57,350 bases of DNA from a virus, in IMG/VR virus record IMGVR_UViG_3300042564_001760, positions 1 to 57,350 of that record. One strand, 5' to 3'. Under the pieces are notes generated by a model. It saw only the letters and a list, made by a program, of their open reading frames with translations, did no database searches and was not told the DNA's origin. The translations under genes and the position numbers were made by a program. Below are positions 1 to 57,350 of the stretch, one piece after another (position 1 is the first letter of the stretch; the number at the start of each line of letters is the position of its first letter).

Positions 1-292
1 TCCAGCCTTTATGCGGGCTAAAAAAATTGATATTTGCTTTGGATGACACACCTTTGTTGGAATTGGTCCATACTTGATGTGTTCTATGATAGCCAGAAGC
101 TATGATTTCATTTACCATCTTGACATCGACTGCCACTAGATAATCTGGGGCAAATTCGCGATACAGGGCGTTGCAACCGTATACGGTGCCTCGTTCTTGA
201 AAGTTTCTAGGATCTACGTTTAGTCTGCTTTTGCCGTTGCCTAGTACAAAAGCCACATCATTCCGCTGGCGCTGCTTCAACTGGTGTTCCAT
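1..292 (-). CDS. LGNG-motif protein, C-terminus cut by window edge
   Basis: The reverse frame stays open from an ATG at 292 to the left edge, so the C-terminal part is missing. The protein begins MEHQLKQRQRNDVAFVLGNG and continues with G-C-N-A-L-Y and then FAPDYLVAVD. A glycine-rich LGNGxS loop followed by an N-A-x-Y and PDYLVAVD block resembles the MptE-like (DUF115) Rossmann-type fold, but that is pattern memory only. The start is uncertain: ATG 292 overlaps the upstream gene by 35 bases and has no clear Shine-Dalgarno sequence. A GTG at 256, just past the upstream stop, would begin directly at the AFVLGNG strand. It is the last gene seen of the portal-side minus-strand series. Its role is unknown. 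Confidence 0.6.
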   Translation of the reverse strand, partial: MEHQLKQRQRNDVAFVLGNGKSRLNVDPRNFQERGTVYGCNALYREFAPDYLVAVDVKMVNEIIASGYHRTHQVWTNSNKGVSSKANINFFSPHKGW

Positions 293-503
293 ACATTTGT
301 CTTATGAATTCTTGTTCTGACTGTTCTTCAAATTCGTGTGCTTCACTTTGTTGACGCAATTGATTTATTTGTCTAAGTGTTAATCGAATCTTTCTTGTGT
401 CACTTTTTTTGACCACAGAAGAATCTCTGGCGCTGTCGTATCTACGATCAACTGCAAAATCATTGTTGTTGTCGTTGAAATATAAAAATTCTAATAGGAG
501 CAT
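258..503 (-). CDS. small conserved head-region protein downstream of portal
   Basis: This 81-residue charged protein has no membrane segment. The C-terminal half reads DTRKIRLTLRQINQLRQQ, then a Glu/Gln-rich helix and a terminal FIRQMYGTP motif. From memory, small proteins with this RLTLxQINxLR...MYGTP pattern are conserved beside the portal gene in T4-like cyanophages. T4 has the small prohead protein gp67 at the equivalent place, but similarity to it is not visible, so equivalence is positional inference only. The ATG lies 4 bases after a TATAAATA late box (508-515) and has no Shine-Dalgarno sequence. A GTG at codon 30 would keep only the conserved core. Confidence 0.65.
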   Translation of the reverse strand: MLLLEFLYFNDNNNDFAVDRRYDSARDSSVVKKSDTRKIRLTLRQINQLRQQSEAHEFEEQSEQEFIRQMYGTPVEAAPAE

Positions 504-507
504 ATTG

Positions 508-515
508 TATTTATA
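508..515 (-). promoter_or_regulatory. T4-type late promoter box TATAAATA
   Basis: There is a perfect TATAAATA on the minus strand in the gap between the portal gene and the 81-residue ORF. In T4 the gp55 sigma factor recognises this octamer and transcription starts roughly six bases downstream. That would fall on or inside the ATG at 503, so this promoter may serve the genes further left. Confidence 0.5.
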
Positions 516-517
516 TT

Positions 518-2224
518 TTATACTGCTGCGGGTGCTGGGGCGGCCTGATCTTCTGGTGCTGCGGCTTGTTGTTCAGCTGCTGCCGCCATAGCTGGATCAG
601 CTTCTTGATCTTGTGCGCCAGTTTCTGCTCCTAGACTACCCGGCGTAATGCCAATACTACGCATTTCACTAGAAGCATCAGGTGCTGGTTTTAAATTGCC
701 GCCGTTTTCTTCTCTCCACATGCGTTCGTTTTCTTTGATTTCTTCTTCTGATAGTCCTAAGAATCTTTTAAGAGCAAAACGCTTGCTGAGATGCGGCATT
801 TCTTGAACCTGCGAAAATATTGCTGCTCTAGTGGTATCTAGTTCAGCCTGACGATAGGCTGCAAAATTCTGCGGTTCGTTGAATTTTAATTCGAATAAAC
901 TGGAATCAATGTTGATACCATTGTTATTCATCCAATATTTGAATTCAACATCAAACGTTTCTACTACCATGGCCTGCAGCCGTTTACAGTATTCATTGAA
1001 TCTCAGTTCTTGAATATATGCTGTACCCACTTTACCATCTGCTAGGCTGTTAGGCGCTTCATCAACTGCTGTGGGCAAATATGCACTGGGAATTCTTAAA
1101 GCACGAAATAACTTGTTGGTAAAATAACGCAGGTCAGTGATTTCTCCTAGATTAGTTCCGCCTGGTAGTGTTTCCACTTTTGAACCACGACCTTCTGCTG
1201 TCTGCGGGAAAAAGTAGTCTTCACTGGCACTAAGTGGATTGTAACTGGCATCAACCATGTTTTGTCCGCCACCTGTAGAACTAGGAATGCGTCTTTGTTG
1301 TATTTCGTTTTTAACACGTTCAACAAAACTCATGGCCATGTGTGCTGGCATGTTTCCAACGTCTACATAGAAAATACGTCTTTCTGGCGCACGTTGTATA
1401 CGATAGATAATAATCGCATCTTCTAACAATTCTTTCTGCTTGTAGACTTTGAAAACTGATTCTAGTAATGAATTACCAAACGGGTAGTTGTTGTCCAAGC
1501 CTTCACTGAGCGTGATGTGTACCACGTGTTTGGCATCTACTGTAACTTCATTGGTTTGATTGTGAAATCTAGTGCCTGGTGATTGTGCTGCTGCGCCAAC
1601 CATTCCTCGCCCTAATCCACCTCCACTAGAATAGCTACTTGTACCGCTGGGTGCGGTGTTGGTCGTGTTGTGGGGAGTGGTTGCAATTAATTCTTTAAAA
1701 TTGAAATTAATGTCTTTGATCACATATTGTTCGGGTATCTTGCCTTCACTTTCATTGACGATAATTTTTGTAACTTTGGCTGCATCTACAAACAACCATT
1801 TTTGTGTTTGCGGATCTCTAACGAAAAAACAATCTCCGTACTTGAAGGTGTTGCGCACAATTCTAAATATTCTTGTTTCAAATTGTTGTTGCTTGGTCCA
1901 CTTTTGTAAACTGTCTTTTAGTAATTTTACTTCAGTTGAAGTGGGTTTGCCTTTGAAGTAAAAATGAAACGGTGTGGCATTTTCTTTGTCTTTTTGTGTG
2001 CAGAATTCTGCAAGTATGTCTAAGGCAGCATTGACTTCTGAATCCATATCCATGGTATCATACTGCATATATCGTTCAACACGATTGGGACTTCCTGCAT
2101 AAACATCTGGTAAAAAACTAGAATAGTTTGCACGAGCCGGACCCGGACGGCCACCCCCAATGGGACTCATCGATCCTGTTTGATTTTCTATTTTTATCGG
2201 CGTAAAATATTTTTTCCAGCTCAT
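518..2224 (-). CDS. 20: portal vertex protein of head (gp20)
   Basis: At 568 residues this is close to T4 gp20 (524). Twelve portal subunits form the head vertex through which DNA is packaged and to which the tail joins. The core carries the typical T4-like portal block YDTMDMDSEVNAALDILAEF, followed by an RIF/YGD region, the RAPERRIFYVDVGNMP segment, and a LPGGTNLGEITDLRYFTNKLFRALRIP stretch that is highly conserved in T4-like phages. The N-terminus (MSWKKYFTPIK) is typical. The C-terminal 60 residues are an Ala/Pro/Gln-rich tail. TTGGAAAAATA before the ATG supports the start. The gene lies 12 bases after the tape-measure-like gene on the same strand, whereas in T4 gene 20 follows the tail tube gene. 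Confidence 0.95.
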   Translation of the reverse strand: MSWKKYFTPIKIENQTGSMSPIGGGRPGPARANYSSFLPDVYAGSPNRVERYMQYDTMDMDSEVNAALDILAEFCTQKDKENATPFHFYFKGKPTSTEVKLLKDSLQKWTKQQQFETRIFRIVRNTFKYGDCFFVRDPQTQKWLFVDAAKVTKIIVNESEGKIPEQYVIKDINFNFKELIATTPHNTTNTAPSGTSSYSSGGGLGRGMVGAAAQSPGTRFHNQTNEVTVDAKHVVHITLSEGLDNNYPFGNSLLESVFKVYKQKELLEDAIIIYRIQRAPERRIFYVDVGNMPAHMAMSFVERVKNEIQQRRIPSSTGGGQNMVDASYNPLSASEDYFFPQTAEGRGSKVETLPGGTNLGEITDLRYFTNKLFRALRIPSAYLPTAVDEAPNSLADGKVGTAYIQELRFNEYCKRLQAMVVETFDVEFKYWMNNNGINIDSSLFELKFNEPQNFAAYRQAELDTTRAAIFSQVQEMPHLSKRFALKRFLGLSEEEIKENERMWREENGGNLKPAPDASSEMRSIGITPGSLGAETGAQDQEADPAMAAAAEQQAAAPEDQAAPAPAAV

Positions 2225-2236
2225 TATTTTTCCAAA

Positions 2237-5200
2237 TTATACAGGTGATTTAAACATGTCACCAAAACTAAATCCTTTTTGCACACGTAGCTGATCACTA
2301 TTGATGTTGGCCAATTGACTATTGATAGATATTAATTGTTCCAACTTACTATTTAACGAAGACAGCTGTGATACTGAATCATCTTGACCAAGTGATTGTT
2401 TACCAGTTTGGGTTTCAACGTCGTTGGAATTGTCATATCCGCGGCTACCGCCTTTGTTGGCTGCATTGGATTCTGGTCCAGCAACACTGCTGGCCGCATC
2501 AGCCATTTCTATACGTTTCAGTAGACTTGTTACAGAACCCATTGCAGATTCTGCTGGATCTGGGGCATTGTACTCAGCTGCTGCATCAATACCTTGGCCT
2601 TGTAATGCTGCTGCCATGTCCGATAATTTTTGTCTCATCATCTCAGTCTTCTCAACAAGCTCTGGACTGGTATCAGCAAACGTATTTTTGGAATCACCGC
2701 TTCTCAGAAAATCTACGCTATCTAATTGTGCTCTAAGCTGATTGTATGCAACTTTCATAGAAGTTCCAAGATCAGGAGCTTTTGGCATATTGCTAAAAGT
2801 CACAGGAATGTTTTTACCGCCTGGCAACGGTACCACAGCTTCGGTGCCGTGTAATTCAGCATCAAATCCACTCATAGGACCTTTAACAATCCCCCCATCT
2901 TTTGCTGAAGGTTTACCTGTATCTGGACTAGTTTCTTTCCCGCCTGCTCCTGCAACTTTTACAGATTTACCTGGTGCTGCAGGATTGTCAGGGGATCCTC
3001 CCCTGGCTTCTTTGGCTTCTATGTGCCAGGCTTCTGCACTCACAGGTCGAGCAAAACCAAATTTTTCAAATAGACCTAGACCTACTGCTTTGTTGGCATC
3101 TGCAGAATTTATATCAAAAGCTAGACCAACTTCGTGTTTACTACGTCCTGGAGGAGCTGCTCTTGGCGATCCATACTTTTTAAATAATTCTGCTTGTTCT
3201 TTTGAATCTCTATAGGCAGTATTAACCTGCATCTTTTGACCGGTAGTATTGAAATATTCTGATGCCATTCCAGCAAGACGTTTTTGAACTCCAGGTTCCA
3301 GGCCTTGTAGATTTACTCCAGGTTGAAGTTTTAGATATTTTGATAAGTCGCCAACGTCAGCCTGCATGCCTTCTGGTGATACACCAGTTGGTTGTTTGTC
3401 ACCCACAGCTGGTAATTTTGGACCACCAAGGTCTCCACTAGCAGATCCACTACCTCCACCACCACCGGAAGATGATGATGCAGCGCCTCCGGCCGCGCCT
3501 CCGCTACCACCACCACCACCGCCTCCTGCTGATGCTTTTCCGGCAGCACCACCACCACCTCCACTAAGACCTCCAGCTTTCATTGCTTTAGCAATTTCTT
3601 CAGGCGTTTCTGCTTTGCCGTTCTTTAAAGGTGGTGTACCGGGTGCTGATTTAAGTTTGCTGGCATTTTTATCAGCTTCTTCTTTTTCTTTCTTTGAAGT
3701 GTCTAAACGTTTTTGTGCAGCGTTTAAAGATTCTAGTGCTGCTTTCTTTTCTTCATCAGTTTTGGCAGCTGCATATTTTTTATCTGCTTCTTGAACTTCT
3801 GATCTTGCCGAAGCCAGTGCTTTTTCTTTTTCTTGTTGCTGTTGTGCCGCTTTAATATTGTTAGCAAAGAATCCGTTCTGCTGTGCGCTAAACGAGTTAA
3901 GCATGGCCATAGGACTGGATAGATCAACTTCTTTAGTTTCTGTTTTGGCTTCGGCTGCTTTTTTCTCAGCTTCAGTTTTGTCCCCAACTGCTTTTAATTC
4001 AGCTTGTTTTTTGGCTGCAATGCCATCTTTACTGCGCTGTTCGTTACGTGCTGCTATTGCTGCATCACGTTTGTCTCTTGCATCTAGCTTCTTAGCTTCT
4101 TCTGGATTTGTTTTTCTAAGAGCTTCTCTTTCAGCTTTAGCTTTGTCTGCTGCGGCTGCTTTATTTCTAGCTGCAGATTCTGCAGTTTCTTTCTCGTCGG
4201 CAGCTTTTTTATCAGCAGCAGTTTTGGCATCTGCTGCTTTATTTGCTTTCATTTGATTGCCCATATCGGCAGCAATCTCATTTCTCTTTTGACCTTCGGC
4301 TGATAATTCTTTTTCAACTTCTTGTATTTCTTTCTTGAAACTTACTCCTGGAATTAAATCTAATAATTTAAAAATTCCCATTTTAAGTTGCAAAAATACT
4401 GTTTTCATTATGCTGCCGACGTAACTAACAGCATCTCTCAAGACGTTAAAATCAATTCCTAGACCTTTAACACCATCAACTAGTTTTTTAGCACCGTATA
4501 CTAATAGCCCCACAACAGCTATAACTGCAAGTACAGGGGCTGCTATTGCTAGAAAAGGAGCCACAGCAGTCCATACTCCCGCTGCCATGGCTACCAACGA
4601 TGCAATAAATGGTAACGATGCCACTGCTTTGGCCGTGTCAGCTGCTGCTGAACCCCAGGCTGCAAGGGTCTTTGCTGTATCAGCCGCTGCTGAGGCCCAG
4701 GCTGCAACGGTAGCTACAACTTTGGCAGCAGTAAGACCAATCATCACACCCAAGAACACTGCCAATATAGGTTCTAGATTGTCTTCAATAAAATCACTGA
4801 CTACATAAAGTGAACTTTCAAATAGGCCAAGAACTCCTCCTGTGCTTTCCAACAAAGGATTTAACATAGATCCAATGATACCGCCTAATTTTTCTATTAT
4901 CGGAACCACACCAGTGGTTACAAAATCTGCCAGAATTCTAAATGCTGGCATTACATAATTATTGACAATGTCTACAGCAACTCCAAGCACAGCCGTAAAC
5001 AGTTTAGCTGCAGGTATTAACACACTACTAACTACCTCTGCCAGTGTGCCCATTGCACCCATCATCACATCAATTAGACCGCTGCTGGCCAAGAAGTTGG
5101 TAAATGTATTACTGAATTCTGCAAGTTTTTGTTTGGATTTTTCTAACGCCTCTGCCTGATTGGCTTTTTTTAATGTCTCAGCTTGTTCATCTGTGGCCTG

Positions 5201-6547
5201 GGACAATCCATTAATCTTTTGTCTTGCTAACTCAGCACCGCCACTGTAGGTGTCTCCCATTTCTTTATTAAACTGTCCAACACTTTTTAGAGTCTTGTTA
5301 CGTTCTCTTGCTTCTTCGATACCTGCGTTCCTAGTAGCATTCATAGACTCTTTGCTGATTTGACCTCCTGCCTGCAATGTACGACCATGTGCCTGCATCT
5401 GACTGGCCAATTTGGGATACATGGCTGCCATTTTTACACCTTCTTCAGAAGTAATGGTGCCAGTGGCCAACATATCTTTAATGGCGCTTTGTTGTGCTTT
5501 GGGGAAACTCTGTATGTAAGTCAACATATCTGATCGTTGCTTTTCATCCAGATGCTGCATAGCAGCTTCTACCTGTGCATCTTTGGCCAATCTCTCTCTT
5601 TCTTTGGCCAAGTCCTCTCTATTTTGTCCTGTAATCTTGGACAGTCCATTTAGTTCTTTCATGTAGGTGGCAGCACCCTGTGCCAGTTGAGTATTACTAG
5701 CACCTTGTAGCCTGCCGCTAGATCCCATTGTAGCTATGTAACCGGCCATTCCTTTGTTGATACCTTCAGTGGAATATCCCAATCGTAACAGTTCATCACC
5801 TAGGCCACTCTGCTTCATCTTCTTGCCAAGGTCGGCAAATCGTTTAGCTCCCGCTTCTGTAGTTCCGCCTAGTTCAGCCATGGCCTGGCCGTTACTAGAT
5901 ACTATCTTACTAAACTGATCCACTGTTAATCCTGCACCGGAAGCAGCATTGGTCATGGCATTCATACTGCCGCCAAATGTTGCACCAACGCTGGCCAATT
6001 GCTGATAAGATCCCAGTTGTTTTTCGGCTGCTGCTGCTACTGCGCCAAACACACCTGCAAGCATTGGTCCTACCACAGGTATCATACTGAACGAACTGGC
6101 TGCAGAAGTTAAACTGTTACCCATACTGGCCAGCTGGCCTGCGGCAGAAAATGCTGATTGTGTTAGACTTAGAAAGCTACCAGCTACAACACCTGCTCCA
6201 GTTGTTACTTTGCTAAATGCAGTAGATGCCGCACCTGTGGCTATTCCCAATGCTGTCAATCCCTTACTGCTTTTTCCTATCTGTTGTGTTTGTTGTCCTT
6301 GAGCTTTATTTGCGGCAGCAGATGCTCCAGGAGTTATTCCTCCGGATGCTCCTGCAGGTGGTGCTTTGCCAGGTGGAGGTGCTTTGCCAGGTGGCGGTGC
6401 TTTGTTATTTGGGCCTTGAGAAGATTTTAATTGTTTCTGGATGCCTTGCATCACTTTCAACAATTCTTCTAAAGTATGTTCCGATGCGGCATTTTCGGCA
6501 AGTATTTTACCAATGCCAGGAATGTCAATTTCTACTTTTTGAGCCAT
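2237..6547 (-). CDS. tape-measure-like tail protein with VanY (M15) peptidase domain
   Basis: This 1436-residue protein probably spans the tail lumen, as T4 gp29 (590 residues) does, and carries a peptidoglycan peptidase. Order seen: a Pro/Gly-rich N-terminal linker (about 48-75); an Ala/Ser-rich helical part; hydrophobic helices around 460-690; a Lys/Ala/Glu coiled coil (about 770-960); a Gly/Ser-rich linker (about 990-1035); and a VanY-type D,D-carboxypeptidase-like domain (about 1085-1180). That domain has the zinc motif SKHEVGLAFD and a later WHIE, which supply the His, Asp and His ligands. After it comes a KDGGIVKGP...ELHGTEAVVPLPGG segment of the kind found near the end of tape-measure proteins. 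It lies next to the portal gene and is divergent from the gp26-like gene with the frameshift signal. The tape-measure role is inferred from size, composition and neighbours; the peptidase motif is direct. Confidence 0.8.
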   Translation of the reverse strand: MAQKVEIDIPGIGKILAENAASEHTLEELLKVMQGIQKQLKSSQGPNNKAPPPGKAPPPGKAPPAGASGGITPGASAAANKAQGQQTQQIGKSSKGLTALGIATGAASTAFSKVTTGAGVVAGSFLSLTQSAFSAAGQLASMGNSLTSAASSFSMIPVVGPMLAGVFGAVAAAAEKQLGSYQQLASVGATFGGSMNAMTNAASGAGLTVDQFSKIVSSNGQAMAELGGTTEAGAKRFADLGKKMKQSGLGDELLRLGYSTEGINKGMAGYIATMGSSGRLQGASNTQLAQGAATYMKELNGLSKITGQNREDLAKERERLAKDAQVEAAMQHLDEKQRSDMLTYIQSFPKAQQSAIKDMLATGTITSEEGVKMAAMYPKLASQMQAHGRTLQAGGQISKESMNATRNAGIEEARERNKTLKSVGQFNKEMGDTYSGGAELARQKINGLSQATDEQAETLKKANQAEALEKSKQKLAEFSNTFTNFLASSGLIDVMMGAMGTLAEVVSSVLIPAAKLFTAVLGVAVDIVNNYVMPAFRILADFVTTGVVPIIEKLGGIIGSMLNPLLESTGGVLGLFESSLYVVSDFIEDNLEPILAVFLGVMIGLTAAKVVATVAAWASAAADTAKTLAAWGSAAADTAKAVASLPFIASLVAMAAGVWTAVAPFLAIAAPVLAVIAVVGLLVYGAKKLVDGVKGLGIDFNVLRDAVSYVGSIMKTVFLQLKMGIFKLLDLIPGVSFKKEIQEVEKELSAEGQKRNEIAADMGNQMKANKAADAKTAADKKAADEKETAESAARNKAAAADKAKAEREALRKTNPEEAKKLDARDKRDAAIAARNEQRSKDGIAAKKQAELKAVGDKTEAEKKAAEAKTETKEVDLSSPMAMLNSFSAQQNGFFANNIKAAQQQQEKEKALASARSEVQEADKKYAAAKTDEEKKAALESLNAAQKRLDTSKKEKEEADKNASKLKSAPGTPPLKNGKAETPEEIAKAMKAGGLSGGGGGAAGKASAGGGGGGGSGGAAGGAASSSSGGGGGSGSASGDLGGPKLPAVGDKQPTGVSPEGMQADVGDLSKYLKLQPGVNLQGLEPGVQKRLAGMASEYFNTTGQKMQVNTAYRDSKEQAELFKKYGSPRAAPPGRSKHEVGLAFDINSADANKAVGLGLFEKFGFARPVSAEAWHIEAKEARGGSPDNPAAPGKSVKVAGAGGKETSPDTGKPSAKDGGIVKGPMSGFDAELHGTEAVVPLPGGKNIPVTFSNMPKAPDLGTSMKVAYNQLRAQLDSVDFLRSGDSKNTFADTSPELVEKTEMMRQKLSDMAAALQGQGIDAAAEYNAPDPAESAMGSVTSLLKRIEMADAASSVAGPESNAANKGGSRGYDNSNDVETQTGKQSLGQDDSVSQLSSLNSKLEQLISINSQLANINSDQLRVQKGFSFGDMFKSPV

Positions 6548-6572
6548 TTATTTTTTCCGGAAAAACTACGTA

Positions 6573-6580
6573 TATAAATA
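6573..6580 (+). promoter_or_regulatory. T4-type late promoter box TATAAATA
   Basis: A perfect TATAAATA lies 36 bases before the ATG of the gp26-like gene, in the short divergent gap to the tape-measure gene. Spacing leaves a leader of about 30 bases that contains the GGAG ribosome-binding site. Confidence 0.75.
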
Positions 6581-6616
6581 AGATACCGTTAATAGTATTT
6601 ATTGGAGATCAAATCT

Positions 6617-7471
6617 ATGGAAAACAACCAACAGCCCAAGAAGACCATGTTGTCTAATTGGTATAGACAACCTAAAATCTATATTAGGTTGCCTTCTAAG
6701 GGTGAATACTATGCTAACGATGCTTTGGATAAAAGCACCACAGGAGACTATGCTGTCTATGCAATGACCGCCAAAGATGAACTGATGTTCAAAACTCCAG
6801 ATGCATTGTTAAACGGACAAAGCACCGTAGAAGTTCTTCGCAGTTGTATTCCTGCAATTCAAGACCCATGGAAGATGCCCAGCATTGATGTTGATGCGGC
6901 ATTGGTAGCTGTACGTATTGCAACCTACGGGGAAAAAATGGAAGTTAGTACAAATTGCCCAAATTGTGAAGCAGTAAATGATTATGAAATCAATCTCAAC
7001 ACTTGGTTGGAAAAATTAAATCAATTTCAATTTGATCCTAAGGTTACAGTAGATCCATTAACTGTTTATGTTAGACCCTATACCTATTTAGAAATGACTC
7101 AGACCAGTTTAAAAAGTCTAGAGCAACAGCGCATTTTTGGTGTTATCAACGACGAAACTCTCAGCGATGAAGAAAAATTAGACAAGTTTGGCAAGAGTTT
7201 TAGCAAACTCACACAACTAACTGTTGATGTAATTGCTCAATGCGTAGCACAGATAGAAACTCCAGATGGTATTGAAACTGATGCAACTGAAATAAAAAAC
7301 TTTATTCACAATTCACCTAAAGAAATTTTCAATGCCATTGCAGACCATGTACAGGCATTAAAAAGCAAGATTGATATTCCTGCTCAAGAAGTCAAGTGTA
7401 CCAGTTGTGAAACAGAATTTCTGATGCCAGTGACAATGGATCAATCAAATTTTTTCGCAGTAAGATCTTAA
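6617..7471 (+). CDS. 26: baseplate hub / tail assembly protein, gp26-like
   Basis: The protein has 284 residues and belongs to the T4 gp26-like baseplate family; T4 gp26 has 208. The start YRQPKIYIRLPSKGEYY is the family hallmark. Two CxxC pairs, CPNC in the middle and CTSC near the end, flank the helical half and could bind zinc. ATG 6617 is preferred over an in-frame TTG at 6602 because GGAG at 6604-6607 is well spaced for it. The last codons (AAT TTT TTC) form a slippery site, and the -1 frame continues into a second short ORF. A gp26-like gene next to the tape measure, with a -1 extension, is the arrangement of tail assembly chaperones in many other phages. That role here is inference. 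Confidence 0.85.
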   Translation: MENNQQPKKTMLSNWYRQPKIYIRLPSKGEYYANDALDKSTTGDYAVYAMTAKDELMFKTPDALLNGQSTVEVLRSCIPAIQDPWKMPSIDVDAALVAVRIATYGEKMEVSTNCPNCEAVNDYEINLNTWLEKLNQFQFDPKVTVDPLTVYVRPYTYLEMTQTSLKSLEQQRIFGVINDETLSDEEKLDKFGKSFSKLTQLTVDVIAQCVAQIETPDGIETDATEIKNFIHNSPKEIFNAIADHVQALKSKIDIPAQEVKCTSCETEFLMPVTMDQSNFFAVRS

Positions 7472-7529
7472 AACTTTCCGTACCGGAGATCTTACAAGAA
7501 GCCGAAAAGATGGAAAAAGAGGTACGGAA
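7447..7529 (+). promoter_or_regulatory. candidate programmed -1 frameshift signal with H-type pseudoknot
   Basis: Two overlapping slippery heptamers lie in the gp26-like frame: A_AAT_TTT (7447-7453) and T_TTT_TTC (7450-7456). Stem 1 is GTAAGATCT (7460-7468) with AGATCTTAC (7487-7495), a perfect 9 bp. The loop segment TTCCGTACC (7476-7484) is perfectly complementary to GGTACGGAA (7521-7529), another 9 bp, giving an H-type pseudoknot. The spacer is 6 or 3 bases depending on the heptamer. The zero-frame stop TAA (7469-7471) lies in loop 1. A -1 shift gives a fusion of about 355 residues instead of 284. All pairings are read directly; function is inferred. Confidence 0.75.
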
Positions 7530-7683
7530 GATCAAAAAAGAAGCTTTTCAAATGGCCTGGTATATGCGTGGTATGAGCTATGCCGAAGCCATGAATCTCA
7601 GTTGGGATGAAAGAGAAATTATAGGCGAAATTATTAAAGACAATCTAGAAACTACCAAGAAGACACAACTACCGTTCTTCTAA
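7510..7683 (+). CDS. short ORF in -1 frame after gp26-like gene; probable frameshift extension
   Basis: From ATG 7510 this ORF codes for 57 residues. The frame is open back to about 7408, and the codons after the slippery site (7453-7509) also read like protein: FRSKILKLSVPEILQEAEK. The body is a charged helix followed by EAFQMAWYMRGMSYAEAMNL, then a WDEREII helix and a C-terminal TTKKTQLPFF. No good Shine-Dalgarno sequence precedes ATG 7510; the nearest GGAG (7485-7488) is about 20 bases away and buried in stem 1 of the pseudoknot. It is therefore more likely made as the tail of a gp26-like fusion than as a free protein. Separate initiation at 7510 cannot be excluded. It ends just before a terminator. 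Confidence 0.75.
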   Translation: MEKEVRKIKKEAFQMAWYMRGMSYAEAMNLSWDEREIIGEIIKDNLETTKKTQLPFF

Positions 7684-7685
7684 CA

Positions 7686-7709
7686 AAAAGGACTCCTAGG
7701 AGTCCTTTT
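7686..7709. terminator. bidirectional Rho-independent terminator
   Basis: A perfect 24-base palindrome consists of A4, GGACTCCT and its complement AGGAGTCC, then T4. Read either way it forms a strong hairpin followed by T residues. It sits between two converging genes, the gp26-like extension ending at 7683 and the minus-strand gene ending at 7717, so it probably stops transcription from both sides. Confidence 0.85.
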
Positions 7710-7716
7710 ATTTTGT

Positions 7717-8871
7717 TTATTTCTTTCTAAAAAGACTAAACCCTTCGAGTACAGTACTGCCAGTGTTTATTTTGCTAGCCATTTCTGGTTGTGCTGCACC
7801 TGCTTTAATTTTTTTCCTTATTCCGCCCAATGCGCCTGAACCGTATTCTGCTTTTTTGCGAACATTATTAAGTGCCTGTCCAGGTAATGATTTACCTGTT
7901 TGTGTATCAAATGTCTGCTGACCAATGTTAGCAGCACGTTTAGTTCCAACAGTTGCTACAGGATTTGCAACAACTTTTTCACCGCCTGGTGCTGTGGTAG
8001 TTGCATCTGGTGCTGCTTTTTCCGGAGCAGCATTTGGATTACCAGGCTTTGCTGTATTAGTTTTACTAACAGGAGCGTTGGCCATAGTGTTTGGTGCTGC
8101 TCCGCCTTTGGCTAGTTGTCCTGCCATAGCCCCCATTGCTCCACCCGCTGTTGGCTTAGCTGGTGCTGCTCCACCTGCTGCTGGTGCTGCCATTGATTTT
8201 TGTAACAGTTGTAGAATACGTTGTTTGCCTTTTTTATCTAGCTTGTCAATGTTGGCCTTGACCTGAGAATACATTGTTTGACCGGCTTGTGCTTGATCTT
8301 GACCTGCAAGTGCTGCTCCAGTTTTAGCCGCTGCCTGTTTGGCCACAGTACCTTGTATTGGTTTTGCTTGGGCTGTGCCTTTTGGTCCAGCCTTGTTGAT
8401 ATCTGTGGTACTAGGAGGAGTTGTTGCAGGTGCTGTACCTGCTGCCGGCTTAGCTGGTGTCGCTGCCGTATCAGATGCTGTTCCCGCTGCTGGATCTTCT
8501 GCGCCTGCTGCTGCACCACTAGATGAACTGCCAATAACATTTGGATCGTTAATTGCTGATAATCCTTGATTTTGTCCTGCTTTAACACCCGCTATAAAAC
8601 CTTTAGGTTGAGTAGAAGTTCCTCCACCTGCTGCTTTTTTTGCAATAGGTTTGCCAGTTGCAGTGCCATCATCAGTAGCAGCTACCTGTGACTTTCCTGC
8701 TTGGAATCCTTTTTTAGCAGCAGCACCTAGGCCAGCAATGCCTCCAGCAACAGCACCAATACCTTTTGCAGCCATTCCTGCTACATTACCTATAGCTTGA
8801 CCAAACTTATTAAATTTAGGTCCTTCATCAAGCTGATTAGTTGATTCGATTAAAAGGTCATTGATTCTCAT
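7717..8871 (-). CDS. Ala/Gly/Pro-rich hypothetical protein
   Basis: This 384-residue protein is dominated by Ala, Gly, Pro, Thr and Lys. It starts MRINDLLIESTNQLDEGPKF, followed by a glycine-rich helical stretch (about 25-60) and long linker-like low-complexity sequence. A basic C-terminus (GALGGIRKKIKAG...EGFSLFRKK) ends it. The N-terminus contains two L-x-E sites (LIE, LDE) of the type T4 prohead protease gp21 cuts; that is suggestive only. AGGAAA lies 8 bases before the ATG, and an AATAAATA late box lies 28 bases upstream, so late expression is likely. Its composition is unlike its neighbours. I do not recognise a function; a head-internal or linker-type structural protein is possible. Confidence 0.7.
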   Translation of the reverse strand: MRINDLLIESTNQLDEGPKFNKFGQAIGNVAGMAAKGIGAVAGGIAGLGAAAKKGFQAGKSQVAATDDGTATGKPIAKKAAGGGTSTQPKGFIAGVKAGQNQGLSAINDPNVIGSSSSGAAAGAEDPAAGTASDTAATPAKPAAGTAPATTPPSTTDINKAGPKGTAQAKPIQGTVAKQAAAKTGAALAGQDQAQAGQTMYSQVKANIDKLDKKGKQRILQLLQKSMAAPAAGGAAPAKPTAGGAMGAMAGQLAKGGAAPNTMANAPVSKTNTAKPGNPNAAPEKAAPDATTTAPGGEKVVANPVATVGTKRAANIGQQTFDTQTGKSLPGQALNNVRKKAEYGSGALGGIRKKIKAGAAQPEMASKINTGSTVLEGFSLFRKK

Positions 8872-8898
8872 TTTAAAGTTTCCTAAAAGATTATAGTT

Positions 8899-8906
8899 TA
8901 TTTATT
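8899..8906 (-). promoter_or_regulatory. T4-like late promoter box AATAAATA
   Basis: AATAAATA on the minus strand lies 28 bases before the ATG at 8871, with AGGAAA in between. It also marks the 3' boundary of the structured non-coding stretch. Confidence 0.6.
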
Positions 8907-8909
8907 ACA

Positions 8910-9420
8910 TCTATGAGCTAAAGCTCATATTCGTTTTCGCTTATCGCTCAACGAATTTTCTTTCTCTTAACATTGATTACACTAAGTGCGAAGCACTTTA
9001 AATATTATCTAGATTGTTCAGTCACACTTAGCCCTGACGGGCTAAAAATGAACATTATCTGAGTTGCACAATGTCACATAGCGTTACAGCATTACTAAGG
9101 CGGTCGTCCGGTACCTTTAGCTGCGTCTTAATACGACGGCGGGTCTGCAAATATACGCTAACATATTTACAGCCGTGGGTTCTTCACCCTCTTTTAGCCT
9201 TGATTGACACTTTCTTGTACAGTAAACCGGTTCCGTAGGCATATCCGATCATGGTCCTGTTAAGGATACTACTGTACAACCCCTCTGCCAAGTAGGGAAT
9301 TCCATTGACTGTGATCCGAGATCCAGCTTTAAGGGCACACTAACAACGCCGGTGCGGGCTTATTTGGCAGTCTTTTGCCTGAATTTATTGAGCCTAATAG
9401 TACCTTGCGGTAGTGTGTGT
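8910..9420 (-). ncRNA. candidate large structured non-coding RNA
   Basis: About 550 bases hold no plausible gene but many perfect inverted repeats. Stems: 8913-8919/8922-8928 (ATGAGCT); 8929-8935/8950-8956 (ATTCGTT); 8984-8989/8993-8998 (AAGTGC); 9015-9020/9049-9054 (TGTTCA) enclosing 9028-9034/9039-9045 (TTAGCCC); 9145-9154/9163-9172 (10 pairs, one weak); 9177-9180/9186-9189; 9215-9224/9270-9279 (TTGTACAGTA, 10 perfect bp); 9281-9284/9294-9297; and 9336-9340/9413-9417 closing a branch that holds a GCAA (GNRA) tetraloop hairpin at 9401-9412 on the minus strand. The middle is G+C-richer than the genes around it (29 of 60 bases at 9061-9120). Minus strand is chosen because both flanking genes are on it and the GNRA loop reads that way. 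No tRNA or intron core was recognised. GOLLD- or ROOL-like phage RNAs are possible classes. Confidence 0.55.
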
Positions 9421-9423
9421 CTA

Positions 9424-9858
9424 TTACTTTTTGGATTTTTTGAGGATGTGTGAGCCGTGAACTCGAACCTGTATGTGACCGTTGTACCAGTCAGTGGATT
9501 CTAGAACTTTGTGTTTGAATTGTTCTCTTGCCTCGATGTAGCTGCATTCTGATTTGTTTTTGCAGTAAAATAGTATTTCTCTGGTGAAGTTATCTTTGCC
9601 TAGTGCCTGTATGTCTGCTGTTAGCGCATCGCTAGAACCATAATAGTCCTTCCAGTCGCTTTCGATCTTGCCTCTAATTTTCTTTTTCTTCTTCTTGCCG
9701 TTTTTAAGTGTGATTGTTTTGTATGTTGTTTTAGCGAATTTTGCTAGTTTTTTGCCTATATACTTGCGTCCAGAGACGACATTGGTAATAAGATATACGA
9801 ATCCGATATATTCTTCTGATACTTCTTCAACGATTTTTTTCTTATACAACCATGTCAT
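9424..9858 (-). CDS. GIY-YIG family endonuclease, free-standing
   Basis: This 144-residue protein carries a GIY-YIG nuclease core: GFVYLITNVVSGRKYIGKK at about 18-36 (the GIY and YIG strands), a lysine-rich loop, then WKDYYGSS and the helix with FTREILFYC (candidate catalytic Arg). SYIEAREQF follows with the candidate metal-binding Glu, then WYNGHI. Free-standing enzymes of this type (T4 Seg-like) nick DNA and can spread their own gene. The start ATG overlaps the upstream stop (ATGA), suggesting coupled translation. The C-terminus is rich in Lys and Ser. The structured RNA candidate begins immediately after the stop codon. The enzyme could instead be a resident nuclease with a phage function. 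Confidence 0.75.
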   Translation of the reverse strand: MTWLYKKKIVEEVSEEYIGFVYLITNVVSGRKYIGKKLAKFAKTTYKTITLKNGKKKKKKIRGKIESDWKDYYGSSDALTADIQALGKDNFTREILFYCKNKSECSYIEAREQFKHKVLESTDWYNGHIQVRVHGSHILKKSKK

Positions 9859-10088
9859 CCCTTATGTATCTTAGGAGGCCTGCCTACCATGCCTTTTCTG
9901 GCTTGTTTGCGTACTTCTCTCTTTGTTTGTATTTCTACTCTTCGTATGCTGGCTTGATCTCTAATTTCTGATAGTGCGTTTCTTGCTTTGATGCCTGCTT
10001 CGTCTGAATTTTTGTATTCAAACCGATCCTGCCATTTAAAATATTCCTGGAAGGCCTGAATCATTTTATCGTGTGCTTCTGTAGTCAA
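9855..10088 (-). CDS. small conserved hypothetical protein
   Basis: This 77-residue, highly charged, mostly helical protein begins MTTEAHDKMIQAFQEYFKW and has a central FEYKNSDEAGIKARNALSEI segment. The C-terminus is basic, ending KGMVGRPPKIHKG. The GRPPK end resembles an AT-hook-like DNA-contacting tail, but a single copy is weak evidence. The start is a TTG overlapping the gp46 stop (TTGA), with GGAG 8 bases upstream; the next in-frame ATG is codon 9. It lies between gp46 and the GIY-YIG gene in one minus-strand unit with overlapping stops and starts. From memory, similar small proteins follow gene 46 in aquatic T4-like phages. Function unknown. Confidence 0.75.
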   Translation of the reverse strand: MTTEAHDKMIQAFQEYFKWQDRFEYKNSDEAGIKARNALSEIRDQASIRRVEIQTKREVRKQARKGMVGRPPKIHKG

Positions 10089-11863
10089 GCAACAATCTCC
10101 ACATCGTTGCTGTAGCTTGTAAATCCGTTCTCCTTGATAACTTTGAGCACGTGATTAACACGGCTGGTTAGATCGTCTCTATGTGAAATTAGGAAAACAT
10201 TCTTGTTGCGTTCACGTGTCATCTTCTTGAGCACAGCAATGCTTGATTCAACACCGCTGGCATCCATACCTGAATCTACCAGTTCGTCAATGAATAATAG
10301 GTTAATGGCCTGATATAGATTTTCCCACACATCACGAAATGCCCAACTCAAACTTAATATAAGTCTATTACGTTCACCCCTACTGAGATTGTCAAAGTCT
10401 AGATCCTGCCCCAACTGTGTAATGATCACGGTAAGATCGTTTTGAAACTCCACAGTGTGCGGAAGGCCAATCTTATCTAGATAATAAGTCAATCGTTGAT
10501 TGAGATAGGCCAAGTTCTGATCAATTATGCGTTTACGAATAAAGCTGTCTTTGTTGGTCAGTAGCTTGTGCAAAAACTCTTGATGATCTTTGATTCTGAT
10601 TATTTTATTAAGATTGTCATAGTCAATGACCTGTAATGCAGTGTGTTTTAATTCTTCAATCTGTTCAAGATAAGGATTGGTTTCCCCTGCTTTGATCTCT
10701 ATATCACGTTCAAGTCCACTGAGTGTGTTTTTGTGATTCAATGCCTGTTCTAGATTGTCGTAGATCACAGCGGGAATTTCACCTAGTTCACCTAATGCTT
10801 TAACAGCGTCGGTATGTTCCAACCATTGAGTATTAGTTGCCAATGCCTGCAAGGCAGTTTCTTGCAGATCTTTGCGTTTCTTTTCTAACAACGCCACCTG
10901 TTTGTCGTCGTGAAAGCCTTGTCCACAGCTATGACAGGTATGATTTTCTAAACTAGCAATATCTGCTTTAAGTTTATCCATCTCCTTAATTTCTCTAGCT
11001 TCGTCTAGCTCACATCGTTTAATCCAACCGGTGAGATCGTTGATGGCCTTGCGTTTTGTGTTATAAGTATCTAAAGATCTATGTGCCGCAATTTCTTGAT
11101 CAATGTCTATGTCTAGGAGTTGTTCGATGGCTCTGGCAAGATTAGTGATGCTGGTCTCGTTCTGCTCTTCCCACATCTTTTGTTTCCGCTCCAGTGATTC
11201 TATGCTTTGTTGTATGCGGTCGTTGGATATTTTTATAGTTTCGATCTTGGTATTTTCTGTAACTATAGAATCCTTGCTGATCTTGATCAATTCTTTAAGA
11301 GCTTCGGCTTTTTCACTCAACAAGGTAATACCCAATAACTGTTCAATGATGGCTCGTTGATCAGCAGCTTTCATTGATAAAAACGGTTCTGTGTAGGTGT
11401 TCAATGCCACAAGATGTTTGAACATGTCATGAGTCATACCAAACACATCTTCTATAGCTTTTTGTGTTTCTCTGCTGTCACCTTGACTTTCGTCTTGATC
11501 TAGATTTTCTTGTTCTCGTCCATTGACAGTAAACTTTAAAACGTTGGGCTTACGACCACGTTCAATATGATAGTCCACTCCGTCTTTTTCAAAACTCATG
11601 GTAACCAACATGCCTTTGTTGTTGATTTTGTTTACAAGATTATCTTTCTTGATGTTGGTTAATGCATTGCCATAGATAGCATAACTCAGGCCATTGATAA
11701 TGGTGGTTTTGCCTGTGCCGTTTCTGGCACCCGAGTCGTCTCCGCCTAGGTCCATGTTTTCACCTAAGACTAGTGTGAGCTGTCCGCGATCGAAGTCGAT
11801 GGCCTGGGTCTGTGCGCCCACGCTCATGAAATTACGAACGGTGAGATTCTGTATCTTAATCAT
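10085..11863 (-). CDS. 46: recombination endonuclease subunit gp46 (Rad50/SbcC-like ATPase)
   Basis: 592 residues (T4 gp46: 560). With gp47 it forms the Rad50-Mre11-like complex that resects DNA ends for T4-type recombination-dependent replication and host DNA breakdown. Walker A is GARNGTGKTT at 45-54. Long coiled-coil arms run through the middle and meet at a zinc hook, CHSC at about 311. The ABC signature is LSRGERNRL at about 499, and Walker B is LLFIDELVDSGMD near 520, followed by an SHRDD switch region. All key motifs are present. ATG 11863 overlaps the gp47 stop (ATGA), so the two subunits are translationally coupled, as expected for a stoichiometric complex. Confidence 0.97.
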   Translation of the reverse strand: MIKIQNLTVRNFMSVGAQTQAIDFDRGQLTLVLGENMDLGGDDSGARNGTGKTTIINGLSYAIYGNALTNIKKDNLVNKINNKGMLVTMSFEKDGVDYHIERGRKPNVLKFTVNGREQENLDQDESQGDSRETQKAIEDVFGMTHDMFKHLVALNTYTEPFLSMKAADQRAIIEQLLGITLLSEKAEALKELIKISKDSIVTENTKIETIKISNDRIQQSIESLERKQKMWEEQNETSITNLARAIEQLLDIDIDQEIAAHRSLDTYNTKRKAINDLTGWIKRCELDEAREIKEMDKLKADIASLENHTCHSCGQGFHDDKQVALLEKKRKDLQETALQALATNTQWLEHTDAVKALGELGEIPAVIYDNLEQALNHKNTLSGLERDIEIKAGETNPYLEQIEELKHTALQVIDYDNLNKIIRIKDHQEFLHKLLTNKDSFIRKRIIDQNLAYLNQRLTYYLDKIGLPHTVEFQNDLTVIITQLGQDLDFDNLSRGERNRLILSLSWAFRDVWENLYQAINLLFIDELVDSGMDASGVESSIAVLKKMTRERNKNVFLISHRDDLTSRVNHVLKVIKENGFTSYSNDVEIVA

Positions 11864-12870
11864 AGGTCGTTATATATCTCCAACAGCAGACTCTTTTCAA
11901 AGGTATCGCTGTCAATGGCGTTTATCTGATTCATCACAATGGTGTCTACACTTTCAAAGTTGATATCAATCGGAGTTGAGTTAGCATCAACTTCAACTTT
12001 TTCCGGAATTAACATGAGTTCTCGCAGTTTGTACTGCGGCATAAATGTTTCTTTGATGAAATTGGCTTCTTCAAAACTGAGAGGCAAATCAATAGTCACA
12101 CGACAGTGCATACGTTCTCGTAGCAATTGATCTGGTTTGTCAATGATCTGACTCAGTTTATATGTTCTAAAGGTAGGCTGACTAGGCCAAGACTTAAACT
12201 CAGGCTCTCCACCCCACTCTAGCATCATCATACCACGATCGTCATCGCCTGCATCGGCATAGTTGTGAGGAAACGCATTACCGATATAATGTATGTTTCT
12301 ACTGTGTTGACGTTTGTGAAAGTGTCCTGTAAACACATATTCCTGATTTACAAAATGCCCAGACTGAATTGTGCCATGATCTGGCATCTGTATCATGGCA
12401 TTCATATAAAAGCTAGGCAGTTCCAAATGTCCAAACATATATCTGCTTTTGATGTTAGGAATGTCCCGCCACTCATCGGCAACCAGCCAAGGCATAATAG
12501 TAACATCGCCTAGGGTTAGCGTTTCTCTAATCGGAATAATATTAGGAAACAGGCGCATAAACTCTACGGAGTTAATCTCACGTTTGTCTTTGTAGAACAG
12601 ATCGTGATTGCCTAAGATGAAATAGACTTTCTCAAATGATTGACTCAACTTCTCTAAGTTGCTGACAGTATAATTCATAGTACTAACATCTGTAGTACTA
12701 CGATTGTGGTGCCAGTCACCTAGAAAGATAGCAGTTTCACAACCCTGTGCTTGAGCAGTATCACAAAACCAAGAAACAAAATCTTCGCAATCTTGATTGT
12801 GTGTGCGACTACCACCTTTTAGGCCAAAATGTATGTCAGTAAAACAAGCTACTTTTTTAAATAGGTTCAT
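11860..12870 (-). CDS. 47: recombination endonuclease subunit gp47 (Mre11/SbcD-like nuclease)
   Basis: 336 residues, the same size class as T4 gp47. The calcineurin-like phosphoesterase motifs appear in order: DIH at 12-14, GDWHH at 51-55, GNHD at 87-90 and TGHFH near 180. These ligate the two metal ions of the Mre11-type nuclease. Its partner gp46 follows with a 4-base overlap. AAGGAG is well placed before ATG 12870. It is separated from the gp55 gene by only 41 bases and on the same strand, so a shared transcript with gp55, gp46 and the downstream small genes is likely. Confidence 0.97.
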   Translation of the reverse strand: MNLFKKVACFTDIHFGLKGGSRTHNQDCEDFVSWFCDTAQAQGCETAIFLGDWHHNRSTTDVSTMNYTVSNLEKLSQSFEKVYFILGNHDLFYKDKREINSVEFMRLFPNIIPIRETLTLGDVTIMPWLVADEWRDIPNIKSRYMFGHLELPSFYMNAMIQMPDHGTIQSGHFVNQEYVFTGHFHKRQHSRNIHYIGNAFPHNYADAGDDDRGMMMLEWGGEPEFKSWPSQPTFRTYKLSQIIDKPDQLLRERMHCRVTIDLPLSFEEANFIKETFMPQYKLRELMLIPEKVEVDANSTPIDINFESVDTIVMNQINAIDSDTFEKSLLLEIYNDL

Positions 12871-12911
12871 AGAATCTCCTTAGTTATTGTAACACATCTA
12901 CAACAACTAGG

Positions 12912-13769
12912 TCAATCCCAATCACTGCCATCCACTGAACTGGTACTAACAGCCCCACTGACTCCGTTTCCACTATTCTGTCGAGTCCAGCTTGGATTCA
13001 TTCCATTCATTTCTAGAATATCATCTCGAATATTTTGATTGCGTTTTTCAATATTAATGATTCTAACAAATGAGTTAGTAACAGCCGCAGTGTAGTAGGC
13101 AAAAGGATTGTCTGATTTTGATTCATCAAACTGTAAGCCAATCTGCGTTAGCTGTAAGATGGCCTGCCCACGCATTTCGTCGTTGTAAGTATATCCTCTA
13201 ACATTGCCACGAGTGGCATATCTTTCACATAGTTTTATAAACATACGAGCTAGATTGTTAGTCATTCGTCCGTGTTCTTTGTTGAACTCGCCATCGAGTA
13301 ATCCACCTTTCCAATGGCTTTTTCCTACACAGATTAAATTGTCGTTGTCATCAAATTTCCAGTGCTGAAAAGGAGGAAAGTTAACTTTGTCGTGACTGTC
13401 AGCAGTATTCTTTAGAGTCTTTTTGCGCCCCGGCGCCAGCGGAATATGATCAAAAGTCATCACGCGAAATACTAAATCTTGCTTTTGCACCTTGCGATAG
13501 TCTACTTCAAATTCTTTAATGGATATTTTTTTACCCCCGGCAATTACTGCCGCCTCGTGAGCCTGTTTGGCCATTTTTACAGCTCTGTTTCTTTTGGCTT
13601 CTGCTACAGTTCTCACATTGATTTTTGCAAGATTAACAACAATAAGATCGTATTCGCTGTATTCGGGCAGAGTAAAACTACAATAGGTATTTTTACTAAG
13701 ATGTATTTCTCGGAGCAAATCCTTGTTGGTAAGGTATTTGATCTTGGGTGGCTGGGCAATGATAGTCAT
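12912..13769 (-). CDS. 55: late-transcription sigma factor gp55, long form
   Basis: 285 residues, against 185 in T4. The sigma region 2-like block lies at about 169-253: NNLARMFIKLCERYATRGN, then GYTYNDEMRGQAILQL, LQFDESKSDNPFAYYTAAV and EKRNQNIRDD. This is the T4-like gp55 signature. It directs host RNA polymerase to TATAAATA-type late promoters, many of which occur in this window. An extra segment of over 100 residues precedes the core; its start, YLTNKDLLREIHLSKNTYC, looks like a separate conserved module rather than random extension. The C-terminus ends in a Ser/Gly-rich acidic tail (...SVDGSDWD), where T4 gp55 contacts the sliding clamp. AAAGGA precedes the ATG by about 10 bases. The plus-strand baseplate genes begin divergently 71 bases away. 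Confidence 0.93.
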   Translation of the reverse strand: MTIIAQPPKIKYLTNKDLLREIHLSKNTYCSFTLPEYSEYDLIVVNLAKINVRTVAEAKRNRAVKMAKQAHEAAVIAGGKKISIKEFEVDYRKVQKQDLVFRVMTFDHIPLAPGRKKTLKNTADSHDKVNFPPFQHWKFDDNDNLICVGKSHWKGGLLDGEFNKEHGRMTNNLARMFIKLCERYATRGNVRGYTYNDEMRGQAILQLTQIGLQFDESKSDNPFAYYTAAVTNSFVRIINIEKRNQNIRDDILEMNGMNPSWTRQNSGNGVSGAVSTSSVDGSDWD

Positions 13770-13813
13770 TAAGTGTTATTCCTTTTAGTAATATAATAGC
13801 ACATTTTACAAAG

Positions 13814-13821
13814 AATAAATA
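13814..13821 (+). promoter_or_regulatory. T4-like late promoter box AATAAATA
   Basis: AATAAATA lies 19 bases before the ATG at 13841, in the divergent gap between gp55 and the baseplate genes. It is likely the promoter that opens the plus-strand tail operon. Confidence 0.6.
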
Positions 13822-13840
13822 GACAAAACGGATATTAATT

Positions 13841-14869
13841 ATGTCATTGTCTATAAACCCTATTAAAAATCTAGCATCAAGCATCGGCAGTAGTCTTGGT
13901 AATCTAGCCAATGCTGCAAATCAGTCTGCTGGCAATTTCAGTATGCCTAGTGTAAATTTTGACAAACAAAATCTAGATGCCACTGTCAATAGACTAAGTG
14001 GTGGTTTTGGCAGCAGCTTGAATGGTATCACTGGCAAATTAAATTCATCTAGTGTTAGTAATTTATCCGGAACTGTGCAAAATTTTGCACAAAATGGTTT
14101 GACATCACTGTCAGGAGTTGCAGGTAGTTTTGCCACAGCTGGTCGAGGTGTTATTGAGAACATCGCATCAGGCGGTAGTGTTGCTGGATTAGCCACTGGA
14201 TTATTGAACGGTGCAGGACAACAAACTGCTGCCGCATTGGCAAGTATAGGACTTGATTTGATCAGTGCCGCTAGAGCAAAAAATATTCCCAGTACAGCCA
14301 CTCTAGCACTAGGCGAAGAAGCTTCAGTGGTGCAAGTATATCCCGGTAAGGAAGGTGATTGGCGTATAAAAATTTATTCAGTATTTGGAGAAATAGTTTT
14401 TCCAACAACACCAACATTTAGTCTATCAAACAAAGCAAACTACAACAATCAAGAGTTAGTCCACGCAAATTTTCCACACCCTGTTTATAAAAACAGCACT
14501 TCGGACGATATTTCAATCAGCGGAGAGTTTCCAGTTGAAACCGAAGAAGACGCTGCTAATTGGTTGCGTACCATTGCTCTAGGTCGTGGCCTTACCAAAA
14601 TGTTTTATGGCAAAAGTTCTTTTCAAGGAAATCCTCCTCCTATTTGTACCTTGTCGGGATATGGTGCAGTTTTAAAAGATATTCCCGTAGTAATAAAATC
14701 TTTTCAGGTTGATTTCAAAGATGATGTTCACTATATACTTGCAGCTGGTTCATCTGTACCTAGATTAAGCACCATACAAATTACCTGCCAACCTGTATAC
14801 AGTAAAAGTTCTCAAAGAGGATTTGATTTCCAATCGTATGCCAAAAACGGCGGCAACATTCCTTTCTAA
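13841..14869 (+). CDS. 48: baseplate tail-tube cap/initiator protein, gp48/gp54-like
   Basis: 342 residues (T4 gp48: 364; gp54: 320). The first half (about 1-150) is Ser/Ala/Gly/Asn-rich with phased helices (NLASSIGSSLGNLANAANQS). The second half is a beta-rich domain: FGEIVFPTTPTFSLSNKAN, ISISGEFPVETEEDAANWLR, then a C-terminal IKSFQVDFKDDVHYI...VPRLSTIQITCQPVYSK block. This C-terminal pattern is that of the tail-tube-like proteins gp48 and gp54, which cap the hub and start tube growth. Assignment between the two is not settled by what I can see; gp48 is chosen from memory of the order in T4-like aquatic phages. It is the first gene of the plus-strand baseplate unit. Confidence 0.65.
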   Translation: MSLSINPIKNLASSIGSSLGNLANAANQSAGNFSMPSVNFDKQNLDATVNRLSGGFGSSLNGITGKLNSSSVSNLSGTVQNFAQNGLTSLSGVAGSFATAGRGVIENIASGGSVAGLATGLLNGAGQQTAAALASIGLDLISAARAKNIPSTATLALGEEASVVQVYPGKEGDWRIKIYSVFGEIVFPTTPTFSLSNKANYNNQELVHANFPHPVYKNSTSDDISISGEFPVETEEDAANWLRTIALGRGLTKMFYGKSSFQGNPPPICTLSGYGAVLKDIPVVIKSFQVDFKDDVHYILAAGSSVPRLSTIQITCQPVYSKSSQRGFDFQSYAKNGGNIPF

Positions 14870-14872
14870 TAT

Positions 14873-15184
14873 ATGGCAATTTATAAAAAAACTAGTCCCT
14901 GGTATATTACCAAACAAAATACACTTTACTTGGAATTATTGACTCTAAGAACAATTCCAACTTCCGATGATGATTTCAAATATGTCATTGAAAATCAATA
15001 CAGACACCGCCCAGATCTATTGGCATTTGATCTTTATCAGGATGCAAAATTATGGTGGGTGTTTGCACAAAGAAACAGATCAATACTAAAAGATCCCATC
15101 TACGATTTTTCTCCCGGAACTACAATTTTTTGTCCAGCTAGAGCCAATATTGATGCTGCCTTGTCAACCACTGCTGGAAATTAA
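14873..15184 (+). CDS. 53: baseplate wedge protein, gp53-like
   Basis: 103 residues, shorter than T4 gp53 (196). The core YRHRPDLLAFDLYQDAKLWW, then VFAQRN, ILKDPIYDF and GTTIFCP, is the gp53/LysM-like motif: a short helix pair and strand that, in T4, clamps wedges together in the baseplate. The missing length is mostly at the C-terminus, which ends soon after the motif. The gene begins 3 bases after the preceding stop with no visible Shine-Dalgarno sequence, so it probably depends on coupled translation. A short phage tail protein of LysM type is the alternative description. Confidence 0.8.
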   Translation: MAIYKKTSPWYITKQNTLYLELLTLRTIPTSDDDFKYVIENQYRHRPDLLAFDLYQDAKLWWVFAQRNRSILKDPIYDFSPGTTIFCPARANIDAALSTTAGN

Positions 15185-15186
15185 TT

Positions 15187-17103
15187 ATGGCGTTACCTAA
15201 TATCTTAGAACAATTTACCTCATACAATTGTTTGTTTACATTTTCTTGTGCTAGTCCAGCACAGCTAAATTCTCAATCTTATCGCAGCGGCCCATTACCT
15301 AATGTCATTGTATCAAGTGGAGGTCGAGACGGTGCTGCAAGAGTACAAACAGCCTACGGTGCTCCTGAATATTACATTGACAATGTTTCAATAACAAATT
15401 TTGTAGTGCCTACTAAAGGCACAGGGTCGGGACCTTGGTCAAAACTTGAATTTGAACTATTTGAACCTTATAGTATGGGACTATTTCTTCAAAGCTGTCA
15501 GGCGGCCGCAATAAATTCGGGATACAAAAGCTATCTTGAGAATGCCGCCTATGTATTGAGACTGGAATTTCAAGGTTGGACAGGCCCCAGTTCCACTATG
15601 ACTGTGGGTCCGTTTAATTGGTTGGTAAAATTAATGAATGCAAATTTTACAGTCAATGAAGCTGGCAGTACCTACAAGATAGAATGCTTCCCCTATAATC
15701 ATGTGGCACTATCGGAGCAGATGAACAAGGTTTTCAACGACGTAAAACTTGTAGGCAAAAACAGTAACGAAGTACTAGTTGATCATCCTGAATATAGTTT
15801 GGTATCCTTTTTAAATAAACGCGAAAATCAACTAGTAAAAGATAAGAAAAAAACCTATGAGGACAAATACAATATTGTATTTGTAGGAGATAATCCCTAT
15901 GGCCGCGGCCCCGGCAATGATCTAGAGTTTACACCAGAAAGCCAAGGCGGAACTGAAAAACCCAAACGTGCAGGAGACATCTACGATGAAGCCAGCGGAA
16001 AAATCATTAGAGGAAAAATGTCTATCAATCCCAAAGAAAAGTCTCTGCAATTTAGTCAAGATACCAGTATCACAAACATCATTGATCAGGTTGTTCTCAG
16101 CACCAAAGAAGCTAGAGATCGAGTAACCAAGGAAGACCTAATTGATGATCAAGGCCGTGTAACTTGGTGGAAAACTGATGTTGATGTTAAACTTTTTGAG
16201 AAGCAATTTGATCCTAAACTTAAGGATTATGCTAAAGATATTACTTTTAGAGTGCAGCCTTATAAAATACATCACAGTGCTTACCTATCGCCAGAAGGCA
16301 CAAGTAAAGGAATAGCAGGCTGCAAAAAAGCCGCACAAAAAGAATACAACTACATATACACTGGTCTAAACACAGATATCATTAAATTCAACATTGACAT
16401 TAAAAATATGTTGTTCACAGCCATAGATCCCAACAAGGTTGAAGACTCTGGCGGAGTTGCTAGTGATTCTACAGGTCGATCAGTAACCGGCCCCAAGATG
16501 TCCAGCAAACAAGCCGAAGGAGCCGCAGCTCCGTCAGTGGGAGGAAATGCTGCTCCTGCAAAATTTGATATGGTCACGGGAAATCTTCCGTTTAAAGGTG
16601 GATCGGGTCAAACCAGTACCGAACAAAAAATTGCCAATGAATTTTATATGGCCTATCTAAATAGTGTGGGAAATCAAGTTAATTTAGATTTAGAAATTTT
16701 AGGTGATCCTTATTTCCTTCCTGAAGTTGGATACAGTAATTTTCATAGTGATAGTGATGATCAAGTAACTGAAAATGGAACCATGAATCACGAAGCCACT
16801 GATATTTGGGTGGTGGTAAATTTTAGAACTCCCGCAGATCCAGATGCCGGAGCCGCAGCAGCAAATTTTCCCGGCGGCTATTATTTTCCCGAAGGTCAAA
16901 GTCCCAGTCCGTTTAGCGGATTGTTTAAGGTTACAAAAGCAGAAGCTAGATTTAAAGGAAATTTATTCACACAGGTAATATCAGGTTTTAGAATTCCTGC
17001 TCAAGATCAAGGTGGTAGTGGTGGCGGTGTTTTTCCAACAACGACAGATAAACCGGAACCAGATAGCGGAACGTACATAAACAATCCTGGAAGCGCAATA
17101 TGA
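15187..17103 (+). CDS. baseplate central hub protein, gp27-like by position
   Basis: 638 residues. The N-terminus reads SYNCLFTFSCASPAQLNSQS, then an EYYIDNVSITNFVVPT segment, LEFELFEPYSMGLFLQSCQAA, and FNWLVKLMNANFTVNEAGSTYKIECFPYNH. These are beta-rich tube-domain-like strands of the kind seen in hub proteins of large myoviruses. A charged middle (about 190-300) and a Gly/Ser-rich linker (about 430-470) follow, and the end contains FNMV-like beta strands (ANEFYMAYLNS...LEILGDPYFLP...VVVNFRTP). The stop overlaps the ATG of the gp5-like spike gene, and hub and spike associate in T4 (gp27-gp5). No direct gp27 sequence match is claimed; this is position plus fold pattern. Confidence 0.55.
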   Translation: MALPNILEQFTSYNCLFTFSCASPAQLNSQSYRSGPLPNVIVSSGGRDGAARVQTAYGAPEYYIDNVSITNFVVPTKGTGSGPWSKLEFELFEPYSMGLFLQSCQAAAINSGYKSYLENAAYVLRLEFQGWTGPSSTMTVGPFNWLVKLMNANFTVNEAGSTYKIECFPYNHVALSEQMNKVFNDVKLVGKNSNEVLVDHPEYSLVSFLNKRENQLVKDKKKTYEDKYNIVFVGDNPYGRGPGNDLEFTPESQGGTEKPKRAGDIYDEASGKIIRGKMSINPKEKSLQFSQDTSITNIIDQVVLSTKEARDRVTKEDLIDDQGRVTWWKTDVDVKLFEKQFDPKLKDYAKDITFRVQPYKIHHSAYLSPEGTSKGIAGCKKAAQKEYNYIYTGLNTDIIKFNIDIKNMLFTAIDPNKVEDSGGVASDSTGRSVTGPKMSSKQAEGAAAPSVGGNAAPAKFDMVTGNLPFKGGSGQTSTEQKIANEFYMAYLNSVGNQVNLDLEILGDPYFLPEVGYSNFHSDSDDQVTENGTMNHEATDIWVVVNFRTPADPDAGAAAANFPGGYYFPEGQSPSPFSGLFKVTKAEARFKGNLFTQVISGFRIPAQDQGGSGGGVFPTTTDKPEPDSGTYINNPGSAI

Positions 17104-18875
17104 TTGAAAAAAGAGAAGACCAACGAGAAAATTCACAGGGTAGTCTTACCGGTGCTCCTTATTTGGCCAAAATAATAGGTCATGCAGATTTGTTGTTTCA
17201 AGGCGGGCTCGAAGTTGTGCTTATTAGAGATTCTGGAAATCAAGTAGGTAATGAAAGCCAAACCTATTTTGTAAAATATGCCAGCCCGTTTTATGGATGC
17301 ACACCTTTTGAGTTTACTGGACAAAATGTCACAGCAGATGATGCCCAGATGAGCTATGGATTCTGGGGCGTTCCTCCTGACACTGGTGTAACTGGCATTG
17401 TGCTTTTCATAGACGGAAAACCAGATCAGGGATATTGGGTGGCAAATGTTCAAGATAAATTTCAAAATCACATGGTCCCTGCTATTGGCGGAACTACTGT
17501 ATATAAAACAGATGAAGACTACAAGCAAGCAGAACATCCGTTGCCGGTAGTTGAACACAATAGAAAAGCCAATGAAGGTGACAAGAATTTAGAAATTGAT
17601 AAAATACCTAGAGCTGTACATCCTATCGCTAGACGATTTAAAATCCAAGGACTAACTAGAGATGAAGTAAGAGGCACTACTACTTCTACATCAAGACGAG
17701 ATGTGCCAAACATGGTGTTCGGAATGAGCAGTCCTGGGCCTGTAGATAGAAACGGCAAGAAAAAGTTTTTGGGAAATAGAGAAAGTCCTACGCCAGTTCC
17801 GGTCCCAGTTCAAAGACTTGGCGGAACACATTTTGTCATGGATGACGGCGATGATAGATACTATAGAGAAACAAAACCTACTGACGGATCTCCTACCTAT
17901 GTAAAAAATCCCGAAGGACTAAAAGATATTCCCTACAACGAACATTTTAGAATTAGGACTAGAACAGGACATCAACTGTTATTCCATAATAGTGAAGATT
18001 TGATTTATATCGGAAACAGTAGAGGCACAGCCTGGATTGAATTTACCAGCGACGGTAAAATTGACATCTATGCTGAGGACAGTATTAATATTAGAACCAA
18101 ACAAGATTTTAATTTTGTTGCCGATCGTGATATTAATATGGAAGCAGGCCGTAATTTTAATATCAAAGTAAACGGAGAAATGCATACCCATGTGATAAAA
18201 GATCACATTTTAATTGTAGATGCTAATCAAAAAATACACATTAAAATGGATGTTGATAAAACTTACGATAAAACTTATAAGCATAATGTAAAAGAAAATG
18301 TAGATAAAGTTTATCAACAAAATTTTACGCATACAGTTTATAATTCAGTTAATGAAAATTTTGCAAGTCAAGGCGGAACAGTTAAAAATTCTAATGGTGG
18401 AAATACGGATGTTACTATTAATGGAAATATAAAAATATCTCACAATGGAAGTTTAGATCATACAGTTACAGGCGACAGAAAAGTAACAACCGGCGGAACC
18501 CTTCACATAAATTCGTCAGGACAACATATAGAAACTGCTTCTCAGATTCACATGAACGGACCAACAGCTGCCGCAGCTGCCGCAGCTGCCGCACCCGGAA
18601 GTGCAGCTCAAGCAGTGTTACCAAAAATATTAAAGACACATAGCCTTCCGGATCTTCCTGCACCTAACGAAGACGATGTGGATAAAAAAGTTATAGTGAG
18701 AAGAATGCCCACAGCTGAACCGTACCCCTTCCACGAAAATCTAGATGCTACAAAAGTCAAACCAAGTCTAACAGATCGAGACGTAGATGGCCGCTACGAG
18801 GGAGAAAGTTCTAGTATGAGAACTCCACCAGTTGATTGGCGCAAATATAAAAAACCAAGCGATACTCCGTTCTAA
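17100..18875 (+). CDS. 5: baseplate spike protein, gp5/VgrG-like, lysozyme domain absent
   Basis: 591 residues (T4 gp5: 575). An OB-fold domain lies at about 20-125 (LEVVLIRDSGNQVG...TGIVLFIDGKPDQGYWV). A beta-helix needle follows at about 283-480, seen as alternating strands of VgrG type (SDGKIDIYAEDSINIRT, DINMEAGRNFNIKV, VTGDRKVTTGG). A poly-alanine run at about 489-500 is encoded by 9-base repeats (near 18567-18594), then comes a Pro/Asp-rich tail. In T4 a lysozyme domain lies between the OB fold and the needle. Here that stretch (about 130-280) is Pro/Arg-rich and polar, with no catalytic pattern I recognise. The spike would puncture the outer membrane; wall cutting may fall to the VanY domain of the tape-measure protein. 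Confidence 0.85.
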   Translation: MIEKREDQRENSQGSLTGAPYLAKIIGHADLLFQGGLEVVLIRDSGNQVGNESQTYFVKYASPFYGCTPFEFTGQNVTADDAQMSYGFWGVPPDTGVTGIVLFIDGKPDQGYWVANVQDKFQNHMVPAIGGTTVYKTDEDYKQAEHPLPVVEHNRKANEGDKNLEIDKIPRAVHPIARRFKIQGLTRDEVRGTTTSTSRRDVPNMVFGMSSPGPVDRNGKKKFLGNRESPTPVPVPVQRLGGTHFVMDDGDDRYYRETKPTDGSPTYVKNPEGLKDIPYNEHFRIRTRTGHQLLFHNSEDLIYIGNSRGTAWIEFTSDGKIDIYAEDSINIRTKQDFNFVADRDINMEAGRNFNIKVNGEMHTHVIKDHILIVDANQKIHIKMDVDKTYDKTYKHNVKENVDKVYQQNFTHTVYNSVNENFASQGGTVKNSNGGNTDVTINGNIKISHNGSLDHTVTGDRKVTTGGTLHINSSGQHIETASQIHMNGPTAAAAAAAAAPGSAAQAVLPKILKTHSLPDLPAPNEDDVDKKVIVRRMPTAEPYPFHENLDATKVKPSLTDRDVDGRYEGESSSMRTPPVDWRKYKKPSDTPF

Positions 18876-18886
18876 GGAAATAAATT

Positions 18887-19321
18887 ATGGCAAAAATATA
18901 CACTAACAAAGTCATTGCAAAAAACAAAGCCAGCATAGGAAATGCAAATTCTGGCAACTTTCGATACAAGGGATTTAGTTCTAAAGAATTCAAACGAAAC
19001 TACAAGTTATACGATGCAGAATTGATCAAACAAGATCTTATCAACCATTTCTATATTAGAAAAGGTGAAAAACTAGAAAACCCCAAATTTGGAACAATTA
19101 TCTGGGATACACTATTTGAGAATTTCACCCCAGAAATAAAATCGGCAATTGCCAAAGATGTTGAAGAAATTATTAATTTTGATAAACGTGTAAAAGTAAA
19201 CTCAGTGTCCATAGACAGTACTCAACAAGGTATACGTATAGAAGCAGAAATAGTAATCCTTCCATTTGATATAACCGATACACTACGTTTGAATTTTGAT
19301 AGAGATAACACAATAACATAA
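18887..19321 (+). CDS. 25: baseplate wedge protein gp25
   Basis: 144 residues (T4 gp25: 132). The conserved gp25 (GPW/gp25) fold is shown by LYDAELIKQDLINHFYIRKG, then GEKLENPKFGTIIWDTLFEN, the EIINFDKRVKV helix-strand, and a final IEAEIVILPFDITDTLRLNFDRD. gp25 links wedges to the hub and starts sheath assembly; it is among the best conserved contractile-tail proteins. AAGGAA lies before the ATG. gp6 follows as in T4, 46 bases downstream and with its own late box. Confidence 0.95.
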   Translation: MAKIYTNKVIAKNKASIGNANSGNFRYKGFSSKEFKRNYKLYDAELIKQDLINHFYIRKGEKLENPKFGTIIWDTLFENFTPEIKSAIAKDVEEIINFDKRVKVNSVSIDSTQQGIRIEAEIVILPFDITDTLRLNFDRDNTIT

Positions 19322-19341
19322 AATGCGCATTTTATTTTTAC

Positions 19342-19349
19342 GATAAATA
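19342..19349 (+). promoter_or_regulatory. T4-like late promoter box GATAAATA
   Basis: GATAAATA lies 18 bases before the gp6 ATG, with AGGGAAAG as ribosome-binding site in between. Just upstream (about 19319-19340) an AT-rich palindrome AAAATGCGCATTTT followed by T residues could be a weak terminator for gp25 transcripts. Confidence 0.55.
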
Positions 19350-19367
19350 TCAGTATAGGGAAAGAAA

Positions 19368-22300
19368 ATGACCACTACGTCTCGACAGAACAATTTAATT
19401 TTAAACCAGGACTGGAAAAGAATTTATCAGACCTTTAAAAATGCTGACTTTAAAAGCTATGATTTTGAAAATCTGCGTAGAGTTATTATTACCTATCTCC
19501 GTGAAAATTATCCAGAAGATTTCAACGATTACATTGAAAGTTCAGAATATCTAGCACTGATAGATGCAGTAGCGTTTTTAGGGCAGAGTTTGGCCTTCCG
19601 TACTGATCTAGCCAGCAGAGAAAACTTTTTAGAACTAGCTGAAACCAAAGAATCTGTGTTGAGACTATCACGACTGATTTCTTACAACAGCAGAAGAAAT
19701 ATTCCTGCACAAGGCCTAATTAAATTTGACACAGTGTCTACCACTGAAGGGGTATTAGACAGCAACAACAAGAATCTTGCCAGCCAAACAATCATATGGA
19801 ATGACCCTACTAATTCAAATTGGCTAGAGCAATTTATTCTAGTTATGAATTCTGCAATGGCAGACAACACTGAATTTGGTAGAAGCCAAGGTACAGACAC
19901 AATTCAAGGCATTGACTCACAACAGTATAGATTTAGATCTAATTTTACAGATGTACCAATTTTTAACTTTGAAAAAATAGTAGCCAGTAGAAAGATGCCG
20001 TTTGAACTAGTAAGTACCAGCTTTGTTGGCGCAGAAGATTATTATGAAGAACCGCCTATTCCGGGCAGTCAATTGGGATTTATCTATAGACAAGACGGCA
20101 AAGGCAGTGCTAGTGCTAACACTGGATTTTTTATGTTGTTGAAACAGGGCAGTCTAGAATTAACTGATTTTAGCGTTGATGTTCCTACTACCAACGAAGT
20201 GGTTTCTGTTGATGTTACTGGAATTAATGATTCAGATGTTTGGTTGTTTGCCACAAATTCAGACGGTACACAGGCATCTGAATGGACCAAAGTCAGTAGT
20301 ATTACAGGCAGCAACATTGCCTACAACAGTATCAATTCAAACATAAGAAATATCTATAGTGTGATTACCAAAGAAGATGATAAAATTGATTTGGTATTTG
20401 CAGATGGTACCTATGGCAACTTGCCCCAAGGCTCTTTCAAAGCCTATTATAGAGTTAGCAACGGGCTAAGTTACACAGTTAGTCCCGCTGAAATGCGAGC
20501 AATTAATATCTCTGTGCCTTATATAAACAAAGCAGGAGTGAGACACGAACTATTAATTAGTTGTAGTTTGAAATATACCATCAGCACTGCAACAGCTTCA
20601 GAAGACATTGACAGTATCAAATCTCGCGCTCCTGCAATTTATTACACACAGAATCGCATGATCACCGGAGAAGATTATAATCTAGCTCCATTGTCTAGCA
20701 GCCAAGATATTTTAAAGGTCAAAGCTATTAATCGAACCAGCAGCGGCATTAGTAGAAATTTTGATGTAATAGATGCCAGCGGAAAATACTCAAGTGTAAA
20801 TGTTTTCGCAGACGATGGAGTAATATACAAAGAACAAACAGAAAGAACAGAGTCTTTTAAGTATACTAATAGAATTGACATTATAAATTATATTAGAAAC
20901 AATATAGAACCCCTGTTGACCAACACGGATGTGTATAATTTTTATCTAACAAATTTCACTAAAATACAATTTACAGATTCAAATACACTTTGGGCTCAAA
21001 CTACTAACGATGTAAATTCATCCACAGGTTATTTTATCAACAACATAGATCAATCATTGTTCAAAGTTGGAACATATACCACTAACTCTTTGAAATATGT
21101 GTTTGCGGGAGCACTAATTAAATTTGAACCTCCTGCAGGTAAGGCCTTTAAAAAGGGTGCAATTGTCAACATCAGTGCAACAGATGTAGAACAAACAGAT
21201 AGAATTTGGGTCAAGATTGTTAAGATTACAGGAGATGGAACTAACGCCGGCCGCGGAGTATTAGCCAACGGACTTGGCCCTATTGTGTTTAATGATGTTG
21301 TACCTAGCGGAGCAATTGCAACACGGATCGTTCCTAGATTCATCAACAACTTGCCAACGGCTCTAGAAAATGAAATGACCAATCTCATCAGTTTAAATGT
21401 GAATTTTGGCCTAAGATATGAGTCTATAGAAAGTTCTTGGAAAATTATTACATCTGCAAACATTGATCTATTAAATGATTTCAGTCTAGGTCGTGCTGGA
21501 GACACTACTAACAGTAATCTAGACACTGCCTGGATTATAGCGTTTGTTAGACAAGCAGACAGTTACAATGTAAGAATTAGAGGACTAGATTATATTTTTA
21601 GAAGTCTAGAACAGAACAGATTTTATTTTGATGTAAATCAAAAAACCTTTGATAGAAAAACTGGAAAAGCAGTTAAAGACAAAGTTAACATTCTTGGCAT
21701 CAATGCCGACAATGGGTTGATTACTGCATTAAAAAATGACAAAACATTTGAAGTTAGTGATGTAATTAAATTTGAAGATGGTTATCAAAGCGCCAATGAA
21801 ATAAAACTGTCATTTGCTGATAGTGACGACGATGGCGTTATTGACAATCCTGATTCGTTTGAACAGATAGTTGGCCAAGATCTAGATCTAAAATACTTGT
21901 TTTTTTATAAAACAACAGATGCTTCCGGGTACACAACCTACTCTTATGTTGATAACGTCAATGACACTATCCTAATTAGACAAACTGAAAGTAATATCAT
22001 TATTTCTGATTATGCCAACGGTCAATTAATTTATTTTTATGCCAGTAATGAAAACAGAATAAAGCGTGTTGATCTAGGCACTAACACATTGATAATCGAA
22101 TCTGATTACAAAGCAGTGATAGGTCGAGCAGACCTCAAATTTCAATATATTCACAATGCCAACATTGATCGAAGAATAGATCCTAGTGTAAGTAATATAA
22201 TGGATATTTTTCTTTTAACAAGAACCTACGATACTGAATTTAGAAAGTATATATCGGGCGCCATAAGCCAACCCGAAGTTCCGACCAGTGACGCATTGAG

Positions 22301-22769
22301 AATAGCATTTGGTAAACAGTTGAATTTAATTAAATCTATTAGTGATGAACTAATCTATCATCCTGTGAATTACAAAATTTTATTTGGAAGCACGGCAGAT
22401 CCTAAACTTCAAGCACAATTCAAAGTAGTTAAAAATCCCTATAAAACAATTAACGACAATGATCTAAAGGTAAGAATAGTCACTGCAATCACCAGTTTCT
22501 TTGATATTAACAATTGGGATTTTGGAGACAGATTTTACCTAGGAGAATTAATTACATACATCACTAACGAAGTTGCACCGGACGTCAGTAATCTTGTGAT
22601 TGTACCTAGACAACCAGATCAAACATTCGGTAGTCTATTTGAAATACAAAGTCAACCAGAAGAAATTTTTATCAGCGGCGCAACAGTAGATGATATCGTG
22701 ATTGTTACAGCAATTACCGCGGTTGAAATACGTGCAGAAGTAGCATCTATAGTAAACTCAACACAATAA
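19368..22769 (+). CDS. 6: baseplate wedge protein gp6, long form
   Basis: 1133 residues, much longer than T4 gp6 (660). The N-terminus has the gp6 hallmark: FKNADFKSYDFENLRRVIIT, then YLRENYPEDFNDYIESSEYLALIDAVAFLGQSLAFRTDLASRENFLELA. This is followed by the J-like wedge fold (GLIKFDTVSTTEG, GSFKAYYRVSNGL, RAPAIYYTQNRMITGEDYN). gp6 dimers form the inner ring of the baseplate. The extra length lies in beta-rich inserts between about 480 and 950 before the conserved C-terminal ring-forming part (LIYHPVNYKILFGS...KVRIVTAITSFFDINNWDFGD). It is followed 4 bases later by the giant protein in the gp7 position. Confidence 0.93.
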   Translation: MTTTSRQNNLILNQDWKRIYQTFKNADFKSYDFENLRRVIITYLRENYPEDFNDYIESSEYLALIDAVAFLGQSLAFRTDLASRENFLELAETKESVLRLSRLISYNSRRNIPAQGLIKFDTVSTTEGVLDSNNKNLASQTIIWNDPTNSNWLEQFILVMNSAMADNTEFGRSQGTDTIQGIDSQQYRFRSNFTDVPIFNFEKIVASRKMPFELVSTSFVGAEDYYEEPPIPGSQLGFIYRQDGKGSASANTGFFMLLKQGSLELTDFSVDVPTTNEVVSVDVTGINDSDVWLFATNSDGTQASEWTKVSSITGSNIAYNSINSNIRNIYSVITKEDDKIDLVFADGTYGNLPQGSFKAYYRVSNGLSYTVSPAEMRAINISVPYINKAGVRHELLISCSLKYTISTATASEDIDSIKSRAPAIYYTQNRMITGEDYNLAPLSSSQDILKVKAINRTSSGISRNFDVIDASGKYSSVNVFADDGVIYKEQTERTESFKYTNRIDIINYIRNNIEPLLTNTDVYNFYLTNFTKIQFTDSNTLWAQTTNDVNSSTGYFINNIDQSLFKVGTYTTNSLKYVFAGALIKFEPPAGKAFKKGAIVNISATDVEQTDRIWVKIVKITGDGTNAGRGVLANGLGPIVFNDVVPSGAIATRIVPRFINNLPTALENEMTNLISLNVNFGLRYESIESSWKIITSANIDLLNDFSLGRAGDTTNSNLDTAWIIAFVRQADSYNVRIRGLDYIFRSLEQNRFYFDVNQKTFDRKTGKAVKDKVNILGINADNGLITALKNDKTFEVSDVIKFEDGYQSANEIKLSFADSDDDGVIDNPDSFEQIVGQDLDLKYLFFYKTTDASGYTTYSYVDNVNDTILIRQTESNIIISDYANGQLIYFYASNENRIKRVDLGTNTLIIESDYKAVIGRADLKFQYIHNANIDRRIDPSVSNIMDIFLLTRTYDTEFRKYISGAISQPEVPTSDALRIAFGKQLNLIKSISDELIYHPVNYKILFGSTADPKLQAQFKVVKNPYKTINDNDLKVRIVTAITSFFDINNWDFGDRFYLGELITYITNEVAPDVSNLVIVPRQPDQTFGSLFEIQSQPEEIFISGATVDDIVIVTAITAVEIRAEVASIVNSTQ

Positions 22770-22773
22770 GATT

Positions 22774-25700
22774 ATGGCAAAAGATATTTTCCCTCAAAGT
22801 CAGTTACCGATTCGTAGAACTGTAGAACTCCTACCAGAAGTCTTTCAGACCGAAACCAATGCAAAATTTATGTCTGCAGTTGTTGATCCATTGGTTCAAC
22901 CTGGCACATTATCTAAAACAGTTGGCTATGTAGGTCGTAGATACGGTAAAACTTATAATGGTTCGGATGTATACTTAGACACAGATGCAACTCTTAGAAG
23001 TAGATATCAATTAGAACCTGGCGTCACAGTCAAAGACAAAGATAAAGTAGAAAATTTTTATGATTATATTGATTTTAAAAATCAATTAAAGTTTTTTGGT
23101 AACCATCTAGAAAGAGATGATCTAATCACAGATCAAGATCATTATTCTTGGAATCCACCAATTGATTGGGACAAGTTTGTAAATTTCCGTGAATATTATT
23201 GGGTACCAGATGGTCCCCCGCCTATCACGATATTCGGACAACAACAGTCTATAACCAGCACATATAGAGTAAGATTAGGAGTAGGATCGTCTTGGATATT
23301 CTTCCCAGACGGACTATCATTGAATCCCACCCTCACACTCTATAGAGGACAAACATACAAGTTTCAAGTCAATGCGCCGGGTGAGGGTTTTGTTATTAAA
23401 ACTGCTTATGATACAGGGTCATTAGTTTACAAACCTTATCTACCATATCAACAAGGTCAATTTGCTGTATTCAACAACAAGTTATGGAAAGCCAAAACTT
23501 TTATTGCAATCACTGATGGAAGCACCATAGATGAAGACAGCCAGGATTGGGAATATGTTGAAGCAGCTAGTCAGGCCACTGCATTAGACTATAATACAGG
23601 AATCACCGGTCAAGGCGCAACCAATGGCACCTTGACTTTTACTGTGCCTTTCGATGCACCTGATGTGTTGTTTTATCAAAGCGCCACAGACATCAATAGA
23701 TTTGGCAGGTTCCTTATTGCTGATATTGAATCAAATACCAAAATAGATATTACTAATGAAGTTGTTGGCAAAGCCACATATGTCAGTAGTAACGCTATTA
23801 CATTTACCAACGGTATGAAAGTTAGATTTTCTGGTCAAGTGACGCCTACAAAATATTCCACAGACACTTGGGTAATAGAAGGTGTTGGAGAATCTATTAG
23901 GTTAATAAGATTTCAAGACTTGTCCCCTCCAACTCTTAGCACAACAAGTTTAGAAGTGTTGTTTGACGACGGCGGATTTGATACAGAGCCTTTTGATGAT
24001 GCGGCCACATATCCAGAATCAAAAGACTACATTACAATTAATAGAGCCAGTCAAGATTCAAATCCTTGGAGCAGATACAATAGATGGTTTCACAGATCAG
24101 TTCTAGAACAAGCACACTCCCTCAACAACAGCGAGTTTGACTCAATTGAAACAGCTCGAGCCAAAAGACCTATCATTGAATTTACTTCAAACCTACAGTT
24201 ATTCAATCACGGCAGTCTAGCAAAAACTCCAGTTGATTTTGTTGACACCTTTACCACCGACGTGTTTTCAACCATAGAAGGCAGTATTGGATACAACATT
24301 GACGGGGAAGAATTATTTAATGGTGCTAGACTATTGGTCACAGCAGATACTGATACACTAGCCAACAATAGAATTTATACAGTAAACTTTATAATTCACA
24401 ACAATCGTAGACAAATCAATTTGGTAGAAACTGTCGACGCAACTTCTACCATTGGTGACGGAGTGTTTGTTAGACGAGGTTTACTAAACAAAGGAATAAT
24501 GTACCACTTTACCGGTACATCTTGGGTTCCCAGTCAAAAGAAAACCGCAGTAAATCAAAGTCCGTTATTTGATGTATTTGATGATAATGGTGTCAGTTAC
24601 GGAGACATGGATACATATCCTGTTAGCAGTTTCTTAGGAACTAAACTAGTAAGTTATAAAGTCGGAAACAGTGTTATTGATAAAGAATTAGGATTTAGTC
24701 TAAGTTATCTAAACATCAACAATGTAGGGGATATTGAATTTAATTTTGATTGGGATGTAGATACATTTGATTATCACTCTAGTAAAGAAGTATTTTTTAA
24801 AACCATAAGACAAGGTTATTACAAATTTACACATACCGGAAGTTATGCTAACGGATGGCTTAAATCTGATCGAACATATTTACAGCCGGTAATTTACAGT
24901 ACCACGGTTACTGAAGTTTCAACACGAATCGTCAGCAATGGAATCAAATGGACAGATGTTCAAGACAGTGAAATTTCCAAAATTTTAATCTACATTAATG
25001 GAATAAAATATTCTGGAAGCTACACTAGAAATCAAAATATTTTTACATTTCCTAATAGTTTTAAAATAAATGACATTGTTACGGTTAAGGTTTTTGCAGA
25101 TGCAGATCCTCATCTAGGATATTATGAGATTCCAGTAGGACTTGAAAAAAATCCTTTAAACGGAGAAGTAAAAACATTTACTCTAGGACAGGCAGTTGAC
25201 CATGTTTCAACAGCAATAGACCTATTCGAACAATTCAGCGGATCATATCCAGGTGTGAGCAATTTGAGAGATCTTACTGGGTATCAAAATCTATCACGAA
25301 GATTTTTAAAACATTCGGGAATTACACCTACAGCAATAATGTTGCTGTGCGACAAGCACGTAAACATTATTAAATCTATTCAATTTGCAAAAAAATCTTA
25401 TACAGAATTTAAAAATAACTTTATTAAATTTGCTGAAACTGCCACATACAATCTAGATCCTGTTGAATTTGTTGATGATATTTTGGCCACTATGTCCAAA
25501 ATTAAAACACAAAAAGATGCGTTTGCAGATTCTGACATGGTAGGTAGTGGTGCTTACAATCTCAAAGAATACATTGTAGAAGACACAGAAATCACAACCT
25601 TTGCACTGAATACAAAATTTAATTTAACTCAACTTAGTAGAACAGCAGTTTATATCTATATCAACAATACACAGTTGACACACGGCGTTGATTATACATT

Positions 25701-28700
25701 TAATGATACGTTTGGATTTGTTAGTATTTCTAAATCTCTAGCAGAAGGAGATGTTATTCAAATAAAAGAATATGTTTCTTCAAGTTTCTGTTTTATTCCA
25801 CCAACTCCTTCAAAATTAGGTCTATATAAAACTTTTATTCCGTCTTTGTTTTTAGATGATACTTATGTGACGCCAATTAATGTTATCCAGGGACATGACG
25901 GCAGTATCACAGTGGCCTACGGTGATTTTAGAGATGATGTGCTATTGGAATTAGAAAAACGCATCTACAACAACATCAAGCAAGTATACACAGAAGATTT
26001 GTTTAGTCAAGATGCTATCCTTGGAGGATACTACGGATCATCTACATATACCAAACAAGAATTAGACAGCGTGATTAGTTCTGAATTCCTAAGATGGTTT
26101 AGTGAAACAAATGTAGACTATCTGACCAACACATTTTTTGACAGTGAAGATTCTTTCACATATACCTATTCAAATATGGGAGACCCAACCGGTCAGCTAA
26201 ATTTGCCCGGATGGTGGAGAGGAGTGTACACCTGGTTGTACGATACTGATAGGCCACATCGTTGTCCTTGGGAAATGTTGGGATTTAGCCAACAACCTAG
26301 TTGGTGGGAAGATCAATACGGTGCTGCACCGTATACAAAAAATAATTTACTATTGTGGGAAGATCTAGCAAGTGGTATAATTCGCCAAGGACCTCGAGTA
26401 GGAACGTATGATAGATATAAAAGAGCCACTCTGCTAAATCATATTCCTGTAGACGGTGACGGCAACCTATTAAGCCCATTTGAATCCGGAGCAGCTACTA
26501 ATTTTGTTTTATACAACAACAAAGGCACATTTAAATTTGGTGATCTAGCTCCAGTGGAATATGCCTGGCGCAGCAGTAGTGATTATCCATTTGTTATTAT
26601 GCTGGCTCTATGTCTAATGAGACCTTATGAATTTATCATTGAAACTCTTGATAAATCTAGAATCAAAGTTAACAAAATTGGCCAAACAGTTAATAAAAAC
26701 ACAAATTTATTCTTTAAAAATTCGGACATTGTTATTCCGACGTCCGGAGGCAATCAAACTTCTGGACTTGTAAATTATGTTGTAGATTATTTGAGGTCAA
26801 GAGGACTAACTGAATCTGTGCTTCAGAAGAAAATAGACAATCTAGATGTCAATTTATCTACCAGATTAAGCGGATTTGTAGATCAGAGTCAACAAAAATA
26901 TATTTTAGACAGTAAAAATCCCAGCGCCAGCACCAGTAATATTTTTCTTCCTCAAGAAAATTATGACATTAATTTTAATATCAGCGCACCAATTTCCAGT
27001 CCAAGTTACAGTGCAGTAGTAGTTGAAAAACTAGCCAGCGGTTTCAAACTGTTTGGATATGACATCAACGAACCGTATTTTAGATACTTCGAAGCTGCAA
27101 AAAGTTCCAATGATCCTTTGCTATCAGTCGGTGGCGTTAGTGAAAATTTCATAGATTGGGAAGCTAACAAGATATTTGGTAATGGAACAATAATTAGAGT
27201 ATCTGATATTTTTTACAGATGTATTAAATCACACACCAGTGGCGCAGAGTTTGATGCACAATTTTGGCAAAGAATAGCAAAATTACCGTTGGTAGGTGCA
27301 ATAGAAGTTTTTAGAAGAAGAACGGTAAACAGTGCCACGGTAAAAGAACTACCTTACGGCACAGTATTTTCATCTCTACAAGACATAGCAGATTTTATCA
27401 TAGGGTATGATGCATATCTACAATCACAGGGATTTGAGTTCACCGGCTATGACGGAAATCTAGAATCGGCTAAAGATTGGATAACATCGATAAAAGAGTT
27501 GTTGTTTTGGTCAAAACATAAATGGGCCGAAAGTTCACTAATCACGTTAAGTCCAGCTGCTGCAAAAATAGAGTTGAATATTGATATCGGAGTTGCTGAC
27601 AATCTGCTTGATAGCTTTTATGATTATAATATTTTAAAAGTTGATGGAACCATTTTGCCTGTGGAATTTATAAATGTCAACAGAGAGTTTAAAAAAATAA
27701 CGGTAGATGTTGTCAACGACTCGGACGGCATATACTTTTTTAGATGTTATTTTGTTTTGAAAGAACACGTAACAATTTTTGATGATCGTACAGTTTTTAA
27801 TGATGTGTTATATGACAAGCCAACAGGCTATCGTCAAGAACGTATAAAGAGTCGCGGATTCCGTACAGTTGACTGGGACGGTGATTATACTAGTCCGGGA
27901 TTCTTGTTTGACAATGTCAATATACAGATATGGCAACCCTTCACAGATTACAAACTAGGTGACATTGTCAATTATAAATCTTACAATTGGACCAGCCTTG
28001 TAAATCAACAGGGTGCTATTCAATTCAAAGACAGTAATTGGACTAAATTAGACACAACTCCTGCCAAAGGATTGATCAGCAATTTTGATGTCAGAGTCAG
28101 CCAGTTTGAAGATTACTATAATGTAGATGCCGACGGCGCCGGCGCCAGTCAGCGTGAACTAGCAAGACACCTCATAGGATATCAAACTAGAGAATATTTA
28201 CAAAATCTTGCAGAAGATAATGTTACTCAATTTAAATTGTATCAAGGATTTATTAGAGAAAAAGGCACAGCCAATGCTGTGGTCAAGGTTTTTGACAAGC
28301 TCAGCAGAATCACTGCCGACAGCATTGTGTTAGATGAAGAATGGGCATTTAATGTTGGTAGATTGGGAGGCATAGATCAACTCAACGAAATAGAATTTGA
28401 AATTGTCAAAGATAATCTACTGGTAAATCCTCAGGCCATAGTTATTACTAACGGACCAATTTCTAAAAATTCATTGGACAAATATCTAAGAGTAAATCAA
28501 ACTAACTTTACTAGGTCCTTGATTCCTTATAGTGTTGACATCAATCCATTGACCGTCTATCAAGGAATTACTAGAAATGCTGGATACGTTAAAACAGATC
28601 AAATAGAATTATTTGTAAGATCAAGAGAAGACATATTATCACTGGATATTTCGTCTTTGGTTGAAAATTCTCATATATGGATTACCTTTGATAATGCATC

Positions 28701-31700
28701 TTGGACAGTGTTGAGATTAAACCTCAACACAGCCCTAATAATTGAAGACATCGTCAAAGATTCTACCACAAGCGTAATTACTGTAACTGTGAGTCGAAAA
28801 CACGGACTAACAGTAGATGAAATTGTAGGCATAAAAGACATTGTAAATTTCACCGGATTTTATAAAGTTGTAGCTGTTACTGATTATACCTTTGGTGTCC
28901 AAGACGGCCCCGGTCCTGTGCCAAGTGCTCCAGATATAAGTTCTATACAATACAACATATATCAGTTGACACAATCCAGATTTAATTCTTATCAAGACCT
29001 TGGAGATCAAACCGCAGCTCTGTTAAAACAAGGATCAAAGTTATGGATCGACAACACCGACGCAACTGTAGGCAATTGGGAAGTTGTTGAAAAACAAAGA
29101 CTGTACGTTGAAAAACCAATCACCAATTTTGGAGCCACTGATCCCAGAAATACAGGAAGAGCTGTGGTATATGCTGACAACCTCAAACAGGTTATTACAG
29201 GAATACCCTCTGCCAACTCTGTAATGGTTTACTCAGAAACTGTCACAGGATTATCTGTAAAAGAAATACTACAACCAGAAACTGAATTTACAAATACAAC
29301 GGCAAATAGTTTTGGAGATGCCATTGCTATCAGTCCTGATAATGTTTGGTTAGCAGTAGGAGCTCCTTTGGCTTCTGGAGTACCTAGTAGATTCAAAGGA
29401 ATTTACGAGGACAGCTATATAGATCCACTTATACCAGCAGCATCTTATCGTGCCGGCGATATAGTGTTGCAAAATGGAAAATTATGGGAAGCCACTAACG
29501 ATCAACAGCCCGGCGATGGCAGCACCAATACTCTGAACACATTGTCTGTGAATTTTAGAAATGAAGATTGGAAACTGGTTGACGTAGTCTACGCCAATTC
29601 GTCGGGATCGCTAGGACCAGTAAAACAAGGTATGGTGGTTCTATACAAACGAAAAAATAATGCATGGGAATTGCAACATACAATTCTTAGCCCTCGAATT
29701 GAAGCAAATGAAAAGTTTGGATCGAGTATCTCTATTGGAGTTTCTGGCGCAAATTATTATATGTCAATCTCTGCTCCTGGATCTCTTAACGATCTAGGCA
29801 GAGTTTATCTTTACAAATATACTGGTACAACAGCAGGATCAACAACACAGATTCTGACGTTTAATGGAACCAGTGCTGTAAATTATGCAGTGAATACAAT
29901 TACGTTTTCAAGAAATCATAATTATATTACCGGCCAACTTGTGAGGTATCTCAACGGCACATATGCCGGAGATGATAAATCTCTAGCTACATCGCCTCCA
30001 CCACCTGAAGATTACACAATCTTATACGCAATAAGAATTACAGATACTGTTATACAATTGGCAACTTCAGTAGTAAACGCCACAACCGGAACAGAAATTG
30101 ATCTCAAAGATTTTGGTATAGATGATTCAAGTTCCCATACCTTAATCAGCACAGCGACTGTTGGTTGGAAACAGATGGGAGATCCTGAATACCGAGGACT
30201 TTATACTAGTAGCGTTAGTGCTATTTACAGCCAAGGATCTAAAGTTTGGTATGAAGGAAGAATATATCAAGCACTAGAAGATACCTATGGTGACGGAACA
30301 TCACTTGATTTATCTACCAGCAATTCTTGGCAGGTCCTAGATGAATCAGTAACTGAAGTTTCATTACCATCTAACATTGCCTTGATTGACAGTGGAAATG
30401 TTCTTCCAATTCTTCAAGACAGCTCTACAGCTATTCTGGGATCGATATATCCTTTGGTCACAGCTGGCAATTTTAAACTAGGTGAAATCTATAGAATTGA
30501 AGATTATGGTACTACAAATTTTCAACTTATCGGTAATAATCCTGCAGCCGGTGACGGCCTAACGTTTAAAGCCACTGGAGTTGGTTCAGGTACAGGTACA
30601 GCAAGATGGACATCCTATCAGTTTGCAGAATTGATTAAAGCTGGTGATATGTTTGGCCAAAGTCAGGCCATGAGTCGAGACGGCAGTGTATTAGTAGTCG
30701 GGGCTCCTGAAAGTGACGGAATATACATTGCCAACTATAAAGGGGTATGGGCACATTATCAAACATATTACGAAGATGATATAGTAAAATATAATGGAGA
30801 TTATTATAGATTAGTCGACTATGATCCTCTTACAGGCGGCGAAGCAGATTCGTCTGAAGATTCTACTTATATAACTACTAGTAAAAATGATGTGCCCACA
30901 AACAGCAGTCTACAAGGTCCGTGGACTTTTGTTAGCTCTGAAATTTCTAATCCTTCTGGGAAGATTTTTATCTATAAAAGAAATACCAATGATGTTTACG
31001 AACTAGCTCAAACTATCACTGCTGGGTCGTTGATTGAAATTAGCGATGTTGTAAATATTGACAACCTAAATACCGGAGACAAGTTTGGAGCAGCAGTAGA
31101 CATTGACTATAACGGAACTACAATTATTGCCAGTAGCCCACAAGCAGATGTAAAATCTACCGATCAAGGTGCAGTGTTTGTGTTTAAGTCCGCACAGTTA
31201 GATACTATTTCTTATAGATTGAAACAAAGACTAATCAGCCACGAAAATTATGCCAACGAGTATTTTGGGTCTGCTATCAGCATTAGTCCCGCAACAGAAA
31301 AAATAGTTGTAGGTGCCAGTAATGCCAGTTTTAACCTGTTTACAATATATGATCAAGGTTCAACATCTTTTGATAATACTAACACCACATTTAGTTCTGA
31401 CGAAGGCAATACAGGCCAGGTCTATGTGTTTGAAAGAAAAGATCAAACATATCACCTAACAGAAAAATTATATGTACCAGACCTACAAGACTGGGAATCA
31501 TTTGGTTCTAGTGTAGACTGTGTGGGATCTGTGATAGCAGTGGGATCTCCTACATATCGAGATACAGTTTATAGAATAGGTGTTAATTTTACAACTACTA
31601 TTCTATTGGGAGCCAGCGGCAATAATGCACTCACAGTAGATGTAATAATACAAGACGGAGTTATTGTATCTGCTATAGCTAAAGATTCTGGAGCTGGATA

Positions 31701-34700
31701 TACTGTTAGTGACTTCGACGATGATACCGATGCTATTGAAATTAATGGATCTGCAGACAAAGCTCGTATCAAAGTACAGTCGATGTCTGCTGGTACTATA
31801 ACTAAGTTGTTTGTGTCCTATGGAGGTAGCGGATATACCGGCAGCGCAGAAGTTATTGAAACTGGCCAGGTTAGATTGTTTACTAAAGATACAACTAAAA
31901 ATCCGTGGAATACCATCGCCTCAAGACAAGACCTAACTGATATAGAATTGTTTAAAAACATTTCAATATACGACAATGAAACCAATGTGAAAATTTCAGA
32001 TATTGAAATAGTTGATCATTACAAATTAAAAATACTAGGTGCAGCCGAACAAGAATTAAAATTCAAAACGCTGTACGATCCTGCAACATATACCAACGGC
32101 ACCGATCAACAAGAAGTTGATGAATCCCAGGCCTGGTTTGAAAAACACGTTGGAGAACTGTGGTGGGACCTAAGTACTGCCAAGTGGTTGCTCTATGAAC
32201 AGGGTGATATTTCCTATCGAATTGGCAACTGGAATCAATTAGCCTACGGCGCCAGCATAGATGTGTATGAATGGGTAGAATCAAAATATTTGCCCAGCAG
32301 ATGGAATGTGTTAGCAGATACAACTGAAGGTCTTGCACAAGGAATTTCAGGCCAGCCGCTATACCCGGATAACACAGCGTATTCTGTAAAGATTTTAACC
32401 AATTCTTCAACAGGTGAAACTACAGATACAAAATATTATTATTGGGTCAAGAATAAAAATATAGTGCCAAAAAATGTTCCAGGCAGAAGAATTACAGCAT
32501 TGGATGTAAAGAGCTATATTGAAAATCCAATAGGCACAGGACAGCCTATACTATCTCCGATAGCCGCAGATACTTTATTGGCTTTCAATTTTGAATCTTT
32601 GATTTCTTCAAATACCGCGTTGATTAATATTCAATATAGAAAAAATCTAAAAGCCTTGAATTCTATTCACAATGAATATCAGTTATTGACCGAAGGGGTT
32701 GCAGACAGTCTCCCAACAGAAACCCTAGAAGCCAAATGGATAGACAGTTTGGTAGGGTATGACCTTGCTGGTAACATAGTGCCGGACGCCGGTATACCTA
32801 TCAAGCAGCGATATGGTCTAAGTTTTAGACCCCGTCAGACAATGTTCAAAGATAGATTTGCCATTTTAAAAACAGTAATTATCAACATCAATTCAGTATT
32901 AAAAACTCGAGCGTTTTCCGATACTTTGAATTTTATCAATCTTGGATCAGTTGATCCAGAACCTTCCAGTGTATTAAATCAATATGATGTACGTGTGGAC
33001 ACACTAACTGATCTTGCAGAAGTAGGAACAACAAGAGTTAAAAAAGCTGTGCTTAGAGCTAATATTGTTGACGGAGAAATTGATACTATTGATATCACAG
33101 ATTCTGGATTTGGTTATAGAAATGCTCCATTCGTCAACCTTGAAGGAAACGGTCAAGGAGCCACAGCACGGGTCACTACCGACAGTCAAGGCAGGATAAA
33201 TTCTGTGACAGTGTTGTCCAAGGGTCGTCGTTATACATCTGTCGTAGCAGAAATAAGATATTTTTCTGTACTGGTTGCACAAGATAGTTCGATCAACAAT
33301 TATTGGAGTATCTATTCCTGGGACGATATAAGAAAAACTTTCTTTAGGTCTAAGTCTCAGGCTTTTAATACCAGCAAATATTGGGAATACATTGATTGGT
33401 GGCAAGACGGGTACGGAGTGACTTCAAGAATAGTCAAAGAAATTACCGATCTTTATCAAGAACCGTCAATAGCTGTCAATATAGGTGATCTAATACGTAT
33501 TCAAGAATTTGCCAATGGCGGTTGGGCAGTTTTAGAAAAAACTGAGCCTACTCAGGGTAATATTTTAGACAATTATATTCTTGTTGGCAGAAAAAATGGC
33601 ACCATCAATTTAATAATTGACGATCTAGTGGCTGTACAAAATATAGGATATGACAACGCTATTTCTTTTGATGCTGATGTGTATGATATAAATCCCACAC
33701 AAGAATTGCGTAACATTTTAAAAGCAACTAAAGAAGATATTTTTACTGAAGACCTTAGAGTAGAATGGAATAAATTATTCTTTACCAGTATTCGATATGC
33801 ATTTGTAGAGCAACCATATATTGATTGGGCCTTCAAAACAAGTTTCTTAAACGCTACTCACAATGTTGGCGATTTAGAGCAAAAAATAAATTACAAAAAC
33901 GATAATTTAGAAAACTTTCAAGAATACATAGAAGAAATCAAACCCTATAGAACCACAATTAGAGAATATATTTCCAAATACACAGATAGGGATACTTCGT
34001 ATTCGGGAACCACTGATTTTGACCTACCTCCAGAGTACTCTACTCAAGATGGAAAAATATTACCAATTAGATCAAACAGCGACAGATTCACTAGTTATCC
34101 TTGGAAATGGTGGACTGACAACAACGGATACGTTGTTACTGAAATTACTGTGTCTAACGGGGGTGCTGATTACACAGAAGTCCCTAGTGTAATAATTGAA
34201 GGCAACGGCGCCGGCGCAACAGCTCAGGCATTTGTGGCCAATGGCAGTGTTGTAGCTGTAAAGGTTCTAACCAAAGGTCAGGGTTATACACAGGCCCCTA
34301 GTGTCAGTCTAGTTGGCGGCAATGGTACCAGTCAAAGCATTGCCAAAGCTGTGGCCACAATTGGTGAAACTGCGGTAAGAACATTTGATCTTACTGTGAA
34401 ATTTGATAGAATTGCTAAACAAGGAATATACCAAACATTTACCAAATCTGAAATTTTTACAGCCACAGGAGTTTCTGCAGTTTTCCAATTGCAATATGCA
34501 CCTAATAGAGACAAGAGCAAGATTTCAATAACTAAAAATAATCAAATTGTATTGAACAGTGAATATACAATCACATTGTATACTTCCACAACGGATACAT
34601 ATAGCTTGATCAAAGGCAAACTAATTTTCAATACAACCCCAACTCTAGGTGATATAATAGAAATCAACTACGAAAAGAATGTAGAATTATTTGACAGTAT

Positions 34701-37464
34701 AAACAGAATCGAAAACTACTATTCACCCACTGACGGAATGCGAGGCAATGAACTGGCACAACTAATGACCGGTATAGATTTTGGCGGTGTACAAATTCAA
34801 GGAACAACTTTTGATGTTACCGGCGGCTGGGATGCTCTTCCGTGGTTTACTGACAGTTGGGACAGCGTGGAATCTAACAGTGATTTTTATTATGTGGCCG
34901 ACGGAAGTACTATTGCAGTAACATTGCCATTTATTCCTGCAGCGGGAGAACAGATTTCTGTATATTGGAAACCTTCGGGAACCAGGATTCCGGGCGATAT
35001 ACAAACACTCGGCGGCACCACAAATCCACAAGTTATTATAGAATCAGGAATCACTGCCCCTAAAACAATTAGAGTAGATGATCCTAATTGGATTCAAAAT
35101 TGGGACAGCTCAAATGCCACTAATCCCAACGCCCAGATGCCTACATTTGTAGGAGATGGATCTACTAGAGTAGTTGAAATCGGTCAATATATCAGTGTAG
35201 AACCAGGTGATACATTGATCTTCCGCAAGTTAGACAGTGACGGATCAGTGACCATCACCGACGTAAATCTTTTAGATACTAAATTGAGTGGCGGATCACT
35301 ATCAAATATTAGTGGTGCGTATCAAACAGCCAACGGTCTTACTGCCGAAGAAATTGTCATAGACGGTGATAAATTCATCAGTCCAGATCAAGTTCCAGCA
35401 CCTGAAGAAAACATTCCGGGGCAAGTGCTAGAAAGTGTGAGTATCAAAGTGTTCCACACATATCCTCAAGGATCTGCTCTGATACAAAATACCATTGCAT
35501 ATTCAGACGGTGTAAAATTTAAATATGCCATAGGTATTAATATATTAGAAAACAATTCAGTAATTGTTTACATTAATAAAATCAAACAAGAACTGGATCA
35601 AGATTATATTATAGACTATGAAACCAATGAGGTGGTATTTAATTATGTACCGATCAGTACCACCATAATTGAAATACTGGCATTTGGTCTAGGCGGTATA
35701 AATTTATTAGATTATCAAGAATTTGTTGCAGACGGTGCAACTACATTGTTTTTAACTAAAGCAATTTTCAGTCAAACTTCGTCAATATTAGTTACAGTTA
35801 ACGGTGATGCCGTTGATGCTGGATTCCTAGACAGTGCTGATTTTACAGATACACTAGATAAAACTTTAGTACAGTTTGGTATTGCTCCGGCTATTGACAG
35901 TGTGGTCAAGGTGGTATGTCTAGGACCCGGCCTAGATGCAGACTCCACAGGACAGAGTATAATTAGAGTTAATAATCAAACTATTGTCTACGATGGATCA
36001 ACCACTAGATTTGTAGTAGACAAATTTGTTAATTTATCTAGGGCCTCCGCGGTATCTAACTTACTGATAAACATTAATGGACAACAGATCAAAGGACCTG
36101 ATACTGTGTTAACAGTCTACGACGGAACCAACAATCAAATTACTATTGGAGTAGATCCAATAAGATTTCCAGGTTCAATAACTTATCCTGATATTCGAGT
36201 ATTTGTAAACAACGACCCAACGATTCAGGTGGTAGACTATACGCTTAATTCTGGATCTAATATTATTACAGTGCGTTCAGATATTCTAGATATAGGTGAT
36301 GTTATTAGAATTGTTGTTACCGCATTTGCAGATTATCAAATAGACAGTGATGAAATTGTTTTCACAGATGCAATTATGGCCACTCTGGAAAACAATGATG
36401 ACAGCACTGCAAAAGATATAATTGAAATTGTTTGGTTTAGTGAATATCCTAGTATGGATATTGTAGCTGATCAATTTGCAGGCGGAAAAGTTCAATATCA
36501 ACTTTCTAGAACTCCTATAAATTCAAATTATGTATGGGTCTATGTAAACGGAGTGAGACAAACACAGGACCGTGATTTTAGTGTATCTTTGCCGAGAGGT
36601 GTGGTATATCTAGATGTTGAAACAACTACCGAAGATGATGTAAAAATTGTTGAATTTGGCAATGACGTATATAGATTTCCTAGTGCATATGAAATTTACA
36701 AAGACATGTTAAACATATACCATTTCAAACGCTACAGCAGAAATGATGTTAAACTAGCCGTAGCATTGAATTACTACGATCAAAGTATTACAGTGGTCAA
36801 TGGTGATCAACTGTATGACCCGACCGACCGACCAGTATCAGGTATTGTATACATCAACAACGAAAGAATAGAATATTTACAAAAGTCTGGAAATGTACTT
36901 ACACAGCTTCGTAGAGGAAGTCTAGGAACTGCTATTGCAATAATTCACGAAGCGGGTAGTTTTGTAACAGACAGCGGCCCATTAGAAACTATTCCGTATA
37001 ATGAAACACAACACCGTTTGGATTTTGTCAGCGACGGTAGTACATTATTAGTTGGTCCTTTAGATTTTGTTCCTACACAAGGAACTAGAAGTTCATGGTA
37101 CCGTGGAATTGACATTGCAACAGGTGGCCCCAACATTCCTGTAACACACGGACCGTGTGATCAATTGGAAATATTTGTAGCTGGTACTAGATTACGTAAA
37201 AACCCTGTCGATGTATTTGATGAAGATCTAGGCCCTAACGGCAGCAAAGAAATAGAAGCAGAATTCAGTGTAGATGGAACAAGCTCTTATATAAGGCTAA
37301 CAAAAGCAATACCGGCGGGCACCCGTATCACGGTAATTAGGAAAACAGGAAGAACTTGGTATGATCGAGGTGTTACAACGGCATCAGCCGGAAGAACTCT
37401 ACAGAAAAATGCTACTGCGATCAGCAATTTTATTTTACAAAAGACAACCATCATACCAGAATAA
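22774..37464 (+). CDS. giant baseplate/virion protein in gp7 position, with FG-GAP repeats
   Basis: 4896 residues, about a quarter of the window; T4 gp7 has 1032. The N-terminal part reads like the wedge proteins of aquatic T4-like phages: LPEVFQTETNAKFMSAVVDPL, YYWVPDGPP, and at about 1140 GWWRGVYTWLYDTDRPH followed by PWEMLGFSQQPSWW. Six FG-GAP-type blades (FG...D/S..G......GAP) occur at about 2178, 2313, 2625, 2769, 2829 and 2908, suggesting an integrin-alpha-like beta-propeller. Three units of a GYxxxPxVxLxGxGxGAxA type occur at about 2950-3030, 3430-3490 and 3790-3860. The rest is beta-rich with YINN/VNG hairpin repeats. One uninterrupted frame has no stop or frameshift. It probably replaces gp7 and neighbouring fibre-attachment proteins (T4 gp8-gp10), and may contact receptors. 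Composition matches its neighbours. Confidence 0.85.
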   Translation: MAKDIFPQSQLPIRRTVELLPEVFQTETNAKFMSAVVDPLVQPGTLSKTVGYVGRRYGKTYNGSDVYLDTDATLRSRYQLEPGVTVKDKDKVENFYDYIDFKNQLKFFGNHLERDDLITDQDHYSWNPPIDWDKFVNFREYYWVPDGPPPITIFGQQQSITSTYRVRLGVGSSWIFFPDGLSLNPTLTLYRGQTYKFQVNAPGEGFVIKTAYDTGSLVYKPYLPYQQGQFAVFNNKLWKAKTFIAITDGSTIDEDSQDWEYVEAASQATALDYNTGITGQGATNGTLTFTVPFDAPDVLFYQSATDINRFGRFLIADIESNTKIDITNEVVGKATYVSSNAITFTNGMKVRFSGQVTPTKYSTDTWVIEGVGESIRLIRFQDLSPPTLSTTSLEVLFDDGGFDTEPFDDAATYPESKDYITINRASQDSNPWSRYNRWFHRSVLEQAHSLNNSEFDSIETARAKRPIIEFTSNLQLFNHGSLAKTPVDFVDTFTTDVFSTIEGSIGYNIDGEELFNGARLLVTADTDTLANNRIYTVNFIIHNNRRQINLVETVDATSTIGDGVFVRRGLLNKGIMYHFTGTSWVPSQKKTAVNQSPLFDVFDDNGVSYGDMDTYPVSSFLGTKLVSYKVGNSVIDKELGFSLSYLNINNVGDIEFNFDWDVDTFDYHSSKEVFFKTIRQGYYKFTHTGSYANGWLKSDRTYLQPVIYSTTVTEVSTRIVSNGIKWTDVQDSEISKILIYINGIKYSGSYTRNQNIFTFPNSFKINDIVTVKVFADADPHLGYYEIPVGLEKNPLNGEVKTFTLGQAVDHVSTAIDLFEQFSGSYPGVSNLRDLTGYQNLSRRFLKHSGITPTAIMLLCDKHVNIIKSIQFAKKSYTEFKNNFIKFAETATYNLDPVEFVDDILATMSKIKTQKDAFADSDMVGSGAYNLKEYIVEDTEITTFALNTKFNLTQLSRTAVYIYINNTQLTHGVDYTFNDTFGFVSISKSLAEGDVIQIKEYVSSSFCFIPPTPSKLGLYKTFIPSLFLDDTYVTPINVIQGHDGSITVAYGDFRDDVLLELEKRIYNNIKQVYTEDLFSQDAILGGYYGSSTYTKQELDSVISSEFLRWFSETNVDYLTNTFFDSEDSFTYTYSNMGDPTGQLNLPGWWRGVYTWLYDTDRPHRCPWEMLGFSQQPSWWEDQYGAAPYTKNNLLLWEDLASGIIRQGPRVGTYDRYKRATLLNHIPVDGDGNLLSPFESGAATNFVLYNNKGTFKFGDLAPVEYAWRSSSDYPFVIMLALCLMRPYEFIIETLDKSRIKVNKIGQTVNKNTNLFFKNSDIVIPTSGGNQTSGLVNYVVDYLRSRGLTESVLQKKIDNLDVNLSTRLSGFVDQSQQKYILDSKNPSASTSNIFLPQENYDINFNISAPISSPSYSAVVVEKLASGFKLFGYDINEPYFRYFEAAKSSNDPLLSVGGVSENFIDWEANKIFGNGTIIRVSDIFYRCIKSHTSGAEFDAQFWQRIAKLPLVGAIEVFRRRTVNSATVKELPYGTVFSSLQDIADFIIGYDAYLQSQGFEFTGYDGNLESAKDWITSIKELLFWSKHKWAESSLITLSPAAAKIELNIDIGVADNLLDSFYDYNILKVDGTILPVEFINVNREFKKITVDVVNDSDGIYFFRCYFVLKEHVTIFDDRTVFNDVLYDKPTGYRQERIKSRGFRTVDWDGDYTSPGFLFDNVNIQIWQPFTDYKLGDIVNYKSYNWTSLVNQQGAIQFKDSNWTKLDTTPAKGLISNFDVRVSQFEDYYNVDADGAGASQRELARHLIGYQTREYLQNLAEDNVTQFKLYQGFIREKGTANAVVKVFDKLSRITADSIVLDEEWAFNVGRLGGIDQLNEIEFEIVKDNLLVNPQAIVITNGPISKNSLDKYLRVNQTNFTRSLIPYSVDINPLTVYQGITRNAGYVKTDQIELFVRSREDILSLDISSLVENSHIWITFDNASWTVLRLNLNTALIIEDIVKDSTTSVITVTVSRKHGLTVDEIVGIKDIVNFTGFYKVVAVTDYTFGVQDGPGPVPSAPDISSIQYNIYQLTQSRFNSYQDLGDQTAALLKQGSKLWIDNTDATVGNWEVVEKQRLYVEKPITNFGATDPRNTGRAVVYADNLKQVITGIPSANSVMVYSETVTGLSVKEILQPETEFTNTTANSFGDAIAISPDNVWLAVGAPLASGVPSRFKGIYEDSYIDPLIPAASYRAGDIVLQNGKLWEATNDQQPGDGSTNTLNTLSVNFRNEDWKLVDVVYANSSGSLGPVKQGMVVLYKRKNNAWELQHTILSPRIEANEKFGSSISIGVSGANYYMSISAPGSLNDLGRVYLYKYTGTTAGSTTQILTFNGTSAVNYAVNTITFSRNHNYITGQLVRYLNGTYAGDDKSLATSPPPPEDYTILYAIRITDTVIQLATSVVNATTGTEIDLKDFGIDDSSSHTLISTATVGWKQMGDPEYRGLYTSSVSAIYSQGSKVWYEGRIYQALEDTYGDGTSLDLSTSNSWQVLDESVTEVSLPSNIALIDSGNVLPILQDSSTAILGSIYPLVTAGNFKLGEIYRIEDYGTTNFQLIGNNPAAGDGLTFKATGVGSGTGTARWTSYQFAELIKAGDMFGQSQAMSRDGSVLVVGAPESDGIYIANYKGVWAHYQTYYEDDIVKYNGDYYRLVDYDPLTGGEADSSEDSTYITTSKNDVPTNSSLQGPWTFVSSEISNPSGKIFIYKRNTNDVYELAQTITAGSLIEISDVVNIDNLNTGDKFGAAVDIDYNGTTIIASSPQADVKSTDQGAVFVFKSAQLDTISYRLKQRLISHENYANEYFGSAISISPATEKIVVGASNASFNLFTIYDQGSTSFDNTNTTFSSDEGNTGQVYVFERKDQTYHLTEKLYVPDLQDWESFGSSVDCVGSVIAVGSPTYRDTVYRIGVNFTTTILLGASGNNALTVDVIIQDGVIVSAIAKDSGAGYTVSDFDDDTDAIEINGSADKARIKVQSMSAGTITKLFVSYGGSGYTGSAEVIETGQVRLFTKDTTKNPWNTIASRQDLTDIELFKNISIYDNETNVKISDIEIVDHYKLKILGAAEQELKFKTLYDPATYTNGTDQQEVDESQAWFEKHVGELWWDLSTAKWLLYEQGDISYRIGNWNQLAYGASIDVYEWVESKYLPSRWNVLADTTEGLAQGISGQPLYPDNTAYSVKILTNSSTGETTDTKYYYWVKNKNIVPKNVPGRRITALDVKSYIENPIGTGQPILSPIAADTLLAFNFESLISSNTALINIQYRKNLKALNSIHNEYQLLTEGVADSLPTETLEAKWIDSLVGYDLAGNIVPDAGIPIKQRYGLSFRPRQTMFKDRFAILKTVIININSVLKTRAFSDTLNFINLGSVDPEPSSVLNQYDVRVDTLTDLAEVGTTRVKKAVLRANIVDGEIDTIDITDSGFGYRNAPFVNLEGNGQGATARVTTDSQGRINSVTVLSKGRRYTSVVAEIRYFSVLVAQDSSINNYWSIYSWDDIRKTFFRSKSQAFNTSKYWEYIDWWQDGYGVTSRIVKEITDLYQEPSIAVNIGDLIRIQEFANGGWAVLEKTEPTQGNILDNYILVGRKNGTINLIIDDLVAVQNIGYDNAISFDADVYDINPTQELRNILKATKEDIFTEDLRVEWNKLFFTSIRYAFVEQPYIDWAFKTSFLNATHNVGDLEQKINYKNDNLENFQEYIEEIKPYRTTIREYISKYTDRDTSYSGTTDFDLPPEYSTQDGKILPIRSNSDRFTSYPWKWWTDNNGYVVTEITVSNGGADYTEVPSVIIEGNGAGATAQAFVANGSVVAVKVLTKGQGYTQAPSVSLVGGNGTSQSIAKAVATIGETAVRTFDLTVKFDRIAKQGIYQTFTKSEIFTATGVSAVFQLQYAPNRDKSKISITKNNQIVLNSEYTITLYTSTTDTYSLIKGKLIFNTTPTLGDIIEINYEKNVELFDSINRIENYYSPTDGMRGNELAQLMTGIDFGGVQIQGTTFDVTGGWDALPWFTDSWDSVESNSDFYYVADGSTIAVTLPFIPAAGEQISVYWKPSGTRIPGDIQTLGGTTNPQVIIESGITAPKTIRVDDPNWIQNWDSSNATNPNAQMPTFVGDGSTRVVEIGQYISVEPGDTLIFRKLDSDGSVTITDVNLLDTKLSGGSLSNISGAYQTANGLTAEEIVIDGDKFISPDQVPAPEENIPGQVLESVSIKVFHTYPQGSALIQNTIAYSDGVKFKYAIGINILENNSVIVYINKIKQELDQDYIIDYETNEVVFNYVPISTTIIEILAFGLGGINLLDYQEFVADGATTLFLTKAIFSQTSSILVTVNGDAVDAGFLDSADFTDTLDKTLVQFGIAPAIDSVVKVVCLGPGLDADSTGQSIIRVNNQTIVYDGSTTRFVVDKFVNLSRASAVSNLLININGQQIKGPDTVLTVYDGTNNQITIGVDPIRFPGSITYPDIRVFVNNDPTIQVVDYTLNSGSNIITVRSDILDIGDVIRIVVTAFADYQIDSDEIVFTDAIMATLENNDDSTAKDIIEIVWFSEYPSMDIVADQFAGGKVQYQLSRTPINSNYVWVYVNGVRQTQDRDFSVSLPRGVVYLDVETTTEDDVKIVEFGNDVYRFPSAYEIYKDMLNIYHFKRYSRNDVKLAVALNYYDQSITVVNGDQLYDPTDRPVSGIVYINNERIEYLQKSGNVLTQLRRGSLGTAIAIIHEAGSFVTDSGPLETIPYNETQHRLDFVSDGSTLLVGPLDFVPTQGTRSSWYRGIDIATGGPNIPVTHGPCDQLEIFVAGTRLRKNPVDVFDEDLGPNGSKEIEAEFSVDGTSSYIRLTKAIPAGTRITVIRKTGRTWYDRGVTTASAGRTLQKNATAISNFILQKTTIIPE

Positions 37465-37467
37465 ATA
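37460..37467 (+). promoter_or_regulatory. T4-like late promoter box AATAAATA
   Basis: AATAAATA spans the stop of the giant gene. It lies only 4 bases before ATG 37472, so RNA started here would begin at or after that ATG. Confidence 0.5.
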
Positions 37468-37471
37468 CACT

Positions 37472-38134
37472 ATGAATAATAATTTCAACGAGCTCGATAT
37501 GCCCAACGAACAAAAACAACCAGAAAAAACACCCAACGAAAGTGGTGGATTCCACGTCGAAGGACACATAAAAATATTTGATCCTCAAACAGGCGAGGTA
37601 TTTCAAGACAAACGCAATGCCATTCATTATGAAAATATGAGTGTGGCAATGGTCAACAGTCTTAGTAATCAAGGCCAAGGCTGGATTTATCAAATGGTTT
37701 TTGGCAACGGCGGAACCACAGTAGACCCAACTGGACTGATTAGCTATCTAACACCAAACACTGTAGGAGTTAACACCAGTCTGTATAATCAAACCTATGC
37801 CAAAGTGGTGGATAAAAATGCTACAGAAAATACAGATCCTATTAGAAATAAAATGGAAATTAGGCATATAAGTGGAGCCACTTACAGTGATATTATTATT
37901 AGTTGTTTGTTAGATTACGGCGAACCAGACGGACAAGATGCATTTGACAACAGTCAAGATATGAGTGGTAATTTTGTTTTTGATGAATTGGGTCTAAGAT
38001 CGTATAGCGACAGCGGCACAGGCAAATTATTAACCCATGTGATTTTTCACCCTGTTCAAAAATCTCTGAACAGACTATTACAAATTGATTATACAATTCG
38101 TGTACAGAGTTTAACTGGATTCACGGAGGTGTAA
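37472..38134 (+). CDS. conserved virion structural protein, gp9 position
   Basis: 220 residues. It opens MNNNFNELDMPNEQKQ, then a short polar linker and HVEGHIKIFDPQTGEVFQDK, NAIHYENMSVAMV and IYQMVFGNGGTTVD. It ends with strands LGLRSYSDSG, THVIFHPVQKSLNR and IDYTIRVQSLTG. The GHIKIxDPxTGEVxxxKRNAIHYENM motif is common in aquatic tailed-phage structural proteins, from memory. The frame is open further upstream inside the giant gene; ATG 37472 fits the family start. An in-frame ATG at 37499 would better suit a transcript from the late box at 37460-37467. T4 has gp9, the fibre socket, at the matching position. No sequence match to gp9 is claimed. Confidence 0.75.
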   Translation: MNNNFNELDMPNEQKQPEKTPNESGGFHVEGHIKIFDPQTGEVFQDKRNAIHYENMSVAMVNSLSNQGQGWIYQMVFGNGGTTVDPTGLISYLTPNTVGVNTSLYNQTYAKVVDKNATENTDPIRNKMEIRHISGATYSDIIISCLLDYGEPDGQDAFDNSQDMSGNFVFDELGLRSYSDSGTGKLLTHVIFHPVQKSLNRLLQIDYTIRVQSLTGFTEV

Positions 38135-38137
38135 TAA

Positions 38138-40219
38138 ATGCCATATATTGTAAATTTTACTGATAACGAAAATAAGACACCGATCACGGTGTACGATAAC
38201 ACCTCAAACACAGATACCAGCTTGACATTTCCAGGAAGAAATGTAACTGGGTATGGTCAGACTATTGGTCAAAATTTTCTAGCCCTGTTAGAAAATTTTG
38301 CAGGCCCGGCTCAACCAGTCAACCCTACTGAAGGACAGTTATGGTTTGATACCAACACAAGAACACTACAAATCTATGACGGTGTTGGTTGGAAAGCAGC
38401 CAGCGACATTCAAAAGAGTGTTGTAGCTCCTTCTGTTGAACAAAGCAAAGTTGGCGAACTTTGGGTAGATACCGTAAATCAACAATTATATGTTTTCTCA
38501 GGCACAGACTGGATTTTAGTTGGACCTAATTTTTCAACAGGACTATTGAGCGGCCCGCTAGTTGAGCAGATTGTAGACACCAACAATATTACCAAAGTAG
38601 TTTTAACCTTTTATGTAGAAGATAAACCGGTTGTAATTATCAGCAAAGACAGTTTTACTCCAAAAAATTCTATCACAGGATTTCTTGCAGTAAGATCAGG
38701 AGTGAATATATCATCTACAACAGATCTAGGACTGGGTGGATTTAGTCCCAAACTGTACGGAACAGCCACTTCAGCAGACGGATTAAATGTCAGTGGTGTG
38801 GTGATTGACAGCGGTAAATTTCTTAGATCGGATATCACTAATACCACTGAATTTGGATTGAACATTAGAAACAACTCAGGTATCAATATCGGAGTAGACA
38901 GTTCATTTAATCTTTCTAATTCAGCTACCGCTGCTAAAATCTATAATTCCTCAGCAGGTAGCAGTATTGATATTCAACTGAACAGTGACGGTATACCTAA
39001 CACAATATTACGAGTAATTGATAATAAAGTTGGAGTTAATAATCTCAGCCCACAAGAATCGTTGGACATAATTGGTAACACTAAAATTAGTGGAAACTTG
39101 ATTGTTGATAGCACAGTAGGAACCACTAATCTCAGCAATGGTTCAATTAGAACTGCTGGGGGACTAGCTGTAACCAAAAATGCATTAATCGGTACAACTT
39201 TAGAAGTAGTCGGAACTACTACCGCACGGAATATTGATCCAGCACTGAATGATACTTTTGAATTTGGTAGTGCTACCAAGCGTTGGAAAACAATCAGAGC
39301 ACAGACTATTATTGCAGAAACTGTGGAAGGAGTACTTGGAGGAGATATCAGTGGTAATGCTGTTACTGCCACAAGTTTACAAAACACCACAGCATTCTCT
39401 ATCACAGGAGACATAGCTTCAACGGCTCCAATAACTTTTAACGGCAGCACAGGCGGTTATACAAAAACATTTAATACAACACTTTCTTCTTCTATCATTA
39501 GTAGTAAAGCAGAACCTATTCCTAATAGATCTAAAACAGATGATTTTGTTTTGGTTTTTAGATCAAGTACCAGCGGCCTGCTTAAACAATCTAGAGATAC
39601 ATTTATAGCTGATTTAGGATTGCCAATTGGTGCTATTCTGCCTTATGCAGGTTCTAGTGCTCCTTATGGATTTTTGTTTTGCGATGGTGGCGAAGTAGAA
39701 AGAGGAAAATTTTCTGATTTGTACGATATCATTGGCACAACCTACAACGGTGTTGATCCGTTAGTTGGAGTTAATACTTTTAGAATTCCCGATCTAAGAG
39801 GTAGATTTGCTCTAGGAAGAGATAATATGGACAACGGTATCACAGTGCCTAACAGCACTGGTGGATATGTAGAAGGCGGCGGCGGAGCGGTAGGAAGAGT
39901 ATCTGGAACTGAACCACAAAATATTGGTCAAGGCAGCGGTACATCAACTCAAACACTGTTGATTAGAAATCTTCCAGATCATGAACACGATATGGTAGGT
40001 AGCACCGGCGGACAATATGCTGCGGTAAAATTAGACACCGCTTTGCCAACTGATTTTGGTGCATTTTTAGATGCAGGGCCAACAGCAGCAGGTAAATTCA
40101 ATTACCTTCCTAATTCAGGGGGTATTAAAACTACAAATCCGTTAAGCGAAGCATTTTCATTAATGAATCCGTTTCTAACAATAAACTACATTATTAGGTC
40201 AGGACCTCCTGCATTCTAA
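38138..40219 (+). CDS. tail fibre paralogue 1 with C-terminal tail-collar domain (gp12-like)
   Basis: 693 residues. The N-terminal ~75 residues carry the module shared with the next three genes: GYGQTIGQNFLALLENFAGP...EGQLWFDTNTRTLQIYDG, repeated in weaker form as GELWVDTVNQQLYVFSG. Beta-rich shaft follows (about 90-490). The C-terminus has a phage tail-collar domain (about 497-640) with IGAILPYAGSSAPYGFLFCDGG, then TFRIPDLRGRFALGRDN, as in T4 short tail fibre gp12, and a late HEHDM motif. It probably contacts the cell surface. GGAGG is placed before the ATG. It is the only one of the four paralogues with a collar domain. Confidence 0.85.
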   Translation: MPYIVNFTDNENKTPITVYDNTSNTDTSLTFPGRNVTGYGQTIGQNFLALLENFAGPAQPVNPTEGQLWFDTNTRTLQIYDGVGWKAASDIQKSVVAPSVEQSKVGELWVDTVNQQLYVFSGTDWILVGPNFSTGLLSGPLVEQIVDTNNITKVVLTFYVEDKPVVIISKDSFTPKNSITGFLAVRSGVNISSTTDLGLGGFSPKLYGTATSADGLNVSGVVIDSGKFLRSDITNTTEFGLNIRNNSGINIGVDSSFNLSNSATAAKIYNSSAGSSIDIQLNSDGIPNTILRVIDNKVGVNNLSPQESLDIIGNTKISGNLIVDSTVGTTNLSNGSIRTAGGLAVTKNALIGTTLEVVGTTTARNIDPALNDTFEFGSATKRWKTIRAQTIIAETVEGVLGGDISGNAVTATSLQNTTAFSITGDIASTAPITFNGSTGGYTKTFNTTLSSSIISSKAEPIPNRSKTDDFVLVFRSSTSGLLKQSRDTFIADLGLPIGAILPYAGSSAPYGFLFCDGGEVERGKFSDLYDIIGTTYNGVDPLVGVNTFRIPDLRGRFALGRDNMDNGITVPNSTGGYVEGGGGAVGRVSGTEPQNIGQGSGTSTQTLLIRNLPDHEHDMVGSTGGQYAAVKLDTALPTDFGAFLDAGPTAAGKFNYLPNSGGIKTTNPLSEAFSLMNPFLTINYIIRSGPPAF

Positions 40220-40229
40220 AGGATAAAAA

Positions 40230-42053
40230 ATGGCGTATTCGATTAATAAAACAGACGGAACACTATTAGCTACTGTGGCTGATGGTCAAGTTGATGACCT
40301 AACAACTGACATTACCTTGATAGGAAAAAATTACAGTGGCTTTGGTGAATCGTTAAATGAAAATTTTATAAAACTTTTAGAAAATTTTGCAGGCACCGGT
40401 AGACCTGAGCATCCAATTAGGGGACAGCTATGGTTTGACTCTAGCGAAGCAAAACTAAAAGTTTACACGGGTACAGGATTTGTTCCAGTAAGCTCGGCTA
40501 GTATTTCAAATTCTCAGCCCAGTCAACCGGGTGCCGGAGATCTATGGTTTAACAACATCAGTAAACAACTATACTTCTATGACGGTGTTAGTTTTATTTT
40601 GCTTGGTCCTGCTTATTCTCAGGCACAGGGACTTAGTGGATTCAAAGTTGAAACTATTTTAGATTCGTTAAATGCATCCCGTGTTGTAACCTATCTATAC
40701 AATAATGGAATTTTGTTAGGAATATTTGCCAAAGACACATTTACTCCTAAATTAAACATTGAAGGTTTTAGTGGAAGTATTATTCCTGGATTTAATGCCG
40801 GAACACTAGCGGGCATAAAATTCAATGTCACCGCAACCAACGCAGATCGACTTGACACTGTCATTGCATCCCTTTATGCTCGACGTGATCAAGCAAACAA
40901 TTTTGCAGAGCCGTTAATTATTACCAATAACAGCGGACTTAATGTAGGAGCTGGAACTGAAGGAGCATTTAATGTTGCCGCCGGCAATGTGAGATTGTAC
41001 AATACAGCTTCAAATAAAAATCTCAGTTTTGCTGTACAAAAGGGAGTTGTTAGCGAAACAGCTGTTAACATTATTTCACCAACTCGAGAAATAAAAATTT
41101 ATGATGGGTTTACTGATAGTTTAACCACAGTTGGGGGTAATCTAACAGTGGTAGGCGATCTTGTGGTTCAAGGAAATACAACCACAATCAATACCAGTGT
41201 ACTTACTATTGAAGATAAAAATGTTGTTTTAGCCAGTCTTGGCGATAGTTCTTCCAATACCGACGAATATGCTGACGGCGGTGGAATTATTCTAAGGGGA
41301 AATAGTGACCATGAATTTACTTGGGATAAAAATGTTGGATGGTTTAGCACAGAAAATATTAATTTAGCCGCCGGACAAAATTATAAAATTGCTGGAAATA
41401 CAGTGTTAACTTCAACACAATGTTTTTCAAGTTCTTTTCCTAATTTGAACAATGTGGGAACTTTGGTAAATTTATCAGTAGACAATATTTTTATAGACAA
41501 TCAACGAATATCTACTATAAGTTCTTTAGATCTAGAACTAGCGCCAGATGGCAGCGGGAATATTGTATTAATTGGTTCACCTTTGCTGACGGGATTGATT
41601 ACTACTAGTCAAAATTCACCTGTACAAACTACTGAAAATACTGGATCAATTGGCACTGCATTGGGTGCTACTGAATTATCTGAAGCCACAAACAAGAAAT
41701 ATGTTTTGAATGTGGTAAGAACTCGATCACTAGTATTCAGCATAGATGTATCAGATTTTCCAACTGACGGAGATATTGCTATAATTTTAACAAGTCTGGC
41801 TCCTGTAAACGAATATGAAAACGGCACATTAGCTAGAATTTTGTGTACAAGACTAGCAAATATAAGTTCTACTGCTACTACCAGTCTCGGAGCCCCGTCT
41901 ACCGCTGAATTTGTTACCCCAACAGGCACTGCATTTGCTATAACAAATCAAACAATTGTGAGTCCTATTACTGTTGGTGCTCAACCTATCAGCGTTTTTA
42001 GAACTGTTAAAACTTTTATACTACAGGCCGGTGTCTGGACATTTAGCTCTTAA
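40230..42053 (+). CDS. tail fibre paralogue 2
   Basis: 607 residues. It shares the N-terminal module (GFGESLNENFIKLLENFAGT, then GQLWFDSSEAKLKVYTG and GDLWFNNISKQLYFYDG) with its three neighbours. The middle resembles paralogue 1 (KDTFTPKLNIEGFSG). The shaft contains a repetitive strand set, GNLTVVGDLVVQGNTTTINT followed by VLTIEDKNVVLA, found in many phage fibres. The C-terminal half differs from the other three and has no collar or YADLAE domain. The last ~100 residues (SLVFSIDVSDFPTDGDIAIIL...) form an unrecognised beta-rich domain. AAGGA lies before the ATG, 10 bases after the previous stop. Confidence 0.8.
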   Translation: MAYSINKTDGTLLATVADGQVDDLTTDITLIGKNYSGFGESLNENFIKLLENFAGTGRPEHPIRGQLWFDSSEAKLKVYTGTGFVPVSSASISNSQPSQPGAGDLWFNNISKQLYFYDGVSFILLGPAYSQAQGLSGFKVETILDSLNASRVVTYLYNNGILLGIFAKDTFTPKLNIEGFSGSIIPGFNAGTLAGIKFNVTATNADRLDTVIASLYARRDQANNFAEPLIITNNSGLNVGAGTEGAFNVAAGNVRLYNTASNKNLSFAVQKGVVSETAVNIISPTREIKIYDGFTDSLTTVGGNLTVVGDLVVQGNTTTINTSVLTIEDKNVVLASLGDSSSNTDEYADGGGIILRGNSDHEFTWDKNVGWFSTENINLAAGQNYKIAGNTVLTSTQCFSSSFPNLNNVGTLVNLSVDNIFIDNQRISTISSLDLELAPDGSGNIVLIGSPLLTGLITTSQNSPVQTTENTGSIGTALGATELSEATNKKYVLNVVRTRSLVFSIDVSDFPTDGDIAIILTSLAPVNEYENGTLARILCTRLANISSTATTSLGAPSTAEFVTPTGTAFAITNQTIVSPITVGAQPISVFRTVKTFILQAGVWTFSS

Positions 42054-42071
42054 GTTAAATACATAAGGAGC
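42046..42071 (+). promoter_or_regulatory. RBS-covering hairpin with late-box-like loop before fibre 3
   Basis: GCTCTTA (42046-42052) pairs with TAAGGAGC (42064-42071) with one bulged G, covering the AAGGAG ribosome-binding site of the gene at 42078. The loop contains GTTAAATA (42054-42061), matching the late box at its last six positions. RNA started from that box would lack the 5' arm. Confidence 0.45.
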
Positions 42072-42077
42072 GAATCA

Positions 42078-43889
42078 ATGCCATACATCATAAACAAATA
42101 TAACGGGTCAGAACTTGTTGTTCTTCAAGACGGAACTTTAGATACTTCTACAAGTATTGGGTTACTTGGTAGAAATTATGTGGGCTACGGTGAAGTACAG
42201 AACGAAAATTTTCTATTTCTTTTAGAAAATTTTGCCGGAACAAATCCTCCTGCTCGTGCGGTAGAAGGTCAAACCTGGTATGATAGTGTCAATAACAAAT
42301 TAAATACCTATGACGGCACCAATTGGGTGCCTGTGGGAGCTGCTACAGCTTTGGAAAATGCACCTTCTGGACCAACTGAAGGTGCTCTTTGGTATAAAAT
42401 TTCAACCAAACAATTGTATGTTTATTCTACTATATCAGGTTGGACGCTTGTAGGACCTGAGGGAGTATCTGGCTTTGGTGAAACACGGATCAAAGCAGCA
42501 ATTTTAAGAGATGTTAACAGTATCAATCATGCAGTGTTATTGGTATTGGTTAATGATGAAGTATTGTCCATACACAGTTCAGATACTTTTACAATCAATG
42601 CTTTAGACGCTATTATTGGTTTTAATGAATTACAAAAAGGTGTTACACTGTCAACAAACACCGTAATCAACGGTAATCTTTTAGGTAATTCGTCCACTGC
42701 CACTAGATTACAAAACGGAAGATTTATCAACGGTGCTTATTTTGATGGTAACAATGATATTACTATTACTGCTAATACTCCTGCTATCCTTACTAGAGGC
42801 ACATATTTAACAGGCAGTAATTTTAACGGCAGTGCAGCTGCCACTTGGTCAGTAGATGCATCGTCGATCAATACCATAGGTAAGGTAGTTGCTAGAGATA
42901 GCACAGGCAGTTTTGCAGGCGGCACAATCTCCGCAGATCAATTTATTGGACCATTAACAGGCAATGTTACTGCAATATCTGGTACTAGTTCATTTTATAG
43001 TCTTGTAGCTAACAATATACAGGGTTTTACTTTCAGCGGGCTTGCAGCGCAGGCCAGCACACTAGCGCCCGGACGAGCCATTAATGGTGTGCAGTTTAAC
43101 GGATCGCAAGATATTACAGTTACAGCCGCAGCTAACACCTTGAGTGGAACAACTCTAGCTGCTGGCATAATTGATTCATCGTTGACTTCGGTGGGAACAT
43201 TAGCAGGTGTCTCAGTTACTGATGCAGGAGCAACCATAGGAGATGCAGGAGAAATACATTTTTTTATAAATGGAAACGCTCCTACTTTAGCTATTACTAA
43301 TGGTCTGGGTCTTACAATCACTATCAATGATGCGTTTCAAACCGGCGATGAAGCAAGTTTTGAGTTTATTTCAAGCTCTGTAGCACTTGCTGCCGGCGGC
43401 ACATCAGATCCTACTTTTGTAGGAGATGCTAACAGTAAATGTAATATAGGACTACCGGGACGAACGTTTGGCAGCGTATATGCAGATATTTTTAACGGTG
43501 TTGCCACCAGCGCACAATATGCTGACTTGGCTGAAAATTACACAGCAGATGCAGAATATGCCCCGGGTACAGTGCTAGAATTTGGTGGTGAATTTGAAGT
43601 TACACTGGCACAAGATGGCACTAACAGAGTAGCAGGAGTTGTCACTACAAATCCTGCTTATTTAATGAACAGTAACTGTCAAGGAACATATGTGGCAGCT
43701 GTGGCTTTACAGGGAAGAACACCTTGTAAAGTTAGAGGCCTGATAAGAAAGGGCGATATGTTGATCAGCGGTGGAAACGGGTTTGCTAGAACTACCCAAA
43801 CTCTACAAATGGGCACTGTTATAGGCAAAGCACTGGGTGATTTCGATGGCATAGAAGGCATAATCGAAGTTGCTGTGGGTAGATTATAA
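42078..43889 (+). CDS. tail fibre paralogue 3 with C-terminal YADLAE domain
   Basis: 603 residues. The shared N-terminal module reads GYGEVQNENFLFLLENFAGT, GQTWYDSVNNKLNTYDG and GALWYKISTKQLYVYS. A repeated-strand shaft follows (RAINGVQFNGSQDITVTA-type units at about 205-235 and 330-365). The C-terminal ~130 residues start SAQYADLAENYTADAEYAPG and continue with VAGVVTTNPAYLMNS, VALQGRTPCKVRG and RKGDMLISGG. This end domain is shared with paralogue 4 and is common on aquatic phage fibres. It may be a trimerisation or tip domain. AAGGAG precedes the ATG but can be hidden in a hairpin. Confidence 0.8.
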   Translation: MPYIINKYNGSELVVLQDGTLDTSTSIGLLGRNYVGYGEVQNENFLFLLENFAGTNPPARAVEGQTWYDSVNNKLNTYDGTNWVPVGAATALENAPSGPTEGALWYKISTKQLYVYSTISGWTLVGPEGVSGFGETRIKAAILRDVNSINHAVLLVLVNDEVLSIHSSDTFTINALDAIIGFNELQKGVTLSTNTVINGNLLGNSSTATRLQNGRFINGAYFDGNNDITITANTPAILTRGTYLTGSNFNGSAAATWSVDASSINTIGKVVARDSTGSFAGGTISADQFIGPLTGNVTAISGTSSFYSLVANNIQGFTFSGLAAQASTLAPGRAINGVQFNGSQDITVTAAANTLSGTTLAAGIIDSSLTSVGTLAGVSVTDAGATIGDAGEIHFFINGNAPTLAITNGLGLTITINDAFQTGDEASFEFISSSVALAAGGTSDPTFVGDANSKCNIGLPGRTFGSVYADIFNGVATSAQYADLAENYTADAEYAPGTVLEFGGEFEVTLAQDGTNRVAGVVTTNPAYLMNSNCQGTYVAAVALQGRTPCKVRGLIRKGDMLISGGNGFARTTQTLQMGTVIGKALGDFDGIEGIIEVAVGRL

Positions 43890-43934
43890 TAAATCTACTC
43901 AGATAAATAATAGAATAATATTGGAGTAGATTGA
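43879..43934 (+). promoter_or_regulatory. candidate late-only translation switch before fibre 4
   Basis: AATCTACTC (43892-43900) is perfectly complementary to GAGTAGATT (43924-43932), a 9-bp stem that buries most of the GGAG (43923-43926) before ATG 43934. GATAAATA (43902-43909), a late box, lies in the loop. Late transcripts would start after the 5' arm and leave the site free. GTAGATT (43879-43885), at the end of the preceding gene, can also pair with AATCTAC (43892-43898), giving an alternative hairpin that ribosomes finishing that gene would open. Confidence 0.6.
43902..43909 (+). promoter_or_regulatory. T4-like late promoter box GATAAATA
   Basis: GATAAATA lies 24 bases before ATG 43934, inside the loop of the RBS-covering hairpin. 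Confidence 0.6.
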
Positions 43935-45682
43935 TGGCATATCAAGTAGACAAATTTAATGGCACGTTTTTAGTCTCAGTAGAAGACGGTACCATTGATA
44001 CCACTACTGATCTACGCTTCTTAGGTAAAAATTACGCAGGCTATGGCGAAGTACAGAACGAAAATTTCTTACACCTTTTAGAGAATTTTGCCAATACTTC
44101 TGCTCCACCGAGAGCTGTGTTAGGTCAAGTTTGGTACGACAGCACAAACAAAAAGATTAAATTCTATGACGGATCTAGGTTTAGAACATCTGGAGGATCT
44201 GAAGTTAGTGCAACAGCACCTTCTGGACTTGTTGCAGGTGATTTTTGGTTAGACACTACCACTGAGCAACTGTATGTATCTAATGGCACATCTTTTGTGC
44301 TGGTAGGACCGCAAATAGCAGAAGACCCCGGAGCCACAGCTGTAGAAGTGGTGGTAGTAAAAGATGTCAGTAACGTAAATCACACAATTATTAAATTTAC
44401 TGTTAGCAGCGATACGCAATATATAATGAGCAAGACTGCGTTTACATTGAATCCTTCAGTAAATCCTATTACCGGTTTTAGTGAAATCAAGAAAGGTCTT
44501 ACTTTAATCAATACTCCAACTACTGGAGTAACCACAGATGATCATATTCATTGGGGCACAGCTTCTAATGCATCTAAACTAGGAGGTTTTGCAGCCAGTG
44601 AATATCTTAGAAATACCAATGCACTGTTTCCAAACGGTGCAAAGTTTTATGATGTTGGTTACACCTTAGGTGACACTGATGACCTAAGAGTATTTGTTGA
44701 ATCCGGTGATCAACCGATTATTTCTAATCAACTAGGATCTTCTGGATCTCAAACAATCACTGTGAGAATTGTAACATCCGGCGGTGATAGGGACTATGTA
44801 TTTGGTGCAGATGCTATCTATCCAGCTGCAAACAATGCAAGAAATTTAGGCGCAACATCTGCAAGATGGGCCACAGTGTTTGCTACCACATTTAATGGGG
44901 CTCTTACTGGCAACGTCACTGGCAACGTCACTGGCAACGTTACTGGCAACGTCACTGGCTCAGTCAACGGATCGTTGACTGGTAATATAATTTCGTCCAC
45001 AGGAGTCACTGTATTAAATTCCGGTGCAGGTGCAGGTACAGCGGTATATGTGGGATCTGTAAACGGAACGGCCAGTAATGCCTTGCAATTGAATAATAAA
45101 ATACAAGATGTTACTGCTGCTGCCGATACCATTGCGCTAAGAGATGCTAGTGGTAATCTAGTGGCCAATCAATTCACCGGCACAGCTACCCAAGCAGACA
45201 CACTATTGTGGAGCGGCTCGTATAGAACAGCAGCTAGTACTTCAACAGCTAACACTGTTGTGATTAGGGATGCAAGTTCTAACATTTATTGTAATGTTTT
45301 AAATGGAACTGCTACTTCAGCACAGTATGCTGACCTTGCAGAAAAGTACCTAACAGATCAAGAATACGATACCGGCACAGTGGTAGTTGTCGGCGGCGAA
45401 AAAGAAGTCACTGCTAGCACTTGGGGTAAACGTGCTATTGGTGTAGTAAGTGCTAATCCTGCATTTATGATGAATCGAGATCTAGAAGGCGGTACATATA
45501 TTGCCCTTAAAGGTCGAGTTCCAGTAAAAGTAATAGGATCAGTTAAAAAGGGAGACAATCTAATAGCAGCCAATGACGGTTGTGCTTCTGTAGCAGTTCA
45601 CCATTCCAGTGAAGTGTTTGCAGTGGCATTAGAATCTAATAGCGATACAAGTGTGAAACTTGTTGAAGCTGTAATATTGTAA
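43934..45682 (+). CDS. tail fibre paralogue 4 with GNVT repeat and YADLAE domain
   Basis: 582 residues from ATG 43934; a TTG three bases upstream is in frame but GGAG spacing favours the ATG. The shared N-terminal module is GYGEVQNENFLHLLENFANT, GQVWYDSTNKKIKFYDG and GDFWLDTTTEQLYVSNG. At about 325-343 a TGNV tetrapeptide repeat is encoded by four 12-base units. The C-terminal ~125 residues begin SAQYADLAEKYLTDQEYDTG and match the end of paralogue 3, with KGRVPVKVIGSVKKGDNL. Shared ends with divergent middles suggest exchange of shaft modules between fibre genes. Confidence 0.8.
   Translation: MAYQVDKFNGTFLVSVEDGTIDTTTDLRFLGKNYAGYGEVQNENFLHLLENFANTSAPPRAVLGQVWYDSTNKKIKFYDGSRFRTSGGSEVSATAPSGLVAGDFWLDTTTEQLYVSNGTSFVLVGPQIAEDPGATAVEVVVVKDVSNVNHTIIKFTVSSDTQYIMSKTAFTLNPSVNPITGFSEIKKGLTLINTPTTGVTTDDHIHWGTASNASKLGGFAASEYLRNTNALFPNGAKFYDVGYTLGDTDDLRVFVESGDQPIISNQLGSSGSQTITVRIVTSGGDRDYVFGADAIYPAANNARNLGATSARWATVFATTFNGALTGNVTGNVTGNVTGNVTGSVNGSLTGNIISSTGVTVLNSGAGAGTAVYVGSVNGTASNALQLNNKIQDVTAAADTIALRDASGNLVANQFTGTATQADTLLWSGSYRTAASTSTANTVVIRDASSNIYCNVLNGTATSAQYADLAEKYLTDQEYDTGTVVVVGGEKEVTASTWGKRAIGVVSANPAFMMNRDLEGGTYIALKGRVPVKVIGSVKKGDNLIAANDGCASVAVHHSSEVFAVALESNSDTSVKLVEAVIL
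44906..44965 (+). repeat. 12-base tandem repeat in fibre gene
   Basis: Four units of ACTGGCAACGTC run from 44906 to 44953; one differs at a single base (unit 3 ends GTT). A decayed fifth, ACTGGCTCAGTC, follows to 44965. Each unit encodes Thr-Gly-Asn-Val, so changes in copy number keep the frame and alter shaft length. Confidence 0.9.
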
Positions 45683-45691
45683 GGATTTAAA

Positions 45692-46579
45692 ATGGCTGCA
45701 GGTACAGGATCAATAATTGAAGCAGTAGACTATAATACAATAAGAACAAAAATTATTGGTATTATGGGAACAGGAGCCGGCCAATCGGGCTACGGCCAAA
45801 CACTGTTAAGTTCGGCTGTGGCCTTTGGCAATACAGTGACAAAAGTACAATGGGACAATTTGAGATTTGACATATTCAACGCTAGACTTCATCAAGATGG
45901 CTTATCACCAACTATTGTCAATGCAGTATCAGGGCAACCTGTGAGATTTGGTGCAGGACATCCCAACAATCAATACAACACTCAAGCAGATACTGCAATT
46001 GCAAATAAATTTAATATAGGCACTGGCCAATTTGTTGTTGAGTCAGCCACGTCGGCTACTCGTTCTACAGCATGGAATTCAAGTCTTACAGCAACAGTTA
46101 CAGTGACTTTTTCCACAGCTGATCAAGCTCGTCACTTTTTTAACAGCGGCAGCAAGGTAAGGTGTGCAAGTTCTAGAACAGGTGGTACAGCAAGTCCACA
46201 AAATTCTTCATGGTCAAATATACTAGATACTGCTGGTACAGTGGCTTTTGGTGGAAATACCGCAGTATTGAATTTTTATAATTTGACAAATAGTTATCAA
46301 ACATTTTTTAACTTGACCTCTAGTGCTCCGTATTCAGCAAATCAATATAGAATCGAAGTGGTTTCAAATGTGGCTGACAACAGTGTGGGCGGCGCAACTG
46401 TTTTGACCTTTAGAGTCACGTATACTGATACCTATTCGAATTCTCCAGATAACGTTGATGGTACATTGACTCTTACTGTAGATGAATTAAGAGCATCAGG
46501 TACACTGCAACCATTAGGGACTGGGCCATTTGTTATAACAAGACCCGGTTACTCCATCTCTGGTATATCTGGCTCTTAA
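45692..46579 (+). CDS. virion structural protein, paralogue A
   Basis: 295 residues. It starts with a helix-turn segment (IEAVDYNTIRTKIIGIMG, then GYGQTLLSS and VQWDNLRFDIFNARLHQDG) that probably anchors it, followed by a beta-rich body. Recognisable blocks are SATRSTAWNSS, ARHFFNSGSKVRCASSRTGG and NLTNSYQTFFNLTSSAPYS. It ends FVITRPGYSISGISGS. The downstream gene has the same layout and nearly the same blocks, so the two arose by duplication. Such proteins occur in aquatic T4-like phages beside the fibres. A fibre tip, adaptor or head decoration role is possible. AAGGA precedes the ATG. Confidence 0.75.
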   Translation: MAAGTGSIIEAVDYNTIRTKIIGIMGTGAGQSGYGQTLLSSAVAFGNTVTKVQWDNLRFDIFNARLHQDGLSPTIVNAVSGQPVRFGAGHPNNQYNTQADTAIANKFNIGTGQFVVESATSATRSTAWNSSLTATVTVTFSTADQARHFFNSGSKVRCASSRTGGTASPQNSSWSNILDTAGTVAFGGNTAVLNFYNLTNSYQTFFNLTSSAPYSANQYRIEVVSNVADNSVGGATVLTFRVTYTDTYSNSPDNVDGTLTLTVDELRASGTLQPLGTGPFVITRPGYSISGISGS

Positions 46580-46585
46580 CACCCG

Positions 46586-46593
46586 TATAAATA
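46586..46593 (+). promoter_or_regulatory. T4-type late promoter box TATAAATA
   Basis: A perfect TATAAATA lies 27 bases before ATG 46621, with AAGGA (46611-46615) as ribosome-binding site. TAGTC at 46592-46596 can pair with GACTA at 46614-46618, weakly repeating the RBS-hairpin pattern seen at the fibre genes. Confidence 0.75.
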
Positions 46594-46620
46594 GTCTTAT
46601 GAAAAGGATTAAGGACTACA

Positions 46621-47526
46621 ATGGCTGTTAATGATCTTATAAAGACCACAGACTACAATAATCTACGTGCCAACATAATTGATATCATTGGCAACGGTTC
46701 AGCTACCTATGGATACGGTCAAACTTTGCAGAGTTCAGCCAAATCTACCCACGAAAAGATTAGTCAAACTGATTGGGATTTACTTCGATTTGATATTGTA
46801 AATGCAAGAACACATCAAGATGGAGTAGCACCAACAATCACAGATATCGATGAAGGTCAACTTTTATCTTTTAGTAATAACACTCAGTATAGCGGAGTAA
46901 TTACGCCTGCCGTAACAAATAGATTCAATATAGGTTCAGGTAGATTTTTGACTGAAAGTGCAGTGAGTTCTACCAGGTCCACACAATGGAATAGTTTAGT
47001 TGTGTGTGAAGTCACAGCAACTTTCGCCAATGCCAATCTATGTCGTTGGTTTTTTAACAGCGGAGGACAGATTAGAATTCAATCTTCTAGAATCGACGGA
47101 GCCGGCACTGCTCAAAACAATGATTGGTCTAATTTAACCACCACCGCCGGAATGCAAGCATTTGGAAGTCAAACACCGTCTGCTGGATTTAGTCCAATGA
47201 ACGGTCAAAATTTTTATAGATTAACTAACTCTTATCAAAATTTCTATACTTTATCTTCATCCGCCCCATATTCGTCAAATAGTTATAATTTAGATGCCAA
47301 GTGTGATGTTGCAGATAATTCTGCTGGTACAGCTACCACGGTGTTTATCCGAGTTAGATTTGTTGACAATTACACTGATCCAGGAGCACCAGGCCCCGAC
47401 GACATTATCGACGGAACACTAACAGTTACAGTTACTGAAAAAAGAGCCACAGGATCTTTAGTTCCATCTGGAACCTTCACTATCACTAGACCCACATATT
47501 CAATCACCGCAATCGGCGGAACATAA
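46621..47526 (+). CDS. virion structural protein, paralogue B
   Basis: 301 residues, clearly paralogous to the preceding gene. Matching blocks are TTDYNNLRANIIDIIGNG, GYGQTLQSSAKS, WDLLRFDIVNARTHQDG, STRSTQWNSL, CRWFFNSGGQIRIQSSR, RLTNSYQNFYTLSSSAPYS and the end TFTITRPTYSITAIGGT. Similarity spans the whole length, so this is a tandem duplication with substantial divergence. Unlike paralogue A it has its own perfect late box and a longer leader, so the two may be made at different levels. Role as for paralogue A: virion surface or tail-tip structure, not settled. Confidence 0.75.
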   Translation: MAVNDLIKTTDYNNLRANIIDIIGNGSATYGYGQTLQSSAKSTHEKISQTDWDLLRFDIVNARTHQDGVAPTITDIDEGQLLSFSNNTQYSGVITPAVTNRFNIGSGRFLTESAVSSTRSTQWNSLVVCEVTATFANANLCRWFFNSGGQIRIQSSRIDGAGTAQNNDWSNLTTTAGMQAFGSQTPSAGFSPMNGQNFYRLTNSYQNFYTLSSSAPYSSNSYNLDAKCDVADNSAGTATTVFIRVRFVDNYTDPGAPGPDDIIDGTLTVTVTEKRATGSLVPSGTFTITRPTYSITAIGGT

Positions 47527-47544
47527 TTTTTCATCGATGACAGC

Positions 47545-47563
47545 AGCATATAAATAATATGCT
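47545..47563 (+). promoter_or_regulatory. late promoter box inside a perfect inverted repeat
   Basis: TATAAATA (47549-47556) is embedded in the inverted repeat AGCATAT / ATATGCT (47545-47551 and 47557-47563, 5-base loop). The ATG follows at 47583 with GAGG between. The symmetry could be a protein-binding site, an RNA hairpin in read-through transcripts, or chance in AT-rich DNA. Confidence 0.55.
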
Positions 47564-47582
47564 ACTATAACTGAGGATGATT

Positions 47583-47933
47583 ATGGACGACCGTTTACAA
47601 ACTGCATTGGATTTTTCTAAGTATCGCCAAACACTTTCGATACAACGAAGGCTTCTAAAAGAAAAACTACAAGCTAAATTAACCTATGGCACTGCCGGTG
47701 GCATTTTTTACATTGATCATTCTTTAATTTCTTTTGTACAATTATGTATTGATCAAGGGAGAGTATCTGGTATACCGTTAATTGATAGCAATGAAAATCC
47801 TGTCCTAATCGATGACTTAATTAAATTTCGAGATGAAATTTTTGATAGATATTTCTCAGCTAGTTTCCAATATATGAGCGAATATGACGCTATTAAAAAA
47901 AGTAGAACAGTTGAAAAATTAGTAGATTTATGA
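47583..47933 (+). CDS. small conserved hypothetical protein after fibre genes
   Basis: 116 residues. ATG 47583 is preferred to an in-frame ATG at 47577 because GAGG (47573-47576) is better spaced. The sequence is MDDRLQTALDFSKYRQTLSI, a basic helix LLKEKLQAKLTY, FYIDHSLISFVQLCIDQGR, IPLIDSNENPVLIDDL, and a C-terminal helix with YFSASFQYMSEYDAIKKSR. The pattern is conserved, from memory, next to fibre genes of aquatic T4-like phages. It may be a fibre assembly helper, but nothing in the sequence shows that. The stop overlaps the ATG of the next gene. Confidence 0.75.
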   Translation: MDDRLQTALDFSKYRQTLSIQRRLLKEKLQAKLTYGTAGGIFYIDHSLISFVQLCIDQGRVSGIPLIDSNENPVLIDDLIKFRDEIFDRYFSASFQYMSEYDAIKKSRTVEKLVDL

Positions 47934-48787
47934 AAAGAGGAATATTAATATTTGCTCACAACAGCAGAGACGTCGATTATGCTTTAATGTCTTTGGTATC
48001 TGCAAAGTTTGCAAAAGCAAATTTACAAGTTCCTGTATCTTTAGTAGTTGATAAATTTACTGTGGAATGGATGCAGACATCTAATATCTATAATCTTTCT
48101 CAGGAAATTTTTGATAAAATTATAGAAATTGAAAAACCAGTAACTCAAAATACTCGTGTGTTACACGATGGATATACTTCTAAAACAGTTCCTTTTGTAA
48201 ATTCAAATAGGGCTTCAGTTTGGGATCTTACTCCATATGACAGAACATTATTAATAGACAGTGATTTTTTGATAATGTCTGACAGACTCGAAGAGTATTG
48301 GGAAGTTGATTCGAGTGTAATGTTATCTTCATCTATGCAAGATGTTAGGGGAGATAGGAAAGGTATTTTAGATTCTTGGGTGTCTGAAACTGGAATTGCC
48401 TTATATTGGGCTACCACAGTGATGTTTACTAAGAATAATGAATCTAAAATATTTTTTGATCTAGTAGATGTTATTAGAACAAACTACAATTATTTTGCAG
48501 ACTTATTTAGATTTAATCCTAAACAATACAGAAATGACATTGCTTTTAGTATAGCAAAGCATATGCTAAATGGCTTTGAAACTAGAGGAGAAAATCTTCC
48601 TCCGATACTAACATTATTAGATAAAGACCTAATTCATTCTATTGACAAAAATCAACTGCGTGTTTATCTAAATGACAATATGTCTGAGGATCATGTGGTT
48701 ATTGCATCAATCAAAGATTTAGATGTTCACGTAATGAATAAACAAAGCATAATTAGGAATGCAAAAGAATTTTTGGAAATACTATGA
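47930..48787 (+). CDS. glycosyltransferase-like protein (GT-A, DSD motif)
   Basis: 285 residues, no membrane segment. It opens with a Rossmann-like strand (MKRGILIFAHNSRDVDYALMS), a second strand VPVSLVVDKFT, then YDRTLLIDSDFLIM. The DSD is in the place of the GT-A metal-binding DxD motif. After it come SMQDVRGDRKG, TTVMFTKNNESKIFFDLVDV, and NDIAFSIAKHMLNG, which resembles the acceptor-side motif of such enzymes. Likely a nucleotide-sugar-dependent transferase acting in the cytoplasm. Start overlaps the previous stop and the stop overlaps the next start, so it lies in a tight operon with three related proteins. Target (fibre protein, DNA or host glycan) unknown. Confidence 0.65.
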   Translation: MKRGILIFAHNSRDVDYALMSLVSAKFAKANLQVPVSLVVDKFTVEWMQTSNIYNLSQEIFDKIIEIEKPVTQNTRVLHDGYTSKTVPFVNSNRASVWDLTPYDRTLLIDSDFLIMSDRLEEYWEVDSSVMLSSSMQDVRGDRKGILDSWVSETGIALYWATTVMFTKNNESKIFFDLVDVIRTNYNYFADLFRFNPKQYRNDIAFSIAKHMLNGFETRGENLPPILTLLDKDLIHSIDKNQLRVYLNDNMSEDHVVIASIKDLDVHVMNKQSIIRNAKEFLEIL

Positions 48788-49623
48788 CTTTTGGATATCT
48801 TATTGTAGTTTCTAAAAACGATTCGGTTGATTATTTAAAATTGGCCTATGCTCTAGCATTAAGCATTAAAAATACTCAACAAAAAGGATTTGACAAAGTA
48901 GCATTAGTAACCGATAATATTGAAGATGTTAAAAAACTAAAAAGTTCCTGGGTGTTTGATAAAATTATTGAATGGAATCAAGAAACTTTTTGGGATGGTC
49001 GAAGTTGGATGGATAAATTAAGTCCTTGGGATCACACTATATGTCTAGATGCAGACATGTTGTTTTTTAGAGACTGCAGACATTGGGTTGAATACTTTAT
49101 TGAGAACACTGAATTATATATTCCCAACAAGGCGTATACCTATCGCGGAGAACTTGTAAAAGATTCATATTATAGAAAAACATTTGAACGTAACGATCTA
49201 CCTAATTTATATTCTTTTTATACATTCTTTAAAAAAGATTCTAAACTAGCTGAAGAATTCTTTTTACTAGGTAGGTATATTTTAAAAAATCCTAATGAAT
49301 TTAAAAATCTATTTCTAGAAAATTATCTTCCAAAAGTTGTAGGCACAGACGAAGCATTTTCTCTAGCTGCAAAAATTTTAGACATTCAAGATGATATAAG
49401 CTATGATTTAGAATTTCCCAAGGTAGTACATTTAAAACCAATGATACAAAATTGGCCGTGGCCTGCTGATAAAGTTTCTGATCATGTTGGATTTTATTTT
49501 GATCTGCAAGGTAAATTAAAAATTGGAAATTATCAGCAACAGGATATTGTTCATTACAACGAAAAAAATTACATAACCGACGAAATCACTAACATTTTAG
49601 AGGAAATATTATGGAAGAAATAA
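48784..49623 (+). CDS. glycosyltransferase-like protein (GT-A, DAD motif)
   Basis: 279 residues. The layout parallels the preceding gene: FGYLIVVSKNDSVDYLKLAYALALSI, then FDKVALVTDNIEDVKKL, a WMDKLSPWDHTICLDADMLFF segment with the DxD motif (DAD), and LYSFYTFFKKDSKLAEEFF. KVVGTDEAFSLAAKIL and a late KVVHLKPMIQNWPWP stretch follow, as in glycogenin-like GT-A enzymes. It is distantly related to its neighbour rather than a recent copy. ATG overlaps the previous stop (ATGA). Sugar and acceptor cannot be read from the sequence. Confidence 0.65.
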   Translation: MTFGYLIVVSKNDSVDYLKLAYALALSIKNTQQKGFDKVALVTDNIEDVKKLKSSWVFDKIIEWNQETFWDGRSWMDKLSPWDHTICLDADMLFFRDCRHWVEYFIENTELYIPNKAYTYRGELVKDSYYRKTFERNDLPNLYSFYTFFKKDSKLAEEFFLLGRYILKNPNEFKNLFLENYLPKVVGTDEAFSLAAKILDIQDDISYDLEFPKVVHLKPMIQNWPWPADKVSDHVGFYFDLQGKLKIGNYQQQDIVHYNEKNYITDEITNILEEILWKK

Positions 49624-50201
49624 TTGATTTTGACAGTTGGTTACAACAATATACTGCACCACAAGTAGAATACTGGGCAATTTTTGAACCTACTACTGGT
49701 GAAGTCACTGGAATTTATCCCGATCCTGCTGCTGATGATAAACAATATAAAATAAAAATTGATAGCGATCTGGCAGAAGATATACATAACGGAATAATTC
49801 AAATGAGTTCTTGTTTTGTAGATATAGATTCCGAAACAATTGAAATTGTTACTAAGCACAGTCTTATTAAAATTGACGATGTTTTGCATAGAGTAATTGA
49901 TAAAAAATATAGGGCAACTCAAAAAAATGATATTATTATTCAATTTAACGAATTAGAAAATAAAATAATTTTTGTTTTATACAGTTCAACTAACACTAGA
50001 AAAATACATCGGGACGGCAGTACTGAAATGCAGTTTTTTATCACCTCCTATAATGATCCACATAATCTTTACCAAACAATAACTTTTCAACTAAAAGATT
50101 TAGAACAAGGTTCTAAAGAATTTATATACACTGGCCCCCACAAACGATTTAGTATTTTTACAAGAAGAATATTAAAAAATTATGTTTTTGAAAAAATATG
50201 A
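49611..50201 (+). CDS. hypothetical protein within glycosyltransferase operon
   Basis: 196 residues, acidic N-terminus, no signal or membrane segment. Begins MEEIIDFDSWLQQYTAPQVE and then YWAIFEPTTGEVTGIYPDP, a strand-turn motif. The middle is hydrophobic/charged beta-rich (IDSETIEIVTKHSLIKIDDV), and the end (KFI-like strands, FSIFTRRILKNYVF) is basic. It overlaps the preceding stop by 13 bases and the following ATG by 4 bases, so its translation is tied to both neighbours. I do not recognise the family. Position suggests a partner or acceptor of the surrounding glycosyltransferase-like proteins. Confidence 0.65.
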   Translation: MEEIIDFDSWLQQYTAPQVEYWAIFEPTTGEVTGIYPDPAADDKQYKIKIDSDLAEDIHNGIIQMSSCFVDIDSETIEIVTKHSLIKIDDVLHRVIDKKYRATQKNDIIIQFNELENKIIFVLYSSTNTRKIHRDGSTEMQFFITSYNDPHNLYQTITFQLKDLEQGSKEFIYTGPHKRFSIFTRRILKNYVFEKI

Positions 50202-51094
50202 AAACCATAGAACTAGATATTGTATTTTTAAGCTATGACGAGCCTAATGCAGATTTACATTATGCAGATCTATGCAATAAAGTTCCTTGGGCTAAACGAG
50301 TACACGGAATAAAAGGCAGTGATGAAGCACACAAAGAAGCTGCAAGACAATCAGAAACAGATTGGGTTGTTACTATAGATGCAGACAATATTGTTGACAC
50401 AAAATTTTTTAACACAGAGTTTGATTCCGATCAAAAAAATTTACAAGTAGTTAGCTGGTTAGCACGTAATAGAATTAATGGATTAAGATATGGCAATGGC
50501 GGCCTTAAAATTTGGCGTAAAGATTTTATTCTAAATATGAAAACGCACGAAGCTAGTAACAATGAAAGAGCACAGGTAGACTTTTGTTGGGAACAAGGTT
50601 ATCAACAATTTAAAGAGTGCTATAGCGAAACAGTTATCACAGGATCGCCTTTTCAGGCCTGGAGAGCAGGATTTCGTGAAGGAGTAAAAATGACATTGCT
50701 TGACGGAGTTCGAGTCCCGCCGGATGAAATTCGTGAACGAGTGTGGTGGCATAACTTACATAGACTGCGTATGTGGTCAACTGTGGGCTCACATGAAGAA
50801 AATGGTATATATGCTGTCTACGGAGCTAGACTGGGTACTTGGTTAGCAAATTGCACTAAGTGGAATTATGTGGAAGTTAGAGATTTTGAAATCCTTAAAG
50901 ATATTTGGAATCAATATGGACGTCCGTACGAAAAGGTTAATCAAGAAGGACTGGTTGAAGAAATAAAATTACTTGGTGAAAAAATTAAATTAGGATTGGG
51001 ATTTGATTATCCTTATTTAGATCCCAAACAAAGTAAGTATACCTTGGACTTGTATAACGAAACAATAAATTTAACAAATACCTATTTAAAATGA
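50198..51094 (+). CDS. glycosyltransferase-like protein, FLSYDEP family
   Basis: 298 residues. The signature starts DIVFLSYDEPNADLHYADL, then VPWAKRVHGIKGSDEAHKEAAR and DWVVTIDADNIVDTKFF, where DAD is the candidate metal-binding motif. YGNGGLKIWRKDFIL and a FQAWRAGFREGVKM segment follow. The end contains WSTVGSHEENGIYAVYGAR, a common acceptor-side element in this phage family. Related to residues ~126-362 of the next gene. Proteins of this type are frequent, often in several copies, beside fibre genes of aquatic T4-like phages, from memory. Enzymatic activity is inferred, not shown. Confidence 0.65.
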   Translation: MKTIELDIVFLSYDEPNADLHYADLCNKVPWAKRVHGIKGSDEAHKEAARQSETDWVVTIDADNIVDTKFFNTEFDSDQKNLQVVSWLARNRINGLRYGNGGLKIWRKDFILNMKTHEASNNERAQVDFCWEQGYQQFKECYSETVITGSPFQAWRAGFREGVKMTLLDGVRVPPDEIRERVWWHNLHRLRMWSTVGSHEENGIYAVYGARLGTWLANCTKWNYVEVRDFEILKDIWNQYGRPYEKVNQEGLVEEIKLLGEKIKLGLGFDYPYLDPKQSKYTLDLYNETINLTNTYLK

Positions 51095-52179
51095 TCTACG
51101 ATATTTTTTATGTAAGCAAAAACACCGTTAATGACACCAAGTGGCTATCTTTTAATAAAAGATTTCCATTATCTCAAAAAATTGAAAATATAAAATGTTT
51201 TTCAGATATTTCTAACAAAACATTTACTAAATTATTTTGGGTAGTTTGGGATGATTTAATTATTTCGAATGATTTTAATTTTAATTATATTGTTCCAAAA
51301 TGGGATGAAAAATATATTCATGTTTTTAAAAATGCAGAGCACTTTGATGGCGTAGCATTATTCTCAAAATATTCAGATGTAAGTGACAAAGAATTTGAAA
51401 AAAGATTTTACAGAAATCACAAAAAAATAGATATAATTGCCAGCAACCCAACAGATACTGAACTTTATGATATAGTGTTTATCAGTTATAATGAGCCGAC
51501 CGCTGATATTAATTTTATAAATTTAAAATCAAAATTTCCAAGAGCTAAAAGAGTTCACGGAATAAAAGGAATACACCAAGCACATATTACAGCTGCCAAA
51601 CTAGCAGATACCTGTATGTTTTGGGTAGTAGATGGTGATGCTGAAATTTTAGAAGATTTTAATTTTGATCATGAAGTATCTACTCATGAAAAAGATATCG
51701 TACACGTTTGGCGTAGTAAAAATCCTATTAATGATTTAGTATACGGATATGGTGGTGTGAAACTATTGCCAACTTTGTTGACTATGGGTATGGATGTATC
51801 TAAGCCAGATATGACAACTAGTATATCTAATAAATTTAAAGCAGTTAAAGCTATATCAAACATCACGGCATTTAATACTGATCCGTTTAACACTTGGAAA
51901 TCAGCGTTTAGAGAATGTTGTAAATTATCTAGTAAAATTATTGATAGACAAAAAAGCGAAGAAACATTGTATAGACTTGACGTATGGTGTACGCTAGGTA
52001 TTGATCGACCGTTTGGACAAGATGCGATTGCCGGAGCAATAGCAGGTAAGGAATATGGTAGTGCAAATATAGATAATTTAGAAGCACTAAAAAAGATTAA
52101 TGATTTTGATTGGTTAAAAGAATATTATGAACAACAAACAAAAAATAAACCTCAAGCAGGCATCAATCGTCTTGACTAA
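51091..52179 (+). CDS. tandem-domain glycosyltransferase-like protein, FLSYDEP family
   Basis: 362 residues built from two copies of the same module. Copy 1 (1-~115) is reduced: YDIFYVSK, FNKRFP, then FWVVWDDLIISNDFNFNY and EKYIHVFKN. Copy 2 (~126-362) is full: YDIVFISYNEPTADINFINL, FPRAKRVHGIKGIHQAH, FWVVDGDAEILEDFNFDHEV and EKDIVHVWRSKNP. Copy 1 has WDD where copy 2 has DGD, so only copy 2 may be active and copy 1 may be a non-catalytic remnant. The C-terminal DTPFNTWKSAF-like and LGIDRPFGQDAIAGA blocks match the preceding protein. ATG overlaps the preceding stop. Confidence 0.65.
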   Translation: MIYDIFYVSKNTVNDTKWLSFNKRFPLSQKIENIKCFSDISNKTFTKLFWVVWDDLIISNDFNFNYIVPKWDEKYIHVFKNAEHFDGVALFSKYSDVSDKEFEKRFYRNHKKIDIIASNPTDTELYDIVFISYNEPTADINFINLKSKFPRAKRVHGIKGIHQAHITAAKLADTCMFWVVDGDAEILEDFNFDHEVSTHEKDIVHVWRSKNPINDLVYGYGGVKLLPTLLTMGMDVSKPDMTTSISNKFKAVKAISNITAFNTDPFNTWKSAFRECCKLSSKIIDRQKSEETLYRLDVWCTLGIDRPFGQDAIAGAIAGKEYGSANIDNLEALKKINDFDWLKEYYEQQTKNKPQAGINRLD

Positions 52180-52224
52180 TCAAATCACAAGACAGTCGTT
52201 AGGCCTAAATAAGAAAAAACTATA

Positions 52225-53481
52225 ATGACATCATCTACCCTATGCGCCGTGCCATGGATGCATTTAAATTTTGAACCTAACGGAAAAGTTGTACCATGTT
52301 GTTTAACTTCGGCACACAACTACTTTGCAGGTGACCTCAATACTCAATCTATTGAGGAGATTTGGAATAGCAATAATATGAAAAATCTCCGTAAAGATAT
52401 GATAAATGGTGTTGAGCCTAAAGTGTGCGATAAGTGTTTCAACAGAGAAAAGGTAACTGGTGAAAGTGGCAGATTTTATCACAACCACGACTTTCCAGAG
52501 GTAGTGGCAAAAATTCCAAACATTACGTTAGCAGATGGAACGTGTACTACTATGGAGTTAAAGTACTGGGACTTCCGTTTTAGTAATCTTTGCAATTTCA
52601 AATGTCGAAGTTGTGGCCCACGTTATAGTTCAGCCTGGGTCCCAGATGCTAAAAAACTAGGACACACTGATCAAGAAAAAGTATGGAACATCGATTCGAT
52701 AGATAACCAAACCAATTTTGATTTTCTTAAAGATCAAATTGATGTTGTTAAACGCATTTATTTTGCGGGTGGCGAGCCGTTGTTAATGCCTGAACATTGG
52801 CAAATTTTAGACATGCTGGTAGAGAAGAAACGTTTTGATGTCAAGCTAAGTTATAATACCAATGCGTCCGTATTATCCTATGGCAAAAAGAATATCATCG
52901 ATTACTGGAGTCAATGGCAGTTCGGTAAACTGGAAGTATGGCCAAGTATTGATGAAATAGGTGAACGTGCTGAACTAATTCGCTCAGGTACAGTATGGTC
53001 CAAGGTAGAAGAAAACTTAAAAGAACTTGCTAAACACGCTAACATTATGCTTCGCCCAGGGCTTACTATTGGTGCGTGGAATGTACATCGCTTACCTGAA
53101 ATTATTAATCATTTGATTAGCATCGGGGTAATTAGATCTCACCCAACGTCTAAGAATAGCAATTACAATAATTTCTTTATCAACTTGCTAGAACATCCTG
53201 TCCACTATCATGTAAACATCCTCTCCGACGAATATAAAGAACAGATATCTGCTAAACTAAAAGCGTTTGTTATCGAACATAACAAAAAGTATAATACAGA
53301 TATTACAGCAACATTTAAACACATCTTGCACGAATTAGAAAAGCCGTTTAACTTAGAAGCCGCAAAGGAATTCTTAAAGATAACTAGTCAATTGGATATA
53401 CTGCGGAACGAAGATACATTTAAGATATTGCCAGAAATGGAAGATGTTAGACGTAGTGTTTTAAAGACGTTTGATGTTTAA
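52225..53481 (+). CDS. radical SAM protein with Cys-rich N-terminal SPASM-like part
   Basis: 418 residues. The cluster motif CNFKCRSC (Cys123, Cys127, Cys130) is the CxxxCxxC of radical SAM enzymes, which bind a 4Fe-4S cluster and S-adenosylmethionine. The SAM-binding GGEP motif is at 182-185. Unusually for the order, a Cys-rich segment stands before the barrel: CAVPWMHLNFEPNGKVVPCC (Cys7, Cys25, Cys26), GDLNTQSIEEIW, and CDKC (68-71), like the SPASM/twitch auxiliary-cluster domains normally placed after the barrel. These enzymes modify peptides or sugars. Position after four glycosyltransferase-like genes suggests a joint pathway. A CCTAAATA late-like box lies at 52204-52211. Product unknown. 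Confidence 0.85.
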   Translation: MTSSTLCAVPWMHLNFEPNGKVVPCCLTSAHNYFAGDLNTQSIEEIWNSNNMKNLRKDMINGVEPKVCDKCFNREKVTGESGRFYHNHDFPEVVAKIPNITLADGTCTTMELKYWDFRFSNLCNFKCRSCGPRYSSAWVPDAKKLGHTDQEKVWNIDSIDNQTNFDFLKDQIDVVKRIYFAGGEPLLMPEHWQILDMLVEKKRFDVKLSYNTNASVLSYGKKNIIDYWSQWQFGKLEVWPSIDEIGERAELIRSGTVWSKVEENLKELAKHANIMLRPGLTIGAWNVHRLPEIINHLISIGVIRSHPTSKNSNYNNFFINLLEHPVHYHVNILSDEYKEQISAKLKAFVIEHNKKYNTDITATFKHILHELEKPFNLEAAKEFLKITSQLDILRNEDTFKILPEMEDVRRSVLKTFDV

Positions 53482-53525
53482 GATAACAAAATGTATTAAA
53501 CTTTGCAGAGATCCAGTTTTTAAAC

Positions 53526-53547
53526 AAATTGTTTAAAACAATTTTTT
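53526..53547 (+). terminator. probable Rho-independent terminator
   Basis: AAATTGTT (53526-53533) pairs with AACAATTT (53537-53544) around a 3-base loop, followed by more T residues. It lies 45 bases after the radical SAM gene and reaches the end of the converging minus-strand gene. The stem is AT-rich and therefore weak. Confidence 0.55.
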
Positions 53548-53838
53548 AGTTTTGTCAGTTATGTCTTGCTTCAGCCGTTGAATATCTATAGTAAAATCTA
53601 CTTTAGTAATTTCTTCTTTATATTCTTGAAATGTATCCAAGAGTTTTTCAGCAACGATGTCATTGGTTGCATTGCCAAGCTGCTCTTGAATATCTATTTC
53701 CCATATTCTACCATTGTTAAATTCTAATCGAACACTTTTTAAATATGCCACCGGCATGGTGTTCATATACATATCTTCAAAAACTTCCGGCCACTCCTTA
53801 ACCAAATGACTAGGTGGCCTAAATAAATGTTTAGGCAC
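53533..53838 (-). CDS. conserved hypothetical protein (MPKHLFRPP family)
   Basis: 101 residues starting at a GTG (53838) inside the end of the upstream gene. It reads MPKHLFRPPSHLVKEWPEVF, then EDMYMNTMPVAYLKSVRLEFNNGRIWEIDI and a charged C-terminal helix ending in LKQDITDKTKKLF. From memory this family is strongly conserved in T4-like cyanophages, where it also follows the MKNLKHVG-type gene. Absence of a Shine-Dalgarno site and the 8-base overlap suggest coupled translation. Function unknown; soluble, no membrane segment. Confidence 0.75.
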   Translation of the reverse strand: MPKHLFRPPSHLVKEWPEVFEDMYMNTMPVAYLKSVRLEFNNGRIWEIDIQEQLGNATNDIVAEKLLDTFQEYKEEITKVDFTIDIQRLKQDITDKTKKLF

Positions 53839-54439
53839 CTTCGGTTTCTTTAGATTTGGTAGCTTTCTTTGCTGGAGGATCTAAATCGTCTGCTTGTTTT
53901 CTCAGCCTAGCTGCTTCTTTGTACATGGCATCTGCTTGACTTCTAAAATTGCGAGCTATGTCACGATCAGTAAGTACTTCATTAGCTGAGGCAGGTACAC
54001 TAGTAGATTCTTGAACTGTTTTTGCAGGTTCTTTCTTAGTAGGAGCACCTTTGGTAAACGTATACAAATCATCTATTGCACAATTTTTTTGTTCTGCAAT
54101 AAATGAATTTAGTTCATGCAACGAAATTTCTGAATTCGGAGTGGGCGTCATGATAACAGTATCAGTGGCCACTTTTATCAAACGATTATCTGCCTGCAGG
54201 GCCTGTAGCATAGGGCGGCCGTCGGGGAATGGTCGAGTAAAAAGAATTTCTCCGAATTCCCATGCATCTTGTGCAACATCTTGATCTACAAGATCAATGA
54301 TTGCATTGTGATATTGATCTGGCAACGGAGATGTTTGCACAACCAATGCCATATTTGACTCACCGGGTAAGGTTCTAAAAACTACAAGAACTTTTGATCC
54401 TGTGTTTTTTATCTTACCTACGTGTTTGAGATTTTTCAT
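53831..54439 (-). CDS. conserved hypothetical protein (MKNLKHVG family)
   Basis: 202 residues from ATG 54439, chosen because AAAGGA sits about 7 bases upstream; the frame is open 7 codons further. The N-terminal domain reads MKNLKHVGKIKNTGSKVLVV, FRTLPGESNMALVVQTSPLP, AWEFGEILFTRPFPDGRPM and DTVIMTPTPNSEI, a beta-rich fold conserved in aquatic T4-like phages from memory. A helix FIAEQKNCAIDDLYTF follows, then a Lys/Pro/Thr linker and a C-terminal helix rich in Ala/Arg/Lys. Lies between two small conserved genes with nearly no gap. Function unknown; the acid/base-rich tail may mediate binding. Confidence 0.75.
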   Translation of the reverse strand: MKNLKHVGKIKNTGSKVLVVFRTLPGESNMALVVQTSPLPDQYHNAIIDLVDQDVAQDAWEFGEILFTRPFPDGRPMLQALQADNRLIKVATDTVIMTPTPNSEISLHELNSFIAEQKNCAIDDLYTFTKGAPTKKEPAKTVQESTSVPASANEVLTDRDIARNFRSQADAMYKEAARLRKQADDLDPPAKKATKSKETEGA

Positions 54440-54440
54440 A

Positions 54441-54662
54441 TTATTCCTTTTTGGCTGCAACAGATTCTAGAAAGGTATTTAACTTATTGTAAGCCTTACC
54501 TACTGCTTCTAATTCTGCAGCTTTGAACGCCCCTCGACTACTGGCAACTTCTAGAATACTACGCAAGGAAGCTAGGTCGCTGAGATTAAGATCAGCACTT
54601 GCAGCACTTGGTGGTTGTTGAGGTTGCTCTTGTTCTGGGGTTGTTGTTACTTCTTGGTCCAT
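54441..54662 (-). CDS. small conserved hypothetical protein
   Basis: 73 residues from ATG 54662; AAGGAG is ideally placed, so this start is preferred over an upstream in-frame ATG. The N-terminal 28 residues are Gln/Pro/Thr/Glu-rich and probably disordered. The helical core is LSDLASLRSILEVASSRGAF, then KAAELEAVGKAYNKLNTFLE. The SRGAF...ELxxVGxxYNKL pattern is conserved in T4-like cyanophages from memory. The ATG shares its last base with the upstream stop. Role unknown. Confidence 0.75.
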   Translation of the reverse strand: MDQEVTTTPEQEQPQQPPSAASADLNLSDLASLRSILEVASSRGAFKAAELEAVGKAYNKLNTFLESVAAKKE

Positions 54663-54934
54663 TAGTTTCTCCTTAGATATGGGCAAGCTAACATAAAATA
54701 TGTTAGTTCTTTATGATCTTCAAATCCCGCAAACATTGCGGATTTCAATCTGCTGTCGTTTTCTATACTTGAAAGTTTCACGACAGCATATCTACCTTTT
54801 AATTTGATTCGAATCCAGTTTTCAACTTCGTTTGTAAAAAAATTTATCTCTTCAAGTTTAATTTTTCCAAAATGTGGAGGCATCACTTGAAGTGATCTTT
54901 TGTTTAAAATTTCTAAAGGATTATATTCGATCAT
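54662..54934 (-). CDS. small conserved hypothetical protein
   Basis: 90 residues from ATG 54934 (MIEYNPLEILNKRSLQVMPP). An upstream in-frame ATG at 54958 lies before the TATAAATA late box at 54943-54950, so RNA from that box can only use 54934. The body alternates strands and helices: HFGKIKLEEINFFTNEVENW, IRIKLKGRYAVVKL, and a final FEDHKELTYFMLACPYLRRN. Transcription from the late box would leave a leader of only about two bases, which would make this gene nearly leaderless. Function unknown. Confidence 0.7.
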   Translation of the reverse strand: MIEYNPLEILNKRSLQVMPPHFGKIKLEEINFFTNEVENWIRIKLKGRYAVVKLSSIENDSRLKSAMFAGFEDHKELTYFMLACPYLRRN

Positions 54935-54942
54935 TGTGAAAA

Positions 54943-54950
54943 TATTTATA
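54943..54950 (-). promoter_or_regulatory. T4-type late promoter box TATAAATA
   Basis: A perfect TATAAATA on the minus strand lies 8 bases before ATG 54934, so late RNA would begin almost at the start codon. Confidence 0.6.
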
Positions 54951-54967
54951 GATAACAAATAAATTGT

Positions 54968-55360
54968 TCAGGATTCTTGGCTAAGTCTTTGATGCATTGC
55001 TTTGGCATAACCCATTTTTCTTACATCTCCGTGAAACAGATATAATTCAAATGCAGATTTTTCTTTTAGAACAACAATGTGTTTTTTGGTTAAGTGATAG
55101 GGAGATTCGATAAATTGATCTAACCAAACTAGTATTTGTGGAGTTATACTAATTTCTTTTAATATTTCAACTTTATATGTTTTGATTTGAGAATAAGTTT
55201 CTACAAATTCTAGTCCTTGATCAGTGAGTCTTAGACCGCCACAGTCTTTACCTCTGACATTTTGCCACCAGGCACTGCGGAATTTTTTTATGATATTCTC
55301 GTCAAAAGATTGACCAGCAGCTTTGAGGAATACCGAAGTATAGGTATCCTTTAAATCCAT
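54968..55360 (-). CDS. conserved hypothetical protein (SAWW/GGLRLT motif)
   Basis: 130 residues. Signature: FRSAWWQNVRGKDCGGLRLT, then DQGLEFVETYSQIKTYKVEI, a hydrophobic helix ITPQILVWLDQFIE, SPYHLTKKHIVVLKEKSAFE, and LFHGDVRKMGYAKAM. From memory this set of motifs marks a family found in most T4-like cyanophages. The GGLRLTxxG and LTKKxIxVxxEKxA parts look like a winged-helix-type DNA-contacting arrangement, though that is a guess. ATG 55360 directly follows the upstream stop. Function unknown. Confidence 0.75.
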   Translation of the reverse strand: MDLKDTYTSVFLKAAGQSFDENIIKKFRSAWWQNVRGKDCGGLRLTDQGLEFVETYSQIKTYKVEILKEISITPQILVWLDQFIESPYHLTKKHIVVLKEKSAFELYLFHGDVRKMGYAKAMHQRLSQES

Positions 55361-55645
55361 TTAGTCTACTCGCTCTCCAGCATTTAACTTAAACACTGCA
55401 AAGTCTGTGGTCTTAAACAACTTGTTTAACTTTTTGGCCAAGTTTCTTGCGTGTCCTGGATTACTAAAACTGACCTTTTTGTATTTCGGGCCAGGATAAC
55501 TGGATACCATACTACCACTTTTTAAGTTGAAAGGTTGTTCTTTGTAAAACACAGCCCAAATGGCATCGCTATCGAGAATTTGCTCAACTTTGTATGTTTC
55601 CTTGTTGGTGTATTCAAGAATAACTTTGGGTTTTGGTCTACTCAT
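55361..55645 (-). CDS. small conserved hypothetical protein
   Basis: 94 residues: MSRPKPKVILEYTNKETYKV, EQILDSDAIWAVFYKEQPFN, then LVNSYPGPKYKKVSFSNPGH-like turns (residues SSYPGPKYKKVSF) and ARNLAKKLNKLFKTTDFAVF. A basic single-domain alpha/beta protein with no visible catalytic motif. It has its own TATAAATA box (55676-55683) and no clear Shine-Dalgarno site. An 8-bp hairpin can form just before the ATG in longer transcripts. Function unknown. Confidence 0.7.
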   Translation of the reverse strand: MSRPKPKVILEYTNKETYKVEQILDSDAIWAVFYKEQPFNLKSGSMVSSYPGPKYKKVSFSNPGHARNLAKKLNKLFKTTDFAVFKLNAGERVD

Positions 55646-55648
55646 ATC

Positions 55649-55683
55649 TATACGTGTAATAATAAAGCACGTATATATTTATA
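55649..55683 (-). promoter_or_regulatory. late promoter with adjoining inverted repeat
   Basis: TATAAATA on the minus strand occupies 55683-55676. Immediately downstream, TATACGTG (55675-55668) pairs with CACGTATA (55656-55649), an 8-bp stem with an 11-base loop ending 4 bases before ATG 55645. A start about six bases after the box would remove most of the first arm, so the hairpin would exist only in read-through RNA. Confidence 0.55.
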
Positions 55684-55684
55684 C

Positions 55685-55936
55685 CTAACTGAAGTTGCCC
55701 CCATCAAATTTAACATTGATATTGGTAGTAGATTCACGTATTTCCGCCAGCATTGCGTGTATTTCCTGAACGGTTTTTCCTAATTTACTAGTCATTACTG
55801 CTAATTCTTGGGTAAGCTCTCTTGCTTCTTGAATTGTTAATCTTATATCTTTTTGCTGACCACGCTCTGCAACTGCTATGCGTTGAATAAGTTTTTCAAC
55901 GCCTGGTAACGTATTTGGAATGTTATTTTGAGACAT
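55685..55936 (-). CDS. small helical conserved hypothetical protein
   Basis: 83 residues, nearly all helical: MSQNNIPNTLPGVEKLIQRI, AVAERGQQKDIRLTIQEARE, LTQELAVMTSKLGKTVQEIH. Leucine and isoleucine spacing fits a short coiled coil. The C-terminus (STTNINVKFDGGNFS) forms a strand-like tail. Overlaps the end of the upstream gene by 14 bases. Such small coiled-coil proteins sit in this cluster in related phages, from memory. Function unknown. Confidence 0.7.
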   Translation of the reverse strand: MSQNNIPNTLPGVEKLIQRIAVAERGQQKDIRLTIQEARELTQELAVMTSKLGKTVQEIHAMLAEIRESTTNINVKFDGGNFS

Positions 55937-56468
55937 TAGCTAATACCTGTTTCATTTCAATTTCGGATTGAAACGGACCTTGATACTCATACCTTTGTAA
56001 TGTTATCAATTTAGGGCAAAAACTTTTTACCCATCCTTTATCAAACCGTATCACATAAAAGCCTGCACAGTATAAACTCTTGCTATCGCCGCTTTTTGTA
56101 AACAACGGTAACTTTCTTTTTATATCATACATTGCATTGTGCGGCTCGGCACTTGTGGCATAACCGTGAACTTCGTTGGGTAATGCATCGTTGGCTTCTT
56201 TAATAATTTTAGCTACAAAGAAATTTTTACCAAATTGTCTAGTAAGGCTTTCTTTTGTGTCGTAGATTTTTACACCTAATTCATTGCTCATAACAAATCT
56301 ATTATCTTCATTTTTTCTTAGAGTGGCGAACTTTTCACCATCTCGTTCAACAATCCAAAATTTATCTTTAATAATTGGCTTTGCTTGTATATCGGACATG
56401 TTATTCTCCCAGCAGTCAACAGTTTTTGATTGACACGTATCTTCATACGGACAAAGTTTTAATTTCAT
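55923..56468 (-). CDS. conserved hypothetical protein (FWIVERDGEKFATLRK family)
   Basis: 181 residues from ATG 56468, which has GAGG 8 bases upstream. A second in-frame ATG at 56399 (MSDIQAKPIIKDKFWIVERD) has an equally good GGGAG and fits the family start as I remember it. The 23 residues between carry CPYEDTCQSKTVDC, three Cys that look meaningful, so both forms may be made. Body: WIVERDGEKFATLRKNEDN, KESLTRQFGKNFFVAKII, NEVHGYATSAEPHNAMYDI, KSLYCAGFYVIRFDKGWVKS, FCPKLITLQRYEYQGPF. Conserved in aquatic T4-like phages; function unknown. It overlaps the end of the RNase H gene. Confidence 0.7.
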   Translation of the reverse strand: MKLKLCPYEDTCQSKTVDCWENNMSDIQAKPIIKDKFWIVERDGEKFATLRKNEDNRFVMSNELGVKIYDTKESLTRQFGKNFFVAKIIKEANDALPNEVHGYATSAEPHNAMYDIKRKLPLFTKSGDSKSLYCAGFYVIRFDKGWVKSFCPKLITLQRYEYQGPFQSEIEMKQVLANVSK

Positions 56469-57350
56469 TTGAATACCTCGCATTCAGTGGCTCAGCATAT
56501 GCCTGTGCCTGATCAGCAATCTTTTTAAGATCATAAAGATTACAAAATTTCATTAATCTAATTCCAACTTGACTGATATTTTTATTTGCACCTGTTGCTG
56601 TAGCAATTGTTTCTGTAATGATGTTTTTAATTTCTTCGGGCTGTGCAGAGAGATCAATTAAAATACGATTACGTTCGTAATCATCTAACACACGATGTTC
56701 TTTACCTTCGTGGTCGGACCAACGCTGAAGCATGAGATTGTTCCACGAGTAGCCTTTTGAGTCTCGGTCACCGTAGGCTTCACGGAGACCAACCTTATTC
56801 TTTGTGCCTTTTTCCCGTACTCCCGGATATGCAGAGAATACATTGTCTGAGGTATCGCCTCGCATACACTTCTCAAAGAGTAACCACTGGGGGTCCGGAA
56901 TGGCTTTTGGCTCTTGAGTCTTTTTATCAATAACTCTCTTACCTTTTGCATCAAATATACCTTCATGTGTGATAGTAGTTTCCATAACACCGTTAAATTG
57001 TTTAACATTGGGTGCAATTAGTTGTACAAAATCTGTGTCTGTCGAAATGATCACGTGATTGTCGTTTGGATGACTCTGTATCCAGCCAGCAATAAGATCA
57101 TCTGCTTCTAGGCGTGAATGTTGTAAGACTGTGCAATTTGTCTTTTCTGTCACAAATTCTTTAAAAGTATCAAAGGCTTCCCAAAACACTTTCTCTTCTT
57201 CTGCTTCTCGTTCTGTATGTGCGGCACGACTAGCAGCTCGTTGTGCTTTGTAAGGCTTGTAATGATCTTTACGCCAACTGCGTCCCTCTAAACAGAATAC
57301 TACATGACTTCCACTAAAGTCTTGCCAGGCCTTTTTAATGCTGTTTAGTG
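56443..57350 (-). CDS. rnh: RNase H / 5'-3' exonuclease (T4 Rnh-like), N-terminus cut by window edge
   Basis: The frame is open from the stop at 56443 through a GTG at 57189 to the right edge, so the N-terminus is missing. Visible: HVVFCLEGRSWRKDHYKPYK, then the helical arch with REAEEEKVFWEAF; LEADDLIAGWIQ; VIISTDTDFVQLIA; a FEKCMRGDTSDNVFSAYPGV segment with the helix-hairpin-helix turn; and RNRILIDL. Acidic residues in EADD, DTD and RGDTSDN are the metal ligands of the FEN/T4 RNase H family, which removes RNA primers in lagging-strand synthesis. The nuclease appears intact apart from the truncation. Confidence 0.88.
   Translation of the reverse strand, partial: LNSIKKAWQDFSGSHVVFCLEGRSWRKDHYKPYKAQRAASRAAHTEREAEEEKVFWEAFDTFKEFVTEKTNCTVLQHSRLEADDLIAGWIQSHPNDNHVIISTDTDFVQLIAPNVKQFNGVMETTITHEGIFDAKGKRVIDKKTQEPKAIPDPQWLLFEKCMRGDTSDNVFSAYPGVREKGTKNKVGLREAYGDRDSKGYSWNNLMLQRWSDHEGKEHRVLDDYERNRILIDLSAQPEEIKNIITETIATATGANKNISQVGIRLMKFCNLYDLKKIADQAQAYAEPLNARYSNEIKTLSV

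What the first reader, a model, noticed from the sequence alone, without database searches (positions are those of the whole stretch)
7447..7529. Pseudoknot-driven -1 frameshift in a T4-type gp26-like gene beside the tape measure
The end of the gp26-like gene has overlapping slippery heptamers A_AAT_TTT and T_TTT_TTC. A 9-bp stem (7460-7468/7487-7495) follows, and its loop pairs perfectly with 7521-7529 (9 bp). The zero-frame stop lies within the knot. The -1 frame is open and protein-like to 7683, and the ATG at 7510 lacks a ribosome-binding site. Two perfect 9-bp helices in pseudoknot order just after a slippery site are very unlikely by chance. In many phages a -1 frameshift next to the tape measure makes the two forms of a tail assembly chaperone (lambda G/GT). 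I know of no such signal described for the T4 gp26 family, so this may be the T4-like counterpart.
Basis: partly seen in the sequence, partly recalled or inferred. Interest (0 to 1): 0.87.

Follow-up and report, generated by a model that had tools for sequence, protein, structure and literature searches.

The report
Frameshift joins two phage tail-chaperone halves
In this T4-related virus a conserved slippery site followed by a folded RNA knot very probably makes some ribosomes shift frame at the end of a tail-assembly gene, giving a short and a long form of one chaperone; the trick is well known in tailed phages, but here it sits in the T4-like gp26 family with an unusual conserved knot.

Summary
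The gp26-like gene (6617-7471, PF12322) ends in T_TTT_TTC (7450-7456) followed by two perfect 9-bp helices in pseudoknot order, the only such place in the window. Every relative that covers the site keeps T_TTT_TTY in frame: 81/81, 79/79 and 31/31 sequences in three searches, the last two blind to that region. The -1 frame is open in all but L057, which lacks ~190 nt; it evolves as protein (pN/pS 0.25; other frames 1.3-1.5) and is conserved from the first codon after the slip. Both helices covary. Best reading: -1 ribosomal frameshifting makes G and G-T tail assembly chaperones. 16 of 16 frameshift-bearing records tested carry one PF12322 gene; T4 and RB43, without the heptamer, carry two. The kind is known: T4-like chaperone genes were identified in 2022 (paper not held), and a 2025 paper cites that work for poly-T slip signals. 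Apparently new: the covarying pseudoknot, supported only in the window's clade, and the breadth of conservation. No protein evidence.

The parts
6617..7471 (+). gp26-like gene, zero-frame product (G form, 284 aa); PF12322 T4_baseplate, phrog_150 baseplate hub
   Evidence: 58.5 bits against a cut-off of 24.5
6604..6607 (+). GGAG, likely Shine-Dalgarno sequence of the gp26-like gene, 9 nt before ATG 6617
   Evidence: sequence, read by eye
7450..7456 (+). slippery heptamer T_TTT_TTC
   Evidence: T_TTT_TTY in every relative with a -1 extension that covers it (T_TTT_TTT in L195/L196, XacN1 and pf16, T_TTT_TTC in the rest)
7469..7471 (+). zero-frame stop codon TAA, inside the knot
7460..7468 (+). 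stem 1, 5' arm
   Evidence: 88.5% and 87.0% of cells paired, compensatory changes at 4 of 9 pairs in each set
7487..7495 (+). stem 1, 3' arm
   Evidence: as above
7476..7484 (+). stem 2 (pseudoknot), 5' arm in the loop of stem 1
   Evidence: 69.6% and 61.6% of cells paired in fixed register, compensatory changes at 6 and 5 of 9 pairs
7521..7529 (+). stem 2 (pseudoknot), 3' arm
   Evidence: as above
7456..7683 (+). -1 frame extension (T domain, 75 aa after the slip; 355-residue fusion with the 280 residues up to FF)
7686..7709 (+). terminator-like hairpin just after the -1 stop
   Evidence: 1 found, shuffles mean 1.1, so weak by itself
2237..6547 (-). divergent neighbour, probable tape measure protein (1436 aa) with a VanY-type peptidase domain
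   Evidence: similar to the equally placed Phosso gene, E 1e-8, 20% identity; the RaK2 gene in the same place is noted as similar to a tape measure protein; PHROG matches are lysis and head/packaging families; inferred

Best explanation
The locus encodes a tail assembly chaperone of the T4 gp26 family in two forms. Most ribosomes read 6617-7471 and make the 284-residue G form. A minority slip back one base on T_TTT_TTC (two phenylalanine tRNAs re-pair on TTT TTT), miss the stop inside the knot and read the -1 frame to 7683, giving a 355-residue G-T form with a helical C-terminal domain. An H-type pseudoknot of two 9-bp helices just downstream probably slows the ribosome and sets the ratio. By analogy with lambda gpG/gpGT, the G part would coat the tape measure protein and the rarer T part would recruit tail tube subunits. 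Shown by comparison: the conserved slip site, coding constraint in the -1 frame from its first codon, covariation of both helices, single-copy family in relatives. Inferred: the shift itself, its efficiency, the stimulating role of the knot, and the chaperone function.
For: Slip site in frame in 81 of 81 sequences (80 loci and the window), in 79 of 79 loci reached by an N-terminal query blind to it (the 80th contig ends inside it), in 31 of 31 of a jumbo-phage set (the 32nd contig ends before it), and in 14 of the 16 phage records read (the other two have the extension in the +1/-2 frame). Phe codons elsewhere in these genes are TTT 1322, TTC 352, yet the pair is TTT TTC in 139 of 141 distinct sequences. 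The first -1 residue is Arg in 138 of 141 while the zero-frame residue over nearly the same bases varies (A 72, G 32, V 22, E 8, D 5, R 1, I 1). -1 frame pN/pS 0.25; the other frames 1.34 and 1.50 with about 6 and 5 stops each (52 distinct sequences of the first set). 75 of 141 have no ATG in the first 20 -1 codons, and the T domain model has one helix over residues 9-38 that a start at 7510 (residue 19) would cut. Covariation: 0 of 500 shuffles reach the covariation score in two sets, and sliding the pairing drops paired cells from 79% and 74% to at most 49%. One PF12322 copy in 16 of 16 frameshift-bearing records and in S-PM2; two in T4 and RB43. T4 gp26 and gp51 are listed as hub assembly chaperones (PMC3004832, passages).
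Against: No protein or ribosome-profiling evidence. The spacer to stem 1 is only 3 nt. Ordinary folding energy is unremarkable (z -1.08). Two of the five covariation measures do not stand out in the second set (pairs changed on both sides: 237 of 500 shuffles as high; further pair types: 166 of 500), and one does not in the first (65 of 500). The pseudoknot is missing or unproven outside the window's clade: no consensus structure in 23 sequences of a second clade, and 6 of 9 isolate sequences score no better than synonymous shuffles (12 or more of 30 as good; PA5oct, SCTP-2 and XacN1 are the exceptions). Within the first set 14 of 53 distinct sequences lack at least one stem-1 pair and stem 2 is broken in 30% of cells, partly through shifted register. 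L057 has lost the T domain. Some relatives have an ATG early in the -1 frame (for example Phosso and L145, ATG overlapping the zero-frame stop), where coupled initiation is possible. The chaperone fold match (HK97 gp13) is weak. The review that lists gp26 as a chaperone also cites genetic studies placing gp26 in the hub. The divergent placement beside the tape measure gene is not the classical one.
Confidence: 0.9

Rival explanations
1. The T domain is an independent small gene, started at the ATG at 7510 or by termination-reinitiation near the zero-frame stop; the slip site is incidental.
For: Annotators list a separate CDS there in 12 of 14 annotated -1 type records (not in PA5oct or RaK2) and in S-PM2, P-HM1, pf16 and OLIVR6. 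In Phosso and some contigs an ATG overlaps the zero-frame stop.
Against: The -1 frame is conserved upstream of any common start: Arg at the first codon in 138 of 141. The residue at the ATG-7510 position is Leu in 86 and Met in 36 of 141; 70 of 141 have no ATG/GTG/TTG in the first 10 codons. The start would cut a predicted helix. The slip heptamer would have no reason to be invariant.
Confidence: 0.04
2. RNA polymerase slips on the six T residues and makes mRNAs of shifted frame; ribosomes do not shift.
For: A T6 run is invariant; the two frames would be joined all the same.
Against: Six T is short for efficient transcriptional slippage (recalled, not from a call). The last codon is TTC in 139 of 141, breaking a longer T run that Phe coding would allow. 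A covarying downstream pseudoknot fits a ribosomal mechanism, though only in the window's clade.
Confidence: 0.05
3. The frame joint is a sequencing error or a decayed gene.
For: None found apart from L057, where about 190 nt of the T domain are missing.
Against: The same joint occurs in 190 loci (80 + 79 + 31, some contigs counted in two searches) and in isolate genomes, with purifying selection on the -1 frame.
Confidence: 0.01

Closest known systems
Lambda gpG/gpGT tail assembly chaperone frameshift
   Same: -1 shift near the 3' end of a chaperone gene, short form plus long fusion, gene near the tape measure gene
   Different: Different protein family; a T_TTT_TTC site with a pseudoknot here; the gene faces away from the probable tape measure gene here. 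Lambda facts from passages of PMC5009743.
T4 gp26 and gp51 (T4-like tail assembly chaperones of Vladimirov et al. 2022)
   Same: Same Pfam family PF12322. The gp51 C-terminal tail is related to the -1 products of cyanophages and their kin (hhalign 97.9%), more weakly to the window's T domain family (77%, E 2e-5, 34 columns).
   Different: T4 encodes two PF12322 genes and its gene 26 ends in TTC TTT, not slippery. Here one gene serves through a frameshift.
Cyanophage gp26 plus small 'gp51' (S-PM2, P-HM1)
   Same: Zero-frame gene ends in T_TTT_TTC and the small ORF continues the -1 frame from the slip
   Different: There the pair lies upstream of and in line with the next large gene, a probable tape measure gene; pseudoknot not tested.
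Vandenendeviridae/Andersonviridae chaperone frameshift (phage Adele, PMC12846349)
   Same: Conserved poly-T -1 shift at the end of the chaperone gene, -1 frame open in all alleles examined there
   Different: GTTTTT motif; no pseudoknot mentioned in the passages read
HK97 gp13 tail assembly chaperone (PDB 2ob9)
   Same: 99 of 107 residues align to the predicted G domain, Z 5.6, rmsd 4.4
   Different: 6% identity; rank 43 among unrelated helical matches, Z below the level that can be trusted alone

Membership tests
PF12322 T4_baseplate (gp26/gp51) | Profile match above the curated cut-off | tested here: met
   58.5 bits against 24.5, residues 43-280
[quoted passage not shown]
Tail assembly chaperone with G/GT frameshift | Both protein forms made | not testable with these tools
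   no proteomic data
Tail assembly chaperone with G/GT frameshift | Binds the tape measure protein and is absent from the virion | not testable with these tools
   needs experiments; for T4 gp26 the literature disagrees
Tail assembly chaperone with G/GT frameshift | Gene directly upstream of and in line with the tape measure gene (usual, not defining) | tested here: not met
   adjacent but head to head in the window, as with the equally placed genes of RaK2, CBB and PA5oct; in line in LIS04 and, with the next large gene, in S-PM2 and P-HM1
Tail assembly chaperone with G/GT frameshift | Chaperone fold | tested here: inconclusive
   2ob9_A Z 5.6, 99 residues aligned, among unrelated helical matches; Foldseek alone gives nothing at E 0.001 or better in the PDB
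H-type -1 frameshift pseudoknot | Two interleaved helices downstream of the slip site, kept by compensatory change | tested here: met
   in the window's clade only
H-type -1 frameshift pseudoknot | Spacer of about 5-8 nt (general, not absolute) | tested here: not met
   3 nt between 7456 and 7460; usual range from a passage of PMC4066793
T4-type split chaperone (separate short and long genes) | Two PF12322 genes per genome | tested here: not met
   one copy in 16 of 16 frameshift-bearing records, among them 6 contigs of 183-327 kb related to the window; the window itself is a 57-kb record with one match to its own protein, so its whole genome was not tested

The most novel reading that the evidence does not exclude
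-1 frameshifting on T_TTT_TTY is the ancestral and prevailing way in which the T4 gp26 superfamily makes its two tail chaperones, kept in cyanophages, jumbo phages and even some Straboviridae (VH7D, Aeromonas P19). The T-even arrangement, which made T4 look like the exception to G/GT frameshifting, is a derived state in which a gene duplication fixed the frameshift product as gene 51. In the window's lineage an H-type pseudoknot was recruited to tune the ratio.
Probability: 0.6. Interest if true: 0.6.

Novelty: new variant of a known kind. Interest (0 to 1): 0.47.

Why it matters
A 2016 review states that G/GT frameshifting is widely conserved in long-tailed phages except T4 (PMC5009743, passage), and the 2022 title on T4-like phages speaks of a mechanism other than frameshifting. 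The comparison here suggests that T4 is the exception inside its own superfamily: recoding with one gene and duplication with two genes look like interchangeable solutions, so the change from one to the other can be placed on a tree and tested. It also gives a clear natural example of a covarying pseudoknot at a phage frameshift site. And it may correct annotation widely: half of a chaperone is now listed as a separate hypothetical protein or 'gp51', or is missed (searches match 64 and 701 phage records, of which I read the site in 16 and 6).

Tried and rejected
Rejected: A_AAT_TTT as the operative heptamer (not conserved); independent gene and sequencing error (see rivals). Led nowhere or against: plain RNA fold; consensus fold of 23 of the 32 sequences of a second clade with immediate zero-frame stops, no structure; pseudoknot search against synonymous shuffles: 37 of 53 first-set sequences beat all 30 shuffles, but only 33 of the other 88, and 12 of 141 got no structure at all because only maximal stems were tried (L013 and L015 of the window's clade among them); Pfam and PHROG scans of the T domain, nothing at E 0.01 for the window's own copy (three weak PHROG matches of E 0.03-0.3; 8 of 43 family members match the unnamed phrog_18291); PDB sequence search of the G domain, nothing; Foldseek in the PDB, nothing at E 0.001 or better; BLASTP of the neighbour against the large genes after gp51 in P-HM1 (part of it) and S-PM2, nothing. 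Literature: Vladimirov et al. 2022 is not held; it is known here only from passages of PMC10885494 and PMC12846349 and reference lists. That a pseudoknot at a tail chaperone shift site is undescribed rests only on the search listings and the passages read.

Full report
What is there. The gp26-like gene at 6617-7471 belongs to PF12322 and PHROG 150, baseplate hub. It ends ...AAT TTT TTC GCA GTA AGA TCT TAA. T_TTT_TTC lies at 7450-7456 and the stop at 7469-7471. Stem 1 (7460-7468/7487-7495) and stem 2 (7476-7484/7521-7529) are both 9 of 9 Watson-Crick pairs in H-type order. Of 57,130 positions per strand only 14 adjoining starting points meet the same geometry on the + strand (7446-7459) and 14 on the - strand (7530-7543): the same place seen from both sides. 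The -1 frame runs to 7683, and a terminator-like hairpin follows at 7686-7709.

Conservation of the slip site. Relatives were gathered in three ways. A search with the whole protein gave 80 loci, the best of 96; one of its six seed peptides covers the slip region at the protein level, so this set is partly conditioned on it. A search with an alignment of N-terminal parts, ending 30 codons before the slip, gave 80, the best of 596 confirmed places; some contigs recur from the first set. A search with jumbo-phage N-terminal parts gave 32. The in-frame heptamer is present in 81 of 81 (with the window), 79 of 79 that reach the site, and 31 of 31 that reach it. It reads T_TTT_TTC except in L195 and L196, which read T_TTT_TTT. 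Of 16 phage records read (of 64 matched), 13 have T_TTT_TTC, XacN1 has T_TTT_TTT, and LIS04 and LR756508 have the extension in the +1/-2 frame. Six more distant phages all fit: S-PM2, P-HM1, VH7D, OLIVR6 and Aeromonas P19 with T_TTT_TTC, pf16 with T_TTT_TTT. Five Straboviridae-type gene-26 ends (T4, PhT2-v2, Aeromonas 31, Proteus P4-3, RB43) lack it.

The -1 frame is a protein read from the slip. In 52 distinct 75-codon -1 ORFs of the first set (others have 76-77 codons or are cut) pooled pN/pS is 0.25, against 1.34 and 1.50 in the other frames, which hold about 6 and 5 stops each (pairs of sequences pooled, no tree). In 141 distinct sequences the first -1 residue is Arg in 138, although the overlapping zero-frame codon encodes A, G, V, E, D, R or I. 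75 of 141 have no ATG among the first 20 -1 codons. A structure model of the T domain (pLDDT 91) is all helical, with one helix from residue 9 to 38; the ATG at 7510 is residue 19. The single broken case, L057, has lost about 190 nt relative to the near-identical L056, by true deletion or assembly error.

The pseudoknot. On 53 distinct sequences (L057 and the distant L076, L078 and L080 included) 79.1% of cells pair, with compensatory changes at 4 pairs of stem 1 and 6 of stem 2. 0 of 500 shuffles reach the covariation score, the paired percentage or the number of compensatory cells; the number of pairs changed on both sides is not exceptional (65 of 500). Slides of 1-3 bases reach at most 48.3%. 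On 23 further sequences plus the window the figures are 74.3%, 0 of 500 for the same three measures, at most 48.8% on sliding; the counts of changed pairs (237 of 500) and of pair types (166 of 500) are ordinary. That second set was chosen by me: 22 of the 34 new sequences with the window's zero-frame end spacing, and L107. The 12 left out (L142, L161, jumbo contigs L179-L181 and L184-L187, L197, L198, L203) were shown and mostly do not pair, so the result holds for the window's clade, not for the superfamily. Relatedness inflates shuffle tests; the slide control keeps it. Against synonymous shuffles 37 of 53 first-set sequences beat all 30 shuffles, but only 33 of the other 88, and a second clade gave no consensus structure. 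The knot therefore cannot be essential to the mechanism as such.

Function. T4 gp26 and gp51 are listed as hub assembly chaperones, though the same review cites genetic work placing gp26 in the hub (PMC3004832, passages). PF12322 finds both in T4 and two places in RB43, but one in S-PM2, LIS04 and LR756508 and one in each of 16 frameshift-bearing records. The gp51 tail of five T-even-type phages matches the -1 products of cyanophages and their kin (hhalign 97.9%); the window's T family matches gp51 tails at 77% and the cyanophage set at 57%, over the same 34 columns. So T4 gp51 looks like a G-T fusion held in one frame. The G domain model (pLDDT 92) aligns with 99 of 107 residues of HK97 gp13, Z 5.6, which is suggestive only. 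In LIS04 the gene lies between tail tube and tape measure genes, the classical chaperone place. In the window it is head to head with the probable tape measure gene.

Prior art. A review says G/GT frameshifting is widely conserved except in T4 (PMC5009743, passages). PRFect cites Vladimirov et al. 2022 for some T4-like phages using a short gene plus a longer fusion gene (PMC10885494, passages). The Adele paper cites the same work for poly-T -1 signals in T4-like chaperone genes (PMC12846349, passages). I could not read the 2022 paper. The phenomenon is therefore known in kind, and perhaps for some of these very phages.

Verdict. A real, strongly conserved -1 frameshift site of a T4-superfamily tail assembly chaperone, with a clade-specific covarying pseudoknot. 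New variant of a known kind.

Noticed in passing
L089:3986-4945 (Listeria phage LIS04) and L093 (LR756508): The gp26-like gene is followed by a T-like ORF in the +1/-2 frame rather than -1 (likeness judged by eye), so these lineages may use a different shift; in LIS04 it fills an unannotated gap before the tape measure gene.
   Followed up: partly
L057 around 3866: A contig near-identical to L056 lacks about 190 nt, nearly the whole T domain; true deletion or assembly error.
   Followed up: partly
window 2237-6547 (-): The probable tape measure protein carries a VanY-type peptidase domain at residues 1084-1153 and is divergently transcribed from the chaperone gene.
   Followed up: partly
window 22774-37464: A single open reading frame of 4896 residues, very long for a phage structural gene.
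   Followed up: no
BFVD matches of the G domain model: Uncharacterized proteins of giant phages (phiEaH2, phiRSL1, RP12, RSF1, Special G, Motura) resemble the G domain; they may be unrecognised tail assembly chaperones.
   Followed up: no
L226 (VH7D) and L229 (Aeromonas P19): These Straboviridae keep the frameshift site and a single PF12322 gene while T4 and RB43 have two, so the switch may lie within the family.
   Followed up: partly
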